A DNA stretch of 64,000 nt from Halorhabdus tiamatea SARL4B. Lineage in GTDB: Archaea; Halobacteriota; Halobacteria; Halobacteriales; Haloarculaceae. Within the stretch, counting starts at the first letter, position 1. Each line of letters starts with the position of its first letter. The stretch lies in NCBI RefSeq assembly GCF_000470655.1, contig NC_021921.1, positions 1 to 64,000 of the forward strand. The letters are read 5' to 3'. Made by a program: the position numbers and the translations under genes. The notes under the pieces were generated by a model. It saw only the letters and a list, made by a program, of their open reading frames with translations, was not told the origin of the DNA and did not search any database. This document shows positions 1-64,000 of this stretch, piece by piece.

Positions 1-71
1 TCATGCTCGCGGCGCTGGTCGCGATCGCGCTGATGATGGGAATCGCCGCGTTCATGCTCGTCCTCGGGTGA
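1..71 (+). CDS. 3' end of a membrane protein (partial)
   Basis: The window opens inside a plus-strand reading frame that ends at the TGA at 69-71. The visible residues, from the codon at 3, are almost wholly hydrophobic (Leu, Ala, Val, Ile, Met, Gly) and look like one transmembrane helix at a C-terminus. It converges with the oxidase gene at 186. It may belong to the same respiratory cluster, but only 22 residues are visible, so no family can be named. Confidence 0.5.
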   Translation, partial: MLAALVAIALMMGIAAFMLVLG

Positions 72-185
72 TCTTTCCCAGAACCGAGCGCCAGCTCGGT
101 GTCGAGTGGGTCACAGTCGAAATAGAGCCCGTCGCAGTCGGAATGCCGCCTGAATTTGCCGAGTCGATATCTCGAATTTTCGACG

Positions 186-1952
186 TCAGTCGCTGCTCGT
201 CTCCGGAGTGCCGCCGTCGGCACGAACCCCGTCGTTCTGTGGTTCGCCCCCGTCGGCAGCGGTCAGGCGGTCCTCGTGCCAGGCGAACTCGCGGGTGAAC
301 AGGCCGTCGTCCTTGAGGTCCCACGGATCGCCGTCCGTCACCTTTGGACCGTCGAGCCACGACTGGAGAACGTTCCAGACGAAGACGAGTTGGCCGACGA
401 GCAGGATGAGTGCGCCGACGGTGGCCGCCTGGTGCAGCAGCGTGATCACGTCGAGCGGGCCGACCGTGATCGCGTCGTAGGTGGCGTACCGCCGGGGCAT
501 CTCGACGTAGCCCAGCAGAATCATCGCGAAGAACGTCACGTTCGTACCGACCATCGACAGCCAGAAGTGCCACTTCCCGAGCGTGCGCTGGTACATCCGG
601 CCGGTGAAGATCGGGAACCAGTAGTAGATCCCGGCGAACACCGCGAAGGCGATCGCCCCCATGATCACGTAGTGGAAGTGCCCCACGACGTAGTAGGTGT
701 CCGTCAGGATCAGGTTGACCGGGATCGCCGCGAGGAAGACGCCGGTCACGCCCCCGATGATGAAGTTCGCGACGAACCCGATAGAGAACAACATCGGCGT
801 GTTCAGCCTGATGCGGCCGTTCCACATCGTCGTGATCCAGTTGAACGTCTTCACCGCGCTCGGTATCGCGATCGCCAAGGAGACGGCCATGAAACTCGCC
901 CGGAGTCGCGGGTCGATCCCGGTCGCGAACATGTGGTGGGCCCAGACGCCAAAGGAGAGGACGCCGATCGCCAGCGTCGAGTAGACGACGAACTTGAACC
1001 CGAAGAGTTTCCGACCCGAAAAGCGCGGGATGATGTAACTGATCAGTCCCATCGGTGGGAGCACCAGTATGTACACTTCGGGATGGCCGAAAAACCAGAA
1101 GAGGTGTTGCCAGAGGATCGGATTCCCGCCCTCGACGGCGAAGAACATCGTCCCGAGGTTCCGATCGAGCAACAGCATGATGAGCGCGCTCCCCAGCAGC
1201 GGGAACGCGAAGATGATGATTCCCGACTGGGTGAGCATCGTCCAGGAGAAGATATCGAGGTTCGCCCAGGAGACGTCGTCACCGCGTTCGGTGAAGATTG
1301 TGACGATGAAGTTGATCGCCCCCATCGTCGCCGAGACGCCGGTCAGATGGAGCCCGAGCAACATCAGGTCCGTACCGAAGTGTGCCTGCTCGACAGAAAG
1401 CGGTGCGTAAAGCGTCCAGGAGGCCTGGGAGGGAGCGATCCCGGGGATGAGAAAGCCGGCCCAGATGAGCAACGCGCCCGGCGGCAACAGCCAGAAGGCG
1501 ATCGCGTTGATCCGGGGGAAGGCCATGTCGTCGGCCCCGATCAGCAGTGGGATGAAGTAGTTGCCGAAGGCCGCCAGGATCGGCGTCCCGAACAGAAACA
1601 GCATGGTGATGCCGTGGCTGGTGAGCAACGCGTTGTAGAACTGCGGGCTGACGATATTCGAGGCCGGCGTCGTCAGTTCGAGCCGCATCACGACGACGGC
1701 GAGCCCGCCGACCGCCAGCGCGATCAGCGCGAACGCACCATAGAGGAGGCCGATGTCCTTGTGATCGACTGTGGTGAGCCACCGGAGCACGCCGCCCGGT
1801 TTCTCCCGGTGGCCGTACCCACTTTCGCCGACTGTCCCGCCGCCAGCCGGCGACGCATAGCTTCGCCAGTCTTCGATACGCGTGAGAAACGCCGCGACCC
1901 CGACCAGCAACACCCCCATCAACACCGTCAATGCCAGCTGTTCGCCTGCCAT
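186..1952 (-). CDS. Haem-copper oxidase subunit I (cytochrome c oxidase type)
   Basis: This 588-aa polytopic membrane protein is the catalytic subunit of an aerobic terminal oxidase, which reduces O2 to water and pumps protons across the cell membrane. Diagnostic ligands are visible: low-spin haem His113 (TSHG) and His427, high-spin haem His425 (VGHFHYV), and CuB ligands His290, His339 and His340. The HPEVY motif at 290-294 carries the cross-linked Tyr294 and a Glu292 typical of type A1 oxidases. The N-terminus has one extra predicted helix before the WLTTVDHKDIG core. Subunits II and III are not in view. Two small membrane genes upstream (2084-2356 and 2425-2814) run in the same direction. 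The ATG at 1952 fits the family. Confidence 0.95.
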   Translation of the reverse strand: MAGEQLALTVLMGVLLVGVAAFLTRIEDWRSYASPAGGGTVGESGYGHREKPGGVLRWLTTVDHKDIGLLYGAFALIALAVGGLAVVVMRLELTTPASNIVSPQFYNALLTSHGITMLFLFGTPILAAFGNYFIPLLIGADDMAFPRINAIAFWLLPPGALLIWAGFLIPGIAPSQASWTLYAPLSVEQAHFGTDLMLLGLHLTGVSATMGAINFIVTIFTERGDDVSWANLDIFSWTMLTQSGIIIFAFPLLGSALIMLLLDRNLGTMFFAVEGGNPILWQHLFWFFGHPEVYILVLPPMGLISYIIPRFSGRKLFGFKFVVYSTLAIGVLSFGVWAHHMFATGIDPRLRASFMAVSLAIAIPSAVKTFNWITTMWNGRIRLNTPMLFSIGFVANFIIGGVTGVFLAAIPVNLILTDTYYVVGHFHYVIMGAIAFAVFAGIYYWFPIFTGRMYQRTLGKWHFWLSMVGTNVTFFAMILLGYVEMPRRYATYDAITVGPLDVITLLHQAATVGALILLVGQLVFVWNVLQSWLDGPKVTDGDPWDLKDDGLFTREFAWHEDRLTAADGGEPQNDGVRADGGTPETSSD

Positions 1953-2083
1953 GGCCCACGTTCCGGGAGAAATCCACTAAAAGGGTGCGTTAGAGGCATC
2001 ATTCGCTCCCGGTTATCTCCATTGGAGCGAGGTGGCCGGTATACCCTCCAGCCTGCATGGACTGGGGTACGCTGTTCCGTCGG

Positions 2084-2356
2084 TCACTCCCTGGATCCGG
2101 AGACGACGCCCGGCGGCTCCTCGGATTCGCCGTCGGCCTCGGCCCGCGAGACGGCCCGCCCGGCGTAATAGGACAGCACGCCGAGCAAGACCATCATCGA
2201 GCCGACGATCGCGAGTTGGAGGCCGGAGGCGACGCTGTTCCAGCCGAACGGGTTGGCGACGACGAACGCGACGAAGAAAAACGACAGAATTCCGAGCGGA
2301 ATCGCGTTGACCGTGAGATCGAGCACCGTCTCGCGATCGAGTTCCCCGAATTGCAT
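2084..2356 (-). CDS. Small haloarchaeal membrane protein next to the oxidase gene
   Basis: Using the ATG at 2356 gives a 90-aa protein; an upstream ATG at 2428 would overlap the preceding gene and add residues that do not look like part of the fold. Two hydrophobic helices are visible (around AIPLGILSFFFVAFVVANPFG and a second near ASGLQLAIVGSMMVLLG), followed by a polar, acidic tail. It sits between the oxidase subunit I gene and a second small membrane gene, all on the minus strand, so an accessory or assembly role in the terminal oxidase is a reasonable inference. I do not recognise a named function; it resembles small uncharacterised families found only in haloarchaea. Confidence 0.75.
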   Translation of the reverse strand: MQFGELDRETVLDLTVNAIPLGILSFFFVAFVVANPFGWNSVASGLQLAIVGSMMVLLGVLSYYAGRAVSRAEADGESEEPPGVVSGSRE

Positions 2357-2424
2357 GAATGAGCGTTCGTCGACGGAGATAAATAGGCTGTTGAAACCGG
2401 AAATCGACGGTCGATCGGGCCGAC

Positions 2425-2814
2425 TCACTCCGAGACGAGACCCACGATCCCGACTGCGAGCAGAATTACACCGGCTCCCGTGATCGAGAGTCCGCGGCCG
2501 ACGATGCCGTTTGGCTCAGTGAGGAGTGAGGCAACTTCGACCGTTCCGGGGTCGATCTGTGTGGCGACGACGATACCGCCGAGTACGACGAAGACGACGC
2601 CGAGACCGGCTATCGGCCGCCAGAGGTTGCTCGCGTAGCGCGACTCCCGGAGGATGCCGGCGACGCTCGCCCCGAGAAGGAGAATACCGCCGACGGCGAC
2701 CGGATACAGCCCGATGAATACGCCGAGTTCCGAGAGGGCGAACCCGAGTGCGACGAACAGCGGCCAGGGACTGGCCCGCCGACTTGGCGTCTGCACGTTC
2801 GTCTGTTCGCTCAT
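2425..2814 (-). CDS. Four-helix haloarchaeal membrane protein, oxidase neighbourhood
   Basis: The ATG at 2814 (MSEQTNVQTP) gives 129 aa, with a polar N-terminus of about 16 residues and then four hydrophobic segments, the last ending at the C-terminus (ILLAVGIVGLVSE). The longer frame up to 3012 runs over the promoter region of the divergent gene at 2960 and was not used. It lies in tandem with the 90-aa membrane gene and the oxidase subunit I gene, which suggests co-transcription. No catalytic motif is visible; the function is unknown. Confidence 0.75.
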   Translation of the reverse strand: MSEQTNVQTPSRRASPWPLFVALGFALSELGVFIGLYPVAVGGILLLGASVAGILRESRYASNLWRPIAGLGVVFVVLGGIVVATQIDPGTVEVASLLTEPNGIVGRGLSITGAGVILLAVGIVGLVSE

Positions 2815-2959
2815 GGACGATAGTGCAGTGGTGACCTCAAAGGTCCGTCGGAGGTGACAATGCCGGCCGGGATCGTCTCGCGGATGCCCCGGGTGGTACA
2901 GGGAGCATCCCCGCGCGCTGGCGCAAAGTATATGCCGCGCATGCGACTTGTTCGTGACA

Positions 2960-5578
2960 ATGACCACACGAGCGCTCGAGCGCGTCGACGACTGGGAGAC
3001 GCGTTCGTACACCGGGGGTTATCGCGGCATCCACGACCTTGCGGACCAGGCGTTCTCGGGCGTGGTCCGCGCGGGGACGGCGACGCTGTGTATGCTCAAC
3101 GGCACCGTCGTCGGCGTGCTCGACGGGACGATCGAGGACTTCGAAGCGGCCGATGGAACGGCCTACGTCGCGCCGACGCCCGCCCTGCCACTGCTGGCCG
3201 TGATGCAGGAGCGTAGCGACGAGGTGCGGGCGAAATATTACACCGAGGACACGCCGCTCTCGAAGGTCGACAGGACGCTCGAAGACGGTGGGTTCACCGG
3301 CTTCGTCGAACTCTCCGAGAACGTTCTCAGCGGCGACTACTACGTCGTTTACCACGGTGGTCGTTCGATGAGCGTGGCGTTCGTCGGCGAGCGCGGGCAG
3401 CTTCTGACCGAAGAGGAGGCCTTCGAGCGCGCCGACGGCGAGGTCGGTATCTACGAGGTTCGGCCCGTCGAGATCGACGTCATCGACGTCCCGGAACCCG
3501 AACCAGACACATCGTCGTCGGCCGCTGTCGGTGCACCTACCGGAGACTCGGCCGCTGGTGGGGCCGATGCGGACAGCGAGTCTGTTGAGGACGCCACAGC
3601 AGTCGATGCCGAGGCGGCCGAGGAAACCGACATTGGCGACGACAGCGACGACGAGTCGGCCGACGGGGCGACCGATCGAGAATCGGCAGGGGAACCGCCA
3701 GCACACGAGGAGGATACGGCCGAGGAGAGTGCGTCAGAGCCGGACACTGATACTACGTCCGGGGACCACGGGACTGACGATTCGGCGAGTAGTGACGATT
3801 CGGCGAGTAGTAACGATTCGGCGAGTAGTGCTAGCACGCCGCGCGCGACGCCCGATAACGTGGAGACCTCCTCACGTGTGCCGGACGGCGAAGCGGAGAC
3901 TGACGAACGCACTGGGACCGATCGACCGACGACAGAAACCCAGCACTCTGCGGGCTCGGATCGCGCCCTGTCACGGACCGACGAGGCGGACCAGGCTACC
4001 GAAACCCGGTCCACACCAACCGACGAGGCGGACCAGGCTACCGAAACCCGGTCCACACCAGCACAGTCAGAGCCCACCGACCAACCACGCCGGTCGACCG
4101 ATCGCTCGCCCGCGCCTTCCGGATCAGAATCACAGTCTGCCGGACGGACGGACGCCGGCGATCGGCGGACTGAGTCGCCGTCCTCGAGCCATCCCGGGGC
4201 GAAGGCGGCGTCTTCGGGCCGTTCCAGTGAGACGGCCGAAGGGCGAGGGCTGTCCGAATCGGCCGGTGACGCGTCTGATCTCGAAATACGCACGATCCCC
4301 TCGCTCGATCCGGCACAGTCCTGGGGGGCGGACGAGGACGGCCCGCAGGCCAGTACGGTTCCCGTCCCGCCGGTCGAATCCAGCGCTTCGACAGTTACCC
4401 GCCAGCGACCGTCTGAGGGGCGCTCGGATCGCACTCCATCGGGCGATCGGTCGTCGGCGACTGTCGAGGGGCAGTCGAGGCCGAGGAACCGAACGGCGGT
4501 CTCGGAGTCGAACGGCCGGTCGACGGCTGGGGCCGACGAGACACGCCAGGAACCCAACGAGACAGGGGTGGCGACCGGGCAAACCGAGGACACAGGTGGG
4601 ACGACCGATGCGACCGACGAGCGGGTGGCCGCGCTCGAAGAGACCATCGAGGAGCGTGAGGCGCGAATCGACGATCTCGAGGCCCGCGTCGAGAACGCCG
4701 AATCGAAGCGTGACGAACTCGAGGCCGAACGTGACGAGCTCCGCGAAGAGCTCTCGGAGGTGCGTTCGGAACTACAGTCTCTCAAAGAGGAACGTGACGC
4801 GTTAGCGGCCCAACTCGACGGTCTCGACGTCGGCACCGACGGTGTCGAGCGCCGGATGAGTCGCCGGGAGGCCATCGAGGGGACGAACCTCTTCGTGCGG
4901 TACGGCTCGAAGAGCGCGCCCACACTCGCGGCGGCCCGTGAATCCGGGGCGAGCCAGTCGGACGTCAAGGAGAACCTCTCGGTCGAGTATCACACGCAGT
5001 TCGAGGTCGACGGGACGCTCGTCGAAGGTCAGCCCTTCGAGGAGTTTCTGGAGGCGACGATGGAACACCAGTTCGTCACGTGGGTCGTGACGGAACTCCT
5101 CTTCGAGATCCGCGACACCGGCCATCGCGAGGCGCTTGCGGACCTCTACGATGCCTTGCCCCACGTCGACCGCGTCGAACTCAACGGGTCGGTGGGTGTG
5201 GAGTTCGACGAGGACGGCCAGACCAAGCGGTCCCAGGAATCGTTCGACGTCGTCTTCCGGGACCGGATGGGCAACCCGCTTCTCGTCGCCAACATGAACG
5301 ACTCCCGGCAGGCCGCGACCGAGAACCAGATGAACTCGCTGGTTACCGCCGCGACGCGGGTGGGCGACACCAGCGACTCGCTCGCGGGGGCGATGTTCGT
5401 CACGTCGAGTTTCTTCGAACCGGCCGCCCTCGAGACGACGGCCGACGCGACCGGCGGCGGGCTGCTCAGTCGCGACAAACGAGAGAGCTTCGTGAAACTC
5501 TCGCGAAAACAGGGATATCACCTCTGTCTGGTCGAGGCGCGCGACGATCAGTTCCACATGGCTGTCCCGGAACTCTGA
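2960..5578 (+). CDS. Large acidic coiled-coil protein with conserved N- and C-terminal domains
   Basis: The ATG at 2960 gives 872 aa. Residues 1 to about 180 form a compact domain, followed by about 370 residues of low-complexity Ser/Thr/Asp/Glu-rich linker. A strong heptad coiled coil follows (roughly residues 550-620, ALEETIEEREARIDDLEARV onwards), then a C-terminal alpha/beta domain of about 240 residues. The linker contains a 14-residue tandem duplication (DNA 3977-4018 and 4019-4060) and a short DDSASS repeat. The architecture (two folded ends joined by a disordered, length-variable linker) suits a scaffold or regulatory protein. I do not recognise an enzymatic motif. The divergent gene is the small membrane protein at 2814. 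Confidence 0.85.
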   Translation: MTTRALERVDDWETRSYTGGYRGIHDLADQAFSGVVRAGTATLCMLNGTVVGVLDGTIEDFEAADGTAYVAPTPALPLLAVMQERSDEVRAKYYTEDTPLSKVDRTLEDGGFTGFVELSENVLSGDYYVVYHGGRSMSVAFVGERGQLLTEEEAFERADGEVGIYEVRPVEIDVIDVPEPEPDTSSSAAVGAPTGDSAAGGADADSESVEDATAVDAEAAEETDIGDDSDDESADGATDRESAGEPPAHEEDTAEESASEPDTDTTSGDHGTDDSASSDDSASSNDSASSASTPRATPDNVETSSRVPDGEAETDERTGTDRPTTETQHSAGSDRALSRTDEADQATETRSTPTDEADQATETRSTPAQSEPTDQPRRSTDRSPAPSGSESQSAGRTDAGDRRTESPSSSHPGAKAASSGRSSETAEGRGLSESAGDASDLEIRTIPSLDPAQSWGADEDGPQASTVPVPPVESSASTVTRQRPSEGRSDRTPSGDRSSATVEGQSRPRNRTAVSESNGRSTAGADETRQEPNETGVATGQTEDTGGTTDATDERVAALEETIEEREARIDDLEARVENAESKRDELEAERDELREELSEVRSELQSLKEERDALAAQLDGLDVGTDGVERRMSRREAIEGTNLFVRYGSKSAPTLAAARESGASQSDVKENLSVEYHTQFEVDGTLVEGQPFEEFLEATMEHQFVTWVVTELLFEIRDTGHREALADLYDALPHVDRVELNGSVGVEFDEDGQTKRSQESFDVVFRDRMGNPLLVANMNDSRQAATENQMNSLVTAATRVGDTSDSLAGAMFVTSSFFEPAALETTADATGGGLLSRDKRESFVKLSRKQGYHLCLVEARDDQFHMAVPEL
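3977..4060 (+). repeat. 42-bp tandem duplication inside a coding region
   Basis: Two copies of a 42-bp unit lie head to tail (3977-4018, 4019-4060) and appear identical by eye. They encode two copies of a 14-residue stretch beginning TDEADQ within the disordered linker of the 872-aa protein. The unit is a multiple of three, so the frame is kept. Confidence 0.9.
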
Positions 5579-5645
5579 GAGCCGTCGCTCGAAAATTCGA
5601 GAAAGACCAACTGACACCCTCTAACTCTTGGTGCGTCTCGTGAAT

Positions 5646-5951
5646 TCAGCCTTCGACTTCGGCCGTGTCCTCGATTTTCATTCCTTCGAGCTTTTCGATG
5701 GTCTGGTCGACCTTGCTGTCGAGGTCGTCGACGAACTCGTGGGTGTGGTCGGTCGTGATGGCACCCTGGCTCGAGGGCTCGATGAGGTTCTCCTCTTCGA
5801 GCACCCGCAGCGAGTAGCGTACCTTGTGGTGGGGGTAGCCCGTCTCGTTGGACATCTTCACGATGCCGATCGGTTCGTTCTCGATGACCATTCGGAGAAC
5901 CTGGAGATGCCGCTCCAGCATGTCGACTTCCTTTTCGAGCCTATCTATCAT
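5646..5951 (-). CDS. Winged-helix transcriptional regulator, haloarchaeal
   Basis: This 101-aa protein starts with an amphipathic helix rich in Glu/Leu (MIDRLEKEVDMLERHLQVL), followed by a winged helix-turn-helix (about residues 20-60: IVENEPIGIVKMSNETG then PHHKVRYSLRVLEEENLI, where the second stretch is the likely recognition helix). The acidic tail could dimerise. It is divergent from purA and shares a 160-bp intergenic region with it, so it may control purA or itself; that is inference. The ATG at 5951 is followed directly by the conserved region. Confidence 0.85.
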   Translation of the reverse strand: MIDRLEKEVDMLERHLQVLRMVIENEPIGIVKMSNETGYPHHKVRYSLRVLEEENLIEPSSQGAITTDHTHEFVDDLDSKVDQTIEKLEGMKIEDTAEVEG

Positions 5952-6083
5952 GGCACGTGTTAACTTGTGTCCGTACGGTTTAAAGGTTGCTGTCTAGTAC
6001 GCCGAAAACAACTGTACAATTTTCGTGCCCTGGCGATATAACGCTTGTGATAGAGTGACTATCAGGACGCGTCGACCGTAATC

Positions 6084-6090
6084 TGTTTAT
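6084..6090 (+). promoter_or_regulatory. TATA box of purA
   Basis: The sequence TGTTTAT ends 24 nt before the ATG at 6115, the spacing expected for a leaderless haloarchaeal transcript. A GTG at 6112 lies directly before the ATG. Confidence 0.5.
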
Positions 6091-6114
6091 CGGGGTGGAA
6101 AAAACGGGCGAGTG

Positions 6115-7503
6115 ATGACCGTTACGATCGTTGGGTCACAACTCGGCGACGAAGGGAAAGGCCGAGTCGTCGACCTCTACAGCGACGAAGCCGACGTCGT
6201 CGTCCGGTACCAGGGCGGGGACAACGCCGGCCACACGGTGTGTCACGGCGACGAGGAGTACAAGCTGTCGCTGGTTCCCAGCGGCGCGATCCGGGGGAAG
6301 ATCGGCGTCCTCGGGAACGGCTGTGTGATCAACCCGCGAACACTGTTCGACGAACTCGAGATGCTCCGGGAACGGGGACTCGATCCGGACGTGCGTGTCG
6401 CCGAGCGCGCACACGTGATCATGCCCTTCCATCGCGTCCTCGACGGGATCGAGGAGGACGTCAAAAGCGAGGACGACCAGGAAGTCGGGACCACGGGCCG
6501 CGGGATCGGCCCGACCTACGAGGACAAAGCCGGCCGTCGTGGCGTCCGCATCGGGGATCTACTCGACCCGGACGTGCTCCAGGACCGACTCGAGTACGTC
6601 GTCCCCCAGAAGCGGGCGATCGCCGCGGACGTCTATGGACTCGACGTCGACAACCTCGAGGAGTATCCGAACGCCTTCGACGTCGACGCCCTCTTCGAGG
6701 AGTTCAGGGAATACGGGCGTCGGATCGAGCGCGAGGACATGGCTGTCAACGCCGGTGCGTTTCTGACTGAGGCGCGGGACTCGGGGAAGTCCCTCATGCT
6801 CGAAGGAGCCCAGGGGACGATCATCGACATCGACCACGGGAATTACCCCTACGTCACCTCCTCGAACCCGACAGCCGGCGGCGCGACGGTCGGTACGGGT
6901 CTCAGCCCGGGCGTCATCGGCGATGGCGAGGTCGTCGGTATCGTCAAGGCCTACCTCACGCGTGTCGGCAGCGGCCCACTTCCGACCGAACTGGGCGGCG
7001 TCCCCGGCGACACGCCGGGATACGACGGTGACCCCGACAATCCCCAGACGGAGGCCGAAGAACTCGCGACGGTCATCCGCGAGGCGGGCGACGAGTACGG
7101 CACCGTCACCGGTCGGCCGCGTCGCGTCGGGTGGCTCGATCTCCCGATGCTCCGCCATTCGACGCGCGCCAGCGGGTTCACTGGCCTCGCCGTCAATCAC
7201 GTCGACACGCTGGCGGGACTTGACGAACTGAAGGTCGCCGAAGCCTACGAACTCGACGGCGAGCGACTCGAGACGATGCCCGCGACCACCGAGCAGTGGG
7301 CCGACTGCGAGCCGGTGTATCGGACCTTCGAAGGCTGGGACGATCAGGACTGGGAGACGGTTGCCACCGACGGCTACGAGGCGCTCCCGGCGAACGCTCG
7401 TACCTATCTCGAGTACGTCAGCGACGAACTCGACGTTCCGATCTACGCGATCGGCGTCGGTCCCTCGCGTGAGGATACGATCGTTCGCGAGACGCCGTAC
7501 TGA
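6115..7503 (+). CDS. purA: Adenylosuccinate synthase
   Basis: This enzyme joins aspartate to IMP using GTP, the first committed step to AMP. The 462-aa product shows the N-terminal GSQxGDEGKGR phosphate-binding loop (about residues 7-17), the GGDNAGHTV IMP-binding motif (about 37-45) and the GTTGRGIGPTYEDKAGRRG segment. The C-terminal half carries GTVTGRPRRVGWLD, part of the substrate pocket. It is slightly longer than bacterial PurA (about 430 aa) because of acidic insertions. The ATG at 6115 is chosen over the GTG at 6112. It is single, with a divergent regulator upstream. Confidence 0.97.
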   Translation: MTVTIVGSQLGDEGKGRVVDLYSDEADVVVRYQGGDNAGHTVCHGDEEYKLSLVPSGAIRGKIGVLGNGCVINPRTLFDELEMLRERGLDPDVRVAERAHVIMPFHRVLDGIEEDVKSEDDQEVGTTGRGIGPTYEDKAGRRGVRIGDLLDPDVLQDRLEYVVPQKRAIAADVYGLDVDNLEEYPNAFDVDALFEEFREYGRRIEREDMAVNAGAFLTEARDSGKSLMLEGAQGTIIDIDHGNYPYVTSSNPTAGGATVGTGLSPGVIGDGEVVGIVKAYLTRVGSGPLPTELGGVPGDTPGYDGDPDNPQTEAEELATVIREAGDEYGTVTGRPRRVGWLDLPMLRHSTRASGFTGLAVNHVDTLAGLDELKVAEAYELDGERLETMPATTEQWADCEPVYRTFEGWDDQDWETVATDGYEALPANARTYLEYVSDELDVPIYAIGVGPSREDTIVRETPY

Positions 7504-7518
7504 GCGTCCAACGTCGCA

Positions 7519-8613
7519 CTACTTTTCGCTGGCCGGCCCGACCTCACCCGCTTTGACCATCGCCTCGAAGGGGTTGTCCTCGATTTCCAGCGGGAAGTCG
7601 ACGCGCCCACGCTGGCGGACCGACTCGTAGCCACCGAAGATGATCTCGGCGGTGTTCAGTCCGTTGTGCGCCCGGAGTTCTGACTCGTGGTCGCTCCCAA
7701 GTGCCTCGATCACGTCGTCGATCGCGCGCTGGTGATAGGCGTTCGCGTACTCGTAGTCGCCCGTCCCGGCGTGATGGAGCGTCTCGCCGTCCACGTCGAC
7801 CGTCTCCCATGTCCCCGACTCAGACCGCCGGACTTCCAGCATCGGCCCGTCGTCGGCGTCGATTCGGATCTCGCCGTCGCTGCCGACGAGGTGGAACGCG
7901 GCCCCGACCAGATCGGACGGTTCGCCGGTCGAGAGCAACCCCTGTACGCCGTTGTCGTACTCCCAGTGGGCGAGCATCTGGTTCTCCTGGTGCATGCCAA
8001 AGCGGACGTCTTCCTTCCGGTAATCGAGCTGGGCCAGAACCCACTTCGCTCGGGGCTCGCCGGCGAACATCCCCGCGAGGTCGATGCTGTGTGCGCCGGT
8101 GTCGTAGAAGTCGTCCCACCCGATCTCGACCCGCCGGAGGTCGCCGATCTCACCCCCCTCGAGGATTTCTTTCGCGGCCCGAAACGGCCGGCCGAACCGA
8201 CGCATCCGGTGGAAGGTCAGCTGGGCGTCGGCCCGCCAGGCCTCCCCCGCCATCCGCTGTGCGCCGGCCCACGTCGCGGCCATCGGCTTCTCGCAGTGGA
8301 TCGCCTCGACGCCGCGACGAGCGGCCGCGACTGTGAGTTCAGTGTGAGCTTCGGGCGGGACCGTCAGGCTCACGACGTCCGGCTCGATCGCGTCGAGCAG
8401 TTCGATCGCGTCGGTGAACCGACCGTCCGCGGGCAGGTCGAACCGGTCGCCGAACGCGTCGACGCGCTCTCGGTGCCGGTCGGCCGCGGCGACGAGTCGT
8501 GTCTCGTCGTTGCGCTCGTAGGCTTCCGCGTGGCGATACGCCATCGACCAGCTCTCGACCGTCGGGCTCTCGGGTGCCGCTCCCGTCCCGACGACAGCGA
8601 CGTCGTAGGTCAT
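7519..8613 (-). CDS. Gfo/Idh/MocA family NAD(P)-dependent oxidoreductase
   Basis: This 364-aa protein has an N-terminal Rossmann fold (MTYDVAVVGTGAAPES) and the EKPMA motif (HCEKPMAATW, about residues 107-116), whose Lys is the conserved catalytic residue of the family. The C-terminal alpha/beta domain contains the GAHSIDLAGMF segment, with the usual conserved His. Members oxidise or reduce sugars, inositols or related polyols; the substrate cannot be read here. It converges with purA (15-bp gap) and appears monocistronic. Confidence 0.9.
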   Translation of the reverse strand: MTYDVAVVGTGAAPESPTVESWSMAYRHAEAYERNDETRLVAAADRHRERVDAFGDRFDLPADGRFTDAIELLDAIEPDVVSLTVPPEAHTELTVAAARRGVEAIHCEKPMAATWAGAQRMAGEAWRADAQLTFHRMRRFGRPFRAAKEILEGGEIGDLRRVEIGWDDFYDTGAHSIDLAGMFAGEPRAKWVLAQLDYRKEDVRFGMHQENQMLAHWEYDNGVQGLLSTGEPSDLVGAAFHLVGSDGEIRIDADDGPMLEVRRSESGTWETVDVDGETLHHAGTGDYEYANAYHQRAIDDVIEALGSDHESELRAHNGLNTAEIIFGGYESVRQRGRVDFPLEIEDNPFEAMVKAGEVGPASEK

Positions 8614-8722
8614 CGTCCCGGGCGAAGAGTGGCGTACCTATCGGCGTTTCGGGGACGGCTGTCTCCGTGAAAATATCCGACGCGAGCGGCACGTTTTTGC
8701 CGCGGGGGATGTAGGTAGAAGT

Positions 8723-8917
8723 ATGCAAGAAGACCTGATGGACATCATCTGCTGTCCGCTCGATAAGAACGAACTCGAACTCGACGTCACCGAACGCGAG
8801 GACGGAGAGATCGTCGCGGGGACCCTGACGTGTACTGACTGTGGCGAGACGTACCCGATCGAGGACGGCATCCCCAACCTGCTCCCGCCGGACATGCGCG
8901 AGGACGCACCGGCCTAG
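8723..8917 (+). CDS. Trm112-like methyltransferase activator
   Basis: This 64-aa zinc-ribbon protein has CCP...CxDCG (Cys10-Cys11 and Cys38/Cys41) and the C-terminal YPIEDGIPNLLP signature of the Trm112/YcaR family. In archaea and eukaryotes Trm112 binds and activates several SAM-dependent methyltransferases that modify tRNA, rRNA and release factors. It is followed 33 bp later by an uncharacterised membrane gene in the same direction. Confidence 0.9.
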   Translation: MQEDLMDIICCPLDKNELELDVTEREDGEIVAGTLTCTDCGETYPIEDGIPNLLPPDMREDAPA

Positions 8918-8950
8918 AGCTTTTTTACCGGTCCCGCCGGAGAGACACGT

Positions 8951-9508
8951 GTGGTAGACCCGCTGCCCGTCCACGTCAACCGCGAAGAACTCCACGACAT
9001 AGCGGTGCCCACGTCCTTCGAGACCACTGGACCGTTTGACATCCGACTCGTCAACCACGGCCAGCCGCTACACGTCCACCTCCACCTCGACGACGATCTC
9101 TCGGCCGTCGCAGAGATCGAAGCGACCAACCACTACGTCGACGGAGAGACCGAGCGCCGGGTCTCGGTCTCGGTCCGCGACGGGGCCACCGTCCGTGGGA
9201 AACTCAAGGTCGTCAGCGGCTACGGCGCACAGACCCGCTACGTCGACGTGATCGTGACTGAACCGGACGAGCAAGAGGGTTCGGTCCGAGTCGACGAATC
9301 GCTCGCCGAACCCCAGCCTGTCGAGACCGAACAGCCGGACAGCGCCCTCGCCCAACAGCCCATCGTGCCGGTGGCTGCCCTGGCTGTCGGTGCCCTCGTC
9401 GTCGCGGCCGGGATCGCCTTCGCCGTCCAGGCGTTCGTCGTCGGTCTGGGTGCACTCGTGGTTCTGGCTGGCGTCCTCGTCGCGATGTACGTTCTCTTCG
9501 TCGAGTGA
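8951..9508 (+). CDS. Haloarchaeal membrane-anchored protein, unknown function
   Basis: This 185-aa protein starts at a GTG (8951). An N-terminal soluble domain of about 115 residues is predicted to be beta-rich (alternating hydrophobic residues, LHVHLHLDDDL, RRVSVSVRDGATVRG), followed by an acidic linker and two C-terminal transmembrane helices. The domain organisation suggests a surface- or cytoplasm-facing beta-sandwich held at the membrane. It lies between the Trm112 gene and another haloarchaeal-only gene, and resembles an uncharacterised haloarchaeal DUF. No catalytic residues can be assigned. Confidence 0.8.
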   Translation: MVDPLPVHVNREELHDIAVPTSFETTGPFDIRLVNHGQPLHVHLHLDDDLSAVAEIEATNHYVDGETERRVSVSVRDGATVRGKLKVVSGYGAQTRYVDVIVTEPDEQEGSVRVDESLAEPQPVETEQPDSALAQQPIVPVAALAVGALVVAAGIAFAVQAFVVGLGALVVLAGVLVAMYVLFVE

Positions 9509-9556
9509 GTGCTCTCTCACAGTACCATTATGGGGCTGACCCCCGGAGACGGAACT

Positions 9557-10036
9557 ATGACGCTGGCAGCCAGAGCCCGGGAAGCCGCTCGCGCCCGTCC
9601 GTTCGTCTACGAGGGACTCCGTGCGGGCGTCATCAACTATTCCGCCGCCGCGCGGCTGCTCGATGTCGGCGACGAGGAAGCGGTCGCGGCCGCACTCCGG
9701 CGATACGCGGATGAGCTCCCCGACCGCGATCTGTCGGACGGGTCGGCGCGAGTCACGATGCACAGCGGACTGGGCGTGCAGGACAGCGAGTCGGACGGGG
9801 CTGTCGAGGGACTGCTCACGGTCGGCGAGACGACCTACGTCCAGGACGCGGGGTCGCTGACCGGCGTGGCCGCCACCGGCGACGTCGACGCGCGGTCGCT
9901 GGCTCGCGTGCTCGGCCGACTCGACGCCGAGGGCGTCGCCGTTGCGGCCGCTGGCGTCGCCGACGGACGCCTCCTGATCGTCGTCGAGCGTCGGGACGGG
10001 CCGGATGTGGTCCGCTTCGTCGAGGAGGCGGTGTGA
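9557..10036 (+). CDS. Haloarchaeal conserved protein with N-terminal helical domain
   Basis: The ATG at 9557 (MTLAARAREAARARPF) gives 159 aa. Residues 1-60 look like a helix-turn-helix-type module (VYEGLRAGVINYSAAARLLDVGDEEAVAAALRRYADEL), followed by an alpha/beta domain resembling an ACT-like or regulatory fold. It lies just before cysS (64-bp gap, same strand), and the trio Trm112 - membrane protein - this gene may be one transcript. The function is unknown. Confidence 0.8.
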   Translation: MTLAARAREAARARPFVYEGLRAGVINYSAAARLLDVGDEEAVAAALRRYADELPDRDLSDGSARVTMHSGLGVQDSESDGAVEGLLTVGETTYVQDAGSLTGVAATGDVDARSLARVLGRLDAEGVAVAAAGVADGRLLIVVERRDGPDVVRFVEEAV

Positions 10037-10100
10037 GCTGCCGTTCGATCCTCAGCGCGCTTCGACGGATTGAAGCGCGCGCCCCGTCGAGCGTCCCACG

Positions 10101-11591
10101 ATGACCCTGCGCGTGACGAACACGCTTTCGGGCGAACGTGAGGACTTCGAGCCACAGGATCCCGAGGACGTCCTCCTGTATTACTGTGGCCTCACGACGT
10201 CCGATCCGCCACACCTTGGCCACGCCCGCGGGTGGGTCCACGTCGACGTGATGCACCGCTGGCTGTCGTGGCTCGGCTATACGGTCCACCACGTCGAGAA
10301 CTTCACGGACGTCAACGAGAAGATCGTCGCCCGCGTCGGCGAGGCCGGGTCGAGCGAGGCCGACGTCGCCCGAACCTACATCGAAGACGTGATCCGGGAC
10401 ATGCGGTCGCTGAACCTCAAGCGCGCCGAGGTCTACCCCCGCGTTTCCGAGCACGTCCCCGAGATCATCGACCTCGTGGAGACGCTGATCGACCGTGAGT
10501 ACGCTTACGAGGCGAACGGGTCGGTGTACTTCGACGTCACCGCCTTCGAGGACTACGGCGACCTCTCGAATCAGACTGTCGACGAACTCGACGCTCAGGG
10601 CGACCCGGACGAACGTGGCGAGAAGCGCCATCCCCAGGACTTCGCACTCTGGAAGGCCGGCGGCGTCGACCCAAGCGACGTCGAGACCCATCAACACGAG
10701 GGAGCTGCTCCCCCAGAGACGGCCTGTGAAACAGCCCAGACCTGGGATTCGCCGTGGGGCGAGGGACGGCCGGGCTGGCACGTCGAGTGCTCGGCGATGA
10801 GCATGACGCACCTCGGAGAGACTCTCGACATCCACGTCGGTGGCCAGGATCTGGTCTTTCCCCACCACGAGAACGAGGTCGCCCAGAGCGAGGCCGCGAC
10901 GGGCCAGCGCTTCGCCAACTACTGGCTGCACGTCGGGCTGCTCGAGACCGGCGACGAGAAGATGTCCTCTTCGCTAGGGAACTTCGCAACCGTCGAGGAG
11001 GCAATCGCGGAGTACGGCCTCGGCGTCGTTCGAACCTTCCTGCTGTCGACGGCCTATCACAGTCGCGCGACCTACACCGAGGAGACGCTCTCGGAGGCTC
11101 GCGAACGCTACGAGACGCTCGAACGTGGCTACGAGCGTGCCGTCGAGGCAGTCGACAGCGCCGACGCGACGGTCAAGACGACCGACGACGCGCTCCGAGA
11201 AGCCGTCGAGACGGCCCGCGAAGAGATCCCGCGTGCGATGAACGACGATTTCAACACCCGCAAGGCGCTGGCAGCGCTGGTCGAGTTCACGACTGCGGTC
11301 AATCGCCACGTCGACGAGTCCGGGACTTACGATTACCGTGGCCTCCGCCGTGCGATCGAAACCTACGACGAGTTCGCGGTCGGCGTGCTGGGGCTGCCGC
11401 TGGGCGACGATGGCGACGACACCGGCGACGTCCGCTTGGCCGAGGATCTGGTCGAGCTCGTTCTCGACGTCCGGGAGGCCGAACGCGACGCCGGCAATTA
11501 CGAACGTGCAGACGAATTGCGTGACGAACTCGCCGCGCTCGGCGTCGAGGTCGAGGATAGCGACGGCGGCCCGACCTATCGGCTGCCCTGA
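10101..11591 (+). CDS. cysS: Cysteinyl-tRNA synthetase
   Basis: This 496-aa class Ia synthetase charges tRNA-Cys. The HIGH signature is HLGH (residues 38-41). The KMSKS loop appears as KMSSS in [11 protein letters not shown]. Zinc ligands include the Cys in YYCG near residue 29 and a downstream CSAMSM/HHENE set. The C-terminal helical anticodon-binding region is present and ends with the typical GVxVxD-type tail. Length matches the family. Confidence 0.97.
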
Positions 11592-11668
11592 GACAGTCAC
11601 CGACTCGACCGTCTCGGTCGCCGCTGTCTGACGCGAACGCTTTTGACGTAGCCGTTTGAGGGGCAGAT

Positions 11669-11833
11669 ATGCGACTGCTGGCTGTGGGTGTCGTCCTTTC
11701 GCTGCTCGGGCTCGGCGGGTACGTCGCGGGCGTGGTCGTCGCCTATCCCGGACGATCGTTCACGATCGCCGTGGTCATGATCGGTCTCACTCTCGTTGCG
11801 ATCGGCCGGACGCCGGGGGAGGGATCGGCGTGA
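11669..11833 (+). CDS. 54-aa two-helix membrane peptide translationally coupled to corA
   Basis: An ATG at 11669 opens a 54-codon frame ending in TGA at 11831-11833. The peptide has two hydrophobic helices (RLLAVGVVLSLLGLGGYVAG and IAVVMIGLTLVAIG) separated by a short polar turn and a Gly/Ser tail. Its stop overlaps the GTG start of the next gene (GTGA, 11830-11833), the classic arrangement for coupled translation. The overlap and the clean membrane pattern support a real gene. It may be an accessory subunit or regulator of the CorA transporter, which is inference. Confidence 0.7.
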   Translation: MRLLAVGVVLSLLGLGGYVAGVVVAYPGRSFTIAVVMIGLTLVAIGRTPGEGSA

Positions 11834-12807
11834 TCGAGTCGCTCGTCTACGACGGGACTGGCGTCGAGTCCGTCGAGGACCTCGCGGCCGCGCGAACGGC
11901 CGACGGGACGACCTGGGTCCACGTCGAGGACGCGAGCGACGCGGAGATCGACGCCGTCGCCGATGCGTTCGATCTCCACGCGCTGGCCATCGAGGACGTG
12001 CGGAACAACGTCCGGGCGAAATCCGAGGAGTTCAGCGCCTACACGTTCGCCCTGGTCAAGACTGCCCGCCTCACGCGGGGCGAGACCACCTTCGAGGAGG
12101 AGATCGACGACGAGCCGGTTGGCCTCTTCATCGGCGACGACTGGCTCGTGACCGTCGCCACCGGCAGCGCCGACCCGGTCGCTCGTGTTCAGGAGAGCGT
12201 CCGTCGTGGGGACGAACGGCTGCTCGAACGCGGGCCGGACTTCACTGCCTATCGCCTGTTGGACGTGCTCGTCGACAGTTACTTTGAGGTCCTCGAACAC
12301 CTGGAGGGCCAGATCGAAGCGATCGAGGACGAGGTCGTCGAGTCGCCCGATGCCGACTTGCTCAGCGATATCAACAGCGTCCGCCGGGAGCTTCTGTCCT
12401 TCCGGAAGGTCGTCTGGCCCGTTCGCGAAACGCTGGCCGTGCTCGCCCGCGGCGACGTTCGCGCGACCCGGGCGGACACCCAGAAGTACTATCGGGACGT
12501 CTACGACCATCTGGTCCAGTTGGTCGATTTACTGGAAACGTATCGTGATCTGGTCGTCGGGACGCGGGACATCTACCTCAACGCCCTCTCACAGTCGACA
12601 AACGAGGTCATGAAGGTTTTGACCGTCGTCGCCACGATCTTCATCCCGCTCACCTTCGTCGCCGGCGTCTACGGGATGAACTTCGCCGACAGCGCTTACA
12701 ACATGCCCGAGTTGACCTGGGAGTTCGGCTATCCGGCGGTCATGCTCGGCATGGCTGGCGTCGCGGCGCTGATGGTGTTTTACTTCCGGCGGCAGTCGTA
12801 TCTCTGA
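11830..12807 (+). CDS. corA: CorA-family magnesium/cobalt transporter
   Basis: Using the GTG at 11830 gives 325 aa, the usual CorA length. The large N-terminal cytoplasmic domain is followed by two C-terminal transmembrane helices, and the selectivity-filter GMN motif is intact at residues 282-284 (GVYGMNF). It forms a pentameric channel for Mg2+ uptake. The start overlaps the stop of the 54-aa membrane peptide. Confidence 0.95.
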   Translation: MIESLVYDGTGVESVEDLAAARTADGTTWVHVEDASDAEIDAVADAFDLHALAIEDVRNNVRAKSEEFSAYTFALVKTARLTRGETTFEEEIDDEPVGLFIGDDWLVTVATGSADPVARVQESVRRGDERLLERGPDFTAYRLLDVLVDSYFEVLEHLEGQIEAIEDEVVESPDADLLSDINSVRRELLSFRKVVWPVRETLAVLARGDVRATRADTQKYYRDVYDHLVQLVDLLETYRDLVVGTRDIYLNALSQSTNEVMKVLTVVATIFIPLTFVAGVYGMNFADSAYNMPELTWEFGYPAVMLGMAGVAALMVFYFRRQSYL

Positions 12808-12832
12808 GCTAGTTTTCGGGGGAATATCCGTC

Positions 12833-14074
12833 TCATACGCCGAGGATCAGCGGGCCGATCAATACGCCCATCAGTGACACACGCCGGGCACCCAATCTTG
12901 CAGGGATTAACCCTACCAGCGTGCTGACGGCGAAGACGGCAACGCCGATCGGCCCGGCGAACAGCCCCGAGAGCACCGCCAGTACGCCCAGAACGACAAC
13001 TGACAGCCTGGTGTGATCCAGCTTTCTGACTAGCCTGAGATACCAGTCGCCGACCACTACGACGAGGACGAATCCGACCGCCGCCGCGATGAGGACGGCC
13101 GCGACCAGCAGGGGCCACGCAAGCGGCGCTCCTGATTGATCGAGTGCGACGAGCACACCGGTCCGTGGGTTGCCGAACGCGATCAGCGCACAGAGTGCAA
13201 AGAGGGTGTTCGACGTATTCACGCCGCTGGTGGTCACGACGAACCCGCGGCTGCCGTACTGCGACGGCGCGCTGACGAGCGCGAGCGTCGCCGCGATGGC
13301 ACTGGAGACGCCCGGCAGGTAGCCCACGATCGCCCCCGAGACGGTGCCCAGCAGCGCGAGCCCGCCGACCGACGTTCGCGTGGTCCGTACGGTCGGATCG
13401 TCCTGGCTCGGGACGCCAGATCCCCGCATCGCGTCGATCAGCACTGGCGCGCCGAACAGCCCGCCGAACAGCGGCGCGAGCATGCTTCCGACCGGGAGAA
13501 CGCCCTCGGCGGGCACGTCGAGCGTGACGACGCCCAGGGCGGCGCTGGCGAGAAACGACAACAGCGCGGCCTTTCGGGCGTGATTGGTCGGCTCCGTCGC
13601 GATGACTGCGGCTGCGATGGCCGTCAGCACGACTGGCAATCGCTCGGCGAGAACGGGATAGACTTCGAGCATCACGAGCGTCACTGGGACCACGAGTGGG
13701 AGCGCGAAGACGACGGCGAGTCCGCTGCCCAGCGCCGAAAGTCGAAGGGCCTCGCGACCGCGGCCGCCGAGGACGAGGCGATGGCTGGGTAGTGCACTTG
13801 CGGCCATCGCCGGGTCCGGGACGCCAAGCGCCAGCGCGGGCACGAAATCCAGAAACGTGTGGACGACGCCGGCGGCGAGCATGGCCGCCCCGACCAGTCG
13901 CGGCGGGGCGGGCACGCTCGGGGCGACGGCTGCCAGGAGCAACGCGAAGTTGTTCGCGTGTAGCCCCGGCGTCAGGCCGCTGATCGTTCCCAGACAGATC
14001 CCGGCGGCGATGGCCACAATGGCGAGGGCTGTGGCTTCCGGGGCGATCGCGAGTCTGACGCCGAGATCGAACAC
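12833..14074 (-). CDS. TctA-like tripartite tricarboxylate transporter permease
   Basis: The GTG start at 14074 gives 413 aa (an ATG frame back to 14185 would overlap pdxS and its promoter). About 11-12 hydrophobic helices are visible, with the family features GTISGLTPGLHANNFA near the N-terminus and GTVSGAIVGYLPGVSS in the second half: paired pseudo-repeats each with a Gly-Pro-Gly type re-entrant loop. These match the archaeal branch of the TctA/COG1784 permeases. The substrate-binding TctC and small TctB partners are not next to it. It is divergent from pdxS. Confidence 0.85.
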   Translation of the reverse strand: MFDLGVRLAIAPEATALAIVAIAAGICLGTISGLTPGLHANNFALLLAAVAPSVPAPPRLVGAAMLAAGVVHTFLDFVPALALGVPDPAMAASALPSHRLVLGGRGREALRLSALGSGLAVVFALPLVVPVTLVMLEVYPVLAERLPVVLTAIAAAVIATEPTNHARKAALLSFLASAALGVVTLDVPAEGVLPVGSMLAPLFGGLFGAPVLIDAMRGSGVPSQDDPTVRTTRTSVGGLALLGTVSGAIVGYLPGVSSAIAATLALVSAPSQYGSRGFVVTTSGVNTSNTLFALCALIAFGNPRTGVLVALDQSGAPLAWPLLVAAVLIAAAVGFVLVVVVGDWYLRLVRKLDHTRLSVVVLGVLAVLSGLFAGPIGVAVFAVSTLVGLIPARLGARRVSLMGVLIGPLILGV

Positions 14075-14184
14075 GGCAAGAGTGGTCGCTCTCTGTGACT
14101 TAAACTCCCGCCAGGTAGGCTGTCGGCGCTCACGTGCCGGGCAAAAGCAACCCGTTAAGTGAATCCACGGCGAACTTCCTGGCA

Positions 14185-15090
14185 ATGACGGAAACCGATC
14201 TCGAAGACCTGCGACGCGGCACCGATCTCGTCAAGCGCGGCTTCGCGAAGATGCAGAAAGGCGGCGTCATCATGGACGTCGTTACCCCTGAACAGGCTCG
14301 CATCGCCGAGGACGCGGGTGCTGTCGCCGTGATGGCCCTGGAAGCGGTCCCGGCGGACATCCGCAAGCGCGGCGGCGTCGCCCGCATGGCCGACCCCGCC
14401 GACGTGCAGGAGATCATCGACGAAGTCTCGATCCCGGTGATGGGCAAGTCCCGGATCGGCCACACCAAGGAAGCCCAGATCCTCGAAGCCATCGGCGTCG
14501 ACATGGTCGACGAAAGCGAGGTGCTGACGCCCGCCGACGACGCCTACCACATCGACAAGCGCGAGTTCACGACGCCCTTCGTCTGCGGTGCGCGGAACCT
14601 CGGTGAAGCCCTGCGCCGGATCGACGAGGGCGCGGCGATGATCCGGACAAAGGGCGAGGCCGGCACCGGCGACGTCAACCAGGCGGTCCACCACCAGCGG
14701 ACGATCAAGGGCGCGATCCGGCAACTCGAAGGCATGAGCCACGAGGAACGCGAGGCCTGGGCGCGCGAGCACGAGGCTCCCGCCGAACTCGTCCACGAGA
14801 CCGCCGAAATGGGGCGGCTGCCGGTCGTCAACTTCGCCGCCGGCGGGATCGCGACGCCGGCGGACGCCGCGCTGATGATGCACCACGAGTGTGACGGCAT
14901 CTTCGTCGGGTCGGGCATCTTCGGTGCGGAGGACCCCGAGGCGATGGGTCGAGCCATCGTCGAAGCCGTCAACAACTACGACGACCCGGACAAACTTGCG
15001 GAGATTGCCTCGGACATCGGCGGCGGGATGAAGGGCGACGCGAACGTCGACCTGCCGGAAGACGAGCAGTTGCAAGGTCGAGGCGTCTGA
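14185..15090 (+). CDS. pdxS: Pyridoxal 5'-phosphate synthase subunit PdxS
   Basis: This 301-aa TIM-barrel lyase makes PLP from ribose 5-phosphate, glyceraldehyde 3-phosphate and ammonia supplied by PdxT. The signature [22 protein letters not shown] near the N-terminus, [12 protein letters not shown], and the two active-site lysines (in MGKSRIGH and in RTKGEAGTG) are visible. The ATG at 14185 matches the family N-terminus. PdxT is not in this window. Confidence 0.97.
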
Positions 15091-15164
15091 ACGCACGATC
15101 GAGCTGTTTTGACCCGGCGGCGACGAAGACAACCGTCAAGTTCGCGGCCCGGCCATAGGGAGTC

Positions 15165-16358
15165 ATGGTCGCGATCGCCTCCGCGTTCTCGCAAATGCAG
15201 GGATTCTTCTCGGGCCTTTCGACCGTCGAGTGGCGTCTGGCAGTCAGCGTCGCCGTGGCCGTCGGTGCCCTCGTGGTCAGTACGGTCCTGGTCCCGTTCG
15301 CCGCTCGTCAGTTCCGCCGAGGCGTGCGAACCCATATTCTTCCGGGGCCGCTGGGAACGGGCGTCGACGTCGTCGACGAGTCCCTTCCCACGACAGTTGG
15401 GTGGGTCGCTGTTCGTCTCCTCCAGCTTTCGATAGTCGCCCTCGCCGTGCTTGCCCTGTTGACGATCTGGGATCTACTGGGCGTCGTCGAGTCGATCGTC
15501 GACTCCAGTGGACTCTCCCGGTGGGTCGTGATCCAGTTGTTCCTCACGTTCGCTCTGGCAGGGGTTGTCTACGTTGTCGCCGATCAGTACAAACGAGTCA
15601 TCGTGCGAATCGGCACGCAGGCTACGTGGATGACTGATCATCAACTGGAGATCGTCGTCCGGATCGGGCAGATCGTCATCCTGCTGTTCGGGGGCCTGAT
15701 CGGCATGGGTCTCTGGGGGATCAATCCCCAGGGTCTGCTCGTCGGGGCTGGCTTTCTGGGCATCGTCGTCGGCCTGGCCGCCCGACAGACACTCGGCGCA
15801 CTCATCGCCGGCATCGTCCTGATGTTCTCCCGCCCGTTCGAGATCGGCGACTGGGTCCAGATCGGTGAGGAGGAGGGGATCGTCACGGACATTGCGATCA
15901 TGAACACTCGCCTTGAGAACTTCGACGGCGAGGTCGTCTATCTCCCGAACGACCGCGTCAACGAACGGGCGATCGTCAACCGGAGTCGCCGTGGGTCGCT
16001 CCGGCTCCGCGTCGACGTCGGCATCGATTACGATAGTGAGCCCGAACACGCAAAGACCGTCGCGCTCACGGCGATCAAGGAGATCGACGTCGTTGCCGAC
16101 GGTCCGCCGCCACAGATCGTCCCGAAGTCCTTCGGCGATTCGGCGGTCGTCCTTGAGATGCGCTTCTGGATCGACCATCCGACGCCGCCCCGGAAGTGGA
16201 ACGCGGTCGAACGGGTCGTCACAGCGGTAAAGACCGCCTTCGAACGCGAGGGGATCAAGATCCCGTACCCCCAGCGGGAACTCTCCGGCCGGGCCGAGAC
16301 CGACGGCTTTCGGGTCCACGAGTCGGGCGGCGTGGACGACGCCGGGACGCAGAATTAA
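15165..16358 (+). CDS. MscS-family mechanosensitive channel
   Basis: This 397-aa protein has four or five transmembrane helices, then the pore-lining helix (GLLVGAGFLGIVVGLAARQTLG) and the MscS beta domain (RPFEIGDWVQIGEEEGIVTDI, with the LPNDRVNERAIVN segment). A C-terminal alpha/beta vestibule region follows. It releases solutes on hypo-osmotic shock, which is relevant for a salt-in archaeon. A second, shorter MscS is encoded at 45960. The N-terminal extension is longer than that of E. coli MscS. Confidence 0.93.
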   Translation: MVAIASAFSQMQGFFSGLSTVEWRLAVSVAVAVGALVVSTVLVPFAARQFRRGVRTHILPGPLGTGVDVVDESLPTTVGWVAVRLLQLSIVALAVLALLTIWDLLGVVESIVDSSGLSRWVVIQLFLTFALAGVVYVVADQYKRVIVRIGTQATWMTDHQLEIVVRIGQIVILLFGGLIGMGLWGINPQGLLVGAGFLGIVVGLAARQTLGALIAGIVLMFSRPFEIGDWVQIGEEEGIVTDIAIMNTRLENFDGEVVYLPNDRVNERAIVNRSRRGSLRLRVDVGIDYDSEPEHAKTVALTAIKEIDVVADGPPPQIVPKSFGDSAVVLEMRFWIDHPTPPRKWNAVERVVTAVKTAFEREGIKIPYPQRELSGRAETDGFRVHESGGVDDAGTQN

Positions 16359-16383
16359 TACAGGCGGATCCTCCTCACCAGTG

Positions 16384-17259
16384 TCAGTACAGTCGCGTCC
16401 CCTCGCCGATCTCAGTCTGGTAGGCCCGCGCGTCGATACCGCGGTCCTCGAATGTATCGAGCATCGCGTTTGCGACCGCCCGCTGGTTCCATTCGTGGGT
16501 AACCGCGAGGACGCCCGGCCCGGCACCGCTGATCGTGACGCCGGTCGCGCCGGCCTCGAGTGCCGCCTCCCGGACGGCGTCGTAGCCGTCGATGAGTTTC
16601 GCCCGGGCAGGCGTGACGATCCCGTCTTTCATTCCCCGGCCGACGAGGGTCGGATCGTCCCGGTACATCCCTGCGGTCAGCGTCGCCGCGTTGCCGACCG
16701 TCTCGACCAATCGCTCGACTGTCGTCTCCCTCGGGACGACTTTCCGGGCGTCCCGGGTCGAGACGACGATTTCCGGGAGCGTGACGACGATAGAGATGTC
16801 GGCGTCGACCTGCGTGACGCCGTCGGGCGTCGCGATGGTGAACCCGCCGAGGATCGCGGGCGCGACGTTGTCGTCGTGGGCGTCACCGGAGACGACGGCC
16901 TCACCTTTGGCTGCGATCGGGACGAGCTCCTTCCGGGACTTCCCGCGGTCGTAGAGATCGTTGAGCGCGACGGCCGCCGCGGCGGCGCTTGCAGCCGACG
17001 AACCGAGGCCCGAAGCCGGTCGAATCCCCTTGTCGATCTCGATATGGGCGGGTGCATCCAGGGCGTCGGCGACGGCCCCGACGGTGTTCTTCTCGGGATC
17101 TTCGGGGATGAACTGGCTGCCGGCCCCCGTCACCTCGATGGTCGTCCGCTCGGCTCGCTCGACGCGGACGACGTCGGCCGGACGCGAGAGTGCGATCCCG
17201 AAGACGTCGAACCCGCTCCCGAGGTTCGCGCTCGTCGCCGGGGCTCGCGCCGTGGGCAT
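16384..17259 (-). CDS. thrB: Homoserine kinase
   Basis: The ATG at 17259 (MPTARAPATSANLGSGFD) gives 291 aa. It is a GHMP kinase: the N-terminal PATSANLGSGFDVFG motif, the ATP-binding GLGSSAASAAA loop (about residues 84-94) and the C-terminal GVTISGAGPGVLA motif are all present. It phosphorylates homoserine on the way to threonine. Upstream ATGs extend into the kinase-gene promoter and lack conservation. Confidence 0.93.
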   Translation of the reverse strand: MPTARAPATSANLGSGFDVFGIALSRPADVVRVERAERTTIEVTGAGSQFIPEDPEKNTVGAVADALDAPAHIEIDKGIRPASGLGSSAASAAAAAVALNDLYDRGKSRKELVPIAAKGEAVVSGDAHDDNVAPAILGGFTIATPDGVTQVDADISIVVTLPEIVVSTRDARKVVPRETTVERLVETVGNAATLTAGMYRDDPTLVGRGMKDGIVTPARAKLIDGYDAVREAALEAGATGVTISGAGPGVLAVTHEWNQRAVANAMLDTFEDRGIDARAYQTEIGEGTRLY

Positions 17260-17362
17260 ACCCGCCTTTTCCGGACTGCAGGCAAAAAGGTAGCGGACGC
17301 GGTTTCCAGTCCTGATAGTTGGTCCCCCAAACATAAGCCACCGTCTCACAAACCATCGGACA

Positions 17363-19561
17363 GTGCCGTCGATGGTCTCTCCGTCGATTCCCCACCTGGT
17401 GGCCGCTTTGAGCGTCGCTGGCAGTCTCGTCACCGCCTGGATTGCCCTCTACGCGTGGCGACGCCGTGACGTCGCGGCGGCGACCCCCTTTGGCGCGCTC
17501 GCTGCCGTGGCCAGCGGCTGGTCGTTGTGCTATGCTGGCGCGCTGATCGCCGAGACCGAAGGGGTCGCCTCGACGCTCCTCACGGTCGGCGACGCCGTCG
17601 GCGCACAGATTGCGCCGCTGTGGATCGTCTTTACGATCGTCTACACCAGAGCCGAGCGATATCAGCGCCCGTCGATCTACGCGCTGGTGTGGGTCGTGCC
17701 GGCTGCGTACGTTCTGTTGGTCGCAACTGGTCCGATACACGGACTGACCGAGACGAGTGCACAGTTCATGACTGCCAGTGGCATCACCGCCCCCGTGCTC
17801 GAACGCACCGGTGTCTCGGTGGTCTACACCGCGTTCTCGTATCTCCTCCTGTTGGGCGGGTACTTACAGCTCGTCCGGTTCCTGATCGAATCTCGAAACG
17901 TCTACCGACAGCAGGTCGTTGTCATCATCATCGGGAGCGTTGTCCCGCTGGTCGCAAACGCCGTCTTCGCGATGGGGCTGAGCCCTCATCCGGGACTGAA
18001 TCCGACGCCGCTGTCGTTCGTGCTGACCGGCGTGATCGTCAGCTGGGCGCTTTTCGAGTATGACTTTCTTTCAGTCGCACCGCTGGCAAGTGATATGGTC
18101 GTCGAAGAATTACCCGACCCGGTCCTCGTCCTCGACGCCGACGACGCCGTCGTCAAACACAACGCCGCCGCACGAGCCGCCTTCGGGGCCGACGACCCGA
18201 TCGGACAGGACATCGAGGCAATCGTCCCCGGAATCGCCAGGCGAACGGACAACGGACAGCTCGTCTCGGCCAACGCACCGGACGGATCGGGGACAGACGC
18301 AAAATACAACCCCCAGCTGACCGAGGTCACGGACCAACATGGCGAGTATCGTGGCCAGCTGATCGTCTTTCGGGACGTGACTGCCCAGCAGCAGCGGCTC
18401 GACCGGATCGAAGCGCTCCAGGCGGCGACCGAGTCACTCATCGACGCGCGCATCGACGACGAAATTGCGGACGTCGCCGTCTCGTTCGTCGATCGCATCC
18501 TCGATCAGGAGGTCGCCGTCGTGTTTCTGGCCGACACAGACGGTGACACACTCCGTCCTGCGGCCGTCTCGGACGCGGTCGAGGCGGCGAACGGCGGGTC
18601 GTTGTCGCCGCTCACACCGGACGACAGGACGCTCTGGACGCGCTACGAACAGTCCGCGGGCGACGGCGTCGTCACCGACGGCTGGCAATGGGCTCCGCTC
18701 TCGAACGTCGATGTCGACGAATTGCTCGTCCTCTCGCTGGGCGACCACGGCCTGTTCTGCATCGGCTCCCGGGCGTCTGGATACACCACTGGTGATAGAC
18801 AGTTCGCGAGGATCCTCGCTGATGGGGCCGAAACGGCGCTCGATCGGGTCGCTCGCGAACAGGATCTCCGAGAGAACCGCCGGATCGTCCGTCAGCACAC
18901 CGAGCAACTCGAGTTCCTCAACGGCGTCCTCAGACACAACATCCGCAACGGGATGCAGGTCATCGAGAGCAACGCTGATCTCCTCGAAGCCCACGCCGGG
19001 GCCGACCCGGAGAGCCGCCAGTACCTCGACCGGATCCGCGACCGGACGGCGGAACTGTCCAGCCTGACTGCCAGAATTCGGTCGATCACCGATACGGTCA
19101 CGACCGACCCCGAGGACCGGCTCTGGCCGGTCGAACTCACACCGGCCCTGCGCGAGCAGATCGCGACGATGGAGCAGCGCCACGACGACCTACAGATCGA
19201 TGTCGACATCAGCGACGACCCGGTCGTCCTGGCGAACGGTCTCCTCGAGGACGTTTTCGAGATCGTCCTCCAGAACGCCGTCGAGCACAACGACGCCGCA
19301 CAGCCACACGTCGAGATCGAGGTCGTCCACGTCGGCGACTGGATACAGGTCCACGTCGCCGACAACGGCCCCGGCGTCTCGGATCACTTCAAGGAGTCGC
19401 TGTTCGAACGTGACGTCGCCGTCAGCGAGACGGCCCACGGGTTCGGGCTGTACTTCGTGGCGCTCATCCTGGACCTCTTCGAGGGTGACGTCTGGTTCGA
19501 GGACAACGAACCTCGCGGCGCGATCGCCGTCCTGGAGTTCCAGCGCGCTCCCGATGAGTGA
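17363..19561 (+). CDS. Membrane sensor histidine kinase (7TM sensor-PAS-GAF-kinase)
   Basis: The product is 732 aa from a GTG at 17363 (an ATG lies at 17372). Residues 1 to about 225 hold seven hydrophobic helices of the histidine-kinase 7TM sensor type. A PAS-like domain follows (MVVEELPDPVLVLDADDAVV, about 235-340), then a GAF-like domain (about 350-500). The dimerisation/phosphoacceptor segment has the haloarchaeal form LNGVLRHNIRNGMQ, with His near residue 525. The ATPase domain shows an N box (LQNAVEHND), G1 (ADNGPGVSD) and G2-like (HGFGLYFV). No response regulator is adjacent, which is common for haloarchaeal kinases. Confidence 0.9.
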   Translation: MPSMVSPSIPHLVAALSVAGSLVTAWIALYAWRRRDVAAATPFGALAAVASGWSLCYAGALIAETEGVASTLLTVGDAVGAQIAPLWIVFTIVYTRAERYQRPSIYALVWVVPAAYVLLVATGPIHGLTETSAQFMTASGITAPVLERTGVSVVYTAFSYLLLLGGYLQLVRFLIESRNVYRQQVVVIIIGSVVPLVANAVFAMGLSPHPGLNPTPLSFVLTGVIVSWALFEYDFLSVAPLASDMVVEELPDPVLVLDADDAVVKHNAAARAAFGADDPIGQDIEAIVPGIARRTDNGQLVSANAPDGSGTDAKYNPQLTEVTDQHGEYRGQLIVFRDVTAQQQRLDRIEALQAATESLIDARIDDEIADVAVSFVDRILDQEVAVVFLADTDGDTLRPAAVSDAVEAANGGSLSPLTPDDRTLWTRYEQSAGDGVVTDGWQWAPLSNVDVDELLVLSLGDHGLFCIGSRASGYTTGDRQFARILADGAETALDRVAREQDLRENRRIVRQHTEQLEFLNGVLRHNIRNGMQVIESNADLLEAHAGADPESRQYLDRIRDRTAELSSLTARIRSITDTVTTDPEDRLWPVELTPALREQIATMEQRHDDLQIDVDISDDPVVLANGLLEDVFEIVLQNAVEHNDAAQPHVEIEVVHVGDWIQVHVADNGPGVSDHFKESLFERDVAVSETAHGFGLYFVALILDLFEGDVWFEDNEPRGAIAVLEFQRAPDE

Positions 19562-19616
19562 GGTGGCTGCCGATCGACGGGGAAAGGTCTTTTCCCCGGA
19601 CCGCCGAACCCCTCGT

Positions 19617-20930
19617 ATGATTGGTGTCGTCGGCGGCGGGATCGCCGGACTCGCGGCGGCCCGCCGTCTGCAGCAACTGGGTCACGACGTGACCGTGTTC
19701 GAAGCGAACGAGGACCTCGGGGGGCTGGCAACGACCTACGAGACCGCAGGCGACCCCGTCGAGGCGTTCTATCACCACCTCTCGAAATCCGAGGAGACGA
19801 TCGTCGAGTGGATCGACGAACTGGGGCTTGATGATGCCCTCGAGTGGCGCTACGGCAGCGACGCCTACTACGTCGACGGCGTCGTCCACCCGATGGACAA
19901 ACCCTGGGAGATCCTCGCGTACCCACATCTCTCGATCTACGACAAGTTCCGACTGGGGATGCTCGTCCTGGACGTCGACGTCCGCGGGGGCATCCCGTCT
20001 TTCGACACCTACGAACGACTCGAGGACTTCGAGGACGTCCCCGTAAAGGGGTTCGTCCTCGATCACACGTCCCGTGGCTGTTTCGAGCGCTTCTTCAAAC
20101 CGCTCTTGGAGGCGAAGTTCGGCGACCGCTGGGCGGACGTCAGCGCGGCGTGGCTGCTCGGCCGGATAAAGTTCCGGGGCGAACGCGACCTGCTCAAAGG
20201 AGAACAGCTCGGGTATCTCGCGGGTGGGTTTGGCCAACTCACCGACGCCCTCGTCGAGACGGTCGGCAAGATGGACATCTTTACGGAGTCACGAGCCACC
20301 GACATCCGGATCAAGGACGGCGTGGTCGATTCGGTGACCGTCGAGACGGAGTACGGCGAGGTCCCCCACGCCGTCGACGGTGTCGTCGTCGCCACGATGC
20401 CCGACGTCCTCGAATCACTGACGGGCTATGCGTGCGATATCGACTTCCAGGGCACGGTCTGTTCGGTCATCAGTATGGAGAAGCCCCTGACGGACACGTA
20501 CTGGCTCAACATCGCCGACGACGCGCCCTTCGGCGCGCTCATCGAACACACAAACTACGTCCCACCCGAGCGCTACGGCGGCGAACACCTGCTGTACGCT
20601 GTCAAGTACGTCCAGGGTCCCGAGGACGACCTCTGGCAGATGGACGACCAGGCAGTCGAGGAGACCTGGCTCTCGGGGATCGAGGACCTGTTCCCCGACT
20701 TCGATCGCGACTCTGTCAACTGGATCCAGACGTCACGGAACCCGAAGACGGCCCCCATCTACGAGCGTGGGTACCTCGAGAAGGTGATCCCCTACGACCT
20801 GAGCGAAGAAGTGGCAGACGGCGTCTACTACGCCGGGATGGCCTCCCGAGCCCAGTACCCCGAACGATCGCTCGACGGGGCCATCGTCGCCGGCGAGACG
20901 GTCGCCGAGCGGATCGGTGAGGCCCAGTAA
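19617..20930 (+). CDS. FAD-dependent NAD(P)-binding oxidoreductase (protoporphyrinogen oxidase/UGM-like)
   Basis: The ATG at 19617 gives 437 aa. The N-terminus is a Rossmann dinucleotide fold (GVVGGGIAGLAAARRL, then FEANEDLGGLATTYE), typical of the flavin amine oxidase / protoporphyrinogen oxidase / UDP-galactopyranose mutase superfamily. The C-terminal YYAGMASRAQYPERSLDGAI segment is the usual FAD-contact region. In haloarchaea such proteins often sit with glycan genes, but here the neighbours are a kinase and a membrane protein, so the substrate is open. Confidence 0.85.
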   Translation: MIGVVGGGIAGLAAARRLQQLGHDVTVFEANEDLGGLATTYETAGDPVEAFYHHLSKSEETIVEWIDELGLDDALEWRYGSDAYYVDGVVHPMDKPWEILAYPHLSIYDKFRLGMLVLDVDVRGGIPSFDTYERLEDFEDVPVKGFVLDHTSRGCFERFFKPLLEAKFGDRWADVSAAWLLGRIKFRGERDLLKGEQLGYLAGGFGQLTDALVETVGKMDIFTESRATDIRIKDGVVDSVTVETEYGEVPHAVDGVVVATMPDVLESLTGYACDIDFQGTVCSVISMEKPLTDTYWLNIADDAPFGALIEHTNYVPPERYGGEHLLYAVKYVQGPEDDLWQMDDQAVEETWLSGIEDLFPDFDRDSVNWIQTSRNPKTAPIYERGYLEKVIPYDLSEEVADGVYYAGMASRAQYPERSLDGAIVAGETVAERIGEAQ

Positions 20931-21031
20931 CTCTGTCAGGACAGACCGGCCAGTACCCCGTGGCGCTGAGAGTCTATCCGTAGAGAACGCAACCGAAATG
21001 TTCATACTGTCTATGTTTGACTATCAGATCT

Positions 21032-21931
21032 ATGTTTGGTGTGTGGAACTTCGGTGGGACGTTCCTGCAACTGGGCATCGGAACGATCGGGCGGTGGGTT
21101 CTCTTCGTTGTTCTCTTGGGGCTGTTCCTCGTCCCGGCACTGTACATTGGTATCACGTACTTCCGGCAATGGCTAGGACTGCGAGGGACTGCCGGGACAT
21201 CGGTCGCCGAAGCCGCCAATACAGACGGTTTCGTTGCTCTCGAAGGGACGGCCGTGACCGACGATCCGATCGAACCGGCGCTCGCCGACGAGCGGAGCGT
21301 TGCCGCCAAGTACTACCTCAAAGCGATCGCCCCGTTGCGCGTGGCTCACGAGTGGAACCCGCGGAAACCGATCGAGAGCCCGCTTGAATCAGGAGCGAAC
21401 TTCTCTACCCCGTGGCGGACCGTCGACGAGGGCCAGATGACGACCGCGTTCTGGCTCGAAGACGACACGGGCCGGGTCCGCGTCGAGCCTGAAGACGCCT
21501 CGGTGTACGTCTCCGGCGGGAAGGTCCACGCCGAGGTCGATTCCAGGCAGGATCTCGAATCACAACTGTCGGACGTCGACGAAGACGAGATCGTCCGGGA
21601 CAAACGGGAGATTTACGACGGGAAAGGCGAGATCATCACGTTCGTCTGGTCGGTACTGAACTGGCGTGATCGGTGGTACCGGGAGGGCCACATCGGGAAC
21701 GGCGAGCAGGTGTTCGTCGCCGGGCCGGTCGAGACGGACCAGTCGGGACCTGCCGAATCCGGGACGGTCAACGCAGTCGTGCGATCCGACGGCAGCGGCC
21801 GCCCCTTCGTCGTGACGAACCGATCGGGGAACGAACACACGAACAAGCTGCTGTACGTAAGTCTGGTGATCTTCGCTGTCGGTGCTGTGTTCATCGGACT
21901 GGTTGGGTGGGGCCTCCTGCAGACCGTCTAG
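21032..21931 (+). CDS. Membrane protein with GIDE-like domain
   Basis: Using the ATG at 21032 gives 299 aa. One N-terminal helix (WVLFVVLLGLFLVPALYIGI) and one C-terminal helix flank a soluble region with the pattern of the GIDE/MUL1 domain: GFVALEGTAV, AAKYYLKAIA, then DDTGRVRVEPEDASVYV. The eukaryotic homologues carry a RING finger for E3 activity; none is seen here. The biological role in archaea is not known; membrane stress or quality control is only a guess. Confidence 0.7.
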   Translation: MFGVWNFGGTFLQLGIGTIGRWVLFVVLLGLFLVPALYIGITYFRQWLGLRGTAGTSVAEAANTDGFVALEGTAVTDDPIEPALADERSVAAKYYLKAIAPLRVAHEWNPRKPIESPLESGANFSTPWRTVDEGQMTTAFWLEDDTGRVRVEPEDASVYVSGGKVHAEVDSRQDLESQLSDVDEDEIVRDKREIYDGKGEIITFVWSVLNWRDRWYREGHIGNGEQVFVAGPVETDQSGPAESGTVNAVVRSDGSGRPFVVTNRSGNEHTNKLLYVSLVIFAVGAVFIGLVGWGLLQTV

Positions 21932-22100
21932 CTCCCGACGGTTGCTTGCCGACCGCGATCTTCCCTTTCTGGAGCGTCGTACTCGTCGATCCATCACCGC
22001 GTCACCGGGTCAGACCAAATACGAGCGCCACAAGGAGCAAGCCGAATAGTTGCGCACATCGGGTTCCCTCGAACGTTCGACCTTGACTGCCAGGCGTCCG

Positions 22101-22382
22101 TCAGGACACCAGCGAAACAAGCGACATGGCCACGACAGAGAGGAGTATCGCGATCGCCACAATTCGCAGCACGCTCACGAGGCTTTGGCGATTGGTCGGA
22201 AGTAGCTCGGCGATCCCGCCAATTCCCATACCGATAGCGAGAACTACGCTTGAACTCGTTCCATTGTTAGAAAGAAGTTCGATACCGCCGAAAATGCTGA
22301 ACGCGACCGCTGCCAACAGAAAGATTCGAGCGCTCTCCCACCCGCCTGGCTCGGAAAACAGTTCCTCGGAATGAAATTCCAT
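22101..22382 (-). CDS. Small three-helix membrane protein
   Basis: This 93-aa protein has a polar N-terminus (MEFHSEELFSEPGGWES) and three hydrophobic helices. The codon pattern is less GC-rich than neighbours, and the coding frame is free of stops only at this length, so it is a modest call. Unknown family. Confidence 0.5.
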   Translation of the reverse strand: MEFHSEELFSEPGGWESARIFLLAAVAFSIFGGIELLSNNGTSSSVVLAIGMGIGGIAELLPTNRQSLVSVLRIVAIAILLSVVAMSLVSLVS

Positions 22383-22515
22383 ACACGTTATAGTGTCGGT
22401 GCAGAGTTAAAACACGAGGTCGATATGAGAGTGGGCGACGACCGATTTATTGTATCCCACCAGCCAGCACCTCGCTGAGGCACGCCATCAGGACAGGATC
22501 CGTCCGGAGTTGGAT

Positions 22516-23124
22516 TCAGAATTCGATCTCGGCGTCCGTAACTGCGTCCGAATCCACACCGGGGGCTTGCTCGACGTCGACCGCGTCGGGTTCTTCTCCG
22601 CCGCCGATCACGACCTCGCCGTCGTCAGTCTCGACGTAGACGTCGTCGGCGAACCCGCCGATCGCGTGCGGGTGGTCGGGGTCGTCGAGTTTCTCCGGCG
22701 TCGACGGCGCGTGGGGCAGTCCACTCTTGGGCGCGAACTCGCCCAAGGGATCGTCGATCGTGATGCCGTGTGTTTCGAAGAAGTCGGCGTAGCGATCGTA
22801 ATGCGTCTCGACTTCCTCGACGGGGAACTCCATCATCTCGGTCCAGCCGTGATTGTAGAAGTCGAAGTTGGCCTGGGCGTGGGTGATCTCGCGGGCTTCG
22901 GCCTCGGGATACCCCTTCTCGAGGGCCGCGACGTAGGTATCCATCGTCGCATCGAAGAACGCTTCGAGGCGCTGGCGGCGCTCTTCCTGGCGCTCCTCAT
23001 CGGCCCAGTCCAGAAAGACGCCGGTGTGAAGGTCGACCAGCCGGTCGGCCACCATCTCGCCGACCACCGGCGCAGTCAGGCTTTGCTTGGCCGCCCAGTG
23101 TTTGATGCCTTGCTTGATCTTCAT
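22516..23124 (-). CDS. Conserved haloarchaeal acidic protein (probably DUF6149 family)
   Basis: The ATG at 23124 (MKIKQGIKHWAAKQSLTAP) gives 202 aa. The first ~130 residues look helical and mixed in charge, with HTGVFLDWADEE and DFYNHGWTEMMEFP as the most distinctive stretches; the last 60 are very acidic. It resembles a family found only in haloarchaea that I recall as DUF6149 (name from memory). It is divergent from the FAD oxidoreductase at 23271. Confidence 0.75.
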   Translation of the reverse strand: MKIKQGIKHWAAKQSLTAPVVGEMVADRLVDLHTGVFLDWADEERQEERRQRLEAFFDATMDTYVAALEKGYPEAEAREITHAQANFDFYNHGWTEMMEFPVEEVETHYDRYADFFETHGITIDDPLGEFAPKSGLPHAPSTPEKLDDPDHPHAIGGFADDVYVETDDGEVVIGGGEEPDAVDVEQAPGVDSDAVTDAEIEF

Positions 23125-23270
23125 TGTCTCCGGGTAAACAGTCAATCCACATCAATTCGGGGATGTCGGCAGTCATACCGGGTCCAGGTCCGTTCGACGC
23201 GGTGACCGACCCGGTGACCTGATTTCCCCGATAGCAATCCACATTAGGCCCCGGTCCGAACGTCGGGAGC

Positions 23271-24512
23271 ATGACCACGTCGCACGTGATCCTCGGCGAC
23301 GGCATCGCCGGGAGTTCCGCCGCGGAAACGATCCGTGAAGCGGATCCCGACGCCGACGTCACGATCATCACCGACGAGGGCGAACCCCTGTACAACCGCA
23401 TTCTCATCAAGGAGTTCGCCAAAGGAACCCTCCCCGAAGAACCCGTCTCGATCCACGAGGAGGAGTGGTACGAGGAACGGGACATCGACCTCGAACTCAA
23501 TACCCGCGTCACGTCCGTCGATACCGACGCGAACGTCGTCGAGGCCCAGGACGGAGCCACCTACGAGTACGACAAACTTCTCGTGGCCACCGGCGGCACG
23601 CCGACGAGGCTCCCGGTCGAAAACAGTGACGCCGAGGGAGTCCACTACTTCTGGACGTTCAAGGACGCACGGGCGATCCGTGACCACGCTGCCGAGGCTG
23701 AAACGGGTGTGATCGTCGGGGCCGGGCTGCTCGGCATCGACCTCGCTGCGATCTGTGGCGCACAGAACGTCGAGGCCGACTACCTCATGCGTGGCAACCG
23801 GTGGTGGCGCTACGCGCTGAGCCTCGACGGCGCGGAGATCATCCACGAGGCGCTCAGGCAAAAAGGCGTCACGCCCGTCTTCGATAGCGGCGTCGAACGG
23901 TTCGAAGTCGACGACGACGGTCATGTCACGGGAGCTGTGGACGCAAACGGCGAATTTCACGCGGGAGAATTCGCCGCCGTCGCGATCGGCCTGGATTTCA
24001 ACACGGCATTTCTCGAAGACACGGCGGTCGAACTCGATGACGGCATCGTCGTCGACGAACACATGCGGACAGGCGTAGAAGATATCTACGCGGCTGGCGA
24101 TCTGACGCGGTATTACGACGTCATTCTCGACGAACGCGCCCAGAACGGCTCGTGGGGGAGCGCCAAAGAACAGGGCGTCGTCGCCGCCGAGAACATGGTC
24201 GCCGACGAGCCAGTCGAGACGTTCCGGTACGTCTCTTCGTACTCGATTACACACTTTGAGTTCCCGTTTCTGTCCTTTGGTCACCCGACGATCGGCGACG
24301 ACGAGGCCGAACGGAAGTACTCAGACACCGAGTGGCGGCGGCTCACGTTCAAGGACGGCCAACTCATCGGCGGCGTCCTGATCGGCGACCTCTCCCAGCA
24401 ACAGGCGTTCAAACAGATCATCCGTGAAGAGCGGCCTGTCGCCGACCAAAAGGAGAAGCTCCTCGAACCCGACGTCGATCTCGACGCACTGCCAGCCCCC
24501 GCTGTCGAGTGA
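23271..24512 (+). CDS. NAD(P)/FAD-dependent disulfide-type oxidoreductase (NirB/rubredoxin reductase-like)
   Basis: The product is 413 aa with two Rossmann motifs: FAD-binding near the N-terminus (VILGDGIAGSSAAETI) and NAD(P)-binding (GVIVGAGLLGIDLA, about residues 145-158). ATGGTPTRLP and the later IYAAGDLT are typical of the pyridine nucleotide-disulfide oxidoreductase superfamily. No redox-active CxxC is evident, so it probably transfers electrons to a protein partner such as a ferredoxin or rubredoxin. It is followed by a small haloarchaeal gene in the same direction. Confidence 0.88.
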   Translation: MTTSHVILGDGIAGSSAAETIREADPDADVTIITDEGEPLYNRILIKEFAKGTLPEEPVSIHEEEWYEERDIDLELNTRVTSVDTDANVVEAQDGATYEYDKLLVATGGTPTRLPVENSDAEGVHYFWTFKDARAIRDHAAEAETGVIVGAGLLGIDLAAICGAQNVEADYLMRGNRWWRYALSLDGAEIIHEALRQKGVTPVFDSGVERFEVDDDGHVTGAVDANGEFHAGEFAAVAIGLDFNTAFLEDTAVELDDGIVVDEHMRTGVEDIYAAGDLTRYYDVILDERAQNGSWGSAKEQGVVAAENMVADEPVETFRYVSSYSITHFEFPFLSFGHPTIGDDEAERKYSDTEWRRLTFKDGQLIGGVLIGDLSQQQAFKQIIREERPVADQKEKLLEPDVDLDALPAPAVE

Positions 24513-24564
24513 TCGGACTCGCCGGATCGACACCGTTTTGCTCGCCACGCCAATTTTTCAGGAC

Positions 24565-24981
24565 ATGGACGCCGACGCCGATGGAGAGATGACGCTCGCG
24601 TTCGATCTCGACGCATTGCAGCACCTGGCACATCCGGACGCGGTATTCACCGATGCTCGCCAGTGGAGCAAGTACGTGGGTATCGTCTCCGATGAGCCGA
24701 CCTACGTCGTGACGAACTTCGCCCGGAAACACCGGATTCGACAGGATTTCTTCTCCGGGCCACGCGGACGAGCCGAGAGCTTCGAGACGATCAAAGACCA
24801 GTTCGACACCCCGCGGTACGTCTACGTCGGGACCGACGACGCGGCTGCGGAGGCCGCCACAGCCAACGGCTGGGAATACCTCGACGTGGAAGCCGCTGCC
24901 GACGCTGCGGAGTGGACACTCGGTGACCCCGAGGTGCCTTCGGCGGCGGACGAATCCGAAACGCGCGACGACTGGCCCTGA
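24565..24981 (+). CDS. Haloarchaeal conserved protein, unknown function
   Basis: The ATG at 24565 (MDADADGEMTLAFDLD) gives 138 aa. The fold looks alpha/beta (VGIVSDEPTYVVTNFARKHRIRQDFF, YVYVGTDDAAAEAA), ending in an acidic, low-complexity tail. It lies 53 bp after the FAD oxidoreductase and may be co-transcribed. The longer frame to 24424 overlaps the upstream gene and was not used. No named function. Confidence 0.75.
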   Translation: MDADADGEMTLAFDLDALQHLAHPDAVFTDARQWSKYVGIVSDEPTYVVTNFARKHRIRQDFFSGPRGRAESFETIKDQFDTPRYVYVGTDDAAAEAATANGWEYLDVEAAADAAEWTLGDPEVPSAADESETRDDWP

Positions 24982-25059
24982 ACGATCGACGCGTTTTCGC
25001 GCAGTCGAATCCCTTCGGGTACCGCGTCGTTTAACCACCCGGACGCGCAATCTCCGCCG

Positions 25060-25590
25060 ATGGCTACCCCCCGCGTGCCGAGCGACGAAGACCGCCTGGA
25101 ACTCCCGTGTGGCGAGACCGTGGATGTCCACACCTTCGACATGGGCCGTCGTGAATTCGCGTGTCAGTGCGGCGAAACCCACGCGCTCGTCATGGACATC
25201 CACCCGCTGACACGGTTCTTGCCGACGTTTCTCGTCGACACTCTCTCCGAGACGGTCGAACCGAGCGGGGACGCCGACGAATTCGGAACCCCTCACCTCA
25301 TGGGCATCGTCCTGGAGGAGTTTCCCGACGACGTGGTTGCGAAGGATGTCGAGGACGACGGCGCGATCGGTTGTGGCCTGTTGTGGGTGACGGACTTCGA
25401 CTCGCGTCGCCTCCACGAAATCGTGGTGGAACTCGTCGTCGAGCTTATGGAACACGCGATCAGCCACGCCGAAGATGAGACCGCCCGGGACGCCTTCGAG
25501 GAGGACATGCGCGAGTTCGACGTGGCTGCGTTCGTCGACGCCTACCGGGCTGACCGCGACTTCGATGGCGAACGCGACACACCAGTCTGA
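25060..25590 (+). CDS. Haloarchaeal conserved protein (probably DUF5815 family)
   Basis: The product is 176 aa. A short N-terminal Cys pattern (LPCGETVDVH, FACQCGETHALV; Cys at about residues 17, 35 and 37) hints at a metal or structural site, followed by a largely helical region (IVVELVVELMEHAISHAEDET). It resembles a haloarchaeal-only family that I recall as DUF5815 (from memory). Function unknown. Confidence 0.78.
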   Translation: MATPRVPSDEDRLELPCGETVDVHTFDMGRREFACQCGETHALVMDIHPLTRFLPTFLVDTLSETVEPSGDADEFGTPHLMGIVLEEFPDDVVAKDVEDDGAIGCGLLWVTDFDSRRLHEIVVELVVELMEHAISHAEDETARDAFEEDMREFDVAAFVDAYRADRDFDGERDTPV

Positions 25591-25777
25591 CTGGTTCTGG
25601 GTCGGGTTCGTCTCCGGCGCTGGAGGCCTGTGTCGTCTGACCGGCGTGTGTGACACGGCCGGCGTCGATTCCGTCTGTGTGACGAGTTACTCCGCTACTG
25701 TCCCCCGAATCGACGCCAAGGGCCGTCAGACGCTAGTCTGACGGTGTTTAATGGTGTTCGGGGACGTTTGTCAGACC

Positions 25778-26005
25778 ATGCTGCGTCACGGCGAGTTCGA
25801 GCGGATCCGCGCCGTGCTTCGGGAGTCGGATCTCGACGAACCCCTCACCGCGCGTGAGATCCACGACGTGCTGGAGGCCCACGACGAGTCCTTCGAGAGC
25901 CCCCACGAGATCGCGACCGTGCTCGGCCGTCACGCCGAGACCGGCGCGGTCGAAGTGATCCGCGGCCACCCCTACCGGTATCGATTCGACGACCGCGGGC
26001 AATGA
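25778..26005 (+). CDS. Small winged-helix-type protein, upstream of agl23-like gene
   Basis: The ATG at 25778 (MLRHGEFERIRAVLRES) gives 75 aa; an earlier ATG at 25751 would add nine residues. A compact helical protein ends in a beta hairpin (TGAVEVIRGHPYRYRF), the shape of a winged helix. Its stop overlaps the next start in ATGA (26002-26005), so it is translationally coupled to the membrane glycosyl-family gene that follows. A regulatory role is plausible. Confidence 0.7.
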   Translation: MLRHGEFERIRAVLRESDLDEPLTAREIHDVLEAHDESFESPHEIATVLGRHAETGAVEVIRGHPYRYRFDDRGQ

Positions 26006-27822
26006 GGACTCACGCGAAATTCTCGACCACAACACGTTTGAAACGACCCGGCGTGGCTCCGTTTGTGAATCGTGTCATCGATCGGCTGGGGCTGAAAGAA
26101 CCGCGGCGAGCGCTCGCTCTTGTCGTGCTCGCCGCACTTGTTGCCCGGTTGGTTGCGCTCGATGTCCGGGTCGCCCACTGGGACGAGGCGCGGGTCGGGT
26201 ACTGGATCCTCCACACTGCCGACACGGGATGGTGGGAGTACCGGCCGATCATCCACGGCCCGTTCGTCCAGCACGTCACGCGCTGGACCTTCGCCGTTGC
26301 GGGCGTCTCGGACTTCACGATGCGACTGCCGGTAGCTCTGATCGGGTCGGCGCTCCCGGCGACGGCCCTGCTGTTCCGGTCGCGTTTGCGCGATGTCGAA
26401 ACCATCGCGCTCGGTGTCATTCTCGCGGCGAATCCACTCCTCCTCTACTACTCGCGGTTCATGCGCAGCGACCTGCCGCTGGCCGCATTCGCCTTCGTCA
26501 CGCTCGGTGCGATCGTGGCCGCGATCGATACGGATCGGCGGCGCTACCTTCACCTCGCTGCGATCGCGTTCGCGCTCGCACTGACGACCAAGGAGAATGC
26601 GGTCCTCTATCCCGTCTCCTGGCTTGGCGCGCTGACAATGCTCGCCGTTACCGCGGTGGTGATCGCCTATCGAGCGGGCGACGATCCGCTCGAGTCCGTG
26701 ACGAGGCCCGGGATCGCGGCGCTTCGGCGATTCCATTCGTGGCGCCGGACGCTACTCGTCCTCCCGGGAGAGATGCTCGTCGTGCTCGTGTTTTTCTACG
26801 CGCCGCGTTCACCGGAATCCGATGCCGGACTGTGGAGTGCGCTCGCCGATCCAGCGCTCTTGCCGGGGGTTGTTTGGGAGGCCACGATCGGGTCGGCGGC
26901 GGCCGTCGTTACCTGGGCGGCGCCGGACAAGCGCGCCCATCCGGACATATCGTCACTGGGTGACCTGGGACCGCTCCTTGTGTCGTACGCGCCCTTCTTC
27001 GCACACTTTCTCGCCGTGATCGCTGTCGCCGCCGCGGCGACCACAATCATGGCCCTGGCCGGGTTGCGGTGGCGTCGTCGCCCGATTGTAACGTTCTGTG
27101 GCTGGTGGGCGCTGTCGGGGGTTGTCGGCTACCCGTACGTCGCGGACATCAAGGCACCCTGGCTCGCAGTCCACGTCGTTGTCGCGCTGGCGATCCCCGC
27201 GGCTGTCGGGTTGGTCGTCGTCCACGATCGGTTGCGTCAGGCACGCCTTGACGGTCGAGACGTCGCGACCGTCGGACTGGCTGCCCTCCTCGTCACATCG
27301 GGCGTGTTCGTCGTGGGATCGAGCGCCGTCGTCACCTATCAGCAGCCGCCACACGGACTCAATATCGTCGCCCAGGGTGGGCAGCCTGGCGGGGACGTCC
27401 GCCCAGTCCTCGATAATATCCAGACGGTTGCCGGGGACGACGATATACCGGACGTGCTCTTCTACGGTGATCTCGCCGTCGACAACGAGTCATATAACGA
27501 TCGTTCGGGGGCCGCGGCCAACTGGTACTATCGCCTCCCATTGCCATGGTACACCGAGACTGCGAACGCGACCGTGATCAGCGCGCCGGACCTCGAATCG
27601 CTTCCGGCCGATCCGCCGCCGATCGTGATCGCCAACAGCACGTATCGCGGGGATCTCGAGGCTGAACTTCCTGGATACAGCGTTCGTGAAACCGCTATCG
27701 TGTTACGTCCTCAGCCGGTAGCGCTTCGAGCGTTCGGGTTCTCCTATCAACTCAAGGGTAAGACATACGTGTTCTTCGTCGATCAGGAAGCGGTCGCTGG
27801 GGCAGTCAGCGACGACGGCTGA
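26002..27822 (+). CDS. agl23: Agl23-like flippase-associated membrane protein (GT-C fold)
   Basis: This 606-aa polytopic protein matches the TIGR03663 family (flippase activity-associated protein Agl23), related to PMT/GT39 glycosyltransferases. The first luminal loop carries HWDEARVGYW (about residues 53-62), where GT-C enzymes keep an acidic catalytic residue. LLYYSRFMRSDLPL and ALTTKENAVLYP are family-like. It has about 11 helices and a C-terminal luminal domain. In haloarchaea this family is linked to protein N-glycosylation across the membrane. The ATG overlaps the stop of the small upstream gene. Confidence 0.85.
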   Translation: MRTHAKFSTTTRLKRPGVAPFVNRVIDRLGLKEPRRALALVVLAALVARLVALDVRVAHWDEARVGYWILHTADTGWWEYRPIIHGPFVQHVTRWTFAVAGVSDFTMRLPVALIGSALPATALLFRSRLRDVETIALGVILAANPLLLYYSRFMRSDLPLAAFAFVTLGAIVAAIDTDRRRYLHLAAIAFALALTTKENAVLYPVSWLGALTMLAVTAVVIAYRAGDDPLESVTRPGIAALRRFHSWRRTLLVLPGEMLVVLVFFYAPRSPESDAGLWSALADPALLPGVVWEATIGSAAAVVTWAAPDKRAHPDISSLGDLGPLLVSYAPFFAHFLAVIAVAAAATTIMALAGLRWRRRPIVTFCGWWALSGVVGYPYVADIKAPWLAVHVVVALAIPAAVGLVVVHDRLRQARLDGRDVATVGLAALLVTSGVFVVGSSAVVTYQQPPHGLNIVAQGGQPGGDVRPVLDNIQTVAGDDDIPDVLFYGDLAVDNESYNDRSGAAANWYYRLPLPWYTETANATVISAPDLESLPADPPPIVIANSTYRGDLEAELPGYSVRETAIVLRPQPVALRAFGFSYQLKGKTYVFFVDQEAVAGAVSDDG

Positions 27823-27877
27823 GCGGTAGGGGTACGATATTCGAAATCAAACTTCGAGGATCGTAACCTTTCGCCGG

Positions 27878-27885
27878 GTTTATTA
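27878..27885 (+). promoter_or_regulatory. TATA box of carB
   Basis: GTTTATTA is centred about 28 nt before the carB ATG at 27910, the spacing of a leaderless haloarchaeal promoter. Confidence 0.6.
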
Positions 27886-27909
27886 CGATGAGCGAACTCC
27901 GAATGCACA

Positions 27910-31143
<3,234 letters not shown>

Positions 31144-31149
31144 CGGGCA

Positions 31150-31671
31150 ATGGATAGAAGCGAACGGGCACTTTCGTCGCTGCTCGGCGAGGAAGAGCCC
31201 CTTCGGGAGACGTGGAGAGTCGATACGGTGACTCGCGGGTTCGAGTTCTCCCCACCGGGGCTCGGCGGGAGCGAGACCGTCGGTCTGACCGACCAGCGCC
31301 TCGTCTGGCTCGACGACGAACTCGAGACGGTCGACCTGGCGGACGTCACGTCCGTCGGCATCAACTCCGTCGGCCAGTCGCCGACCTCGATGTTGCTCGT
31401 GGTCGGCCCCATCGCGGTCGTCTTCGGTGTGATCACTTCCCTCCTCCTCTGGCTGTTCACATCCCTCCCGTCGATAGTGACGCTTGCACCGGTCGGACTC
31501 GGGGTGCTCGCCCTCGTCGCCGCGTTCGTCGGGTCGCGGTTCCAGGACCCAGCGGACGTCGAACGCCAGTACTACCTCGACGTAAAAACCGTCGAGACGA
31601 CGATACAGGTGTACGCGACGGAGTCGACCGTCAGGGCGATGAACGAACGCGTCTCCGCGGCTCTCGAGTGA
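31150..31671 (+). CDS. Membrane protein with PH-like N-terminal domain
   Basis: This 173-aa protein begins 6 bp after the carB stop. The N-terminal ~75 residues form a beta-rich domain of the bacterial/archaeal PH type (LTDQRLVWLDDELETVDLADVTSVG). Two helices follow (SMLLVVGPIAVVFGVITSLLL, LAPVGLGVLALVAAFVGS), then a second short soluble stretch. The function is unknown; the tight link to carB may be only transcriptional. Confidence 0.75.
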   Translation: MDRSERALSSLLGEEEPLRETWRVDTVTRGFEFSPPGLGGSETVGLTDQRLVWLDDELETVDLADVTSVGINSVGQSPTSMLLVVGPIAVVFGVITSLLLWLFTSLPSIVTLAPVGLGVLALVAAFVGSRFQDPADVERQYYLDVKTVETTIQVYATESTVRAMNERVSAALE

Positions 31672-31740
31672 GTGTCCCCCGGGTCGGGTTAGGAAGCGCC
31701 GACCGGCAAACACTTGCCCCCCTCGGTCGATAGCCGACGT

Positions 31741-32637
31741 ATGAGCGACGTGGACTTCTCGGCCGAGAAGTACGAGAAACACCGGCAAGCAGGCGAGATT
31801 CTCGCAGACGTGCGCGAGCAGGCACGCGAGCGCGTTGAAGTCGGCGCGAGCCACCTCGAACTCGTCGAGTGGATCGAAGACCAGATTATCGAACAGGGTG
31901 GGAAACCGGCTTTTCCGGTCAACGTCAGTATCGACGAGGAGGCCGCTCACGCGACCCCGGCGATCGACGACGGGTCGACCTTCGGCGAGGAAGTCGTCAC
32001 GATCGACATCGGCGTGAGCGTCGACGGCTGGCTCGCGGACTCCGCGGTGACGATCGACCTCGCGGGCCAGGACCAACTCGTCGAGGCCTCCGAGGAGGCC
32101 CTCGATGCGGCCCTCGAACTCGTCGAACCTGGGATCGAGACCGGTGAGATCGGGCGGGTCGTCGAGGAGACGATCGACGGCTACGGCTTCAACCCGGTGG
32201 TCAACCTCACCGGCCACGGCCTCGGCCACTACGAACAACACACCAGCCCGAACATCCCGAACCGTGCCGTCGATCAGAGCGTCACACTCGAAGCGGGCGA
32301 CGTCGTCGCGGTCGAACCGTTCGTCACCGACGGCGCTGGCAAAGTCCGGGAGGGCAGCGACGAGGAGATTTTCGCGCTCGATCGGGAGGGATCGGTCCGG
32401 GATCGCCAGGCTCGCCAGGCCCTCGAACAGATCACCGAGGAGTTCAAGACGCTCCCCTTCGCGACCCGGTGGCTCGACGTCAAACGTCCCTCAATGGCGC
32501 TCCAGCGGCTGAAACAGCAGAGCATCGTCCACGGGTATCCCGTGCTCAAGGAGGCCGACGGGACGTACGTCAGCCAGACGGAGCACACGATTATCGTGAC
32601 CGAGGACGGATGTGAGGTCACGACGCGACGCCGGTAG
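31741..32637 (+). CDS. map: Methionine aminopeptidase, type II
   Basis: The ATG at 31741 gives 298 aa. It is an M24 peptidase: FPVNVSIDEEAAH, the metal ligands in DIGVSVDGWLADSAVT (two Asp), HGLGHYEQH (His) and the C-terminal TEHTIIVTEDGCEV (Glu and the last ligand region). The ~60-residue helical insertion before the last ligands is the type II hallmark, as in all archaea. It removes the initiator Met from nascent proteins. Confidence 0.95.
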   Translation: MSDVDFSAEKYEKHRQAGEILADVREQARERVEVGASHLELVEWIEDQIIEQGGKPAFPVNVSIDEEAAHATPAIDDGSTFGEEVVTIDIGVSVDGWLADSAVTIDLAGQDQLVEASEEALDAALELVEPGIETGEIGRVVEETIDGYGFNPVVNLTGHGLGHYEQHTSPNIPNRAVDQSVTLEAGDVVAVEPFVTDGAGKVREGSDEEIFALDREGSVRDRQARQALEQITEEFKTLPFATRWLDVKRPSMALQRLKQQSIVHGYPVLKEADGTYVSQTEHTIIVTEDGCEVTTRRR

Positions 32638-32661
32638 ACGGCCGGCGCAGAAACGACCCCG

Positions 32662-32862
32662 TCACGCGTCGTTCATCCGACGCTCGGCCCGTCGACCGCA
32701 GACGCGACAGACGGCGACGCGATACGGCTCCCGCGAGTAGGCGGCGTTGTCCGAGTCCTCGTTTTCAGTCAGCAACGTGATCGAGACGTCGTGAGGCTGG
32801 TCCGACCCACACGACGGACAGTATTCGGTGCGACTGTTGTCCGTGCGACCTGTCGTCGCCAT
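32662..32862 (-). CDS. Small zinc-ribbon protein
   Basis: The ATG at 32862 gives 66 aa. Two CxxC knuckles (CPSCGSDQPH near residues 15-18 and CRVCGRR near 54-57) form a probable zinc ribbon. A TATA box lies 28 nt upstream of this ATG and rules out the longer frame. It is conserved in haloarchaea; a nucleic-acid or translation role is likely for zinc ribbons but unproven. Confidence 0.8.
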   Translation of the reverse strand: MATTGRTDNSRTEYCPSCGSDQPHDVSITLLTENEDSDNAAYSREPYRVAVCRVCGRRAERRMNDA

Positions 32863-32887
32863 ACCGGAACGACGACCGCAGGGCACT

Positions 32888-32896
32888 TTTAATAAG
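32888..32896 (-). promoter_or_regulatory. TATA box of the zinc-ribbon gene
   Basis: On the minus strand the sequence TTATTAAAA is about 28 nt before the ATG at 32862, consistent with a leaderless transcript. Confidence 0.5.
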
Positions 32897-33156
32897 GTAG
32901 TCGTTCGGACCGTTTATCCGGGGACAGTGACGGAATTTCCGAATTAATGCCTAAAACCTACGGAGAGAGTTTATGGAAACATCTCTGTCAGTTTCATAGC
33001 TAAACGATCCGACAACGGCCAATATCTTTAAATACCAGAGTCGATCCCTCGCTTTCGAAGATCGTTCTCACGAGACACTCCTGATTCGTGTCGAGCTACT
33101 GGCGGAGGCCCGTTGGCTCGGAAGCTTCTTTGAGACCCAGCGGCGAGTGTCTCAGC
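32897..33156 (+). other. 260-bp non-coding interval with long HIT leader
   Basis: No convincing reading frame is present. The left part is AT-richer than average. A TATA-like TTTAAATA at 33027-33034 lies 122 nt before the HIT gene start, which predicts a 5' leader of about 95-100 nt rather than a leaderless transcript. Confidence 0.4.
33027..33034 (+). promoter_or_regulatory. TATA box upstream of HIT gene
   Basis: TTTAAATA is a strong haloarchaeal TATA-like sequence. Its distance to the ATG at 33157 (122 nt) implies a leader RNA, or an earlier unrecognised transcript. Confidence 0.4.
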
Positions 33157-33699
33157 ATGGACCAGGTGTTCGCGCCGTGGCGCATCGAGTGGGTCGAACG
33201 CTCCGGGAAGAACCCGGACGTCGAGGAGTGCGTCTTCTGTGAACTTCCCGAGTGGGACGACGACCGTGAGAATCGTCTCCTCGCCGAAAACGACCACGCC
33301 TACGTCCTGCTCAACAACTATCCGTACAACCCCGGCCACGCGATGGTGATTCCGCGCGCGCACTCGGGGGCCTACGGCGACCTCGACGACGCGGCGCTCC
33401 TGGACCACGCCCACCTCAAACAGCGCACGATCGACGCGATGGACGCCGCGTTCGATCCCGACGGCTACAACGTCGGGCTGAATTTGGGGGGCAGCGCCGC
33501 CGGCGGCTCGATCGACGACCACCTCCACACTCACGTCGTCCCGCGCTGGTCGGGCGACAACAACTTCATGGCGGTGATCTCCGACACGAAAGTCATCGTC
33601 GAGGCGCTCGAGGATTCATACGACCGACTCCACGACGCCTTCGCCGACCAATCCGGCGCAACCGTCACCGATTCCGACGACGCCGTTTCGTTTTCGTGA
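33157..33699 (+). CDS. HIT-family nucleotide hydrolase/transferase
   Basis: The ATG at 33157 gives 180 aa. The N-terminal CVFCELPEWDDDREN has the CxxC-type metal pair of AP4A-hydrolase-like HIT proteins, LLNNYPYNPGHAMVIPRAH is the nucleotide-binding strand, and HLHTHVVPRW is the catalytic HIT triad. It probably acts on dinucleoside polyphosphates or AMP adducts. Monocistronic. Confidence 0.9.
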   Translation: MDQVFAPWRIEWVERSGKNPDVEECVFCELPEWDDDRENRLLAENDHAYVLLNNYPYNPGHAMVIPRAHSGAYGDLDDAALLDHAHLKQRTIDAMDAAFDPDGYNVGLNLGGSAAGGSIDDHLHTHVVPRWSGDNNFMAVISDTKVIVEALEDSYDRLHDAFADQSGATVTDSDDAVSFS

Positions 33700-33738
33700 T
33701 CCGGGTGTCGCCGTTCACTCGCGCCGTCGCGCAGTCGA

Positions 33739-33882
33739 TCACAGTCCCTGGTCGGTGAAACGGCCCTCCTGCTCGTAGATGGAGACCAGTTCCTCGAAGA
33801 ACTCTTCGATCGTCTCGTCGTCTTCGAGGTGGGTCTGGACGCGTTCGACGAACTCCTCGTCGAGTTCGATTGTGTGTGCCAT
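33739..33882 (-). CDS. 47-aa acidic helical protein, antitoxin-like
   Basis: An ATG at 33882 opens a 47-residue frame (MAHTIELDEEFVERVQTHLE, ending RFTDQGL) with a TATA-like box 29 nt upstream. The start MxxTIxLDEEF is typical of small RelB/DUF-type antitoxins and ribbon-helix-helix proteins. No toxin gene is adjacent; both neighbours are housekeeping genes. It may be an orphan antitoxin or a stand-alone small regulator. Convergent with the HIT gene. Confidence 0.7.
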   Translation of the reverse strand: MAHTIELDEEFVERVQTHLEDDETIEEFFEELVSIYEQEGRFTDQGL

Positions 33883-33907
33883 TATATAGCGTACTGTTCC
33901 TCGTTCC

Positions 33908-33914
33908 TTATAGA
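33908..33914 (-). promoter_or_regulatory. TATA box of the 47-aa gene
   Basis: Minus-strand CTATAAG lies about 29 nt before the ATG at 33882, as expected for a leaderless transcript. Confidence 0.5.
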
Positions 33915-34005
33915 TATCGACCAGATCACTGAGGGCTGCTGGCCACTGTCAGGACCGACTCCCAACACGAAGTCACTTTAGGGACGGCTCACCAACTCAG
34001 CGGCG

Positions 34006-35001
34006 ATGACCCGCCGCCGGACGCTCCGTCGCGTCGGCCTGTTGCTGTTCGGAGCGAACGTGATTCTCTTTCTCGCGAAAGGCGTCGTCGCCCTCGAGAC
34101 GGGCAGTCTCGCCGTCCAGTCCGAGGCGATCAACAGTCTCGCCGACTCCGTCTATTCGCTGGTGATCGTCGGCGGGCTCTACCTCACCACCCAGCCGCCG
34201 GACTTCGAGCACCCCCACGGCCACGAGCGGATCGAGCCGTTCGTCTCGCTGTTCGTCGCCGCCGGCATCTTCGTCGCCGGCGGGGCGGTGATCTATCAAT
34301 CCGGGACGGCGCTGCTCGCTGGGGACGTCACGGCGCTTCAGAGCCCGGCTGCGATCGGGGTCCTCGTCGTCTCGATCGGTGCGAAGCTCGCGCTGTATCG
34401 GTACTGTCTGGCCGTCGGACGCGCCCGGAACTCACCCGCGCTGGTCGCGACCGCCATGGACAACCGCAACGACGTGCTGACCGCCGGGGCCGCCCTCGTC
34501 GGCGTCGTCGGCGCAGCGCTGGGGGCACCGATCCTCGACCCGCTGGCCGCCCTCGTGGTCGCCGTTGGCATCCTTCACACCGGCGTCGACGTCGTCAGGG
34601 ACAACGTCAACTACCTCGTCGGGGCAGCCCCGCCCGAGGAACTTCGCGAGGAGATACTCAAGACGGCGCTCGCACACCCTGACGTCGAGGGTGCACACGA
34701 CGTCATCGCCCACTACGTCGGCCCGGAGATCGACGTGAGCCTCCACGTCGAAATCGAGGGCCACCGGACGCTCCGGGAGGCCCACGACATCGAGTCGGCG
34801 GTCGTCGAGTCTGTCGGCGACCTCGACGAAGTCGACGACGTTTTCGTCCACGTCGACCCTCGAGAACTCGGTGAATGGAAAGACGACCCTATCGTCGACC
34901 GATACGCGGGGACCGGTCACGACACCGCCGGTCCAGCCGAGACTGAGACCGACGCCCAAGACGAGACTGCGGCTGACTCGACTCGTACCGACGACACCTG
35001 A
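34006..35001 (+). CDS. Cation diffusion facilitator (Zn2+/Mn2+/Fe2+ efflux)
   Basis: The 331-aa product has about six helices, with ligand pairs in helix 2 (NSLADSVYSL) and helix 5 (AMDNRNDVL), plus HPHGHERIEPF between helices 2 and 3, the CDF hallmark. A cytoplasmic metal-binding domain (residues ~210-290) is followed by a Thr/Asp/Glu-rich tail. It exports divalent metal in exchange for protons. The divergent/convergent neighbours give no hint on the metal. Confidence 0.9.
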   Translation: MTRRRTLRRVGLLLFGANVILFLAKGVVALETGSLAVQSEAINSLADSVYSLVIVGGLYLTTQPPDFEHPHGHERIEPFVSLFVAAGIFVAGGAVIYQSGTALLAGDVTALQSPAAIGVLVVSIGAKLALYRYCLAVGRARNSPALVATAMDNRNDVLTAGAALVGVVGAALGAPILDPLAALVVAVGILHTGVDVVRDNVNYLVGAAPPEELREEILKTALAHPDVEGAHDVIAHYVGPEIDVSLHVEIEGHRTLREAHDIESAVVESVGDLDEVDDVFVHVDPRELGEWKDDPIVDRYAGTGHDTAGPAETETDAQDETAADSTRTDDT

Positions 35002-35122
35002 CCGGACACCTTCGGCGACGGTTGATCTATATTCTTCTTCAAAAAGCGGATTTCGAAACCCAATCGTCGACAAACGGCCAAACATTCATTAGTAATTCTC
35101 CCGAAGGTCGAACTGTCGTACT

Positions 35123-35890
35123 ATGGCCCTACTAGAGAACGACGTCGCAGTCGTCACCGGCGGATCGAGCGGCATCGGCCGAAACATCTGTGAGACCTTC
35201 GCCTCGGAGGGCGCGTCGATCGTGGTCGCCGACATCCGGGAGGAACCCCGGAGCGGCGGCACGCCGACCCACGAACTCGTCGCCGCGGAGTACGGCGTCG
35301 ACGCGACGTTCGTCGAGTGTGACGTCTCCGAGAAGGCAGATCTGGAGTCGGCTGCCGAAGCCGCCGAGGATCTCGGTGGACTCGACGTGTGGGTCAACAA
35401 CGCCGGCATCTTCCGCGGCGAAGAGTTCACCGAGGTCACCGAAGACGAACTCGATCAGATGCTCGATATCAACGTCAAAGGCACGTACTTCGGGGCCCAG
35501 GTCGCCATCGAGGCGATGGTCGAGAACGGCGGTGGCAGTCTGATCAACCTCTCGAGCGTGGCTGGACTCGAAGGGTCGGGCGACTTCGTCTCCTACTGCA
35601 CGTCGAAGGGCGGCGTCCGGCTGATGACCTACTCGCTCGCGGACAAGTACGGCCCGGAAGGCGTCCGGGTCAACGCGATCCACCCCGGTGTGATCGAGAC
35701 GGAGATGGTGACCGACGACGTGCCGATCATCGGCGGTGAGGGCGAGGAGGCCTTCCGTCAGCAGGTCCCGCTGCGTCGTTTCGGCGTACCCCAGGACATC
35801 GGGAGCGCCGCGCTCTTCCTCGCCAGCGACATGAGCAGCTACGTCAACGGCGAGTCCCTCGTCGTCGACGGCGGCCAGACCAACACCTGA
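35123..35890 (+). CDS. Short-chain dehydrogenase/reductase
   Basis: The product is 255 aa. The classical SDR motifs are GGSSGIGRNI (TGxxxGxG) near residue 13, VNNAG near 90, Ser at SSVAG, YCTSKGG as YxxxK, and IHPGVIETEM. The C-terminus ends SLVVDGGQTNT. It is probably NAD-dependent (an Asp, VVADIREE, follows strand 2). The natural substrate (sugar, polyol or alcohol) cannot be told. Confidence 0.92.
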   Translation: MALLENDVAVVTGGSSGIGRNICETFASEGASIVVADIREEPRSGGTPTHELVAAEYGVDATFVECDVSEKADLESAAEAAEDLGGLDVWVNNAGIFRGEEFTEVTEDELDQMLDINVKGTYFGAQVAIEAMVENGGGSLINLSSVAGLEGSGDFVSYCTSKGGVRLMTYSLADKYGPEGVRVNAIHPGVIETEMVTDDVPIIGGEGEEAFRQQVPLRRFGVPQDIGSAALFLASDMSSYVNGESLVVDGGQTNT

Positions 35891-35975
35891 TTCAGTCCCT
35901 TCGCCTCAGTCACGGCCCGCATCGACACCAACGACGGACCAGCCGTTTTTTACCGGCCCCGGAAGAGCTAGACAC

Positions 35976-37358
35976 ATGGACGAACCGATCGAGTTCGGAA
36001 CGGATGGCTGGCGGGCAGAGCTTTCGGAGTTTACGACGCCGCGTGTCCGTATGGTCGCACAGGGAATCGCCGACTATCTCAGAGAGGAAGCCGATCACGC
36101 CGGCGATACCGTCGCCGTCGGCTACGACGCCCGCGAGACCTCCCCCGGGTTCGCGGCCGACGTCACGGAGGTGCTGACGTCCAACGGGTTCAACGTCCTG
36201 CTCGCCGATCGGGACTGTCCGACCCCGATCACGGCCTGGACGATCAAGAACCGGGGGCTTGCAGGGGCCGTCGCGATCACTGCCTCACACAATCCGCCGG
36301 AGTACAACGGCATCAAATTCATCCCCGACGACGGCGCGCCCGCGCTTCCAGCGGTGACCGAGGCCATCGAATCGCACCTGCGCGAACCCGATCCACTCCC
36401 ACCGGAGGAACACGGCGTCCACCGGGAGGACGACTTCGTCGAACCGTACTTCGAGAACGCCATCGTGATGGTCGACGCCCACCTCACGGACCTGACTGTC
36501 GTCTACGACGGGATGCACGGCAGCGGTCGCGGCGTGACCGACGAACTCCTGGAACTGGCGAAAGCGACGGTCCACCGTCGGCGGTGTGACTACGACCCGA
36601 CCTTCGGCGGAACGCCGCCCGAACCGTCGGCCGAGAACCTCGAAGGGCTCGTCGAGGCCGTCGAGGAACACGATGCCGACATCGGGATCGCCAACGACGG
36701 CGACGCCGACCGCATCGCCGTGGTCACGCCCGAACGCGGGTTCCTGAACGAGAACCTGTTTTTCGCCGCGCTGTACGACTATCTCCTCGAATTCAACGAC
36801 GGGCCGGCAGTTCGGTCGGTTTCGACGACATTCCTGATCGACCGCATCGCCGAGGCCCACGGCGAAGCAGTCTACGAGACCCCGGTCGGGTTCAAGTGGA
36901 TCGCCCAGGCGATGGGCGAACACGACGCCCTGATCGGCGGCGAGGAGAGCGGCGGCTTCTCGATCCGGGACCACGTCCGCGAGAAAGACGGTGTGTTGAT
37001 GGCGCTGCTGGCAGCCGTCATGACGGCCGAACGGCCGATCGACGACCGGATCGACGATATTCTGGACACCTACGGCGAGATCTACCAGGACCGCCGGAGC
37101 ATCGACTGCCCGGATGATCGCAAGGAACCCGTCGTCGCCGACCTCTCGACACAGCTCCCCGACAGCGTCGCGGGCCTCGACGTCGAGGACGTCAACGACG
37201 TCGACGGGTTCAAGATCCTGCTCGAGGACGGCTCCTGGCTGCTCGTCCGACCGAGCGGGACGGAGCCGAAACTCCGCGTGTACGCGGAATCGAGCAGCCA
37301 GGAACGGATCGAAACGCTGCTGGATGCGGGTGTCGACCTGGTCGAACCGCTCGTCTGA
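35976..37358 (+). CDS. Phosphoglucomutase/phosphomannomutase family enzyme
   Basis: This 460-aa alpha-D-phosphohexomutase has the active-site serine in TASHNPPEYNG, the Mg2+ loop NDGDADRIAVV, the sugar-binding GEESGGFSIRD and the phosphate-binding RPSGTEPKLRVY. It interconverts hexose 1- and 6-phosphates (or glucosamine phosphates) for glycan precursors. It is 85 bp after the SDR gene. Confidence 0.93.
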   Translation: MDEPIEFGTDGWRAELSEFTTPRVRMVAQGIADYLREEADHAGDTVAVGYDARETSPGFAADVTEVLTSNGFNVLLADRDCPTPITAWTIKNRGLAGAVAITASHNPPEYNGIKFIPDDGAPALPAVTEAIESHLREPDPLPPEEHGVHREDDFVEPYFENAIVMVDAHLTDLTVVYDGMHGSGRGVTDELLELAKATVHRRRCDYDPTFGGTPPEPSAENLEGLVEAVEEHDADIGIANDGDADRIAVVTPERGFLNENLFFAALYDYLLEFNDGPAVRSVSTTFLIDRIAEAHGEAVYETPVGFKWIAQAMGEHDALIGGEESGGFSIRDHVREKDGVLMALLAAVMTAERPIDDRIDDILDTYGEIYQDRRSIDCPDDRKEPVVADLSTQLPDSVAGLDVEDVNDVDGFKILLEDGSWLLVRPSGTEPKLRVYAESSSQERIETLLDAGVDLVEPLV

Positions 37359-37394
37359 GACGCTGCAGACGCAGAGCAGTCGAATAGGACTCTG

Positions 37395-37844
37395 TCACTC
37401 GTTCTCGACGTCGAGATGTCGACAGTGCTTTGCCTCGGGGTCGTAGCAGTCCGGACACTCGGGGCGGCGCTCCACGTATCGGGTCAACCGGGTGGCGACG
37501 TCGTCGCTGAGGGCGTGCTCGAGCCGACACGCCTCGTCGTGAAATCCTTCGGTCACGTCCAGTCCCTCGACGAGGAACCGCTCGATGAGACAGTGTTTCG
37601 CGAGGAGATCGCGAGCCTGCTCGGTCCCTTCCTCGGTGAGTTCTGCGCCCCGTCGTTTCTTGTATTCGAGCAGCCCCTGGTCCTGCAGTCGCGAGAGCAT
37701 CTGGGTCACGCTCGGTGGCGAGACGTCGAGTCGGTCGGCGATGGCCCCCGTCCGCGCCGGGTCGCCGTCCCGCGAGAGGAGGTAGATCTCCTTGAGATAC
37801 ATCTCCACACTCTCGCTCGTGGCGGATTCGCTGTGATGGCTCAC
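37395..37844 (-). CDS. DtxR/MntR-family metal-dependent repressor
   Basis: The GTG at 37844 gives 149 aa. The N-terminal winged helix (SATSESVEMYLKEIYLLSR, DRLDVSPPSVTQMLSRLQDQG) and the dimerisation domain with metal ligands (HCLIERFLVEGLD, HDEACRLEHALSDD) are those of DtxR/IdeR/MntR proteins. A C-terminal Cys/His tail (CPDCYDPEAKHCRH) is an extra, possible additional metal site common in haloarchaeal members. It senses Fe2+ or Mn2+. The longer frame to 37931 lies in the promoter region. It is convergent with the phosphohexomutase gene. Confidence 0.9.
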   Translation of the reverse strand: MSHHSESATSESVEMYLKEIYLLSRDGDPARTGAIADRLDVSPPSVTQMLSRLQDQGLLEYKKRRGAELTEEGTEQARDLLAKHCLIERFLVEGLDVTEGFHDEACRLEHALSDDVATRLTRYVERRPECPDCYDPEAKHCRHLDVENE

Positions 37845-37975
37845 GGTGACAACAGGTATCGGACCGACCAAGAAATACTCACCGCTCCGAACAGTCCGGC
37901 CCAACTCCCGCCGACGGCTCCGTCGGGACACCCGCCCACACCGAGATATTACTCAGGCGCATTTCTACGAATAGG

Positions 37976-37983
37976 AAATATTA
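37976..37983 (+). promoter_or_regulatory. TATA box of the methionine synthase operon
   Basis: AAATATTA is centred about 31 nt before the ATG at 38011. Confidence 0.55.
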
Positions 37984-38010
37984 AGCCTCGTCATTTCTTA
38001 CGCCGGGGTA

Positions 38011-39000
38011 ATGACACAGGTGGTAGCAACCACGACCGGACTGTATCCCCTGCCGGACTGGGCGAAAGACGATCTCGCAGAGCTGAAAGGGCACCAGCGC
38101 AGCGATCTCATCGACGGCTCGGAAGGCGAGGCGGTCGTCTCCGCCTACGAGACTGCGCGTGAGGAGGTCGTCGACGTCCAACAGGCCGCCGGACTCGACC
38201 GGATCGTCGAGGGGCAGTTGCGGTGGGACGACATGATCGCCCATCCCCTCGCCGTCCACGACGCCGTCGAGACCCGTGGGATCGTCCGGTATTACGACAA
38301 CAACAACTTCTATCGAGAGCCAGTCGTCGAAGGCGAACTCACGCCCGACGGCGACGTCGGCGCGGAACTCGACGCCGCGGCCGAATTCGTCGACGATGGC
38401 CTTCAGGCCGTTCTCCCCGGCCCGTACTCGCTTGCCGACCTCGCTACAGACGACTACTACGGCGACGAGGATGCTTTCCTCAACGCTATCGCGGACTTTC
38501 TCGCCGCGGAGACCGACGCGTTCCCCGAGGTCGAGACGCTGTTCCTCCTCGAACCGTCGCTCGTGACCGACTCGCCGGCTGACGGCGGCGAACGTGCCAG
38601 CGAGGCGATCGACACTGTCGCCGAGGCGGCCGACGCTGACGTCGTCGTCCAGACGTACTGGGGCGCACTCGAGGAGAAAGTCTACGCGTATCTGCTCGAC
38701 GCCGGGATCGACGCCGTCGGCTACGACCTCGTCTCCGATCACGAGCAGGCGATCTACAACAGCAACGAGTACGGCACGACCGACGACGTAGCACTTGGGC
38801 TGGTCGACGGCCAGAACACGCTCGTCGAGACGCCTGCAGAGATCCGCGAGCGCATCGAGTGGTTCCTCGAGCAGACGACCAACGACTTCGAGACGGTGTA
38901 CGCGACGCCGAACACCGAACTGTTCTACCTGCCGGTCAACAAGTTCGAGGCCAAACTCGAATCGCTTGCCGAGGCGGCGACCGAGGAGGTGAACCTATGA
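38011..39000 (+). CDS. MetE-like protein, first gene of a two-gene methionine synthase operon
   Basis: This 329-aa protein belongs to the cobalamin-independent methionine synthase/UROD superfamily, but the zinc ligands of the catalytic half are absent. It keeps LPGPYSLADLAT and EPSLV strands typical of the barrel. Its stop overlaps the start of the catalytic gene by 4 bp (ATGA, 38997-39000), so the two are co-translated. In haloarchaea such pairs replace the single long MetE; this partner may bind folate or corrinoid-carried methyl donors. Role inferred. Confidence 0.85.
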   Translation: MTQVVATTTGLYPLPDWAKDDLAELKGHQRSDLIDGSEGEAVVSAYETAREEVVDVQQAAGLDRIVEGQLRWDDMIAHPLAVHDAVETRGIVRYYDNNNFYREPVVEGELTPDGDVGAELDAAAEFVDDGLQAVLPGPYSLADLATDDYYGDEDAFLNAIADFLAAETDAFPEVETLFLLEPSLVTDSPADGGERASEAIDTVAEAADADVVVQTYWGALEEKVYAYLLDAGIDAVGYDLVSDHEQAIYNSNEYGTTDDVALGLVDGQNTLVETPAEIRERIEWFLEQTTNDFETVYATPNTELFYLPVNKFEAKLESLAEAATEEVNL

Positions 39001-40049
39001 GCGATACACGCGAACAGTTCCGACCGACGGATCACGACACCGACCACTTCCTGCTGACGACCGTCGTCGGCTCCTATCCGAAACCGGAGTGGCACGATCA
39101 CGCCCGCGACCTGCACGAAGCCGAAGACACTGGATTCGACGACGAGGACTGGGAAGAGGCCAAAGACGACGCCTCACGGCTCATCACCCGGGAACACGAA
39201 CGCGCGGGGATGGACGTCGTCACCGACGGCGAGATGCGGCGCAACGAGATGGTCGAGTACTTCGCCCACCGGATCGACGGCTACGAGTTCAACGGCCGCG
39301 TGAAGGTCTGGGGACACAACTACTTCGACAAGCCAAGCGTCGTCGACCCCGTCGAGTACGGCGAGTCCTGGCTCGTCGAGGAGTTCGAGTTCATCGACGA
39401 GGTCGCTGACGCGCCGGTGAAAGTTCCGATCACCGGACCCTATACCCTCGCGTCCTGGAGTTTCAACGAGGCCTACGACTCTGAGGCCGAACTCGCCTAC
39501 GACCTCGCGGACCTCGTCAACGAGGAGATTGAGGCCTTGGTCGAGGCCGGGGCCCGGTACATCCAGATCGACGAACCCGCCCTGGCGACGACGCCCGACG
39601 ACCACGCCATCGTGGGAGAAGCGCTTGAACACATCGTTGAAGACGTACCCGACGACGTTCGCCTCGGACTACACGTCTGTTACGGTGACTACTCCCGGAT
39701 CTACCCTGAGATTCTGGATTTCCCCGTCGAGGAGTTCGACCTCGAACTCGCCAACGGTGACTTCGAACAGATCGACGTGTTCAAAGAACCCGAATTCACC
39801 AAGGACCTCGCGCTCGGCGTCGTCGACGTCCACGACGCCGAGGTCGAGTCCGTCGAAGAGATCAAAGACAACATCAAGAAGGGCCTGGAGGTCGTCCCGC
39901 CCGAGCGACTGACTGTCTCGCCCGACTGCGGACTGAAGCTCCTCCCGCGAGAGGTCGCCTACGAGAAGATGGACAACCTCACGACCGCCGCACGCGAGGT
40001 CGAGGCCGAACTCGACGCCGGCGAGATCGACGTGCCGGCCAGCGAATAA
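38997..40049 (+). CDS. metE: Methionine synthase, cobalamin-independent, catalytic half
   Basis: The 350-aa product matches the C-terminal, zinc-binding half of MetE. VVGSYPKPEWH starts the barrel, ITGPYTLASWS is the substrate loop, YIQIDEPAL carries the Glu/Asp, and Zn ligands are seen in GLHVCYGDYS (His, Cys) and SPDCGLK (Cys). It methylates homocysteine to methionine. The ATG at 38997 overlaps the upstream stop. Archaeal MetEs of this short type use a methyl donor other than the triglutamyl folate of bacteria in some species. Confidence 0.92.
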   Translation: MSDTREQFRPTDHDTDHFLLTTVVGSYPKPEWHDHARDLHEAEDTGFDDEDWEEAKDDASRLITREHERAGMDVVTDGEMRRNEMVEYFAHRIDGYEFNGRVKVWGHNYFDKPSVVDPVEYGESWLVEEFEFIDEVADAPVKVPITGPYTLASWSFNEAYDSEAELAYDLADLVNEEIEALVEAGARYIQIDEPALATTPDDHAIVGEALEHIVEDVPDDVRLGLHVCYGDYSRIYPEILDFPVEEFDLELANGDFEQIDVFKEPEFTKDLALGVVDVHDAEVESVEEIKDNIKKGLEVVPPERLTVSPDCGLKLLPREVAYEKMDNLTTAAREVEAELDAGEIDVPASE

Positions 40050-40057
40050 CGACTCAC

Positions 40058-40531
40058 TCAGTCTTTCTCGAACGCTTCGATCGCCCGCTCCCCGATTTCG
40101 ATGACGTCACGCGGAAGTCGGTCGCTCGCCGCTTGGAGGTCGGCCGGCGAGAACCACTCCCAGGCGTCGGCGGGCGCTTCGCCGTCCGCGGGATCGAGTT
40201 CTCGACCCTCCAGTTCGCCGTAGAAGATGAAATCGACGTGCTGGTGACCGACTTGGCCATCGTGGACGTTGATGTCTTCGAGCAAGAAGTGCTGGGGCTG
40301 TGGGATACTCTCGACCGTCGACGATGAGATGTTCTCTTGTGGTGCAAAAAGATCGACGTCGAGGCCGAGTTCCTCTCTCGTCTCTCGTTTCGCTGCGACG
40401 TGGGGGAGTTCGTCGCGGTCGATGTGACCGCCGGGCGGGAGCCACATGTCCAATTTCTCGTGGTCGTGTAGTGCCGTCTCGCCGTCGTGGACGACGTACA
40501 CCGTCGCGACGAAATGACGCGTCGTCTCCAT
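40058..40531 (-). CDS. NUDIX hydrolase
   Basis: The 157-aa protein has a full Nudix box, GGHIDRDELPHVAAKRETREELGL (pattern GX5EX7REUXEEXGU, about residues 34-57). HFVATVYVVHDG is the N-terminal strand, and the C-terminal helix contains WEWFSPADL. The substrate is not evident. It is convergent with metE (8-bp gap) and followed by the chromosomal tfb gene on the same strand. Confidence 0.92.
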   Translation of the reverse strand: METTRHFVATVYVVHDGETALHDHEKLDMWLPPGGHIDRDELPHVAAKRETREELGLDVDLFAPQENISSSTVESIPQPQHFLLEDINVHDGQVGHQHVDFIFYGELEGRELDPADGEAPADAWEWFSPADLQAASDRLPRDVIEIGERAIEAFEKD

Positions 40532-40607
40532 GGGCCCCCTCGGGAACGGCCCGGAGTTGAACCTGCCGAAACTGGCGAATTGCGAAAAGCTGACTCTCTG
40601 ACCGCCC

Positions 40608-41579
40608 TCAGGCCGTCCGGATGTCCTGCTTTGCTTCCAAGAGTTCGTGATACCGGTTGCGGATTGTGACCTCGGAGATGTTCGCGACCTCGCTGACCTC
40701 GTTCTGGGTCACTTTCTCGTTTGCCAGCAGCGAGGCGGCGTAGATCGCCGCAGCGGCGAGGCCGACCGGGCTCTTTCCTGAGTGGACGCCCTCCCGCTTT
40801 GCGTTCTCGAGCAGGTCGCGGGCGTGGCGTTCGGCTTCCTCGCTCAGATCGAGGTCTGAGGCGAACCGCGGGACGTAACTCGTCGGATCGGCCGGCTTGA
40901 CTTCGAGGTTGAGCTCGCGGACGACGTAGCGGTACGTCCGGGCGACCTCGTCTTTCTCGACGCGGGAGACGTTGTCAATCTCGTCTAAGCTACGGGGATT
41001 GCCGGCCTGGCGGGCGGCCGCATACAGCGATGCGGTCGAGACACCTTCGATGGAGCGCCCCGGCAGGAGGTTCTCGTCGAGTGCTCGCCGGTAGATGACG
41101 CTTGCAGTCTCACGGACGTTCTCGGGGAGTCCCAGCGCCGAGGCCATCCGGTCGATCTCGCCTAAGGCCTGCTTGAGGTTGCGTTCCTTCGAATCGCGCG
41201 TGCGGAAACGCTCGTTCCAGGTCCGGAGGCGCTGCATCTTCTCGCGCTGACGGCTGGACAGCGAGTTTCCGTAGGCGTCCTTGTTCTGCCAGCCGATGTT
41301 CGTCGAGAGGCCCTTGTCGTGCATCATGTTCGTCGTCGGTGCACCGACACGGGACTTCTGGTCTTTCTCCTTGGCGTCGAAGGCGCGCCATTCCGGACCC
41401 GGATCGATCTCGTCCTCCTCGACGACGAGCCCACACTCCGCACAGACGGTCTCTCCGCGTTCCGAGTCCGTTACCAGGTCGCCACCACACTCCGGACAGA
41501 CGTGGGTCTCTGTCTCTTCCTCGGTGGTAGTCTCTCGCTGATTCGTTCGCTCGTGGCTTCTGAGGGTGGTATCTGACAT
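40608..41579 (-). CDS. tfb: Transcription initiation factor IIB (chromosomal TFB)
   Basis: The ATG at 41579 gives 323 aa. The N-terminal zinc ribbon (CPECGGDLVTDSERGETVCAECG) is followed by the B-finger region, FDAKEKDQKSRVGAPTTNMMHDKGL, and two cyclin-like repeats; the second carries the HTH that reads the BRE (KSPVGLAAAAIYAASLLANEK then VTQNEVSEVANISEVTIRNRY). It recruits RNA polymerase to TBP-bound promoters. Haloarchaea have several TFBs; a second one is encoded by the element at 59794. Confidence 0.96.
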   Translation of the reverse strand: MSDTTLRSHERTNQRETTTEEETETHVCPECGGDLVTDSERGETVCAECGLVVEEDEIDPGPEWRAFDAKEKDQKSRVGAPTTNMMHDKGLSTNIGWQNKDAYGNSLSSRQREKMQRLRTWNERFRTRDSKERNLKQALGEIDRMASALGLPENVRETASVIYRRALDENLLPGRSIEGVSTASLYAAARQAGNPRSLDEIDNVSRVEKDEVARTYRYVVRELNLEVKPADPTSYVPRFASDLDLSEEAERHARDLLENAKREGVHSGKSPVGLAAAAIYAASLLANEKVTQNEVSEVANISEVTIRNRYHELLEAKQDIRTA

Positions 41580-41748
41580 TGGTTGCTGACGTGACGGGCA
41601 CGGTGCCCGAAGAACACTGTCACTCGACGTATGGTATTTTCCCGGAGAACTTAAATTCTTTGGTCGGCCAAAACCTCGCGTTCGTGGAAGCAAAAACCGT
41701 GCCGGGGGGTTTCGAAACCCTTAGTGGCAATCCCACACGAGTACGGCC

Positions 41749-42027
41749 ATGAGCGAATCGGCCGTCGACCCCGACGAGGTCGCACACGTCGCGGAACTCG
41801 CGAGGGTGAATTTAGATCCCGGCGAGCGCGAGCGCTTCACCGAGCAGTTCGCCGACATCCTCGCCTCGTTCGAGACGCTCGACGAGGTTCCCGAAGTCGA
41901 CCCCGAAACCGAGTTGACCAACGTCATGCGTCCCGACGAGGTCGAGGCGAGTCTCGGCCAGGACGAAGCACTCGAGAACGCCCCGGAAAGCGAGGACGGG
42001 TTCTTCAAGGGCCCACGCGTCTCATGA
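41749..42027 (+). CDS. gatC: Asp-tRNA(Asn)/Glu-tRNA(Gln) amidotransferase subunit C
   Basis: This 92-aa GatC has the typical DEVAHVAELARVNLDPGERERFTEQFADILASFETLDEV helical pattern and the C-terminal PESEDGFFKGPRV anchor that threads between GatA and GatB. It stabilises the amidotransferase that forms Asn- or Gln-tRNA. Its stop overlaps the gatA start (ATGA, 42024-42027). Confidence 0.95.
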   Translation: MSESAVDPDEVAHVAELARVNLDPGERERFTEQFADILASFETLDEVPEVDPETELTNVMRPDEVEASLGQDEALENAPESEDGFFKGPRVS

Positions 42028-43334
42028 GCTACAACGTCTACATCACCGAGGCGACGATCGACGGAGCGGGGGACGAAGACAGCCCACTCGCGGGCCGAAC
42101 GGTCGCCGTCAAGGACAATATTTCGACCGAGGGGGTCCGTACGACCGCTGGCTCGGCCATGCTCGACGAGTACGTTCCCCCCTACGACGCCACCGTGGTC
42201 GAGCGTCTGAAGGATGCCGGTGCGACGATTCCCGGCAAGACCAACATGGACGAGTTCGGGATGGGGACGACCACGGAGACCTCCGCCTTCGGCCCGACCG
42301 AGAACCCCGCCGCCGAGGGGCGCGTTCCCGGCGGGTCATCCGGTGGCTCCGCGGCCGCCGTCGCCGCCGGCGAGGCCGACCTCGCGCTCGGCAGCGACAC
42401 CGGTGGCTCGGTTCGGTGTCCGGCCGCGTTCACGGGCACGGTCGGCATCAAACCGACCTACGGGCTGGTCTCGCGGTACGGCCTGATCGCCTACGCCAAC
42501 TCTCTTGAGCAGATCGGGCCGATCGCTCCCACGGTCGCGGAGGCAGCAGAACTACTCGAAATCATCGCCGCCCCGGACGAAAACGACGCCACGACGCGTG
42601 CCGCACACGAGGAGATCGGCGGGCCGGAGCCTGACGATATGCGCGAGTACGCCTTCGCGGACGCCGCGGACGGCGACGTCGACGGGCTGGAGATCGGGAT
42701 CCCCACGGAACTGCTCGACGGTGCCGACGCGGACATCGTCGAGACGTTCTGGGACGCCATCGACGACCTGGAATCACAGGGCGCGAGCTATCACGAGGTC
42801 GACCTGCCCTCCGTCGAACACGCCGTCGAGGCCTACTACGTCATCGCGATGAGCGAGGCGTCCTCGAACCTCGCGCGCTTCGACGGCGTCCGGTACGGTC
42901 CGACACCCGACTACGAGGGCAACTGGAACGAGGAGTACGCGAAGGTTCGGGAGGAGGGCTTCGGCGAGGAGGTCAAGCGCCGGATTTTGCTCGGTACCTA
43001 CGCGCTCTCGGCCGGCTACCACGACAAGTACTACAAGAAGGCCCAGGACGCCCGCGCGTGGGTCAAACAGGACTTCGATTCGGCCCTTTCCGAGGCGGAC
43101 GTCCTGGCCTCGCCGACGATGCCTGTCCCGCCGATGGAGCGCGGCGAGAGCTTGGACGATCCGCTCACGATGTACCTCGCCGACGCCAACACGACGCCGG
43201 TCAACCTCGCGAACCTGCCCGCCATCTCAGTGCCCGCGGGCGAGACGAGCGACGGCCTGCCGGTCGGTCTCCAGTTCATCGGCTCCGCCTTCGGCGAGCG
43301 GAAAATCATTCGAGCCGGCAGTGCGCTGGCGTAG
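42024..43334 (+). CDS. gatA: Asp-tRNA(Asn)/Glu-tRNA(Gln) amidotransferase subunit A
   Basis: The 436-aa amidase has the Ser-cis-Ser-Lys triad: VAVKDNIS (Lys), and PGGSSGGSAAAVAAGEADLALGSDTGGSVRCPAA, which holds the two serines. It hydrolyses glutamine to supply ammonia to GatB. The N-terminus is shorter than in bacteria (about 480 aa), as in other haloarchaea. It follows gatC with a 4-bp overlap; GatB is elsewhere. Confidence 0.96.
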   Translation: MSYNVYITEATIDGAGDEDSPLAGRTVAVKDNISTEGVRTTAGSAMLDEYVPPYDATVVERLKDAGATIPGKTNMDEFGMGTTTETSAFGPTENPAAEGRVPGGSSGGSAAAVAAGEADLALGSDTGGSVRCPAAFTGTVGIKPTYGLVSRYGLIAYANSLEQIGPIAPTVAEAAELLEIIAAPDENDATTRAAHEEIGGPEPDDMREYAFADAADGDVDGLEIGIPTELLDGADADIVETFWDAIDDLESQGASYHEVDLPSVEHAVEAYYVIAMSEASSNLARFDGVRYGPTPDYEGNWNEEYAKVREEGFGEEVKRRILLGTYALSAGYHDKYYKKAQDARAWVKQDFDSALSEADVLASPTMPVPPMERGESLDDPLTMYLADANTTPVNLANLPAISVPAGETSDGLPVGLQFIGSAFGERKIIRAGSALA

Positions 43335-43453
43335 CACACAGAGAGTCCAGGCTGGGACAGGGTTCCGGTGAACGCCGTTGCTGAGGGGTCTGGCGGCACT
43401 CGTTCTCACGGACTGGCACAAAGCATTTACCGGACGAATATAGATCTAGTGAT

Positions 43454-44089
43454 ATGAACCGCCGATCAGTCATCGTCGGTGGCTTGACCAGCCTGGCTGC
43501 CGTTGGCGGCATCGGGACGGCAGTCCTGGGTTCAGAGGCCAGCGAGGAGGGGAAACGGCCGGACGAACAAAACGGAACAGTCACGCCGACGGGCGACGCG
43601 TCGGCCGGTGGCCAGCCGGCCACACCGACGCGGACGCCGGCGGATCGTGTTGCACCTGCACAGGAGTCGGAGTCAGCAGGTGAAGCGAATCAAACGGACA
43701 CGGCCGAGTCAGATCGGAGCAACGCCGGTGGGTCGATCTGTCTCAACCCGGGCGAATCCAGGGATGGGACGCTGACAGTGGCTGTCACCGAATCGTCGTT
43801 CGTTTCGGCCGGGACGAATTTCGTCACTGAGAACATTGAGGCGAGGGTGACGGAAATCGACCCGTCGCCGAACGCGACACTGGAGTCGGACCCGCCCATT
43901 TGGAGTTGGAGCCAGGACGCGACGGTCTCGATTTCGTATACTGTGTCCGTCAGCGACGATATCGAGCCGGGCACCTACACCGTCCCGGTGTCCATCAAGG
44001 ACGAGCTATCCCTGGAGGGGGATTCGCCTGAGCGTCGAGCTGACGTCCACATTGTCGTCAGGTCACCTGACGCGGACTGTCACCCGTAA
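43454..44089 (+). CDS. Tat-exported haloarchaeal protein
   Basis: The 211-aa protein has a twin-arginine start (MNRRSVIVGGLTSLAAVGG) followed by a Thr/Pro/Ser/Asp-rich linker of about 70 residues, as in many exported haloarchaeal proteins. The C-terminal ~110 residues form a beta-sandwich-like domain (LTVAVTESSFVSAGTNF, ATVSISYTVSVSDDIEPGTYTVPVSI), suggesting a cell-surface beta-sandwich. No lipobox Cys is apparent directly after the signal. Function unknown. Confidence 0.75.
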   Translation: MNRRSVIVGGLTSLAAVGGIGTAVLGSEASEEGKRPDEQNGTVTPTGDASAGGQPATPTRTPADRVAPAQESESAGEANQTDTAESDRSNAGGSICLNPGESRDGTLTVAVTESSFVSAGTNFVTENIEARVTEIDPSPNATLESDPPIWSWSQDATVSISYTVSVSDDIEPGTYTVPVSIKDELSLEGDSPERRADVHIVVRSPDADCHP

Positions 44090-44090
44090 C

Positions 44091-45200
44091 TCACAGCACA
44101 CCCCGATAGACATCCTCCAGCGTGTCGACGGCGTTCTCCATGCTGATCTCGTCCCGGTGGTCGAGACACTGCTCGCCGTGTGCCTCGCGTTCGTCGAGGA
44201 CGCGCTCTATCGTCCGCTGGAAGGCCTCGACGTCCCCCTGCGGGTAGGTGTAGCCGGTGACGCCGTCCTCGATAGTGACTGAGAGCGCGCCGCTGTCGAC
44301 GCCGGCGACGGGCGTCCCGCAGGCGTTGGCCTCCAGGGCGACCAGTCCCTGGGTCTCGACCGGGCTCGGGAACGCGAAGGCGTCTATGACGGAGTAAAAC
44401 GCGGGTAACTCCTCGCGGGGGAGAAACCCGAGGAATCGCACGTCGACGTCGGCCGCGGCGGCCCGGGATTCGAGGTCCTCGCGTGCGGGGCCGTCACCGC
44501 CGAAGACGACCGTCACGTCCATCCCGTCGGTGGCGGCGACGATGTCCGGGAGACACTTCTCGTAGCCGTGGCGACCGGTGTACCCGACGACCGGGCGATC
44601 CTCGGGCAAGTCGTACCGCTCCCGAAAGTCGGCCGTCTCGACGGGCTGGAATCGCTCGATGTCGACGCCGTTCGAGACGACCTCGACGGGCGTCGAGACG
44701 CCGACCTCCTCCCGGACGTGCTCGCGTGTCCGCTCGCTCGGCGTCACGACGACGTCGGCGCGATCGAAGAACCACCGCTCGTAACTCCGTGCAGTCTTGC
44801 GGATCGTTCGCTCGACTCGGTCACCCAGTGAGACGTACGCGGCGTACTCACTGGTCGGGGTGTGATAGGAGGCGACCAGCGGAAGGTCCTGTGAGCGAGC
44901 GAGACGCATCGCGCTCATGCCGAGCCCAAAGGGCGTGTGGGCGTGGACGATGTCCATCTCCCCGATCTCCGCAGGCACTCGCGGGACGCCGACTCTGAAC
45001 CCTTCGTAGAACGGGAACGGCAGGCTTTGGACGGGGAACTCACGCTCGTCAGGTTCGTAGTCGTCGGCAGCGGGGTAGACGATCGGCATGTCGCCACCTC
45101 GACGGTGCCAGGCGTCCCGCCAGGACTGGACCGTGTAGGTGACGCCGTTGACCGTCGGGAGGTAGGTGTCGGTGAACGCGGCGACGGACGGCAGACTCAT
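44091..45200 (-). CDS. Glycosyltransferase, GT4 family
   Basis: The 369-aa protein has an N-terminal GT-B domain with a Gly-rich acceptor loop (DTYLPTVNGVTYTV) and a C-terminal nucleotide-sugar domain with GYTGRHGYEKCLPDIV and ETQGLVALEANACGTPVAG (the EX7E motif). Such enzymes transfer hexoses to lipids or glycans at the membrane face. It converges with the Tat-exported gene. Confidence 0.92.
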   Translation of the reverse strand: MSLPSVAAFTDTYLPTVNGVTYTVQSWRDAWHRRGGDMPIVYPAADDYEPDEREFPVQSLPFPFYEGFRVGVPRVPAEIGEMDIVHAHTPFGLGMSAMRLARSQDLPLVASYHTPTSEYAAYVSLGDRVERTIRKTARSYERWFFDRADVVVTPSERTREHVREEVGVSTPVEVVSNGVDIERFQPVETADFRERYDLPEDRPVVGYTGRHGYEKCLPDIVAATDGMDVTVVFGGDGPAREDLESRAAAADVDVRFLGFLPREELPAFYSVIDAFAFPSPVETQGLVALEANACGTPVAGVDSGALSVTIEDGVTGYTYPQGDVEAFQRTIERVLDEREAHGEQCLDHRDEISMENAVDTLEDVYRGVL

Positions 45201-45322
45201 CGTTGTCTCCGGTTCGGCGACGAGTGATTAATGCGTTGTGACTCGGTTCGGGGGACCGACATCTCCCTGCTCCCGGATTCGGATCGACATCCCTAACCGC
45301 TGCTCCCTGCTATTCTCGCTCA

Positions 45323-45616
45323 ATGAGTGAGGAGGTGGCCATCGCCGAAGAGCGGATCGAGCGGTTGGCCGAGAGCGCGCGGACGGCTGCGCGTGCCGGC
45401 GATGCAGACCGAGCAAAGGCGTACGTTCGTCGGACACGACGGATCGCCGAGCGTCATCGGCTGTCGCTCCCGAAGCCCTTCGAGCGGTTCACCTGTAACG
45501 CCTGTGACGCCTATTTGCTCCCGGGCCACAATGCCCGCGTTCGCACGAGCGACGGCCACGTCGTGATCACGTGTGACTGTGGGTCTCATGCTCGGTATCC
45601 CTACGACGACCAGTAG
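45323..45616 (+). CDS. rnp4: Ribonuclease P protein component 4 (Rpp21/Rpr2-like)
   Basis: The 97-aa protein has an N-terminal helix and a C-terminal zinc ribbon (CNACDAYLLPGHN, then CDCGSHARYPYDDQ). These match the archaeal RNase P subunit Rnp4, which with Rnp1 assists the RNA subunit in cutting tRNA leaders. It is followed by a YhbY-like gene and, further on, the SRP RNA gene. Confidence 0.93.
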   Translation: MSEEVAIAEERIERLAESARTAARAGDADRAKAYVRRTRRIAERHRLSLPKPFERFTCNACDAYLLPGHNARVRTSDGHVVITCDCGSHARYPYDDQ

Positions 45617-45714
45617 CGGTCGACGTACTCGCCAGCCTATCGGTGCCTTCCGGTCGGTACCACTCGCCGCCTCAGTGCCGAAGCTTCAAACGGAGTGGGG
45701 ACCAACGAAGGGGT

Positions 45715-45963
45715 ATGAGCGAGGTTACACCGGACAATGCGATGCACGACTTGGACGTGACAGTCTGGGTCGGCAAGAACGGTCTCGAGGCCGTCGTCGA
45801 CGAGCTGAACGATCAATTACACGAGCGGGGGCTCGTGAAGGTCAAGTTCCTCCGTGCGGCCCGTTCGGAGGGCGAACCCGCCGCACTCGCCGAGGAGCTT
45901 GCTGACCGAACGAACGCATCGGTCGTCGATACACGCGGTCATACGACAGTGCTGAAACGATGA
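45715..45963 (+). CDS. YhbY/CRM-domain RNA-binding protein
   Basis: The ATG at 45715 gives 82 aa with the CRM fold signature: DVTVWVGKNGLEAVVDELNDQL, VKVKFLRAARSE and TNASVVDTRGHTTVLKR. CRM proteins bind structured RNA, often rRNA in ribosome assembly. Its stop overlaps the start of the MscS gene (ATGA at 45960). Confidence 0.9.
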   Translation: MSEVTPDNAMHDLDVTVWVGKNGLEAVVDELNDQLHERGLVKVKFLRAARSEGEPAALAEELADRTNASVVDTRGHTTVLKR

Positions 45964-46856
45964 GTGAAATCGCATTCACTCCGATGGCTGGCTTCGTCAG
46001 TGACCTGCTCGCCGAACAGAGCGTCCCCTATGCCGAACCCATCGGTTCGGCACTCACTTTCGTCATCGTGCTCGCTACGGTGTATCTCCTCGGTCGGGCG
46101 ACGATTCAGCCACTCGTCCGCCGTGGGCTCCGGGCTCGCGGCGTCGACAAGCACGCGTCGGTACCCCTGCTGAAACTGACGCGTGGTATACTCGTTTTCG
46201 TCGCCGTCGCCGTCGCCTTTCAGATGGCCGGGTTCGGCAATTTCCTCACGTCACTGGCGACGATCGCCGCCGCTGCCACACTCGCGATCGGGTTCGCCAT
46301 GCAGGACGTCATCGCGAACTTCGTCGCCGGCGTGTTCATCTTCACCGACAAACCCTTCCGGATCGGTGACTGGATCGAGTGGGACGGCCATAGCGGCGTC
46401 GTCGAGGACATCAGTCTCCGGGTGACGCGTATCCGAACCTTCGACAACGAACTGTTGACCGTTCCCAACTCCAACCTGACCAGCGGCGTCATCAAGAATC
46501 CCGTCGCGAAAGAACAGCTCCGGATGAAGTTCACCTTCGGCATCGGCTACGACGACGATGTCGACGAGGCGACCGAGATTATCCTCGAAGAGGCCACTGC
46601 CCACGACGAGATCCTCGACGATCCAGAGCCCTCCGTCCGACTCGTCGAACTCGGCGACTCCTCAGTCGGTCTGCAGTCTCGGATCTGGATCGACAACCCC
46701 AGTCGCGCGGACTTCGTGAAGACCCGCGCCGAATACGTCCAGGCGGTCAAGGAACGCTTCGACGAGGCCGACATCAACATTCCGTACCCCAACCGCACCA
46801 TCGGCGGCGAACTCGCCGTCGAGGGCGGTGGGCTGGCCGAATCGGCTGAGAGGTAA
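45960..46856 (+). CDS. MscS-family mechanosensitive channel (short form)
   Basis: The 298-aa protein has three or four helices, with the pore helix TIAAAATLAIGFAMQDVIANFVAG and beta domain KPFRIGDWIEWDGHSGVVEDI, then the vestibule region. Size and topology match E. coli MscS more closely than the 397-aa paralogue at 15165. It overlaps the YhbY stop by 4 bp. Confidence 0.93.
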   Translation: MSEIAFTPMAGFVSDLLAEQSVPYAEPIGSALTFVIVLATVYLLGRATIQPLVRRGLRARGVDKHASVPLLKLTRGILVFVAVAVAFQMAGFGNFLTSLATIAAAATLAIGFAMQDVIANFVAGVFIFTDKPFRIGDWIEWDGHSGVVEDISLRVTRIRTFDNELLTVPNSNLTSGVIKNPVAKEQLRMKFTFGIGYDDDVDEATEIILEEATAHDEILDDPEPSVRLVELGDSSVGLQSRIWIDNPSRADFVKTRAEYVQAVKERFDEADINIPYPNRTIGGELAVEGGGLAESAER

Positions 46857-46970
46857 ACAGCGCCATTCGGGGACGAAATTCTGGAGCGATTCTTCTCAGA
46901 GGTGAGATCATTCAGGCCGTATCGTGATCACTGTTAAGCAGCATCCTGTTCGATTCGACACGCGGCCTCT

Positions 46971-47006
46971 CCGAATTCGCCGCGACGCGGCGAATTCGGC
47001 TTTTTG
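46971..47006 (+). terminator. Perfect 14-bp inverted repeat followed by T-run, after MscS
   Basis: Arms 46971-46984 and 46986-46999 are exactly complementary (ccgaattcgccgcg and its complement), and the stem is followed directly by CTTTTT. A strong stem plus T-run 115 bp after the MscS stop is a good terminator candidate; such features are not universal in archaea. Confidence 0.5.
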
Positions 47007-47031
47007 ATCCAGCTTTTTGGCGGGGGTTGAG

Positions 47032-47051
47032 CCGCGAGCAGTTGCTCGCGG
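47032..47051 (-). terminator. 9-bp inverted repeat downstream of the SRP RNA gene
   Basis: Arms ccgcgagca (47032-47040) and tgctcgcgg (47043-47051) form a near-continuous stem, reading out of the SRP RNA gene on the minus strand. A minus-strand T-run (TTTTT at about 47064-47068) lies between the RNA 3' end and this stem. Confidence 0.4.
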
Positions 47052-47090
47052 CGATGCCTCCGCGAAAAAGGTGGTGTGGTATGAATGGAG

Positions 47091-47397
47091 TGGACGCCCG
47101 GGATGGCCCGGCGTTCGAGCGCGGGGAATCCCGCGTGCCTCCTCCACCCCGCGACCCTGCGAGCGGCAGGTGTCTGGGGGTCCGCTGCTCGCTTCCGCGC
47201 CTGGCGGGCTGCCCCCGGTTAACGACACCGGCACGCCCCTGCAGGCGATTCAGCGTCGACCGCTACCCCCGCAGGACGAGGCTTCGACGTTGGCTAACGG
47301 GGCCCGCGCCCGTCTGCACGGACGCCCCCGGGGTTCGGCCCCCGCTGAAGACCATAGTGCGGGGTGAGAGCGGGGCCTAACCGCCCGGCCTAGTCCA
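47091..47397 (-). ncRNA. ffs: Signal recognition particle RNA (7S RNA)
   Basis: The minus strand here has the archaeal SRP RNA layout and size (about 307 nt). The 5' TGGAC pairs with the 3' GTCCA (47091-47095) to close helix 1. The helix 8 apex is visible as CCAGGCGCGGAAGCGAGCAG (GGAA tetraloop and the AGCAG asymmetric loop that SRP54 binds). A Pu/Py-rich S-domain with GGGGGCAGCCC is present. A TATA-like box lies about 24 nt upstream. It is the RNA scaffold for SRP54 and SRP19. Confidence 0.85.
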
Positions 47398-47416
47398 GTT
47401 CACTGTACCTCATTAA

Positions 47417-47424
47417 CCCATAAG
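47417..47424 (-). promoter_or_regulatory. TATA-like box of the SRP RNA gene
   Basis: Minus-strand CTTATGGG, centred about 24 nt before the inferred 5' end at 47397. Confidence 0.35.
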
Positions 47425-47458
47425 GGCCTTTCGGCTCGTCGTCTCGACGGGGCGACGG

Positions 47459-47842
47459 TCAGAAGATGTCTAGTGCATACGCGTACCACGCCGCGACGAT
47501 CGGGATCGACACAGCGGTCCCCGCGAGTGCGTATCGGTGGAGCCAGGTGATCGAAAGGACATCCGTCCGGGCAGTCATCAGCCAGACGACGACGATCACC
47601 GCAATCAGGAGTCCGAGTGCGAGTGCAACGCCGGCGGAACGTGCTGGATCAGTGCGTTCTTCCCGGCCCGCGGCGAGTACGATGATCGTGACGAGTGCGA
47701 ACAGCCCACCGAAAAGCGGGTTCAACGCTCCCGATGTGTAGTAGGTACTCACCGATCCAGCACTGAACGGAAACGACAGTGCGGCCAGAAACGCCAGACA
47801 CGCGAGGATCCCGACGGCTGGAACGAGACGCGTTCGGTCCAT
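47459..47842 (-). CDS. Four-helix haloarchaeal membrane protein
   Basis: The ATG at 47842 (MDRTRLVPAVGILACLAF) gives 127 aa with four hydrophobic helices and one acidic cytoplasmic loop (AAGREERTDPARSAG). The longer frame to 47920 overlaps the upstream intergenic region. Conserved in haloarchaea; function unknown. It starts about 90 bp before the divergent coiled-coil gene. Confidence 0.75.
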   Translation of the reverse strand: MDRTRLVPAVGILACLAFLAALSFPFSAGSVSTYYTSGALNPLFGGLFALVTIIVLAAGREERTDPARSAGVALALGLLIAVIVVVWLMTARTDVLSITWLHRYALAGTAVSIPIVAAWYAYALDIF

Positions 47843-47931
47843 GTCCGCACGTCCGGCCGCCGGTGTCTTAATGGCGACGTTCGTTGAGTCGCACCGAAAG
47901 GCGCACAAATGCCGAGTCACAATTGCTCGTC

Positions 47932-48267
47932 ATGGGATTTGGCGATACGGCGAAGAAACTCCAGAAAGTCACCAGTGCGGCAGAGGATCTCTACGAGAAG
48001 ATGAACCAGCTCCGTGGGCAGGTCCAGTCACTCCGTGAGGAGGTCGCGACCACGAGCGAGCAAGTCGACGAGATCGAGACCGACCTCGCCGAGCAGCGCG
48101 CGCTGCTCGAAGCACTCGCCGAGAACGAGGGAATCGACGTCGAGACGGTGATCGCGGACGCCCATATCGAAGCGGTCGAGAGCGATGACGTGCCAACCGA
48201 CGGAGCAGGCCAACGGCAGTCAGAAGACGCCGAGACGGAGCCTGGATCCGCTGCTGGTGAGTCTTGA
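47932..48267 (+). CDS. Small coiled-coil protein (probably DUF5798 family)
   Basis: The ATG at 47932 gives 111 aa. Residues 5-60 are a heptad coiled coil (TAKKLQKVTSAAEDLYEKMN), followed by a short alpha/beta part (ENEGIDVETVIADAHIEAVE) and an acidic Ser/Glu tail. It resembles the haloarchaeal family that I recall as DUF5798 (from memory). Likely a structural or regulatory small protein. Confidence 0.75.
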   Translation: MGFGDTAKKLQKVTSAAEDLYEKMNQLRGQVQSLREEVATTSEQVDEIETDLAEQRALLEALAENEGIDVETVIADAHIEAVESDDVPTDGAGQRQSEDAETEPGSAAGES

Positions 48268-48304
48268 GAGAGTTACTCCAGAAGGGCAGATTGCGTCCGG
48301 GCAG

Positions 48305-48718
48305 TCACCCGAGCAGTCGCTGGTGCTCGACTTTCATACACCGGTCCTGAACAAATTGTCGGCCCGCTTTTTCGGCTTGCTCCGCGCTCTCGTCGTGAGT
48401 GATACCCTCCTGAAGCCAGATCGCCGCATCGTCGTCACGGTCGAGCGCTGCCTCGACGATTTCAGGGACTTCCTCGCTCGGACGGAACACGTCGACGACG
48501 TCGATTTTGTCGGGGACGTCCGACAGCGAGTCGTACGCATCACGGTCGAAGATATTCTCGGCGAAGGGGTTGACCGGGATCACGTCGTAGCTCGCTTCGA
48601 GCAGGTACTTCGGGATGTCGTGGGCGGCTTTGCCGGGTGTCGATGAGCAGCCGACGACGGCGATTGTATCGCTCGTTTCGAGGAGCTGTACGATTGTCTC
48701 GTCGTCTGTGATCGGCAT
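48305..48718 (-). CDS. CoA-binding domain protein (YccU-like)
   Basis: The 137-aa protein has a Rossmann-like CoA-binding fold: IAVVGCSSTPGKAAHDIPKYL (the nucleotide loop), VIPVNPFAENIFDRD, then IWLQEGITHDESAEQA and RCMKVEHQRL. It matches the YccU/CoA-binding family seen in most archaea; no enzymatic activity is established. Confidence 0.88.
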   Translation of the reverse strand: MPITDDETIVQLLETSDTIAVVGCSSTPGKAAHDIPKYLLEASYDVIPVNPFAENIFDRDAYDSLSDVPDKIDVVDVFRPSEEVPEIVEAALDRDDDAAIWLQEGITHDESAEQAEKAGRQFVQDRCMKVEHQRLLG

Positions 48719-48797
48719 AGCTCAGTTACGGGCATGGTATGGATAAGCGTAACGTCCACCGTAGTGTCCCGGGAGTCAGCGCAAGAGGATAGAGACA

Positions 48798-48804
48798 TTT
48801 TTTA
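48798..48804 (+). promoter_or_regulatory. Possible TATA box of tRNA-Arg gene
   Basis: TTTTTTA lies 48 nt before the mature tRNA 5' end, which leaves room for a short leader cut by RNase P. Confidence 0.3.
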
Positions 48805-48851
48805 GAGTGGGTGCGTTTTGGGGTAATGCGAAGGGTCGGCCACGGCGACGT

Positions 48852-48926
48852 GGGCGCTTAGCTCAGCCTGGACAGAGTACTTGGCTTCGGACCAAGCTGT
48901 CGGGGGTTCAAATCCCTCAGCGCCCA
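48852..48926 (+). tRNA. tRNA-Arg (anticodon TCG)
   Basis: The acceptor stem GGGCGCT pairs with AGCGCCC (48919-48925), the D arm has GCTC/GAGT, the anticodon stem is CTTGG/CCAAG with loop CTTCGGA (anticodon TCG), and the T arm is GGGGG-TTCAAAT-CCCTC. The discriminator is A and no CCA is encoded. It is intact; the element-like DNA begins just after it. Confidence 0.95.
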
Positions 48927-49134
48927 TGTGAAAACAACTTGCTGAGGAGTCGCAAGAAGGCAGTAACCTCCATTTAAGCGTTCGCGTCGTTTCTCCCAGC
49001 ATCTCAAGTCACCATCATTCCCGTCCCGGCGCAGTCACCGGATTCCGCGAATACAAACTCGGGACTTGGATATAAAACCAGCGCCCACCCGGACTTGAGG
49101 GTCCGACCGCGCGCGTCCCGTCCAGTGTCGTCAG
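48927..49134. other. Gene-free interval between tRNA-Arg and first element gene
   Basis: About 208 bp without an acceptable frame. It holds a TATA-like stretch on the plus strand (TATAAAA at 49071-49077), the 9-bp tRNA copy, and a weak hairpin (CGGAC/GTCCG near 49090-49105). Nothing else is supported. Confidence 0.4.
49079..49087 (+). repeat. 9-bp copy of the tRNA-Arg 3' end
   Basis: CAGCGCCCA matches the last nine bases of tRNA-Arg (48918-48926). It is shorter than typical attachment sites (usually 20-60 bp), so it may be chance or a degraded att remnant. Confidence 0.3.
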
Positions 49135-49950
49135 TCACGCGCGAGCGAACGCCGACCGTAACGACAACTGCGCCGCATCACCCGTCGAAGACCCGAACAC
49201 GTCCAACGAGAACTGCTCCGAATCCCCGTCCGAATCACTCGAATCCCCCGTGTCGCTGGTAAGCAGTAACGACGACTCAACCACATCAACCACATCCCCT
49301 TCAACCGGATTCACCGACGCCGCGCGCGGAGAACACCGTTCAACCATGCGCGTCGCCACGCCCGCGTACTCGATGCCAGGTGACATCACCAACAGATCCG
49401 GGGACGGGACCGCGCGCATCACCACGGAATCCGGGTCACGTAGCGTGTCACGGTCCGCCGCAACGAACGCGCCCGGATACCCGTCCGGTTCCGACACGCC
49501 AACACCAACCAGTTGAACGTTGAGTCCAAGGTCTTCCCGGAGCACACGCACGTCGTTAGTAACCGCGTCACCGGGGAACAACTCAACCACGTACAGGTCC
49601 GCGTCCGGGTCAGCTGCGAACGCCTCCACCTCCGCGCGGCCGATCGGCGACGGCGCGGTCTCCGCCAACGTACTCAACACCGACCGTTCCCACGACGACC
49701 CGCCCGTCTCATACCGCTGCTGCGCCGTCTCAGGCTTCGTTCGAGACGCCATCACGTGCGTATTCGGCCCACCGGACGGGTTCGGAACTCGTTCCACAGG
49801 ACCGCGCGCGCCAGCATACCGCCCCGGCTTGAACTTCGATAACGTCGATAACGGCAGCGGTGTATCTCGGAGCATCCAAGGACCCGCGTCATGCCGCGGA
49901 ATCCCCATCACGTCCGTCCAATTCGCCCGTACCCACTGTTTCAATGCCAT
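49135..49950 (-). CDS. Element protein of unknown function, downstream of primase-polymerase
   Basis: The ATG at 49950 (MALKQWVRANWTDVMGIPRH) gives 271 aa. The first 70 residues are basic and Pro/Gly-rich, the middle is acidic, and a Rossmann-like stretch (LYVVELFPGDAVTNDVRVLRED, PDLLVMSPGIEYAGVA) hints at an alpha/beta fold, but no catalytic motif stands out. It follows the primase-polymerase gene by 25 bp on the same strand, with TTRGTAAC at 49955-49962 in the gap. It is the last gene of the replication transcript, so a helper role in replication or maintenance is plausible. Confidence 0.7.
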   Translation of the reverse strand: MALKQWVRANWTDVMGIPRHDAGPWMLRDTPLPLSTLSKFKPGRYAGARGPVERVPNPSGGPNTHVMASRTKPETAQQRYETGGSSWERSVLSTLAETAPSPIGRAEVEAFAADPDADLYVVELFPGDAVTNDVRVLREDLGLNVQLVGVGVSEPDGYPGAFVAADRDTLRDPDSVVMRAVPSPDLLVMSPGIEYAGVATRMVERCSPRAASVNPVEGDVVDVVESSLLLTSDTGDSSDSDGDSEQFSLDVFGSSTGDAAQLSLRSAFARA

Positions 49951-49975
49951 TGTGTTAGTAACCCTCTGAATCGTG

Positions 49976-51706
49976 TTACTGCCCGCCCGACCACTCGCTC
50001 GCACCGCCAGACGCACCCGTGCTGGGCGTGTCGTTGGTAGTCGCTTCTACCGTGAGATCCGCTTCTTCGAACGCGTCGTACGACTCTCCCTCACCGGTCA
50101 CGTCGTCGGGAACCTCCGGGACCGTGACACCGTCGTCGTCGGCCACTGGGTCTCCGCGCCCGCCGGTCGAGTCCGCGTCACCATCGAACTCGTCCGGAAG
50201 CACCATGTCACCCGTCTCCGGTCCCGTGTCCGTGTTACTGTCAGCTGCAGTGTTACTGTCAGTGTCGTCGGGAAGGTCCGTCACGTCACGCGCGTCTTCC
50301 ACGGACATGTCGTCAAACACCGCCTGCGCCGTGCCGTACGTCCTATCCGTCACGGCGTGCGAATCCGCCGACACGCCCAGCACGTCCTCGATGATAGCGT
50401 GCAAGGCGAGAGTCGGCGCATCAGCTTCCGGCGTCACTGCACCGGCTTCACGCGCCTCAATAGACGCTACGAGGCACGCATCCGGGTTCTCCCACGGATT
50501 CGTCCCTGCGTCCTTGTACTCCCCGAGCACGTCCATGTACAGGTCCGCCGTGTCACCCGACTCCACGTACTCCGGGACGTCGAACCCGAGGTCTCGCAAG
50601 TGGTCAAGACACCGGTGAGCGTCACGCCCGGTCACATCCCCAGGCTCCGCGCCGTCATGGTTCAGGATACGCAGGTCAATCGCCGCCATGATGAGCGGCC
50701 CGCCATGCCCTGAGTCCTGGCCTTTGTCCTTCCACACGTCCTCCGTGACGAAGTTCGCCGTCCCGCCGTCAGACGACGTTCCCCACGTTGGGAGGAACGC
50801 TCGGAACTCTGTCCCGGCCGGGTCGGACCAGGACTGCACGATCGTCGCGTCAGCCACATCCCGCGCATCCAGGTTGTTCACAGCGGTGAACACGTCTTCC
50901 ATGTCCGTCACAACGTCCGCATCCACGGTCGCGTCCGCGTCACCGCGCGTCAACTCCTGAACGTCCTGCGTGGTGTTCTTCCGCGGGTCCGTGGTCTTCC
51001 CGTGAGCGTCCAGAATCGGTCGAAGGGCGGTCTCGTCCGCCGCGTTCACTTCGACCGGTGTCCCGGGAACGTGCCACCCGGTCAGCACGGAGTTGTGCTT
51101 CGTCGGGTAAATCTCGATCTGCGGGAGGTCACCGTCGTCGTTCTCGCCCCACGCTTCATCGTCTAACTGCAGCACCGGTTCCTTCTTCGCTACCGCCGGC
51201 AGGGCACCGGTGTACACGGCGTGAATACCGCTCCCGGATTTGGACACCTCGCACCATGTCGCGCCGAGTGTAGCGAGGAACGCTTTGAACGCCGGGTGAA
51301 CGTCACCGGTCTCCGGACACCGGACATCGTCACCATCGATGAAGAGAAGCCCGTCGTCTTCTGCGAAGATGTACGCTCGGTGCTCGATTTCCCCGGTCGG
51401 GATTACTAAGTCTACCTTGTCACCGGTCCGGTAGTGCCCTTCATGCGACCACTTGTACCGCCCGTCACACGTGCAGCACGGGTCGTCACACCGGTCAGCT
51501 GGGCAGTCATCGTCAATGCATTCGACCGGCGGGTCTCGCGTCCCCCACGGTGCGAACGGGTACTTTACACCTTCTTGCGCGCCCATCCACCGCTCGTTCT
51601 CGGTGAGCTCGTCCGGGTACGCTCGCCCCTCAGGATCGGTGAATCCGACGTTGGTGAACGCGCCGAATCGCGCTTTTTGTTCGTCTGTGGTTGAGTCTGC
51701 TACCAT
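49976..51706 (-). CDS. Primase-polymerase-like replication protein (AEP superfamily)
   Basis: The ATG at 51706 gives 576 aa and has a TATA/operator box 27 nt upstream. The N-terminal ~220 residues match archaeo-eukaryotic primase-polymerase proteins of plasmids and viruses: VKYPFAPWG (residues 47-55), motif I LLFIDGDD with Asp124 and Asp126/127, motif II SKSGSGIHAVYTG with His162, and motif III QIEIYP with Glu198. A Cys-rich insert (CIDDDCPADRCDDPCCTCDG) looks zinc-binding. The C-terminal half is acidic and has no helicase motifs, so an unwinding partner is needed; a helicase gene lies immediately upstream. It likely primes or copies the element. Confidence 0.75.
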   Translation of the reverse strand: MVADSTTDEQKARFGAFTNVGFTDPEGRAYPDELTENERWMGAQEGVKYPFAPWGTRDPPVECIDDDCPADRCDDPCCTCDGRYKWSHEGHYRTGDKVDLVIPTGEIEHRAYIFAEDDGLLFIDGDDVRCPETGDVHPAFKAFLATLGATWCEVSKSGSGIHAVYTGALPAVAKKEPVLQLDDEAWGENDDGDLPQIEIYPTKHNSVLTGWHVPGTPVEVNAADETALRPILDAHGKTTDPRKNTTQDVQELTRGDADATVDADVVTDMEDVFTAVNNLDARDVADATIVQSWSDPAGTEFRAFLPTWGTSSDGGTANFVTEDVWKDKGQDSGHGGPLIMAAIDLRILNHDGAEPGDVTGRDAHRCLDHLRDLGFDVPEYVESGDTADLYMDVLGEYKDAGTNPWENPDACLVASIEAREAGAVTPEADAPTLALHAIIEDVLGVSADSHAVTDRTYGTAQAVFDDMSVEDARDVTDLPDDTDSNTAADSNTDTGPETGDMVLPDEFDGDADSTGGRGDPVADDDGVTVPEVPDDVTGEGESYDAFEEADLTVEATTNDTPSTGASGGASEWSGGQ

Positions 51707-51888
51707 CGTACATGGTATTACCACCCCGTGCCTAATAAACGTTTGCCGTTACACAACTCCGGGTAACACTATCAAAACCATACTCAAAACCCCGCCGCCC
51801 GGCACGGCATTAGTAACCAGAATCACTCGTGTCACGCACCCCGGAACAGACCAGGGAACCACGACCACGAGAACGCCGCAGACGCCCG
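51707..51888. other. 182-bp control region between helicase and primase-polymerase genes
   Basis: No reading frame. It holds the AAACGTTTATTA promoter/operator, a TTRGTAAC copy at 51810-51817 and a stretch similar to the one before 55163 over about 45 bp. Confidence 0.6.
51733..51746 (-). promoter_or_regulatory. Promoter/operator with AAACGTTT palindrome, primase-polymerase gene
   Basis: In the sense (minus) direction this reads GCAAACGTTTATTA. The TTTATTA part is 27-33 nt before the ATG at 51706, right for a leaderless TATA box. The overlapping 8-bp palindrome AAACGTTT is a likely operator. The same 14-mer recurs at 55383-55396. Confidence 0.65.
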
Positions 51889-53970
51889 TCAGTCCGCCGC
51901 CGTTCCCTCACCGGGCCCGTCACCCTCACGACGTGCGCGTCGTCGTTCACGCGCCGCAGCAGCCGCCTTCGGTTCCAAATCGTCCGGGACCATCCCTTCA
52001 AAGTCGTCGCACGTCATGTCGAACGCATCCCGAACGATGTGCAGCCCGGTCGTCGCCCGCGTCAGAGCGACATACCACGTCCGCGATTCGTTCTCTGCCT
52101 GTCGTTCATCCTCACGGATACCGTCCCGAACGCGGCCGGTCACGCCCGTATAGACAACGGCGTGTTCTGCTTCGTCGCCTTTCGCGGCGTGCATCGTCCA
52201 GAGACGCGTTTCCACGTCACCCGGTTTCTCGGGAAGGTCGTCACCGTACCGTTCCCACGCGCGCTGCATGGCCGTCACGTCACGATCCCGATTCCCGGTG
52301 AACCCGGCGTGTTCGTTCACGTACACCAGGTTCTCGATGGACTCCTTTCCTTGCCCGTAGACCGCCCACCAGTCCCGTGACACCATGTCCGCGAGCACCG
52401 GCATTGGAACGAGAGACGACGTGTTCGGCATTATCTCTCGCTCGTTCACCCGTGACAGTGCGTCCGACCGCGACCCGTCCAAATACCCCTCGTCCGTGTG
52501 CTTGAGGAGCACCCGCGCCTGCCGCGGCGTCAACCGAACATCCGACGTTTCAGGCGTCTTCACCGCCCCGTCACGCTCACCGTCACGGCCGTACTCGTCA
52601 CCGTCACCCACGACAGACACCTGCTGCGCCGGCCGGACATCCCGGACAGCACGCAACGAGTGCATAACGTGCAGCCGCCGCGCCCAGTTCCCCGCCACGT
52701 CTTCCTGCGACTGGTACACGACACCACCAGCATCCAAGCACGCACCGACACCGTCCGCGAGCATCTGAGTCCGCGCCATATGCATCATATCCGCCCCGTA
52801 CTCCTCGTGCAGCCGGAGCGGGGACTGACTCGCAGTCTCTGGGAACATCCGCCACCCGTCCTGGTCGTCGTACTCCATCGACCCCGGCGTGGTGTGCCGG
52901 TACAAGTCACCTTCACCCGCCGTCTCCAACTCTGGCGGAGTCCGGTGCCGGGATAAGATCCTCGCGGCGGCTTCGAAGTGCTCGTCCGGCACCCGGTGGC
53001 TCTTCGGGAGTTTCACCGGTTTCAAGTCGGTGCCCACGCGGTCGTTCAGCCCGGTGAATATCTCCGGTGACGCACCGCTGAACGCGTTACACACCTGATC
53101 CGGGTCACCAGCCGCGACCGCCGTCCCGGCCGCATCAATCCACTGCTCGAACAGTTTCACCATTAACGGGTACGCGTCGTGGAGCTCGTCAATCACCACG
53201 AACTCGTCACCCGGCAACCCGGCCGCGAGCCCGATTTCTAACTGTTCATAGAAGTCGTGACAGTCGTGTTCTCGCTTCCACGACTCCCACGCCTCCACCG
53301 CTACGTCGAACGACGCGCTCTGACCCCACTTGTCGTGGAAATCCTGCAGTCGCCGGAACGCGATCGTGTTCGACCGGACCGTCCCGAGGAGTTCGTCGTC
53401 AGTGATGTACCTCCACGTCCCGACATCCAGCAGATTCTGCTTCGCGTACGTGTACACCGCGTGGAACACTTCCCACTGCGAATCCCGCCCGTTCACACCG
53501 TTCTTGTACTCGATTCCGTGCTCGTCACAGAACGCGCGCGCTGCCTTCCCGTCAACCATCCCGGCGTGAGTCGGGGAATCCTCGTCAATGTGACCTAAGA
53601 AATCGGTGACACGCGTAGCGACCGCGTGCGCCGTCCCCCAGTACTCGTACGCGTCTTCTATACCGTCTGCGAACGGGAACACTTCCCAGTCCATCGCTCG
53701 CTCCGTGATGCTCACCGCGAGCTCCGTTCGGTACGTCACCACGGTCACGTCGCGCGGGCTCACGTCGTCGTGAGCGTCCACGTACCCCGCGACACGCGCG
53801 AGGGACTCCGTCGTCTTCCCCGACCCGGGCGGCCCCCAGAGAAGGACTGAGTCGTCCACGGCCGCGGTGTCTAACCCGTGAACGTACCCGTTCTGCAGGT
53901 CCGCGTCCAGGTTCCGGTACACGCCCTGCGAGACGACGTCCTCGAACGCTGTCTCACTAACTCGGGGCAT
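51889..53970 (-). CDS. UvrD/Rep-type superfamily 1 helicase
   Basis: The 693-aa protein shows SF1A helicase motifs: Walker A GPPGSGKTT (residues 46-54), motif II VVIDELHDAYP (DEXX-like), GDPDQVCNAF (motif III), WTMHAAKGDEAEHAVVYTG (motif V) and YVALTRATTGLHI (motif VI). The 2B region is short. It ends in a basic/acidic tail. It should unwind DNA for the element primase-polymerase. Its ATG overlaps the stop of the 397-aa gene by one base (TAATG), so the two are translationally coupled. Confidence 0.9.
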   Translation of the reverse strand: MPRVSETAFEDVVSQGVYRNLDADLQNGYVHGLDTAAVDDSVLLWGPPGSGKTTESLARVAGYVDAHDDVSPRDVTVVTYRTELAVSITERAMDWEVFPFADGIEDAYEYWGTAHAVATRVTDFLGHIDEDSPTHAGMVDGKAARAFCDEHGIEYKNGVNGRDSQWEVFHAVYTYAKQNLLDVGTWRYITDDELLGTVRSNTIAFRRLQDFHDKWGQSASFDVAVEAWESWKREHDCHDFYEQLEIGLAAGLPGDEFVVIDELHDAYPLMVKLFEQWIDAAGTAVAAGDPDQVCNAFSGASPEIFTGLNDRVGTDLKPVKLPKSHRVPDEHFEAAARILSRHRTPPELETAGEGDLYRHTTPGSMEYDDQDGWRMFPETASQSPLRLHEEYGADMMHMARTQMLADGVGACLDAGGVVYQSQEDVAGNWARRLHVMHSLRAVRDVRPAQQVSVVGDGDEYGRDGERDGAVKTPETSDVRLTPRQARVLLKHTDEGYLDGSRSDALSRVNEREIMPNTSSLVPMPVLADMVSRDWWAVYGQGKESIENLVYVNEHAGFTGNRDRDVTAMQRAWERYGDDLPEKPGDVETRLWTMHAAKGDEAEHAVVYTGVTGRVRDGIREDERQAENESRTWYVALTRATTGLHIVRDAFDMTCDDFEGMVPDDLEPKAAAAARERRRARREGDGPGEGTAAD

Positions 53971-55163
53971 TACTCGTCACCCCCGAACGTGGTCGTGCCG
54001 CCGTCCGCAGCCGCTTTCCCGGCGGATGCGAACGTATCAGCTTCCTCAATCGACTGCACGATTCGCGGCATCTCAACCGCCGACGCCTTCAACCGCCACC
54101 ACCGAATACCGTCCTTCGCTACCGAGCACCCCATCCCGCTGATTTCGTCGGTCGTGACACCGCGAGCGTCCAGTTCCCGAACGAGTTTCTCACGGTTCGT
54201 CGCGTAGTCCTCGCAGGCTGCGTCCACCATGCTCGTGGGAACCCAGACTTCGTCGTGGTCTTCGTTGTAGTGCACCGCGCCGTCAGCAGCGTCAACGACT
54301 GACTGCCGGTCGTGCGCCGCACGACCGTTCTCGATGGAGGTCTGCAGGTCTTCCCACGCATCTGTCCGCGGGCCTGCCGGCGGTTCCGCCATGCCTTCAC
54401 CTTTGTCGTCTTCCAAGTCCACAATCACGTTGTTCCACGACAGACCCCACGGTCGTTCCTCGGGACCGAGTGACAGTTTCCGGTACTGTTCCTCCGCCCA
54501 GTCGTCTTCGGACGGGTTCCCGGAAATGTCTTCACGGGCCTGAGCGGACGCGTACTCCTCATGCACTTTGACGGGAGCGGCGGTTGAGATCCGGTCGTAG
54601 AATTCCTTCTCGTCCCGATGGTCGTTGTTTTCGAATTCAACACTGGTACCGTCGCTGAAGTTGAATTCGAACGTGTACTCGGACACGTGGTCCCGGTTCG
54701 TCAGTTCCACTACACGTTCTAACCGGTTCTCGATGTATTCGTCTAACCCGACGCCGTAGTCGAGCGTGTATGCAGACCCGGTTTCTGCGAGTTCTTCGAC
54801 TTTCTCTTCTGCTTGTTCGCGTTCTACTTCACCGATGTGCGGTTCAATCGCACCGAGGATGCGGTCTCCACCGCCGATGAATTGGATGTTCTTACCGATT
54901 TCCCGTGCACGAAGGTCCGCGCGGTCTTTGACGTCCACGGCGGCGTTGTGCTGCGTGGCGATCGCGGCGAGGGCTTCACCGGCTGCAGCGAGTTCTGGAC
55001 CGGATTCGGTCATGGAACTGGATTCCAGTTGCGTTTGGAGGAGTTCCATGACTGCGTCGGTTTCCTCGGTCGGGCGGTCGGTGGTTTGGTTAGCTGCTTT
55101 CTTGTACAGATTCGGACTGTCGTCGTCTTCAGTTTCGATCGTGTAAGTGTACTCGCTTGGCAT
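53970..55163 (-). CDS. Unknown element protein coupled to the SF1 helicase
   Basis: The ATG at 55163 (MPSEYTYTIETEDDDSPN) gives 397 aa. The first 130 residues are helical and acidic; the middle ~100 are likely alpha/beta; the last ~110 (VWVPTSMVDAACEDYATN, REKLVRELDARGVTTDEIS, RWWRLKASAVEMPRIV) have the shape of a winged helix. No enzyme motif is seen. It is the first gene of the replication transcript, 1-bp overlap with the helicase gene, and follows a long leader. It may be an origin-binding or helicase-loading factor; that is inference from position. Confidence 0.75.
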   Translation of the reverse strand: MPSEYTYTIETEDDDSPNLYKKAANQTTDRPTEETDAVMELLQTQLESSSMTESGPELAAAGEALAAIATQHNAAVDVKDRADLRAREIGKNIQFIGGGDRILGAIEPHIGEVEREQAEEKVEELAETGSAYTLDYGVGLDEYIENRLERVVELTNRDHVSEYTFEFNFSDGTSVEFENNDHRDEKEFYDRISTAAPVKVHEEYASAQAREDISGNPSEDDWAEEQYRKLSLGPEERPWGLSWNNVIVDLEDDKGEGMAEPPAGPRTDAWEDLQTSIENGRAAHDRQSVVDAADGAVHYNEDHDEVWVPTSMVDAACEDYATNREKLVRELDARGVTTDEISGMGCSVAKDGIRWWRLKASAVEMPRIVQSIEEADTFASAGKAAADGGTTTFGGDE

Positions 55164-55286
55164 TACTGTTCACCTGCGATTCCTGCGTTCTCGGCGGCGT
55201 GCGCCGGAGTTTCCGGTGTTTTTAAGTCGGTGCGTGTCGTACGGTCATACGAGGTTGGACGGGTCATGGTTTGATTCTCGTCCCCT

Positions 55287-55323
55287 CGCCGCCGGCGCGA
55301 CCTGGCAGGGTTCTCCGGCGGCG
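55287..55323 (-). promoter_or_regulatory. Hairpin in the 5' leader of the helicase operon
   Basis: Arms 55287-55295 (cgccgccgg) and 55315-55323 (ccggcggcg) are perfectly complementary, 9 GC-only pairs with a 19-nt loop, inside the leader between the promoter box and the ATG at 55163. It could slow transcription or translation, or bind a protein. Confidence 0.4.
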
Positions 55324-55382
55324 ATTTTGCGACGGTATCTACGTTCTCCGTCAGGGGTTACTCCATACTTTGGTCCCGGGGG

Positions 55383-55396
55383 TAATAAACGTTTGC
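55383..55396 (-). promoter_or_regulatory. Second AAACGTTTATTA promoter/operator, helicase operon
   Basis: An identical 14-mer to that at 51733-51746 (sense GCAAACGTTTATTA), with similarity continuing about 30 bp beyond it. It lies 220 nt before the ATG at 55163, so this promoter makes a leadered transcript. Confidence 0.6.
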
Positions 55397-55483
55397 TGAG
55401 GTACAACGCCGGAAAACACCATCGAGAACCCGGCATCAAACACTAACCATTAAGGGGTAAGACAACGTTGGTAACATAATACC

Positions 55484-56200
55484 ATGACCCCCGAAACCAC
55501 CGAAGCAACCCTCGAACCCCTCGTCATGCCCACAGACGCCAAAATCCTCACTGGCCTCCAACACGGCACACGAGAAACACCAACCAACCTCGCAGCACAA
55601 CTCGAAGACACCAGCCAAAACTACACCGCCAACCGCCTCCGCAAACTCGAACTCCGAGGCTACACCCACAGCCCAGGCCCCGCCGACCGCAGCGGCATGT
55701 ACGAAATCACCACGTGGGGCCGCTACGCCACCGCGCACATCGAGAAACACAACAGATCCTACGACGAACTCTTCCACCGACTCGTCACCCGAGCGTGCGG
55801 TGCACAACCCACACCAGAACACGCCTACCCCGACAACATCCCCGAAGAAGACCGTGAAACCCAACCCGCACCCGACCCGTGCGCAGAGACAGACACTACT
55901 CTCGTCCAACTCTACAGGCACGTCTACGACGGTCTCAAAACCCTCCACGACATTGATGGCGTCACTATCCCCACAGATTTCCGCGAACGACTCCCACCCA
56001 CCGACGATGGTAACATGGCGAGCGCCGGCGACGCCGCAGACACCCTGTACACCCTCCACTTCCACGGGTTCGCCGAACGGCGTGACGACATGGAAGCCTA
56101 CAGTATCACTGACGACGGCCGGCAGTTGGTAAAACAAGACCCGGACCCGTCAACCCTACAGCACGGCGTCCCGCGCGACGAACTCCTCCCCAGTAATTAG
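55484..56200 (+). CDS. Winged-helix regulator, divergent from the helicase operon
   Basis: The 238-aa protein has an N-terminal winged helix (MPTDAKILTGLQHGTRETPTNLAAQLEDTS, then NYTANRLRKLELRGYTHS and GMYEITTWGRYATA), resembling the PhiH1-repressor-like group of haloarchaeal viruses and plasmids. The C-terminal half has a second HTH-like or helical region (LYRHVYDGLKTL, LYTLHFHGFAERRDDMEAYSITDDGRQLV). It is transcribed away from the replication genes across a 320-bp region, the classic place for a repressor. Its sense strand is unusually rich in A and C and poor in G and T. Confidence 0.8.
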   Translation: MTPETTEATLEPLVMPTDAKILTGLQHGTRETPTNLAAQLEDTSQNYTANRLRKLELRGYTHSPGPADRSGMYEITTWGRYATAHIEKHNRSYDELFHRLVTRACGAQPTPEHAYPDNIPEEDRETQPAPDPCAETDTTLVQLYRHVYDGLKTLHDIDGVTIPTDFRERLPPTDDGNMASAGDAADTLYTLHFHGFAERRDDMEAYSITDDGRQLVKQDPDPSTLQHGVPRDELLPSN

Positions 56201-56205
56201 TAACC

Positions 56206-56221
56206 ACACACGCGCGTGTGT
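56206..56221. terminator. 16-bp perfect palindrome between convergent genes
   Basis: ACACACGCGCGTGTGT is self-complementary over its full 16 bp and lies between the regulator stop (56200) and the mini-TFB stop (56239), the place for a bidirectional terminator. Confidence 0.45.
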
Positions 56222-56238
56222 CCTCCGTCTCAGAACAC

Positions 56239-56679
56239 CTACTCCTCACCAAACGCGGACGCGTCCGGAAGCTCAGGAATACCGCCCCCTCCCGCCAAGT
56301 GACTGAGCCTATCCCACGCCGCTCGCGTCTCAACGTTGGTATCACAAACCACCGCAACATCCACCGAATCCTCCGTCACCGCACGCTCCGCCATGTCATG
56401 CATCCATGAGCGTATCGAGACGGCCGTTGTACCGGTCGCATCCGCCACGGTGTCCTGCGACACTCCCGTACCAGTGAGCGCCACGCACGCGGCGTACAAC
56501 GCCGCGCCAGCGAGCGCCGACCGGCGCGCGCCAGCGAACTCACCAGCGGGGAACGTCGTGTCTAAGATGTCTTCTGCGAGCCCGATCGCTCGTGGCGGGA
56601 TATCGGGAGCAGCTGCAGGGGTTGGTAAGTACTGTTTCGGGTCGAGGTGTTCCGGTGGAACGGTTGTGTCTGTGCTCAT
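56239..56679 (-). CDS. Mini-TFB: single cyclin-repeat protein
   Basis: The ATG at 56679 gives 146 aa. Residues ~25-100 resemble only the second cyclin-like repeat of TFB: ARRSALAGAALYAACVALTG then VSQDTVADATGTTAVSIRSW, aligning with the BRE-reading HTH of chromosomal TFB. There is no zinc ribbon, B-finger or first repeat. The conserved Gly/Ala run and the HTH helices look intact, so it is not simply a decayed TFB end. It has its own CGTATCTGT promoter block. It could compete with full TFB at promoters or act as a dedicated activator or repressor. Confidence 0.7.
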   Translation of the reverse strand: MSTDTTVPPEHLDPKQYLPTPAAAPDIPPRAIGLAEDILDTTFPAGEFAGARRSALAGAALYAACVALTGTGVSQDTVADATGTTAVSIRSWMHDMAERAVTEDSVDVAVVCDTNVETRAAWDRLSHLAGGGGIPELPDASAFGEE

Positions 56680-56710
56680 ATCCACACGTACGTCCCCTAC
56701 CGGGATAACT

Positions 56711-56720
56711 TACAGATACG
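56711..56720 (-). promoter_or_regulatory. CGTATCTGTM block, mini-TFB gene (copy A)
   Basis: Sense CGTATCTGTA, 31 nt before the ATG at 56679. It is one base off the consensus and is followed by TATCCC like the other copies. Confidence 0.6.
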
Positions 56721-56775
56721 TTATGCGGTGAGTGTTCGTGTGGTGGTGACCGGGCGGTTCGGCCTCTACTATAAT

Positions 56776-56906
56776 ACGGGTTCTCAGAATCTAAGCCGAA
56801 CAAGGGGGTGAGGGTTTATGTGTCTTTAAGTGTGTTCTACTATCACCCCCCATTTAATAGTATATAAACCCTCACCCCCTTATCGAATAGAATCCTGAGA
56901 ACCCGT
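56776..56906. other. Nested inverted repeat with AT-rich centre: candidate origin or control region
   Basis: Outer arms, 12 bp, exact: 56776-56787 (acgggttctcag) and 56895-56906. Inner arms, 18 bp, exact: 56802-56819 (aagggggtgagggtttat) and 56864-56881. The spacers between outer and inner arms are 14 and 13 bp, and the 44-bp centre is AT-rich. Two symmetric, G-rich arms around an easily melted core, in a long non-coding region of a replicating element, suggest a replication origin or a large two-sided operator. Confidence 0.55.
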
Positions 56907-57074
56907 AGTATACAGTACGAAAAATCACGTCGGTAGTAACCCACTATGAGACAGAACGCTCGATAGGGAACAGCAACCGTCACACCGGCCGTTAGGCACC
57001 GCTGGGCAGTGAACGTGTTACGCAAACCGTTCACCACGACTGCCAGGGTTCGTTCTGTCAGTAAGATACCCAGA

Positions 57075-57080
57075 ATATAA
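57075..57080 (+). promoter_or_regulatory. TATA-like box before hairpin-rich region
   Basis: ATATAA lies about 25-30 bp before the structured block at 57100-57225. Confidence 0.35.
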
Positions 57081-57099
57081 GTGACCAGTCGGGATGCGT

Positions 57100-57225
57100 C
57101 GACGTGCCGCCGTGACCGGCGCGGCGGTCTCACAGAGAGAGTGATGCCGGGAGTGTGTTCCTCCCGGCAACCCCTGACGGGGCAGTGGTTGTGGTGGTCG
57201 TGGTGGGCCACCACCCCGCCGCAAA
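57100..57225 (+). ncRNA. Possible structured RNA (hairpin-rich block)
   Basis: Three or four short hairpins follow one another: CCGCC/GGCGG (57107-57127), a perfect 9-bp stem 57145-57153/57161-57169 (tgccgggag, 7-nt loop), CCCC/GGGG (57171-57182), and GTGGTGG/CCACCAC (57191-57214). No open frame of note overlaps on the plus strand. A TATA-like box lies at the right distance. No known RNA family is recognised. Confidence 0.35.
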
Positions 57226-57268
57226 ACGACAGTCAGTCAGGCGTTATAAGCCTCTTCGTTTTCCGTTG

Positions 57269-58633
57269 TCACTCGTCTCGCGGGACTCGTGCTGCAGCGG
57301 CGAGGTTGTTCCCGTCCGGGAGTCGCACGAACGCTGGGACGTTGTCTCCACCGACGATCTCTGTGTCAGCTGCATCCGCGGCGTTCTCAAGGAACTCGAT
57401 GTACTCGTCCTCGAATTTTGCCGTGTCGCCGTTTTCCGTCTCAACTAACGCGTAACCTTCTGCGTCACCGCGGTCCTCGCTTTTCGTGATATTAGTAACG
57501 CGCGATAAGTCTGTACTGTCACTGACGCTGTCACGCATTTCCCCACCGTCGTCTATACCGAATACGTTCGATGCACCCGACCACCGCGTATTAGAATCGG
57601 CGTCACGCCGGTCCATCAACCCGAGGAGCCGCCCGATCGTGTCACCGGTGTGGTCTTGGTCTGCTTCGGGGACAGTGCTGGCGATTCCGGTCGGGATGTC
57701 GTTGTCCAGTGAGTCCATCCCGTCCATAGTATCCGTGTCTACGAGTTCCTGCTGGCGTTCGGAGAGGTCGTGCAGGTCCTCGATGGCCATGACATCGTCG
57801 CTCGGGTGGATGTCAGCGGCTGTTTTCCCGCCGATGTACGGAATGTCGGTGAGCGGTGTCCGTCCGGGGTCGTCACCGCTCGCGGGGACGTCGGACGGGA
57901 GTGCGAATCCGAGCGTGTCAGGGTCTGTTACGGACTGTTTGATGTCGTGAATGGTTTCTTCACCGACGACATCGGCCCAGTCTTTCATGATGCGTTCTTG
58001 TGCAGCTGCTTCGTTGGTAGGATAGTCGCCGTACTCTGCGAGGTCGTTAGCGGCGTCGTACATGTCCTCGGTGTGCTCCGAGACAGCGTGTTCCAACAGG
58101 TCAGCGTTCAGGTCGGTGTTCTCGGTGAGCCACACGTCGTCCACGTCCAGGCTGATCATCGGGTCTTGGTGTTCGTTCTCCGGGTCGGTGAGTGTAAGAT
58201 CGAACGGTCGGAACCCGAGCTGTTCTTCGATGTAGTCAGCTTGTTCGCGCGTGACTTCGGCGTTGAGGTCGGGCGTGAACCCGTTGATATCCTCGATTGC
58301 GGTTTCAAGCCGGTTGTCGTCGGTTACTTCTTTGACGGCTTGCAGGATGTCTTTCTCCCCGCTGAATTCTTCGATTGCGTCTGCGAGTTCGTCGGTGGTA
58401 GCTTCGCTGGCGACGGCTTGCAGTCCAGGGTCGTCCAGCGCTGCGGTGAGCGTGGTCCGGGGACCGTTCTCGTATTCCGTGTCCGGGTCGTACGAGTCTG
58501 GGACTTGCCCCGGTGTTTCGTCTACTGCACCGGCTGGGCCGAGGTACTTCCAGTGATGCTTCCCTCCGCTGTATTCGACGTGGTACAGGTACGGGCCTGC
58601 ACCGTCGATGGTTTTCTTTACGATAGTTGCCAT
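57269..58633 (-). CDS. Element protein, shared N-terminal module plus helix-hairpin-helix (paralogue 1)
   Basis: The 454-aa protein begins with the module shared by three element proteins (residues 1-38: MATIVKKTIDGAGPYLY, then GGKHHWKYLGPAGAVD). A long acidic helical region follows, then a helix-hairpin-helix-like segment at about 260-298 (LTDIPYIGGKTAADIHPSDD) and a C-terminal beta/acidic part. It is collinear with the protein at 61045: both have DPDTLGFA/DPDALGFA before the HhH segment. The HhH suggests DNA contact. A CGTATCTGTC block precedes it, and the gene follows the zincin gene on the same strand, its promoter block abutting that stop. Function unknown. Confidence 0.75.
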   Translation of the reverse strand: MATIVKKTIDGAGPYLYHVEYSGGKHHWKYLGPAGAVDETPGQVPDSYDPDTEYENGPRTTLTAALDDPGLQAVASEATTDELADAIEEFSGEKDILQAVKEVTDDNRLETAIEDINGFTPDLNAEVTREQADYIEEQLGFRPFDLTLTDPENEHQDPMISLDVDDVWLTENTDLNADLLEHAVSEHTEDMYDAANDLAEYGDYPTNEAAAQERIMKDWADVVGEETIHDIKQSVTDPDTLGFALPSDVPASGDDPGRTPLTDIPYIGGKTAADIHPSDDVMAIEDLHDLSERQQELVDTDTMDGMDSLDNDIPTGIASTVPEADQDHTGDTIGRLLGLMDRRDADSNTRWSGASNVFGIDDGGEMRDSVSDSTDLSRVTNITKSEDRGDAEGYALVETENGDTAKFEDEYIEFLENAADAADTEIVGGDNVPAFVRLPDGNNLAAAARVPRDE

Positions 58634-58667
58634 GCTACGCGTTGGTAGAACACGGGAGGGGATGCGC

Positions 58668-58677
58668 GACAGATACG
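58668..58677 (-). promoter_or_regulatory. CGTATCTGTC block (copy B)
   Basis: Sense CGTATCTGTC, 34 nt before the ATG at 58633, directly after the stop of the zincin gene. Confidence 0.65.
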
Positions 58678-59655
58678 TTACTCTGTGAGGATGTTATCGG
58701 CTTCGACGGCGTGCATAGCGTCATGCACGTCGGTTGGTAAGTCCTCCCCGCGCATGTCTCGGGACCGGGCTTCTGCGTAGAACTCTATCGGGTCGTGGTC
58801 CAGTCCTTGCCCGAACTCCTCGCCGATCGCGTCGCGGTAAGGGTCCATGGAGGCGTGCATGCGGTCCCATACGCCGCCGTCGTTGGCGTCCATGACTGAC
58901 TCGATGTCCACGTCTGCGTCGTGGTACTCTCGTAAGTGAACGTGGTGCGCGGCTTCGTGCCAAAGCGCGTGCCGGGTGTCCTCAATATCAGTTCCGTACG
59001 ACGTCACCGACCCGTCGTCGCCGTCACGGTACGTGTCACCGTTCAGCGTTATCGTGGGTTGGTAACCGAGACTGTTCCCGACGATGTCCTGCGGTTCCGG
59101 TTCGTACTCCGCGTTCACCCCGGACACGCCCCCGTGTTTCTCCGCGAGGTTCTCTCCCGGAGTGGTCGTGATTTTGTGGATCCCGTCCAGCACACCGGCG
59201 TCCCGGAGTTCCTCGATGTCCGCGACCGTGTCACGGAGCCGGTCCATGTCGTCGATGTTGGTGAGTGAGACTCGGATGTCGTGTTCGTGGTAGTGCTCGG
59301 TGATTTGATCGACTGCCCACCGAGCTTCTGAGTCGTACCAGTCGTCAGCACCACCGTACGATTCACCGTCCAGTATCCGGTCAAGAGTCCCTTCGTAGTG
59401 TGCGCGGTCACGTGGGGCGTCAGCGTGCGTTGTAGCCGCCCCTCCCGTGTCCGGGTCCGTGTGGTCGTCGTCGGTACCGTCGCCGTCAGCACCCGCATCA
59501 CGGTCCTCTTGCCTGGTCGTCGTGACGGGGCCGGGTGACGTGTCTACCTCCCCGGCTTTTCCGAGGTACTCCCAGTGGTGCTGCCCACCGCCGTAGGTAA
59601 CTCGGTACGCGTACGGCCCGTACCCGTTGATGCGCTTGTGAACGATCGTCGCCAT
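58678..59655 (-). CDS. Element protein, shared module plus zincin-type HExxH domain (paralogue 2)
   Basis: The ATG at 59655 gives 325 aa. Residues 1-38 are the shared module (MATIVHKRINGYGPYAY, then GGQHHWEYLGKAGEVD). After a disordered linker of about 50 residues comes an alpha/beta domain with a zincin site HEAAHH (233-238); Glu291 or Glu295 in HDPIEFYAEARSRD could be the third ligand. The C-terminal part thus looks like a metallopeptidase. With no signal peptide, it should act inside the cell, in the virion, or after delivery. It is divergent from the element tfb gene, sharing one promoter region. Confidence 0.75.
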   Translation of the reverse strand: MATIVHKRINGYGPYAYRVTYGGGQHHWEYLGKAGEVDTSPGPVTTTRQEDRDAGADGDGTDDDHTDPDTGGAATTHADAPRDRAHYEGTLDRILDGESYGGADDWYDSEARWAVDQITEHYHEHDIRVSLTNIDDMDRLRDTVADIEELRDAGVLDGIHKITTTPGENLAEKHGGVSGVNAEYEPEPQDIVGNSLGYQPTITLNGDTYRDGDDGSVTSYGTDIEDTRHALWHEAAHHVHLREYHDADVDIESVMDANDGGVWDRMHASMDPYRDAIGEEFGQGLDHDPIEFYAEARSRDMRGEDLPTDVHDAMHAVEADNILTE

Positions 59656-59686
59656 ACTCAGACGCAGGACACCGGGAGGGAAGCGC

Positions 59687-59695
59687 GACAGATAC
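59687..59695 (-). promoter_or_regulatory. GTATCTGTC block, zincin gene (copy C)
   Basis: Sense GTATCTGTC (GGTATCTGTC, one base off consensus), 31 nt before the ATG at 59655. It is divergent from copy D, 53 bp away. Confidence 0.65.
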
Positions 59696-59748
59696 CGTCT
59701 TGAACCGCAGGACACCCGCCCGCCAGCGGCGCGTCGTTAGTAAACCGG

Positions 59749-59758
59749 CGTATCTGTC
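59749..59758 (+). promoter_or_regulatory. CGTATCTGTC block, element tfb gene (copy D)
   Basis: Exact consensus, 35 nt before the ATG at 59794. The spacing decides that ATG rather than the GTG at 59776 is the start. Confidence 0.7.
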
Positions 59759-59793
59759 AAACTTGGTCATGGGGTGTGTATACTAACATACCC

Positions 59794-60792
59794 ATGGCAG
59801 GCACCCCTACACGCCTCAGAACCCGTGAAAACGGTGAAACACGTACAAACAGTGAACAAAACACCGAGTCCAGCGAGGACACGACATCCCAGCAGACGTG
59901 CGGCGAATGCGGCGGTGACCTCACCCGCGACAACGGAGAAATCGTGTGCGAGGACTGCGGATTAGTAACCAGCGAGAACCGCATCGACCGAGGGCCGGAA
60001 TGGCGAGCGTTCAACCAGCAAGAACGCGAGGAGAAAAGCCGCGTCGGAGCCCCTACCACGGACAAACTCCACGATAAAGGCCTCTCCACGAACATCGACT
60101 GGCAGAACCGCGACGCGTCCGGGACCCCACTCTCCAAATCCAAGCAGGAGCAGATGGACCGTCTCCGAGAGTGGAACACCCGCAGCAAGACAGCGACAAG
60201 CGCCGACCGGACGAAGCAAACCGGGTTAGCGGAAGTACAGCGCATGGCGTCCGCGCTCGGACTCCCCGAACACGTCGAAGAAACGGCGTGCGTGATGCTG
60301 AAACAGTGCGTTACCCAGGACCTGATGCGCGGTCGGTCGATTGAAGGCATGGCGACAGCGTGCATCACGCTCGCTGCACGGCAGTGTAACTGCCCGCGGC
60401 AGCCTGGTGACGTGTACAGCGTGTCACGGTTACAGGACCCGTCGCGCGTAGATTCTGACATCCGGTACGTCGCACGCGAGCTCGGTGTGGAAGCCGCGCC
60501 TGCAGACCCGCGCGAATACATTCCAGGGTACGTCGATGCCCTGGACGTGGACGACCCGGTAGCCGTCCGGGAAACAGCTGTAGACATGCTTGACACCGCC
60601 GAGAACGAGAACCTGCACTCCGGCCGCGCACCGACCGCGATCGCGGCCGCAGCAGTGTACTCCGCGACCGTTATCCACATTGAAGGCATCACGCAAGTTG
60701 ACGTCGCACAATCAACCGATGCGTCCGCCGTCACGATCGGGAAACGGTACCCAGAAATATTGAACGCGTACGGCGTCCCGCAGTCAGCATAA
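59794..60792 (+). CDS. Element-encoded transcription factor TFB
   Basis: The ATG at 59794 (MAGTPTRLRTREN) gives 332 aa. The zinc ribbon (CGECGGDLTRDNGEIVCEDCG) is followed by the B-finger region (EWRAFNQQEREEKSRVGAPTTDKLHDKG) and two cyclin repeats; the second has APTAIAAAAVYSATVIH and ITQVDVAQSTDASAVTIGKRY. It is clearly diverged from the chromosomal TFB at 40608 throughout the cyclin repeats, including the DNA-reading HTH, so it may recognise another BRE. It lies in the same divergent unit as the zincin gene and carries the CGTATCTGTC block itself. Confidence 0.93.
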   Translation: MAGTPTRLRTRENGETRTNSEQNTESSEDTTSQQTCGECGGDLTRDNGEIVCEDCGLVTSENRIDRGPEWRAFNQQEREEKSRVGAPTTDKLHDKGLSTNIDWQNRDASGTPLSKSKQEQMDRLREWNTRSKTATSADRTKQTGLAEVQRMASALGLPEHVEETACVMLKQCVTQDLMRGRSIEGMATACITLAARQCNCPRQPGDVYSVSRLQDPSRVDSDIRYVARELGVEAAPADPREYIPGYVDALDVDDPVAVRETAVDMLDTAENENLHSGRAPTAIAAAAVYSATVIHIEGITQVDVAQSTDASAVTIGKRYPEILNAYGVPQSA

Positions 60793-60819
60793 CACGGACC
60801 CTGCTGGTTGGTAACTGTG

Positions 60820-61023
60820 TTACGCAGGTTCTGGCGCGTTCAAACCAGGCGTGAGGGTATCACCGTCCCTGTCGATGTACTCATTTTCCACGAGTCGTGG
60901 GAGCACCGCTCGAACTGTGAGCTGCGTAACACCAGTCAGTTTGGTAAGACCACGGATTGTGATGGAACCGTGCAGTACAACGACCGCAACGATTGCCTGT
61001 GACCGAGCGTGTAACTCTCTCAT
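60820..61023 (-). CDS. Small winged-helix DNA-binding protein
   Basis: The 67-aa protein (MRELHARSQAIVAVVVLHGS) has a compact HTH with wing: SITIRGLTKLTGVTQLTVRAVLPRLVENEYIDRDGDTL. It resembles MarR/ArsR-like minimal winged helices. It starts 21 nt after the stop of the paralogue-3 gene on the same strand and has no promoter block of its own, so the two are likely one transcript; a TTRGTAAC copy overlaps its start. It could autoregulate the pair. Confidence 0.7.
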   Translation of the reverse strand: MRELHARSQAIVAVVVLHGSITIRGLTKLTGVTQLTVRAVLPRLVENEYIDRDGDTLTPGLNAPEPA

Positions 61024-61044
61024 TAGTAACCGTGAGAGACCGTG

Positions 61045-62382
61045 TTATTCGACCTTCGGTGCGAGCACGATCGAATCATCGTTCCCGAGCTCGATTTCGA
61101 GCGGGTGCGTGTCGTCGTTCCCGGAACGCATCACCGCGTCGTCGGGCAGCACAGGGTCGAGTAACTCCCAGTACGTGCTTGAGTACCGCGACTCCCCACC
61201 GCCCGCTGTCTCCATGTGCACCTCGCCGTCACGGTGTTCCACGGACTCCACGCGAGACATTTCATCCTGACTTATCCCACCCCAATCCTCACCGGTCGGA
61301 CCGACTGACACCGTGTCACCCTGATCGGACGCGTACAGGTCGTCTATCCGCGAGTCAGTCATTTGCAGCGCACCGATAACGGCCGTCGCCGGGTCACCAG
61401 AACGGTCTGAGACGCGTGCGACGACGTCACCGACTGCGTCCGTGTTCTCCTTGATGTCAACGTCCACGGCAACGCGCTCACGCTGCAGGCTGGATAACTC
61501 ACCGTAGTCTTCTAACGCGATCTCGTCACCGTTCGGATGGTTTTCTTTCGCCGTCGCGGGACCGACACCGTACAGGTCTGTGACCGGTGTTTTCCCCTTC
61601 TCGCCGGCGTTCGTTGGTATCGTGTCCGGGTGCGCGAACCCGAGTGCGTCCGGATCGCTCGCTGTGTCCTTCGCCTTCCGGACTGCGTCGACGCCGACTG
61701 TGTCCTCTAACGCCGCTTGCACGCTCGCTTGCTGATCCGGTTCTGCCACGCGCCACGAGTCAGTGACGGAGTCCACGACACCGTTCACGAGGTCAGCGGC
61801 AGCGTCCGCGTCGGTCGGCATCCGAATATCCGTGTTGGTAAGCGTGACACTGTACTCGTCGTCTTCATCAATCTCACCGGGCCGCACACCGATTTTCGCC
61901 TCAATCGTATCGAGAGCCTCACGGACTTCGTCTTCGTCCGCGGGGATGTATTCACTCGTGGTGGTACTCGTTCCGAACGAGTTCGACCGTCGTTCGGTTT
62001 GGATCGTGTCGATGGCGTCTGCGAGCTCCGGGTCGTCGGTGTCCATCAGGTTGAGGAGTGACCGCATGTCCCCGGAGTCGTATGCTTTGCTGCCTTCGAC
62101 TGCGAGGGCGTCTACGAGGTCCTCGTACGTGCCTGCAGCGTCGTCTCCGTCCAGTCCGTCAAGGAGTGCGGCCGCTGCCGGGTCGTCCACACGCGACCGT
62201 GTAACCCCGTTCACGGCGTGTTCCGTCTCCGGTTGGTAATCATCCGGAACCGGACCGAGTTCCTCGTCAACCGCGCCGGCCTTCCCGAGGAATTCCCAGT
62301 TCTGCTTCCCACCACCAAGGTGCGTGACCTTATACAAATACGGCCCGTACCCATTCACCGTCTTGCTGATTATTGCTGCCAT
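61045..62382 (-). CDS. Element protein, shared module plus helix-hairpin-helix (paralogue 3)
   Basis: The 445-aa protein starts with the shared module (MAAIISKTVNGYGPYLY, then GGGKQNWEFLGKAGAVD, residues 1-39). The middle is helical and acidic; a HhH-like segment lies at about 265-305 (VTDLYGVGPATAKENHPNGD). The HhH segment and what precedes it (DPDALGFA) match paralogue 1 collinearly, but the C-terminal ~120 residues differ. A CGTATCTGTC block lies 34 nt upstream. No catalytic residue is evident. Co-transcribed with the small winged-helix gene downstream. Confidence 0.75.
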   Translation of the reverse strand: MAAIISKTVNGYGPYLYKVTHLGGGKQNWEFLGKAGAVDEELGPVPDDYQPETEHAVNGVTRSRVDDPAAAALLDGLDGDDAAGTYEDLVDALAVEGSKAYDSGDMRSLLNLMDTDDPELADAIDTIQTERRSNSFGTSTTTSEYIPADEDEVREALDTIEAKIGVRPGEIDEDDEYSVTLTNTDIRMPTDADAAADLVNGVVDSVTDSWRVAEPDQQASVQAALEDTVGVDAVRKAKDTASDPDALGFAHPDTIPTNAGEKGKTPVTDLYGVGPATAKENHPNGDEIALEDYGELSSLQRERVAVDVDIKENTDAVGDVVARVSDRSGDPATAVIGALQMTDSRIDDLYASDQGDTVSVGPTGEDWGGISQDEMSRVESVEHRDGEVHMETAGGGESRYSSTYWELLDPVLPDDAVMRSGNDDTHPLEIELGNDDSIVLAPKVE

Positions 62383-62416
62383 TACACGTGTTAGTAACGT
62401 GTAGACCGGGATGCCC

Positions 62417-62426
62417 GACAGATACG
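62417..62426 (-). promoter_or_regulatory. CGTATCTGTC block (copy E)
   Basis: Exact consensus in the sense direction, 34 nt before the ATG at 62382, with GTTACTAAC between it and the start. Confidence 0.65.
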
Positions 62427-62450
62427 CCCGTAAAAACCACGAGCCACCGG

Positions 62451-63032
62451 TCAGTCAGCCGGGGATTCCGAGTACTCACACGCGTTAACCCCGGGCGCGA
62501 ACGAGTCTAACCGGTCCTGCGCGCCCACGTCCCGGTCACGGAGCTTCACGAGGAACCCTTGCGACGATAAGTATTCCACTACGTCCGTGTTCTCAGCTGC
62601 GTCGCCCCATACGAGCACGAGAGACGGTGCAGGCGCGGAATTCGCCGCCTCACCGAACGACAGCCGGCCTTCAACGAAACACGCTAAGTCAGCTGTCGTC
62701 GCGTGGTTGTGGAACCATTGAGTACTGGTTCGGGCGAACACTAAGGAGATGATCGAGTCCACTGCACCGCGGTGGTACTCGTTGCGCGCGTACTCTAACC
62801 AGTCACTGACAGTCGAATACGGCGGGTTTAGCCACACGTCACCGTGCCACGGAATAGACAGCCCATCTTCGTCTTTGGTAACGTTCCGTTCCGCGAGGTT
62901 CGATGATGTGCTTGCCGACGGGTCTAAGTCGAATCCGGAGACTGCATCGATGAGCGGTTCGACGAACTCACCTGGTGTGTCGTGGTCGTCGTCGCCTTCC
63001 TCGTACACGTGCCCGACTGAACTGAACGTCAT
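62451..63032 (-). CDS. Phage-type N6-adenine DNA methyltransferase
   Basis: The ATG at 63032 gives 193 aa. It matches the phage Dam-like family (PF05869 type): DPSASTSSNLAERNVTKDEDGLS, the catalytic DVWLNPPYS (NPPY motif IV), then FARTSTQWFHN and VWGD. Such orphan methyltransferases mark element DNA against host restriction or control replication. Upstream lies a CGTATCTCCC variant of the promoter block (63064-63073) and TTRGTAAC at 63038-63045. Longer frames to 63167 pass through these signals and were not used. Confidence 0.88.
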   Translation of the reverse strand: MTFSSVGHVYEEGDDDHDTPGEFVEPLIDAVSGFDLDPSASTSSNLAERNVTKDEDGLSIPWHGDVWLNPPYSTVSDWLEYARNEYHRGAVDSIISLVFARTSTQWFHNHATTADLACFVEGRLSFGEAANSAPAPSLVLVWGDAAENTDVVEYLSSQGFLVKLRDRDVGAQDRLDSFAPGVNACEYSESPAD

Positions 63033-63063
63033 GTACGTTGGTAACCCGGACACGGGTAACACC

Positions 63064-63073
63064 GGGAGATACG
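63064..63073 (-). promoter_or_regulatory. Variant promoter block CGTATCTCCC (copy H)
   Basis: Sense CGTATCTCCC, 31 nt before the methyltransferase ATG at 63032; matches the first seven consensus bases and the spacing. Confidence 0.5.
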
Positions 63074-63239
63074 CGGAGTGTACGGAGACCGCGTAACACT
63101 GAACGTGATCGGAAAAGCAACGGGTAGGGGTAAAGCGAATGGGAGAAGCGTTGATGGTAGCAAGCAACCCAAGCAGATGCTGTCAATCTGTGTTGGAGTG
63201 CTCCTCCCAGTTACACGTAAGTCGCGGAGGGGGATAAAC

Positions 63240-63249
63240 GACAGATACG
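63240..63249 (-). promoter_or_regulatory. CGTATCTGTC block without a nearby start (copy F)
   Basis: Exact consensus, followed by TATCCCC as in the others, but no start codon with an open frame lies 31-37 nt downstream; the next gene on that strand starts at 63032. Confidence 0.5.
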
Positions 63250-63277
63250 GTGCTGCGACCGTCACTCGCGCCGCCGG

Positions 63278-63478
63278 TCACCGCATGTCGTTGTAGAGTT
63301 CGTTGGCTTGCTCGTCCACCCACGCTTCCGCAGCGAATCCTGAATCACCCCACAGGGCCAGGGCATTCAGCACCGCTTCACGGCACTCCACTCGATTCGG
63401 CGCGGTGTCAGTGTCAGTGTTGGTAAGCTGGTCAGCGGCCGCGCGTTGGACGGCACTGGGGAGGTTTTCCGGTGTCAT
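63278..63478 (-). CDS. Small element protein, unknown
   Basis: The ATG at 63478 (MTPENLPSAVQRAAADQL) gives 66 aa, mostly helical and acidic, with no recognised family. The consensus promoter block at 63515-63524 lies 36 nt upstream, which supports both the gene and its start. Confidence 0.65.
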   Translation of the reverse strand: MTPENLPSAVQRAAADQLTNTDTDTAPNRVECREAVLNALALWGDSGFAAEAWVDEQANELYNDMR

Positions 63479-63514
63479 GATGTGCTCGTAGGTAACTCGT
63501 GTGATGGGGAGAAC

Positions 63515-63524
63515 GACAGATACG
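63515..63524 (-). promoter_or_regulatory. CGTATCTGTC block (copy G)
   Basis: Exact consensus in the sense direction, 36 nt before the ATG at 63478. Confidence 0.65.
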
Positions 63525-63603
63525 CTCGGGAGAGAAGACTGAGAGATACAGCCAAACGAAGGACGCACACTTATAACGCGAACGTGAGAAGAATCTCTCA
63601 TCA

Positions 63604-64000
63604 ATGAGCGGTCTCACGGAATCTCTCGCAGAACACCTCCCCGACGACTTTGACGAAAAAGTCACAGACCCGGACCACGGCGAAGAAACAGCAGCGAAAA
63701 ACTACGGCGTCCCGATACTGAAAGAACTCGGGTTAGAACACGCAGACTACGAAGAAATCATCGAATCCGGCGACCGTCCAGACTTCGTTTGGGAAGACAA
63801 AGACGGTGTCACACGAATCGTTGGTGAACTCAAGAAACCGTGGGACGAAGAACATAGTGACGATGACCCCCGGTACAAAATCGAGCAAGCGATCAGCGAA
63901 GCCCGCGTCTACAACGACCAACTCCGTCTCAAATACATCCTCGCAACCGACGGGCGGTACATCTTCTTCAGCAACGAATACGAAGACCCGCCAGTAGAAC
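63604..64000 (+). CDS. N-terminus of a PD-(D/E)xK nuclease-like protein (partial)
   Basis: An ATG at 63604 opens a frame that runs off the right edge (132 residues visible). The segment RPDFVWEDKDG then IVGELKKPWDEE has the PD-(D/E)xK pattern (Asp, then Glu-x-Lys), common at the N-terminus of type IIG and related restriction enzymes, which also carry a methylase and specificity domain further on. The later RLKYILATDGRYIFFSNEYE strand fits the same fold. The sense strand is A- and C-rich and G-poor like the regulator at 55484. What follows, and so the full type, is outside the window. Confidence 0.65.
   Translation, partial: MSGLTESLAEHLPDDFDEKVTDPDHGEETAAKNYGVPILKELGLEHADYEEIIESGDRPDFVWEDKDGVTRIVGELKKPWDEEHSDDDPRYKIEQAISEARVYNDQLRLKYILATDGRYIFFSNEYEDPPVE

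Follow-up and report, generated by a model that had tools for sequence, protein, structure and literature searches.

A putative private promoter class in a pleolipovirus-like integrated element of Halorhabdus tiamatea, with the element's own TFB as its possible reader

Bacteriophage sigma factors have their own late promoters, while genes for TFB occur in some archaeal viruses and in many haloarchaeal plasmids. Our literature search found no paper linking a TFB carried by a mobile element to promoters of its own. Among haloarchaea, the multiple TFB and TBP paralogues of Halobacterium have been proposed to select different promoter classes (PMC2121645). Moreover, the promoters of SIRV1 and SIRV2 carry a virus-specific GTC motif (Kessler 2004, as cited in PMC5569661). 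Finally, cluster A mycobacteriophages contain stoperators, which are 20–30 short asymmetric sites scattered along the genome with one prevailing orientation, some of them at promoters (PMC6550527).

The genome of Halorhabdus tiamatea SARL4B amounts to 3.15 Mb in two contigs, and the window analysed here covers the initial 64 kb of the contig that measures 2.82 Mb. An element of ~46 kb, integrated at a tRNA-Arg gene (48851–48927) lying directly before it, occupies the window from 48928 to 64000 and extends beyond it to a contig position of about 94.6 kb (about 48.9–94.6 kb overall), with a tyrosine recombinase gene at contig positions 93165–94253. Judged from its predicted proteins, this is a pleolipovirus-like integrated element, in which a pleolipovirus-like module sits in a 46-kb genome together with the element's own replication genes. 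The module was assigned because the ATPase and the membrane protein match PHROG families (phrog_1979 at 2e-27 and phrog_1938 at 3e-12, respectively, in a profile search), and because a homologous ATPase in another element (genome G121) matches those of the pleolipoviruses HRPV, HGPV and SNJ2; the ATPase of the element is 44–53% identical to homologues of this pleolipovirus-matching kind. The same profile search of the element proteins returned no named pleolipovirus spike homologue. Furthermore, a search of 391 genomes of the class with one HhH protein of the element found a single other genome besides the host, that of Natrinema thermotolerans DSM 11552, whose contig 42 (hereafter element B) encodes proteins closely related to each of the three HhH/zincin proteins. 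The alignable DNA of the two elements is 84% identical, and most proteins are 65–97% identical.

The initial annotation had listed a block before seven genes of the element, plus one copy lacking a gene, and every listed copy was recovered in its place: five exact copies of CGTATCTGTC, two with one mismatch and one two-base variant. On the minus strand, the exact copies at 58668–58677 and 62417–62426 each start 44 nt before a gene for an HhH protein (57269–58633 and 61045–62382, respectively), and another one at 63515–63524 starts 46 nt before the gene of a 66-aa protein (63278–63478). The two copies with one mismatch, CGTATCTGTA (56711–56720) and GGTATCTGTC (59687–59696), also on the minus strand, start 41 nt before the mini-TFB gene (56239–56679) and the zincin-like gene (58678–59655), respectively, the former being kept in element B, and the minus-strand two-base variant CGTATCTCCC (63064–63073) starts 41 nt before a Dam-type methyltransferase gene (62451–63032). 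The TFB gene (59794–60792) is preceded on the plus strand by an exact copy at 59749–59758, with its start at a distance of 45 nt. The orphan copy, exact and on the minus strand (63240–63249), is conserved in element B. The distance of 31–37 nt originally given holds as the gap between block and ATG, but the block itself starts at −41 to −46. Likewise, the trailing TCCC is present but degenerate, and the ACYAAC pattern before the ATG exists, although its full form is TTACYAAC, in a fixed register to the core of the block. Beyond the window, block copies precede genes at 68.4, 69.0, 69.5, 72.4, 74.8, 81.2 and 84.0 kb, the block genes outside the seven of the initial annotation starting at contig positions 68397, 68974, 69474, 72322, 74750, 81141 and 83910.

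The exact sequence CGTATCTGTC appears 10 times in the 3.15-Mb genome, six of them within the 46-kb element, compared with one copy genome-wide for a reversed control pattern, and the remaining four copies, outside the element, all lie within long open frames. With up to two mismatches, 70 matches were found in the whole window against 69.5 expected; since this count shows no excess over chance, the signal resides in the exact copies and in their position. The conserved core is CGTATCT, the GTC part being weaker. Element genes were called from coding potential without using the motif, and 53 of them entered the count, while 400 kb of the chromosome served as host background. In a motif search of the complete element and this host background, of the kind that the initial annotation had suggested, the core [CTG]GTATC[TC] started at −47 to −39 in 14 of the 53 genes of the element, compared with 0 out of 293 host ORFs (Fisher 8e-13), so the density before host genes is far from equal and the proposal of an element-specific block is not refuted on this point. 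Eight of the 14 block genes have the core start at exactly −41 and three at −44, and CGTATC is the commonest 6-mer of the −47 to −39 interval (12 genes, compared with a maximum of four in shuffled upstream regions). The gene at 70681, with a core 51 nt upstream alongside a TATA-like sequence, was kept apart from the 14.

In keeping with a block that is not TATA-like, the 60 nt preceding each of the 14 block genes contain no TATA match. Conversely, the genes at 51706 (minus), 63604 (plus), 72434 (plus), 73504 (minus), 74463 (minus) and 78004 (minus) have a TATA match and no core. A repeated BRE+TATA promoter, GCAAACGTTTATTA, was found in four copies genome-wide, all in the element and on the minus strand, at 51733–51746 (before the PrimPol-like gene 49976–51706), at 55383–55396 (upstream of 53970–55163 and the helicase genes) and, beyond the window, at contig positions 73536–73549 and 78036–78049. 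When aligned on the ATG, the core (−41 to −35) falls at the BRE half of GCAAACGTTTATTA (about −40 to −34 for gene 51706). Thus, if transcripts are leaderless, the core lies at the BRE position, while if they start near TTACYAAC it lies about 26 nt upstream, the usual place of the TATA box. For leaderless transcripts, −41 to −35 would also coincide with the normal BRE or lie immediately upstream of it, where activators usually bind, and this fits a second reading, in which the block is the site of an element-encoded activator that recruits host TBP and TFB to TATA-poor promoters. We regard this reading as possible but rather doubtful: the block is asymmetric and occurs as a single copy per promoter, with neither the palindrome nor the tandem pair expected for a dimeric HTH protein, and it lies at a very narrowly fixed distance from the start, much as a core element does.

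Twelve promoter pairs were compared between the element and element B, namely ten on the minus strand, that of tfb and that of the gene at 70681. Core columns 0–5 (CGTATC) are identical in 12 of the 12 pairs, while the upstream columns are kept in 3–8 of them; the block class is thus under selection, as the core is retained throughout whereas flanking columns keep about half. A second conserved footprint lies at +30 to +37, and a WT dinucleotide is conserved at +13/+14 (−28/−27 from the ATG), which could be a degenerate TATA box and in this respect would suit an activator. This pattern of conservation contradicts the notion that the block reflects chance or the duplication of upstream regions with no function. 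As the N-terminal domains of the three HhH/zincin genes are paralogous, a single upstream region may have given rise to some of the copies, but the genes preceded by the block are in other respects unrelated, the flanks of the copies are unrelated to one another and the core outlasts its flanks in element B, all of which makes shared ancestry without function extremely improbable. Taken together, the position of the block, its near-absence in the host, the lack of TATA boxes and the conservation in element B bear out the private promoter class put forward initially, and the block genes very probably constitute such a class, as far as sequence comparison can tell.

Among genomes, phages, plasmids and IMG/VR, element B was the only further block-bearing element found, so that the class is known from two elements. 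The composite pattern of the core, 22 nt of any sequence and TTACYAAC had six matches in the element and four in element B, against five scattered single matches across the rest of the 391 genomes. The IMG/VR matches to this pattern that were examined were likewise single, mostly in A+T-rich contigs, and were taken as chance.

With regard to the reader of the block, the element TFB (59794–60792, plus strand) is a protein of 332 aa with a zinc ribbon and two TFIIB repeats (PF00382 at 2.4e-32 and PF08271 at 4.6e-13), 81% identical to the TFB of element B. An alignment that included the TFBs of the host and an archaeal TFB of known structure (1d3u) upheld the remark that its recognition helix departs, at conserved positions, from the canonical host form (AVTIGKRYPE in the element and VVTVRHRYPE in element B, compared with EVTIRNRY), and the change fits an altered specificity. 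However, the two element TFBs differ from each other at several positions of the helix (G/R, K/H), though the block is the same. The block is present before the TFB gene in both elements, and factor and promoter class are both present in both known elements, which is a sample of two. The best matches to the element TFB in the plasmid collection are 48–51% identical; these nearest outside TFBs have ordinary plasmid surroundings without the block, and they neither support nor exclude a link between TFB and block. The link is therefore circumstantial, consisting in the block borne by the TFB gene and in the TFB carried by both block-bearing elements, and we give the element TFB about an even chance of being the reader.

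Other proteins of the element might act as the activator considered above, and all of these candidates are conserved in element B. The mini-TFB (56239–56679, minus strand; 146 aa) consists of one cyclin repeat with its HTH and no zinc ribbon (Pfam Cyclin_C at 1.6e-4 and TFIIB at 5e-4); according to the alignment it keeps only the second, HTH-bearing repeat, and it is itself under the block. Furthermore, there are two winged-HTH proteins (55484–56200 and 60820–61023) and a sigma-70-region-4-like HTH protein (contig 72434–73051, plus strand; Pfam 3.5e-5).

In the 589-bp gap between the mini-TFB and HhH genes, nested inverted repeats were observed at 56770–56912, with 38-nt arms that are 74% complementary and 31-nt arms that are 81% complementary; in the counterpart of element B, the sequence of the inner arms has changed and complementarity is still apparent by eye. 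They are a candidate replication origin or nicking site. An Rfam match to a microRNA family at 56772–56910, below the gathering score, was attributed to the inverted repeat rather than to that family. In addition, a domain of ~40 aa (GxGPYxYRV...WxYLG) recurs, mostly at the N-terminus, in five element proteins (genes 57269–58633, 58678–59655, 61045–62382 and contig 80536–81141 and 84284–84457), and other pleolipovirus-like elements have it next to their ATPase gene. In a poor AlphaFold model (mean pLDDT of 45) of one HhH protein, this domain has three strands.

For the orphan block at 63240, the initial annotation had noted no gene at the expected distance, a statement that needs revision. Downstream of it, both elements have about 120 nt of conserved sequence with gaps that are not all multiples of three (63095–63217, minus strand), in which GGGAGGAGC can pair with GCTTCTCCC, the counterpart in element B being GCTCCTCCC. 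Folding of the single sequence was not significant (z of only −0.95 for 63095–63217). Given this conservation, the gaps and the pairing stem, the stretch is probably a small non-coding RNA gene driven by the orphan block.

In most block promoters of the minus strand, the TTACYAAC motif follows the core start at a distance of exactly 29 nt, as with CTACCAAC (block at 58668), TTACTAAC (62390–62397; block at 62417), TTACCAAC (63037–63044; block at 63064), all on the minus strand, and TTACCTAC (block at 63515). It is tied to the core and not to the start codon, since this register is fixed while the ATG floats (−41, −44, −46). In contrast, at least four minus-strand promoters (among them that of the zincin-like gene) and the plus-strand tfb promoter, with no TTACYAAC at +29, have the core without it, which rules out an obligatory initiator; being optional in block promoters, TTACYAAC was treated as a regulatory or structural signal. 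A block and TTACYAAC set at a fixed 29-nt spacing astride the presumed start could also form an operator, at which a repressor silences the gene set of the integrated element, the promoter elements proper being merely weak. The scattered TTACYAAC copies recall in this regard the repressor sites of cluster A mycobacteriophages, but the promoters with a core alone, and a polarity that is independent of transcription, unlike that of stoperators (PMC6550527), render an operator improbable.

This polarity extends over the whole element, whose most enriched words lie within TTACYAAC. A total of 32 out of 59 genome copies are in the element, all 32 on the minus strand (for example, 49954–49961), while the other 27 split 15/12; in element B, 47 out of 47 are on the equivalent strand. 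With the shorter TTACYAA, the element has a strand split of 48 to 4 and element B one of 63 to 0, and 33 out of 36 alignable sites are kept in element B, compared with 48% for permuted 7-mers. The motif stays on the minus strand even within plus-strand genes, and ten TTACYAA sites lie antisense inside genes. TTACCAA is also enriched, with mixed orientation, in four smaller pleolipovirus-like elements (two in genome G121 and one each in G268 and G398), and no such enrichment was seen in six other elements with the same ATPase. A gene for a serine-recombinase-like HTH protein was present in five of six motif carriers and none of six non-carriers, which serves as a lead only. Dense TTACCAA clusters of alternating orientation were observed directly upstream of this gene in element L074 of G268 (around 8191–8822) and element L077 of G398 (8721–9226).

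Two candidates for the role of the motif were discarded. A priming site for the PrimPol-like protein (GTTRGTAA on the other strand), by analogy with the phage NrS-1 priming site TTTGGTTA (PMC8718748), is countered by PrimPol relatives without the motif and by four other elements that have the motif and no match to that PrimPol. A role as reader of TTACYAAC for the ~40-aa domain at the N-terminus of the HhH/zincin proteins is countered by six other domain-bearing elements without the enrichment. Tentatively, and with less confidence than for the element TFB as reader of the block, TTACYAAC may be a genome-wide, strand-polar address signal for an element protein involved in replication, segregation or packaging, which would also have been recruited, at the 29-nt register, into the TATA-less promoters read by the element TFB. 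The polar signal is the least explained part of the system, and it raises a separate question, namely how the element distinguishes its two DNA strands.

Overall, the best explanation is a private promoter class in which CGTATCTGTC, a short spacer and a degenerate WTMCC would replace the canonical BRE/TATA pair and drive ~14 genes plus a probable small RNA; its most likely reader is the element TFB, acting with the TBP and RNA polymerase of the host. Those with ordinary BRE-TATA promoters (the PrimPol-like protein, the helicase operon and a restriction enzyme) would be open to transcription by host factors throughout, whereas the block class would come on only after the element TFB has been produced, and feedback may follow, tfb itself being within the class. 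As a whole, this explanation stands at roughly even odds in our judgement. The block before ~14 of the element's own genes, including tfb, points to a private transcription programme operated by the element in its host. Whether a mobile element can do so in archaea, like phages with sigma factors, is directly testable, as the gene and the promoter set are available together with a second, diverged version of the system.

Compared with known relatives, the element shares ATPase and membrane-protein homologues with the betapleolipoviruses (SNJ2, HRPV-9 to -13 and HGPV-1) and a tyrosine recombinase with SNJ2 and HRPV-9, but those tested measure 9–17 kb as opposed to about 46 kb here; none of the tested isolated pleolipoviruses showed TTACYAA enrichment or had more than three CGTATCT. 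Like the stoperators, TTACYAAC forms many scattered asymmetric copies in one orientation; however, stoperators follow the direction of transcription, whereas TTACYAAC keeps to one strand whichever way the genes run. As in SIRV1 and SIRV2, a cis-element specific to an archaeal mobile element is common to most of its promoters, but the SIRV promoters, as described in the citing source, have clear TATA and BRE with the motif downstream of TATA, while here there is no TATA and an own TFB is encoded. The haloarchaeal TFB and TBP paralogues similarly offer alternative general factors for separate promoter classes, although they are host genes, whereas here the TFB, the promoter class and the targets are on one mobile element. 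Finally, as with bacteriophage sigma factors, an initiation factor encoded by the element would steer the host polymerase towards a private set of promoters, the difference being that the protein families are unrelated and that the link between factor and promoter is here a proposal.
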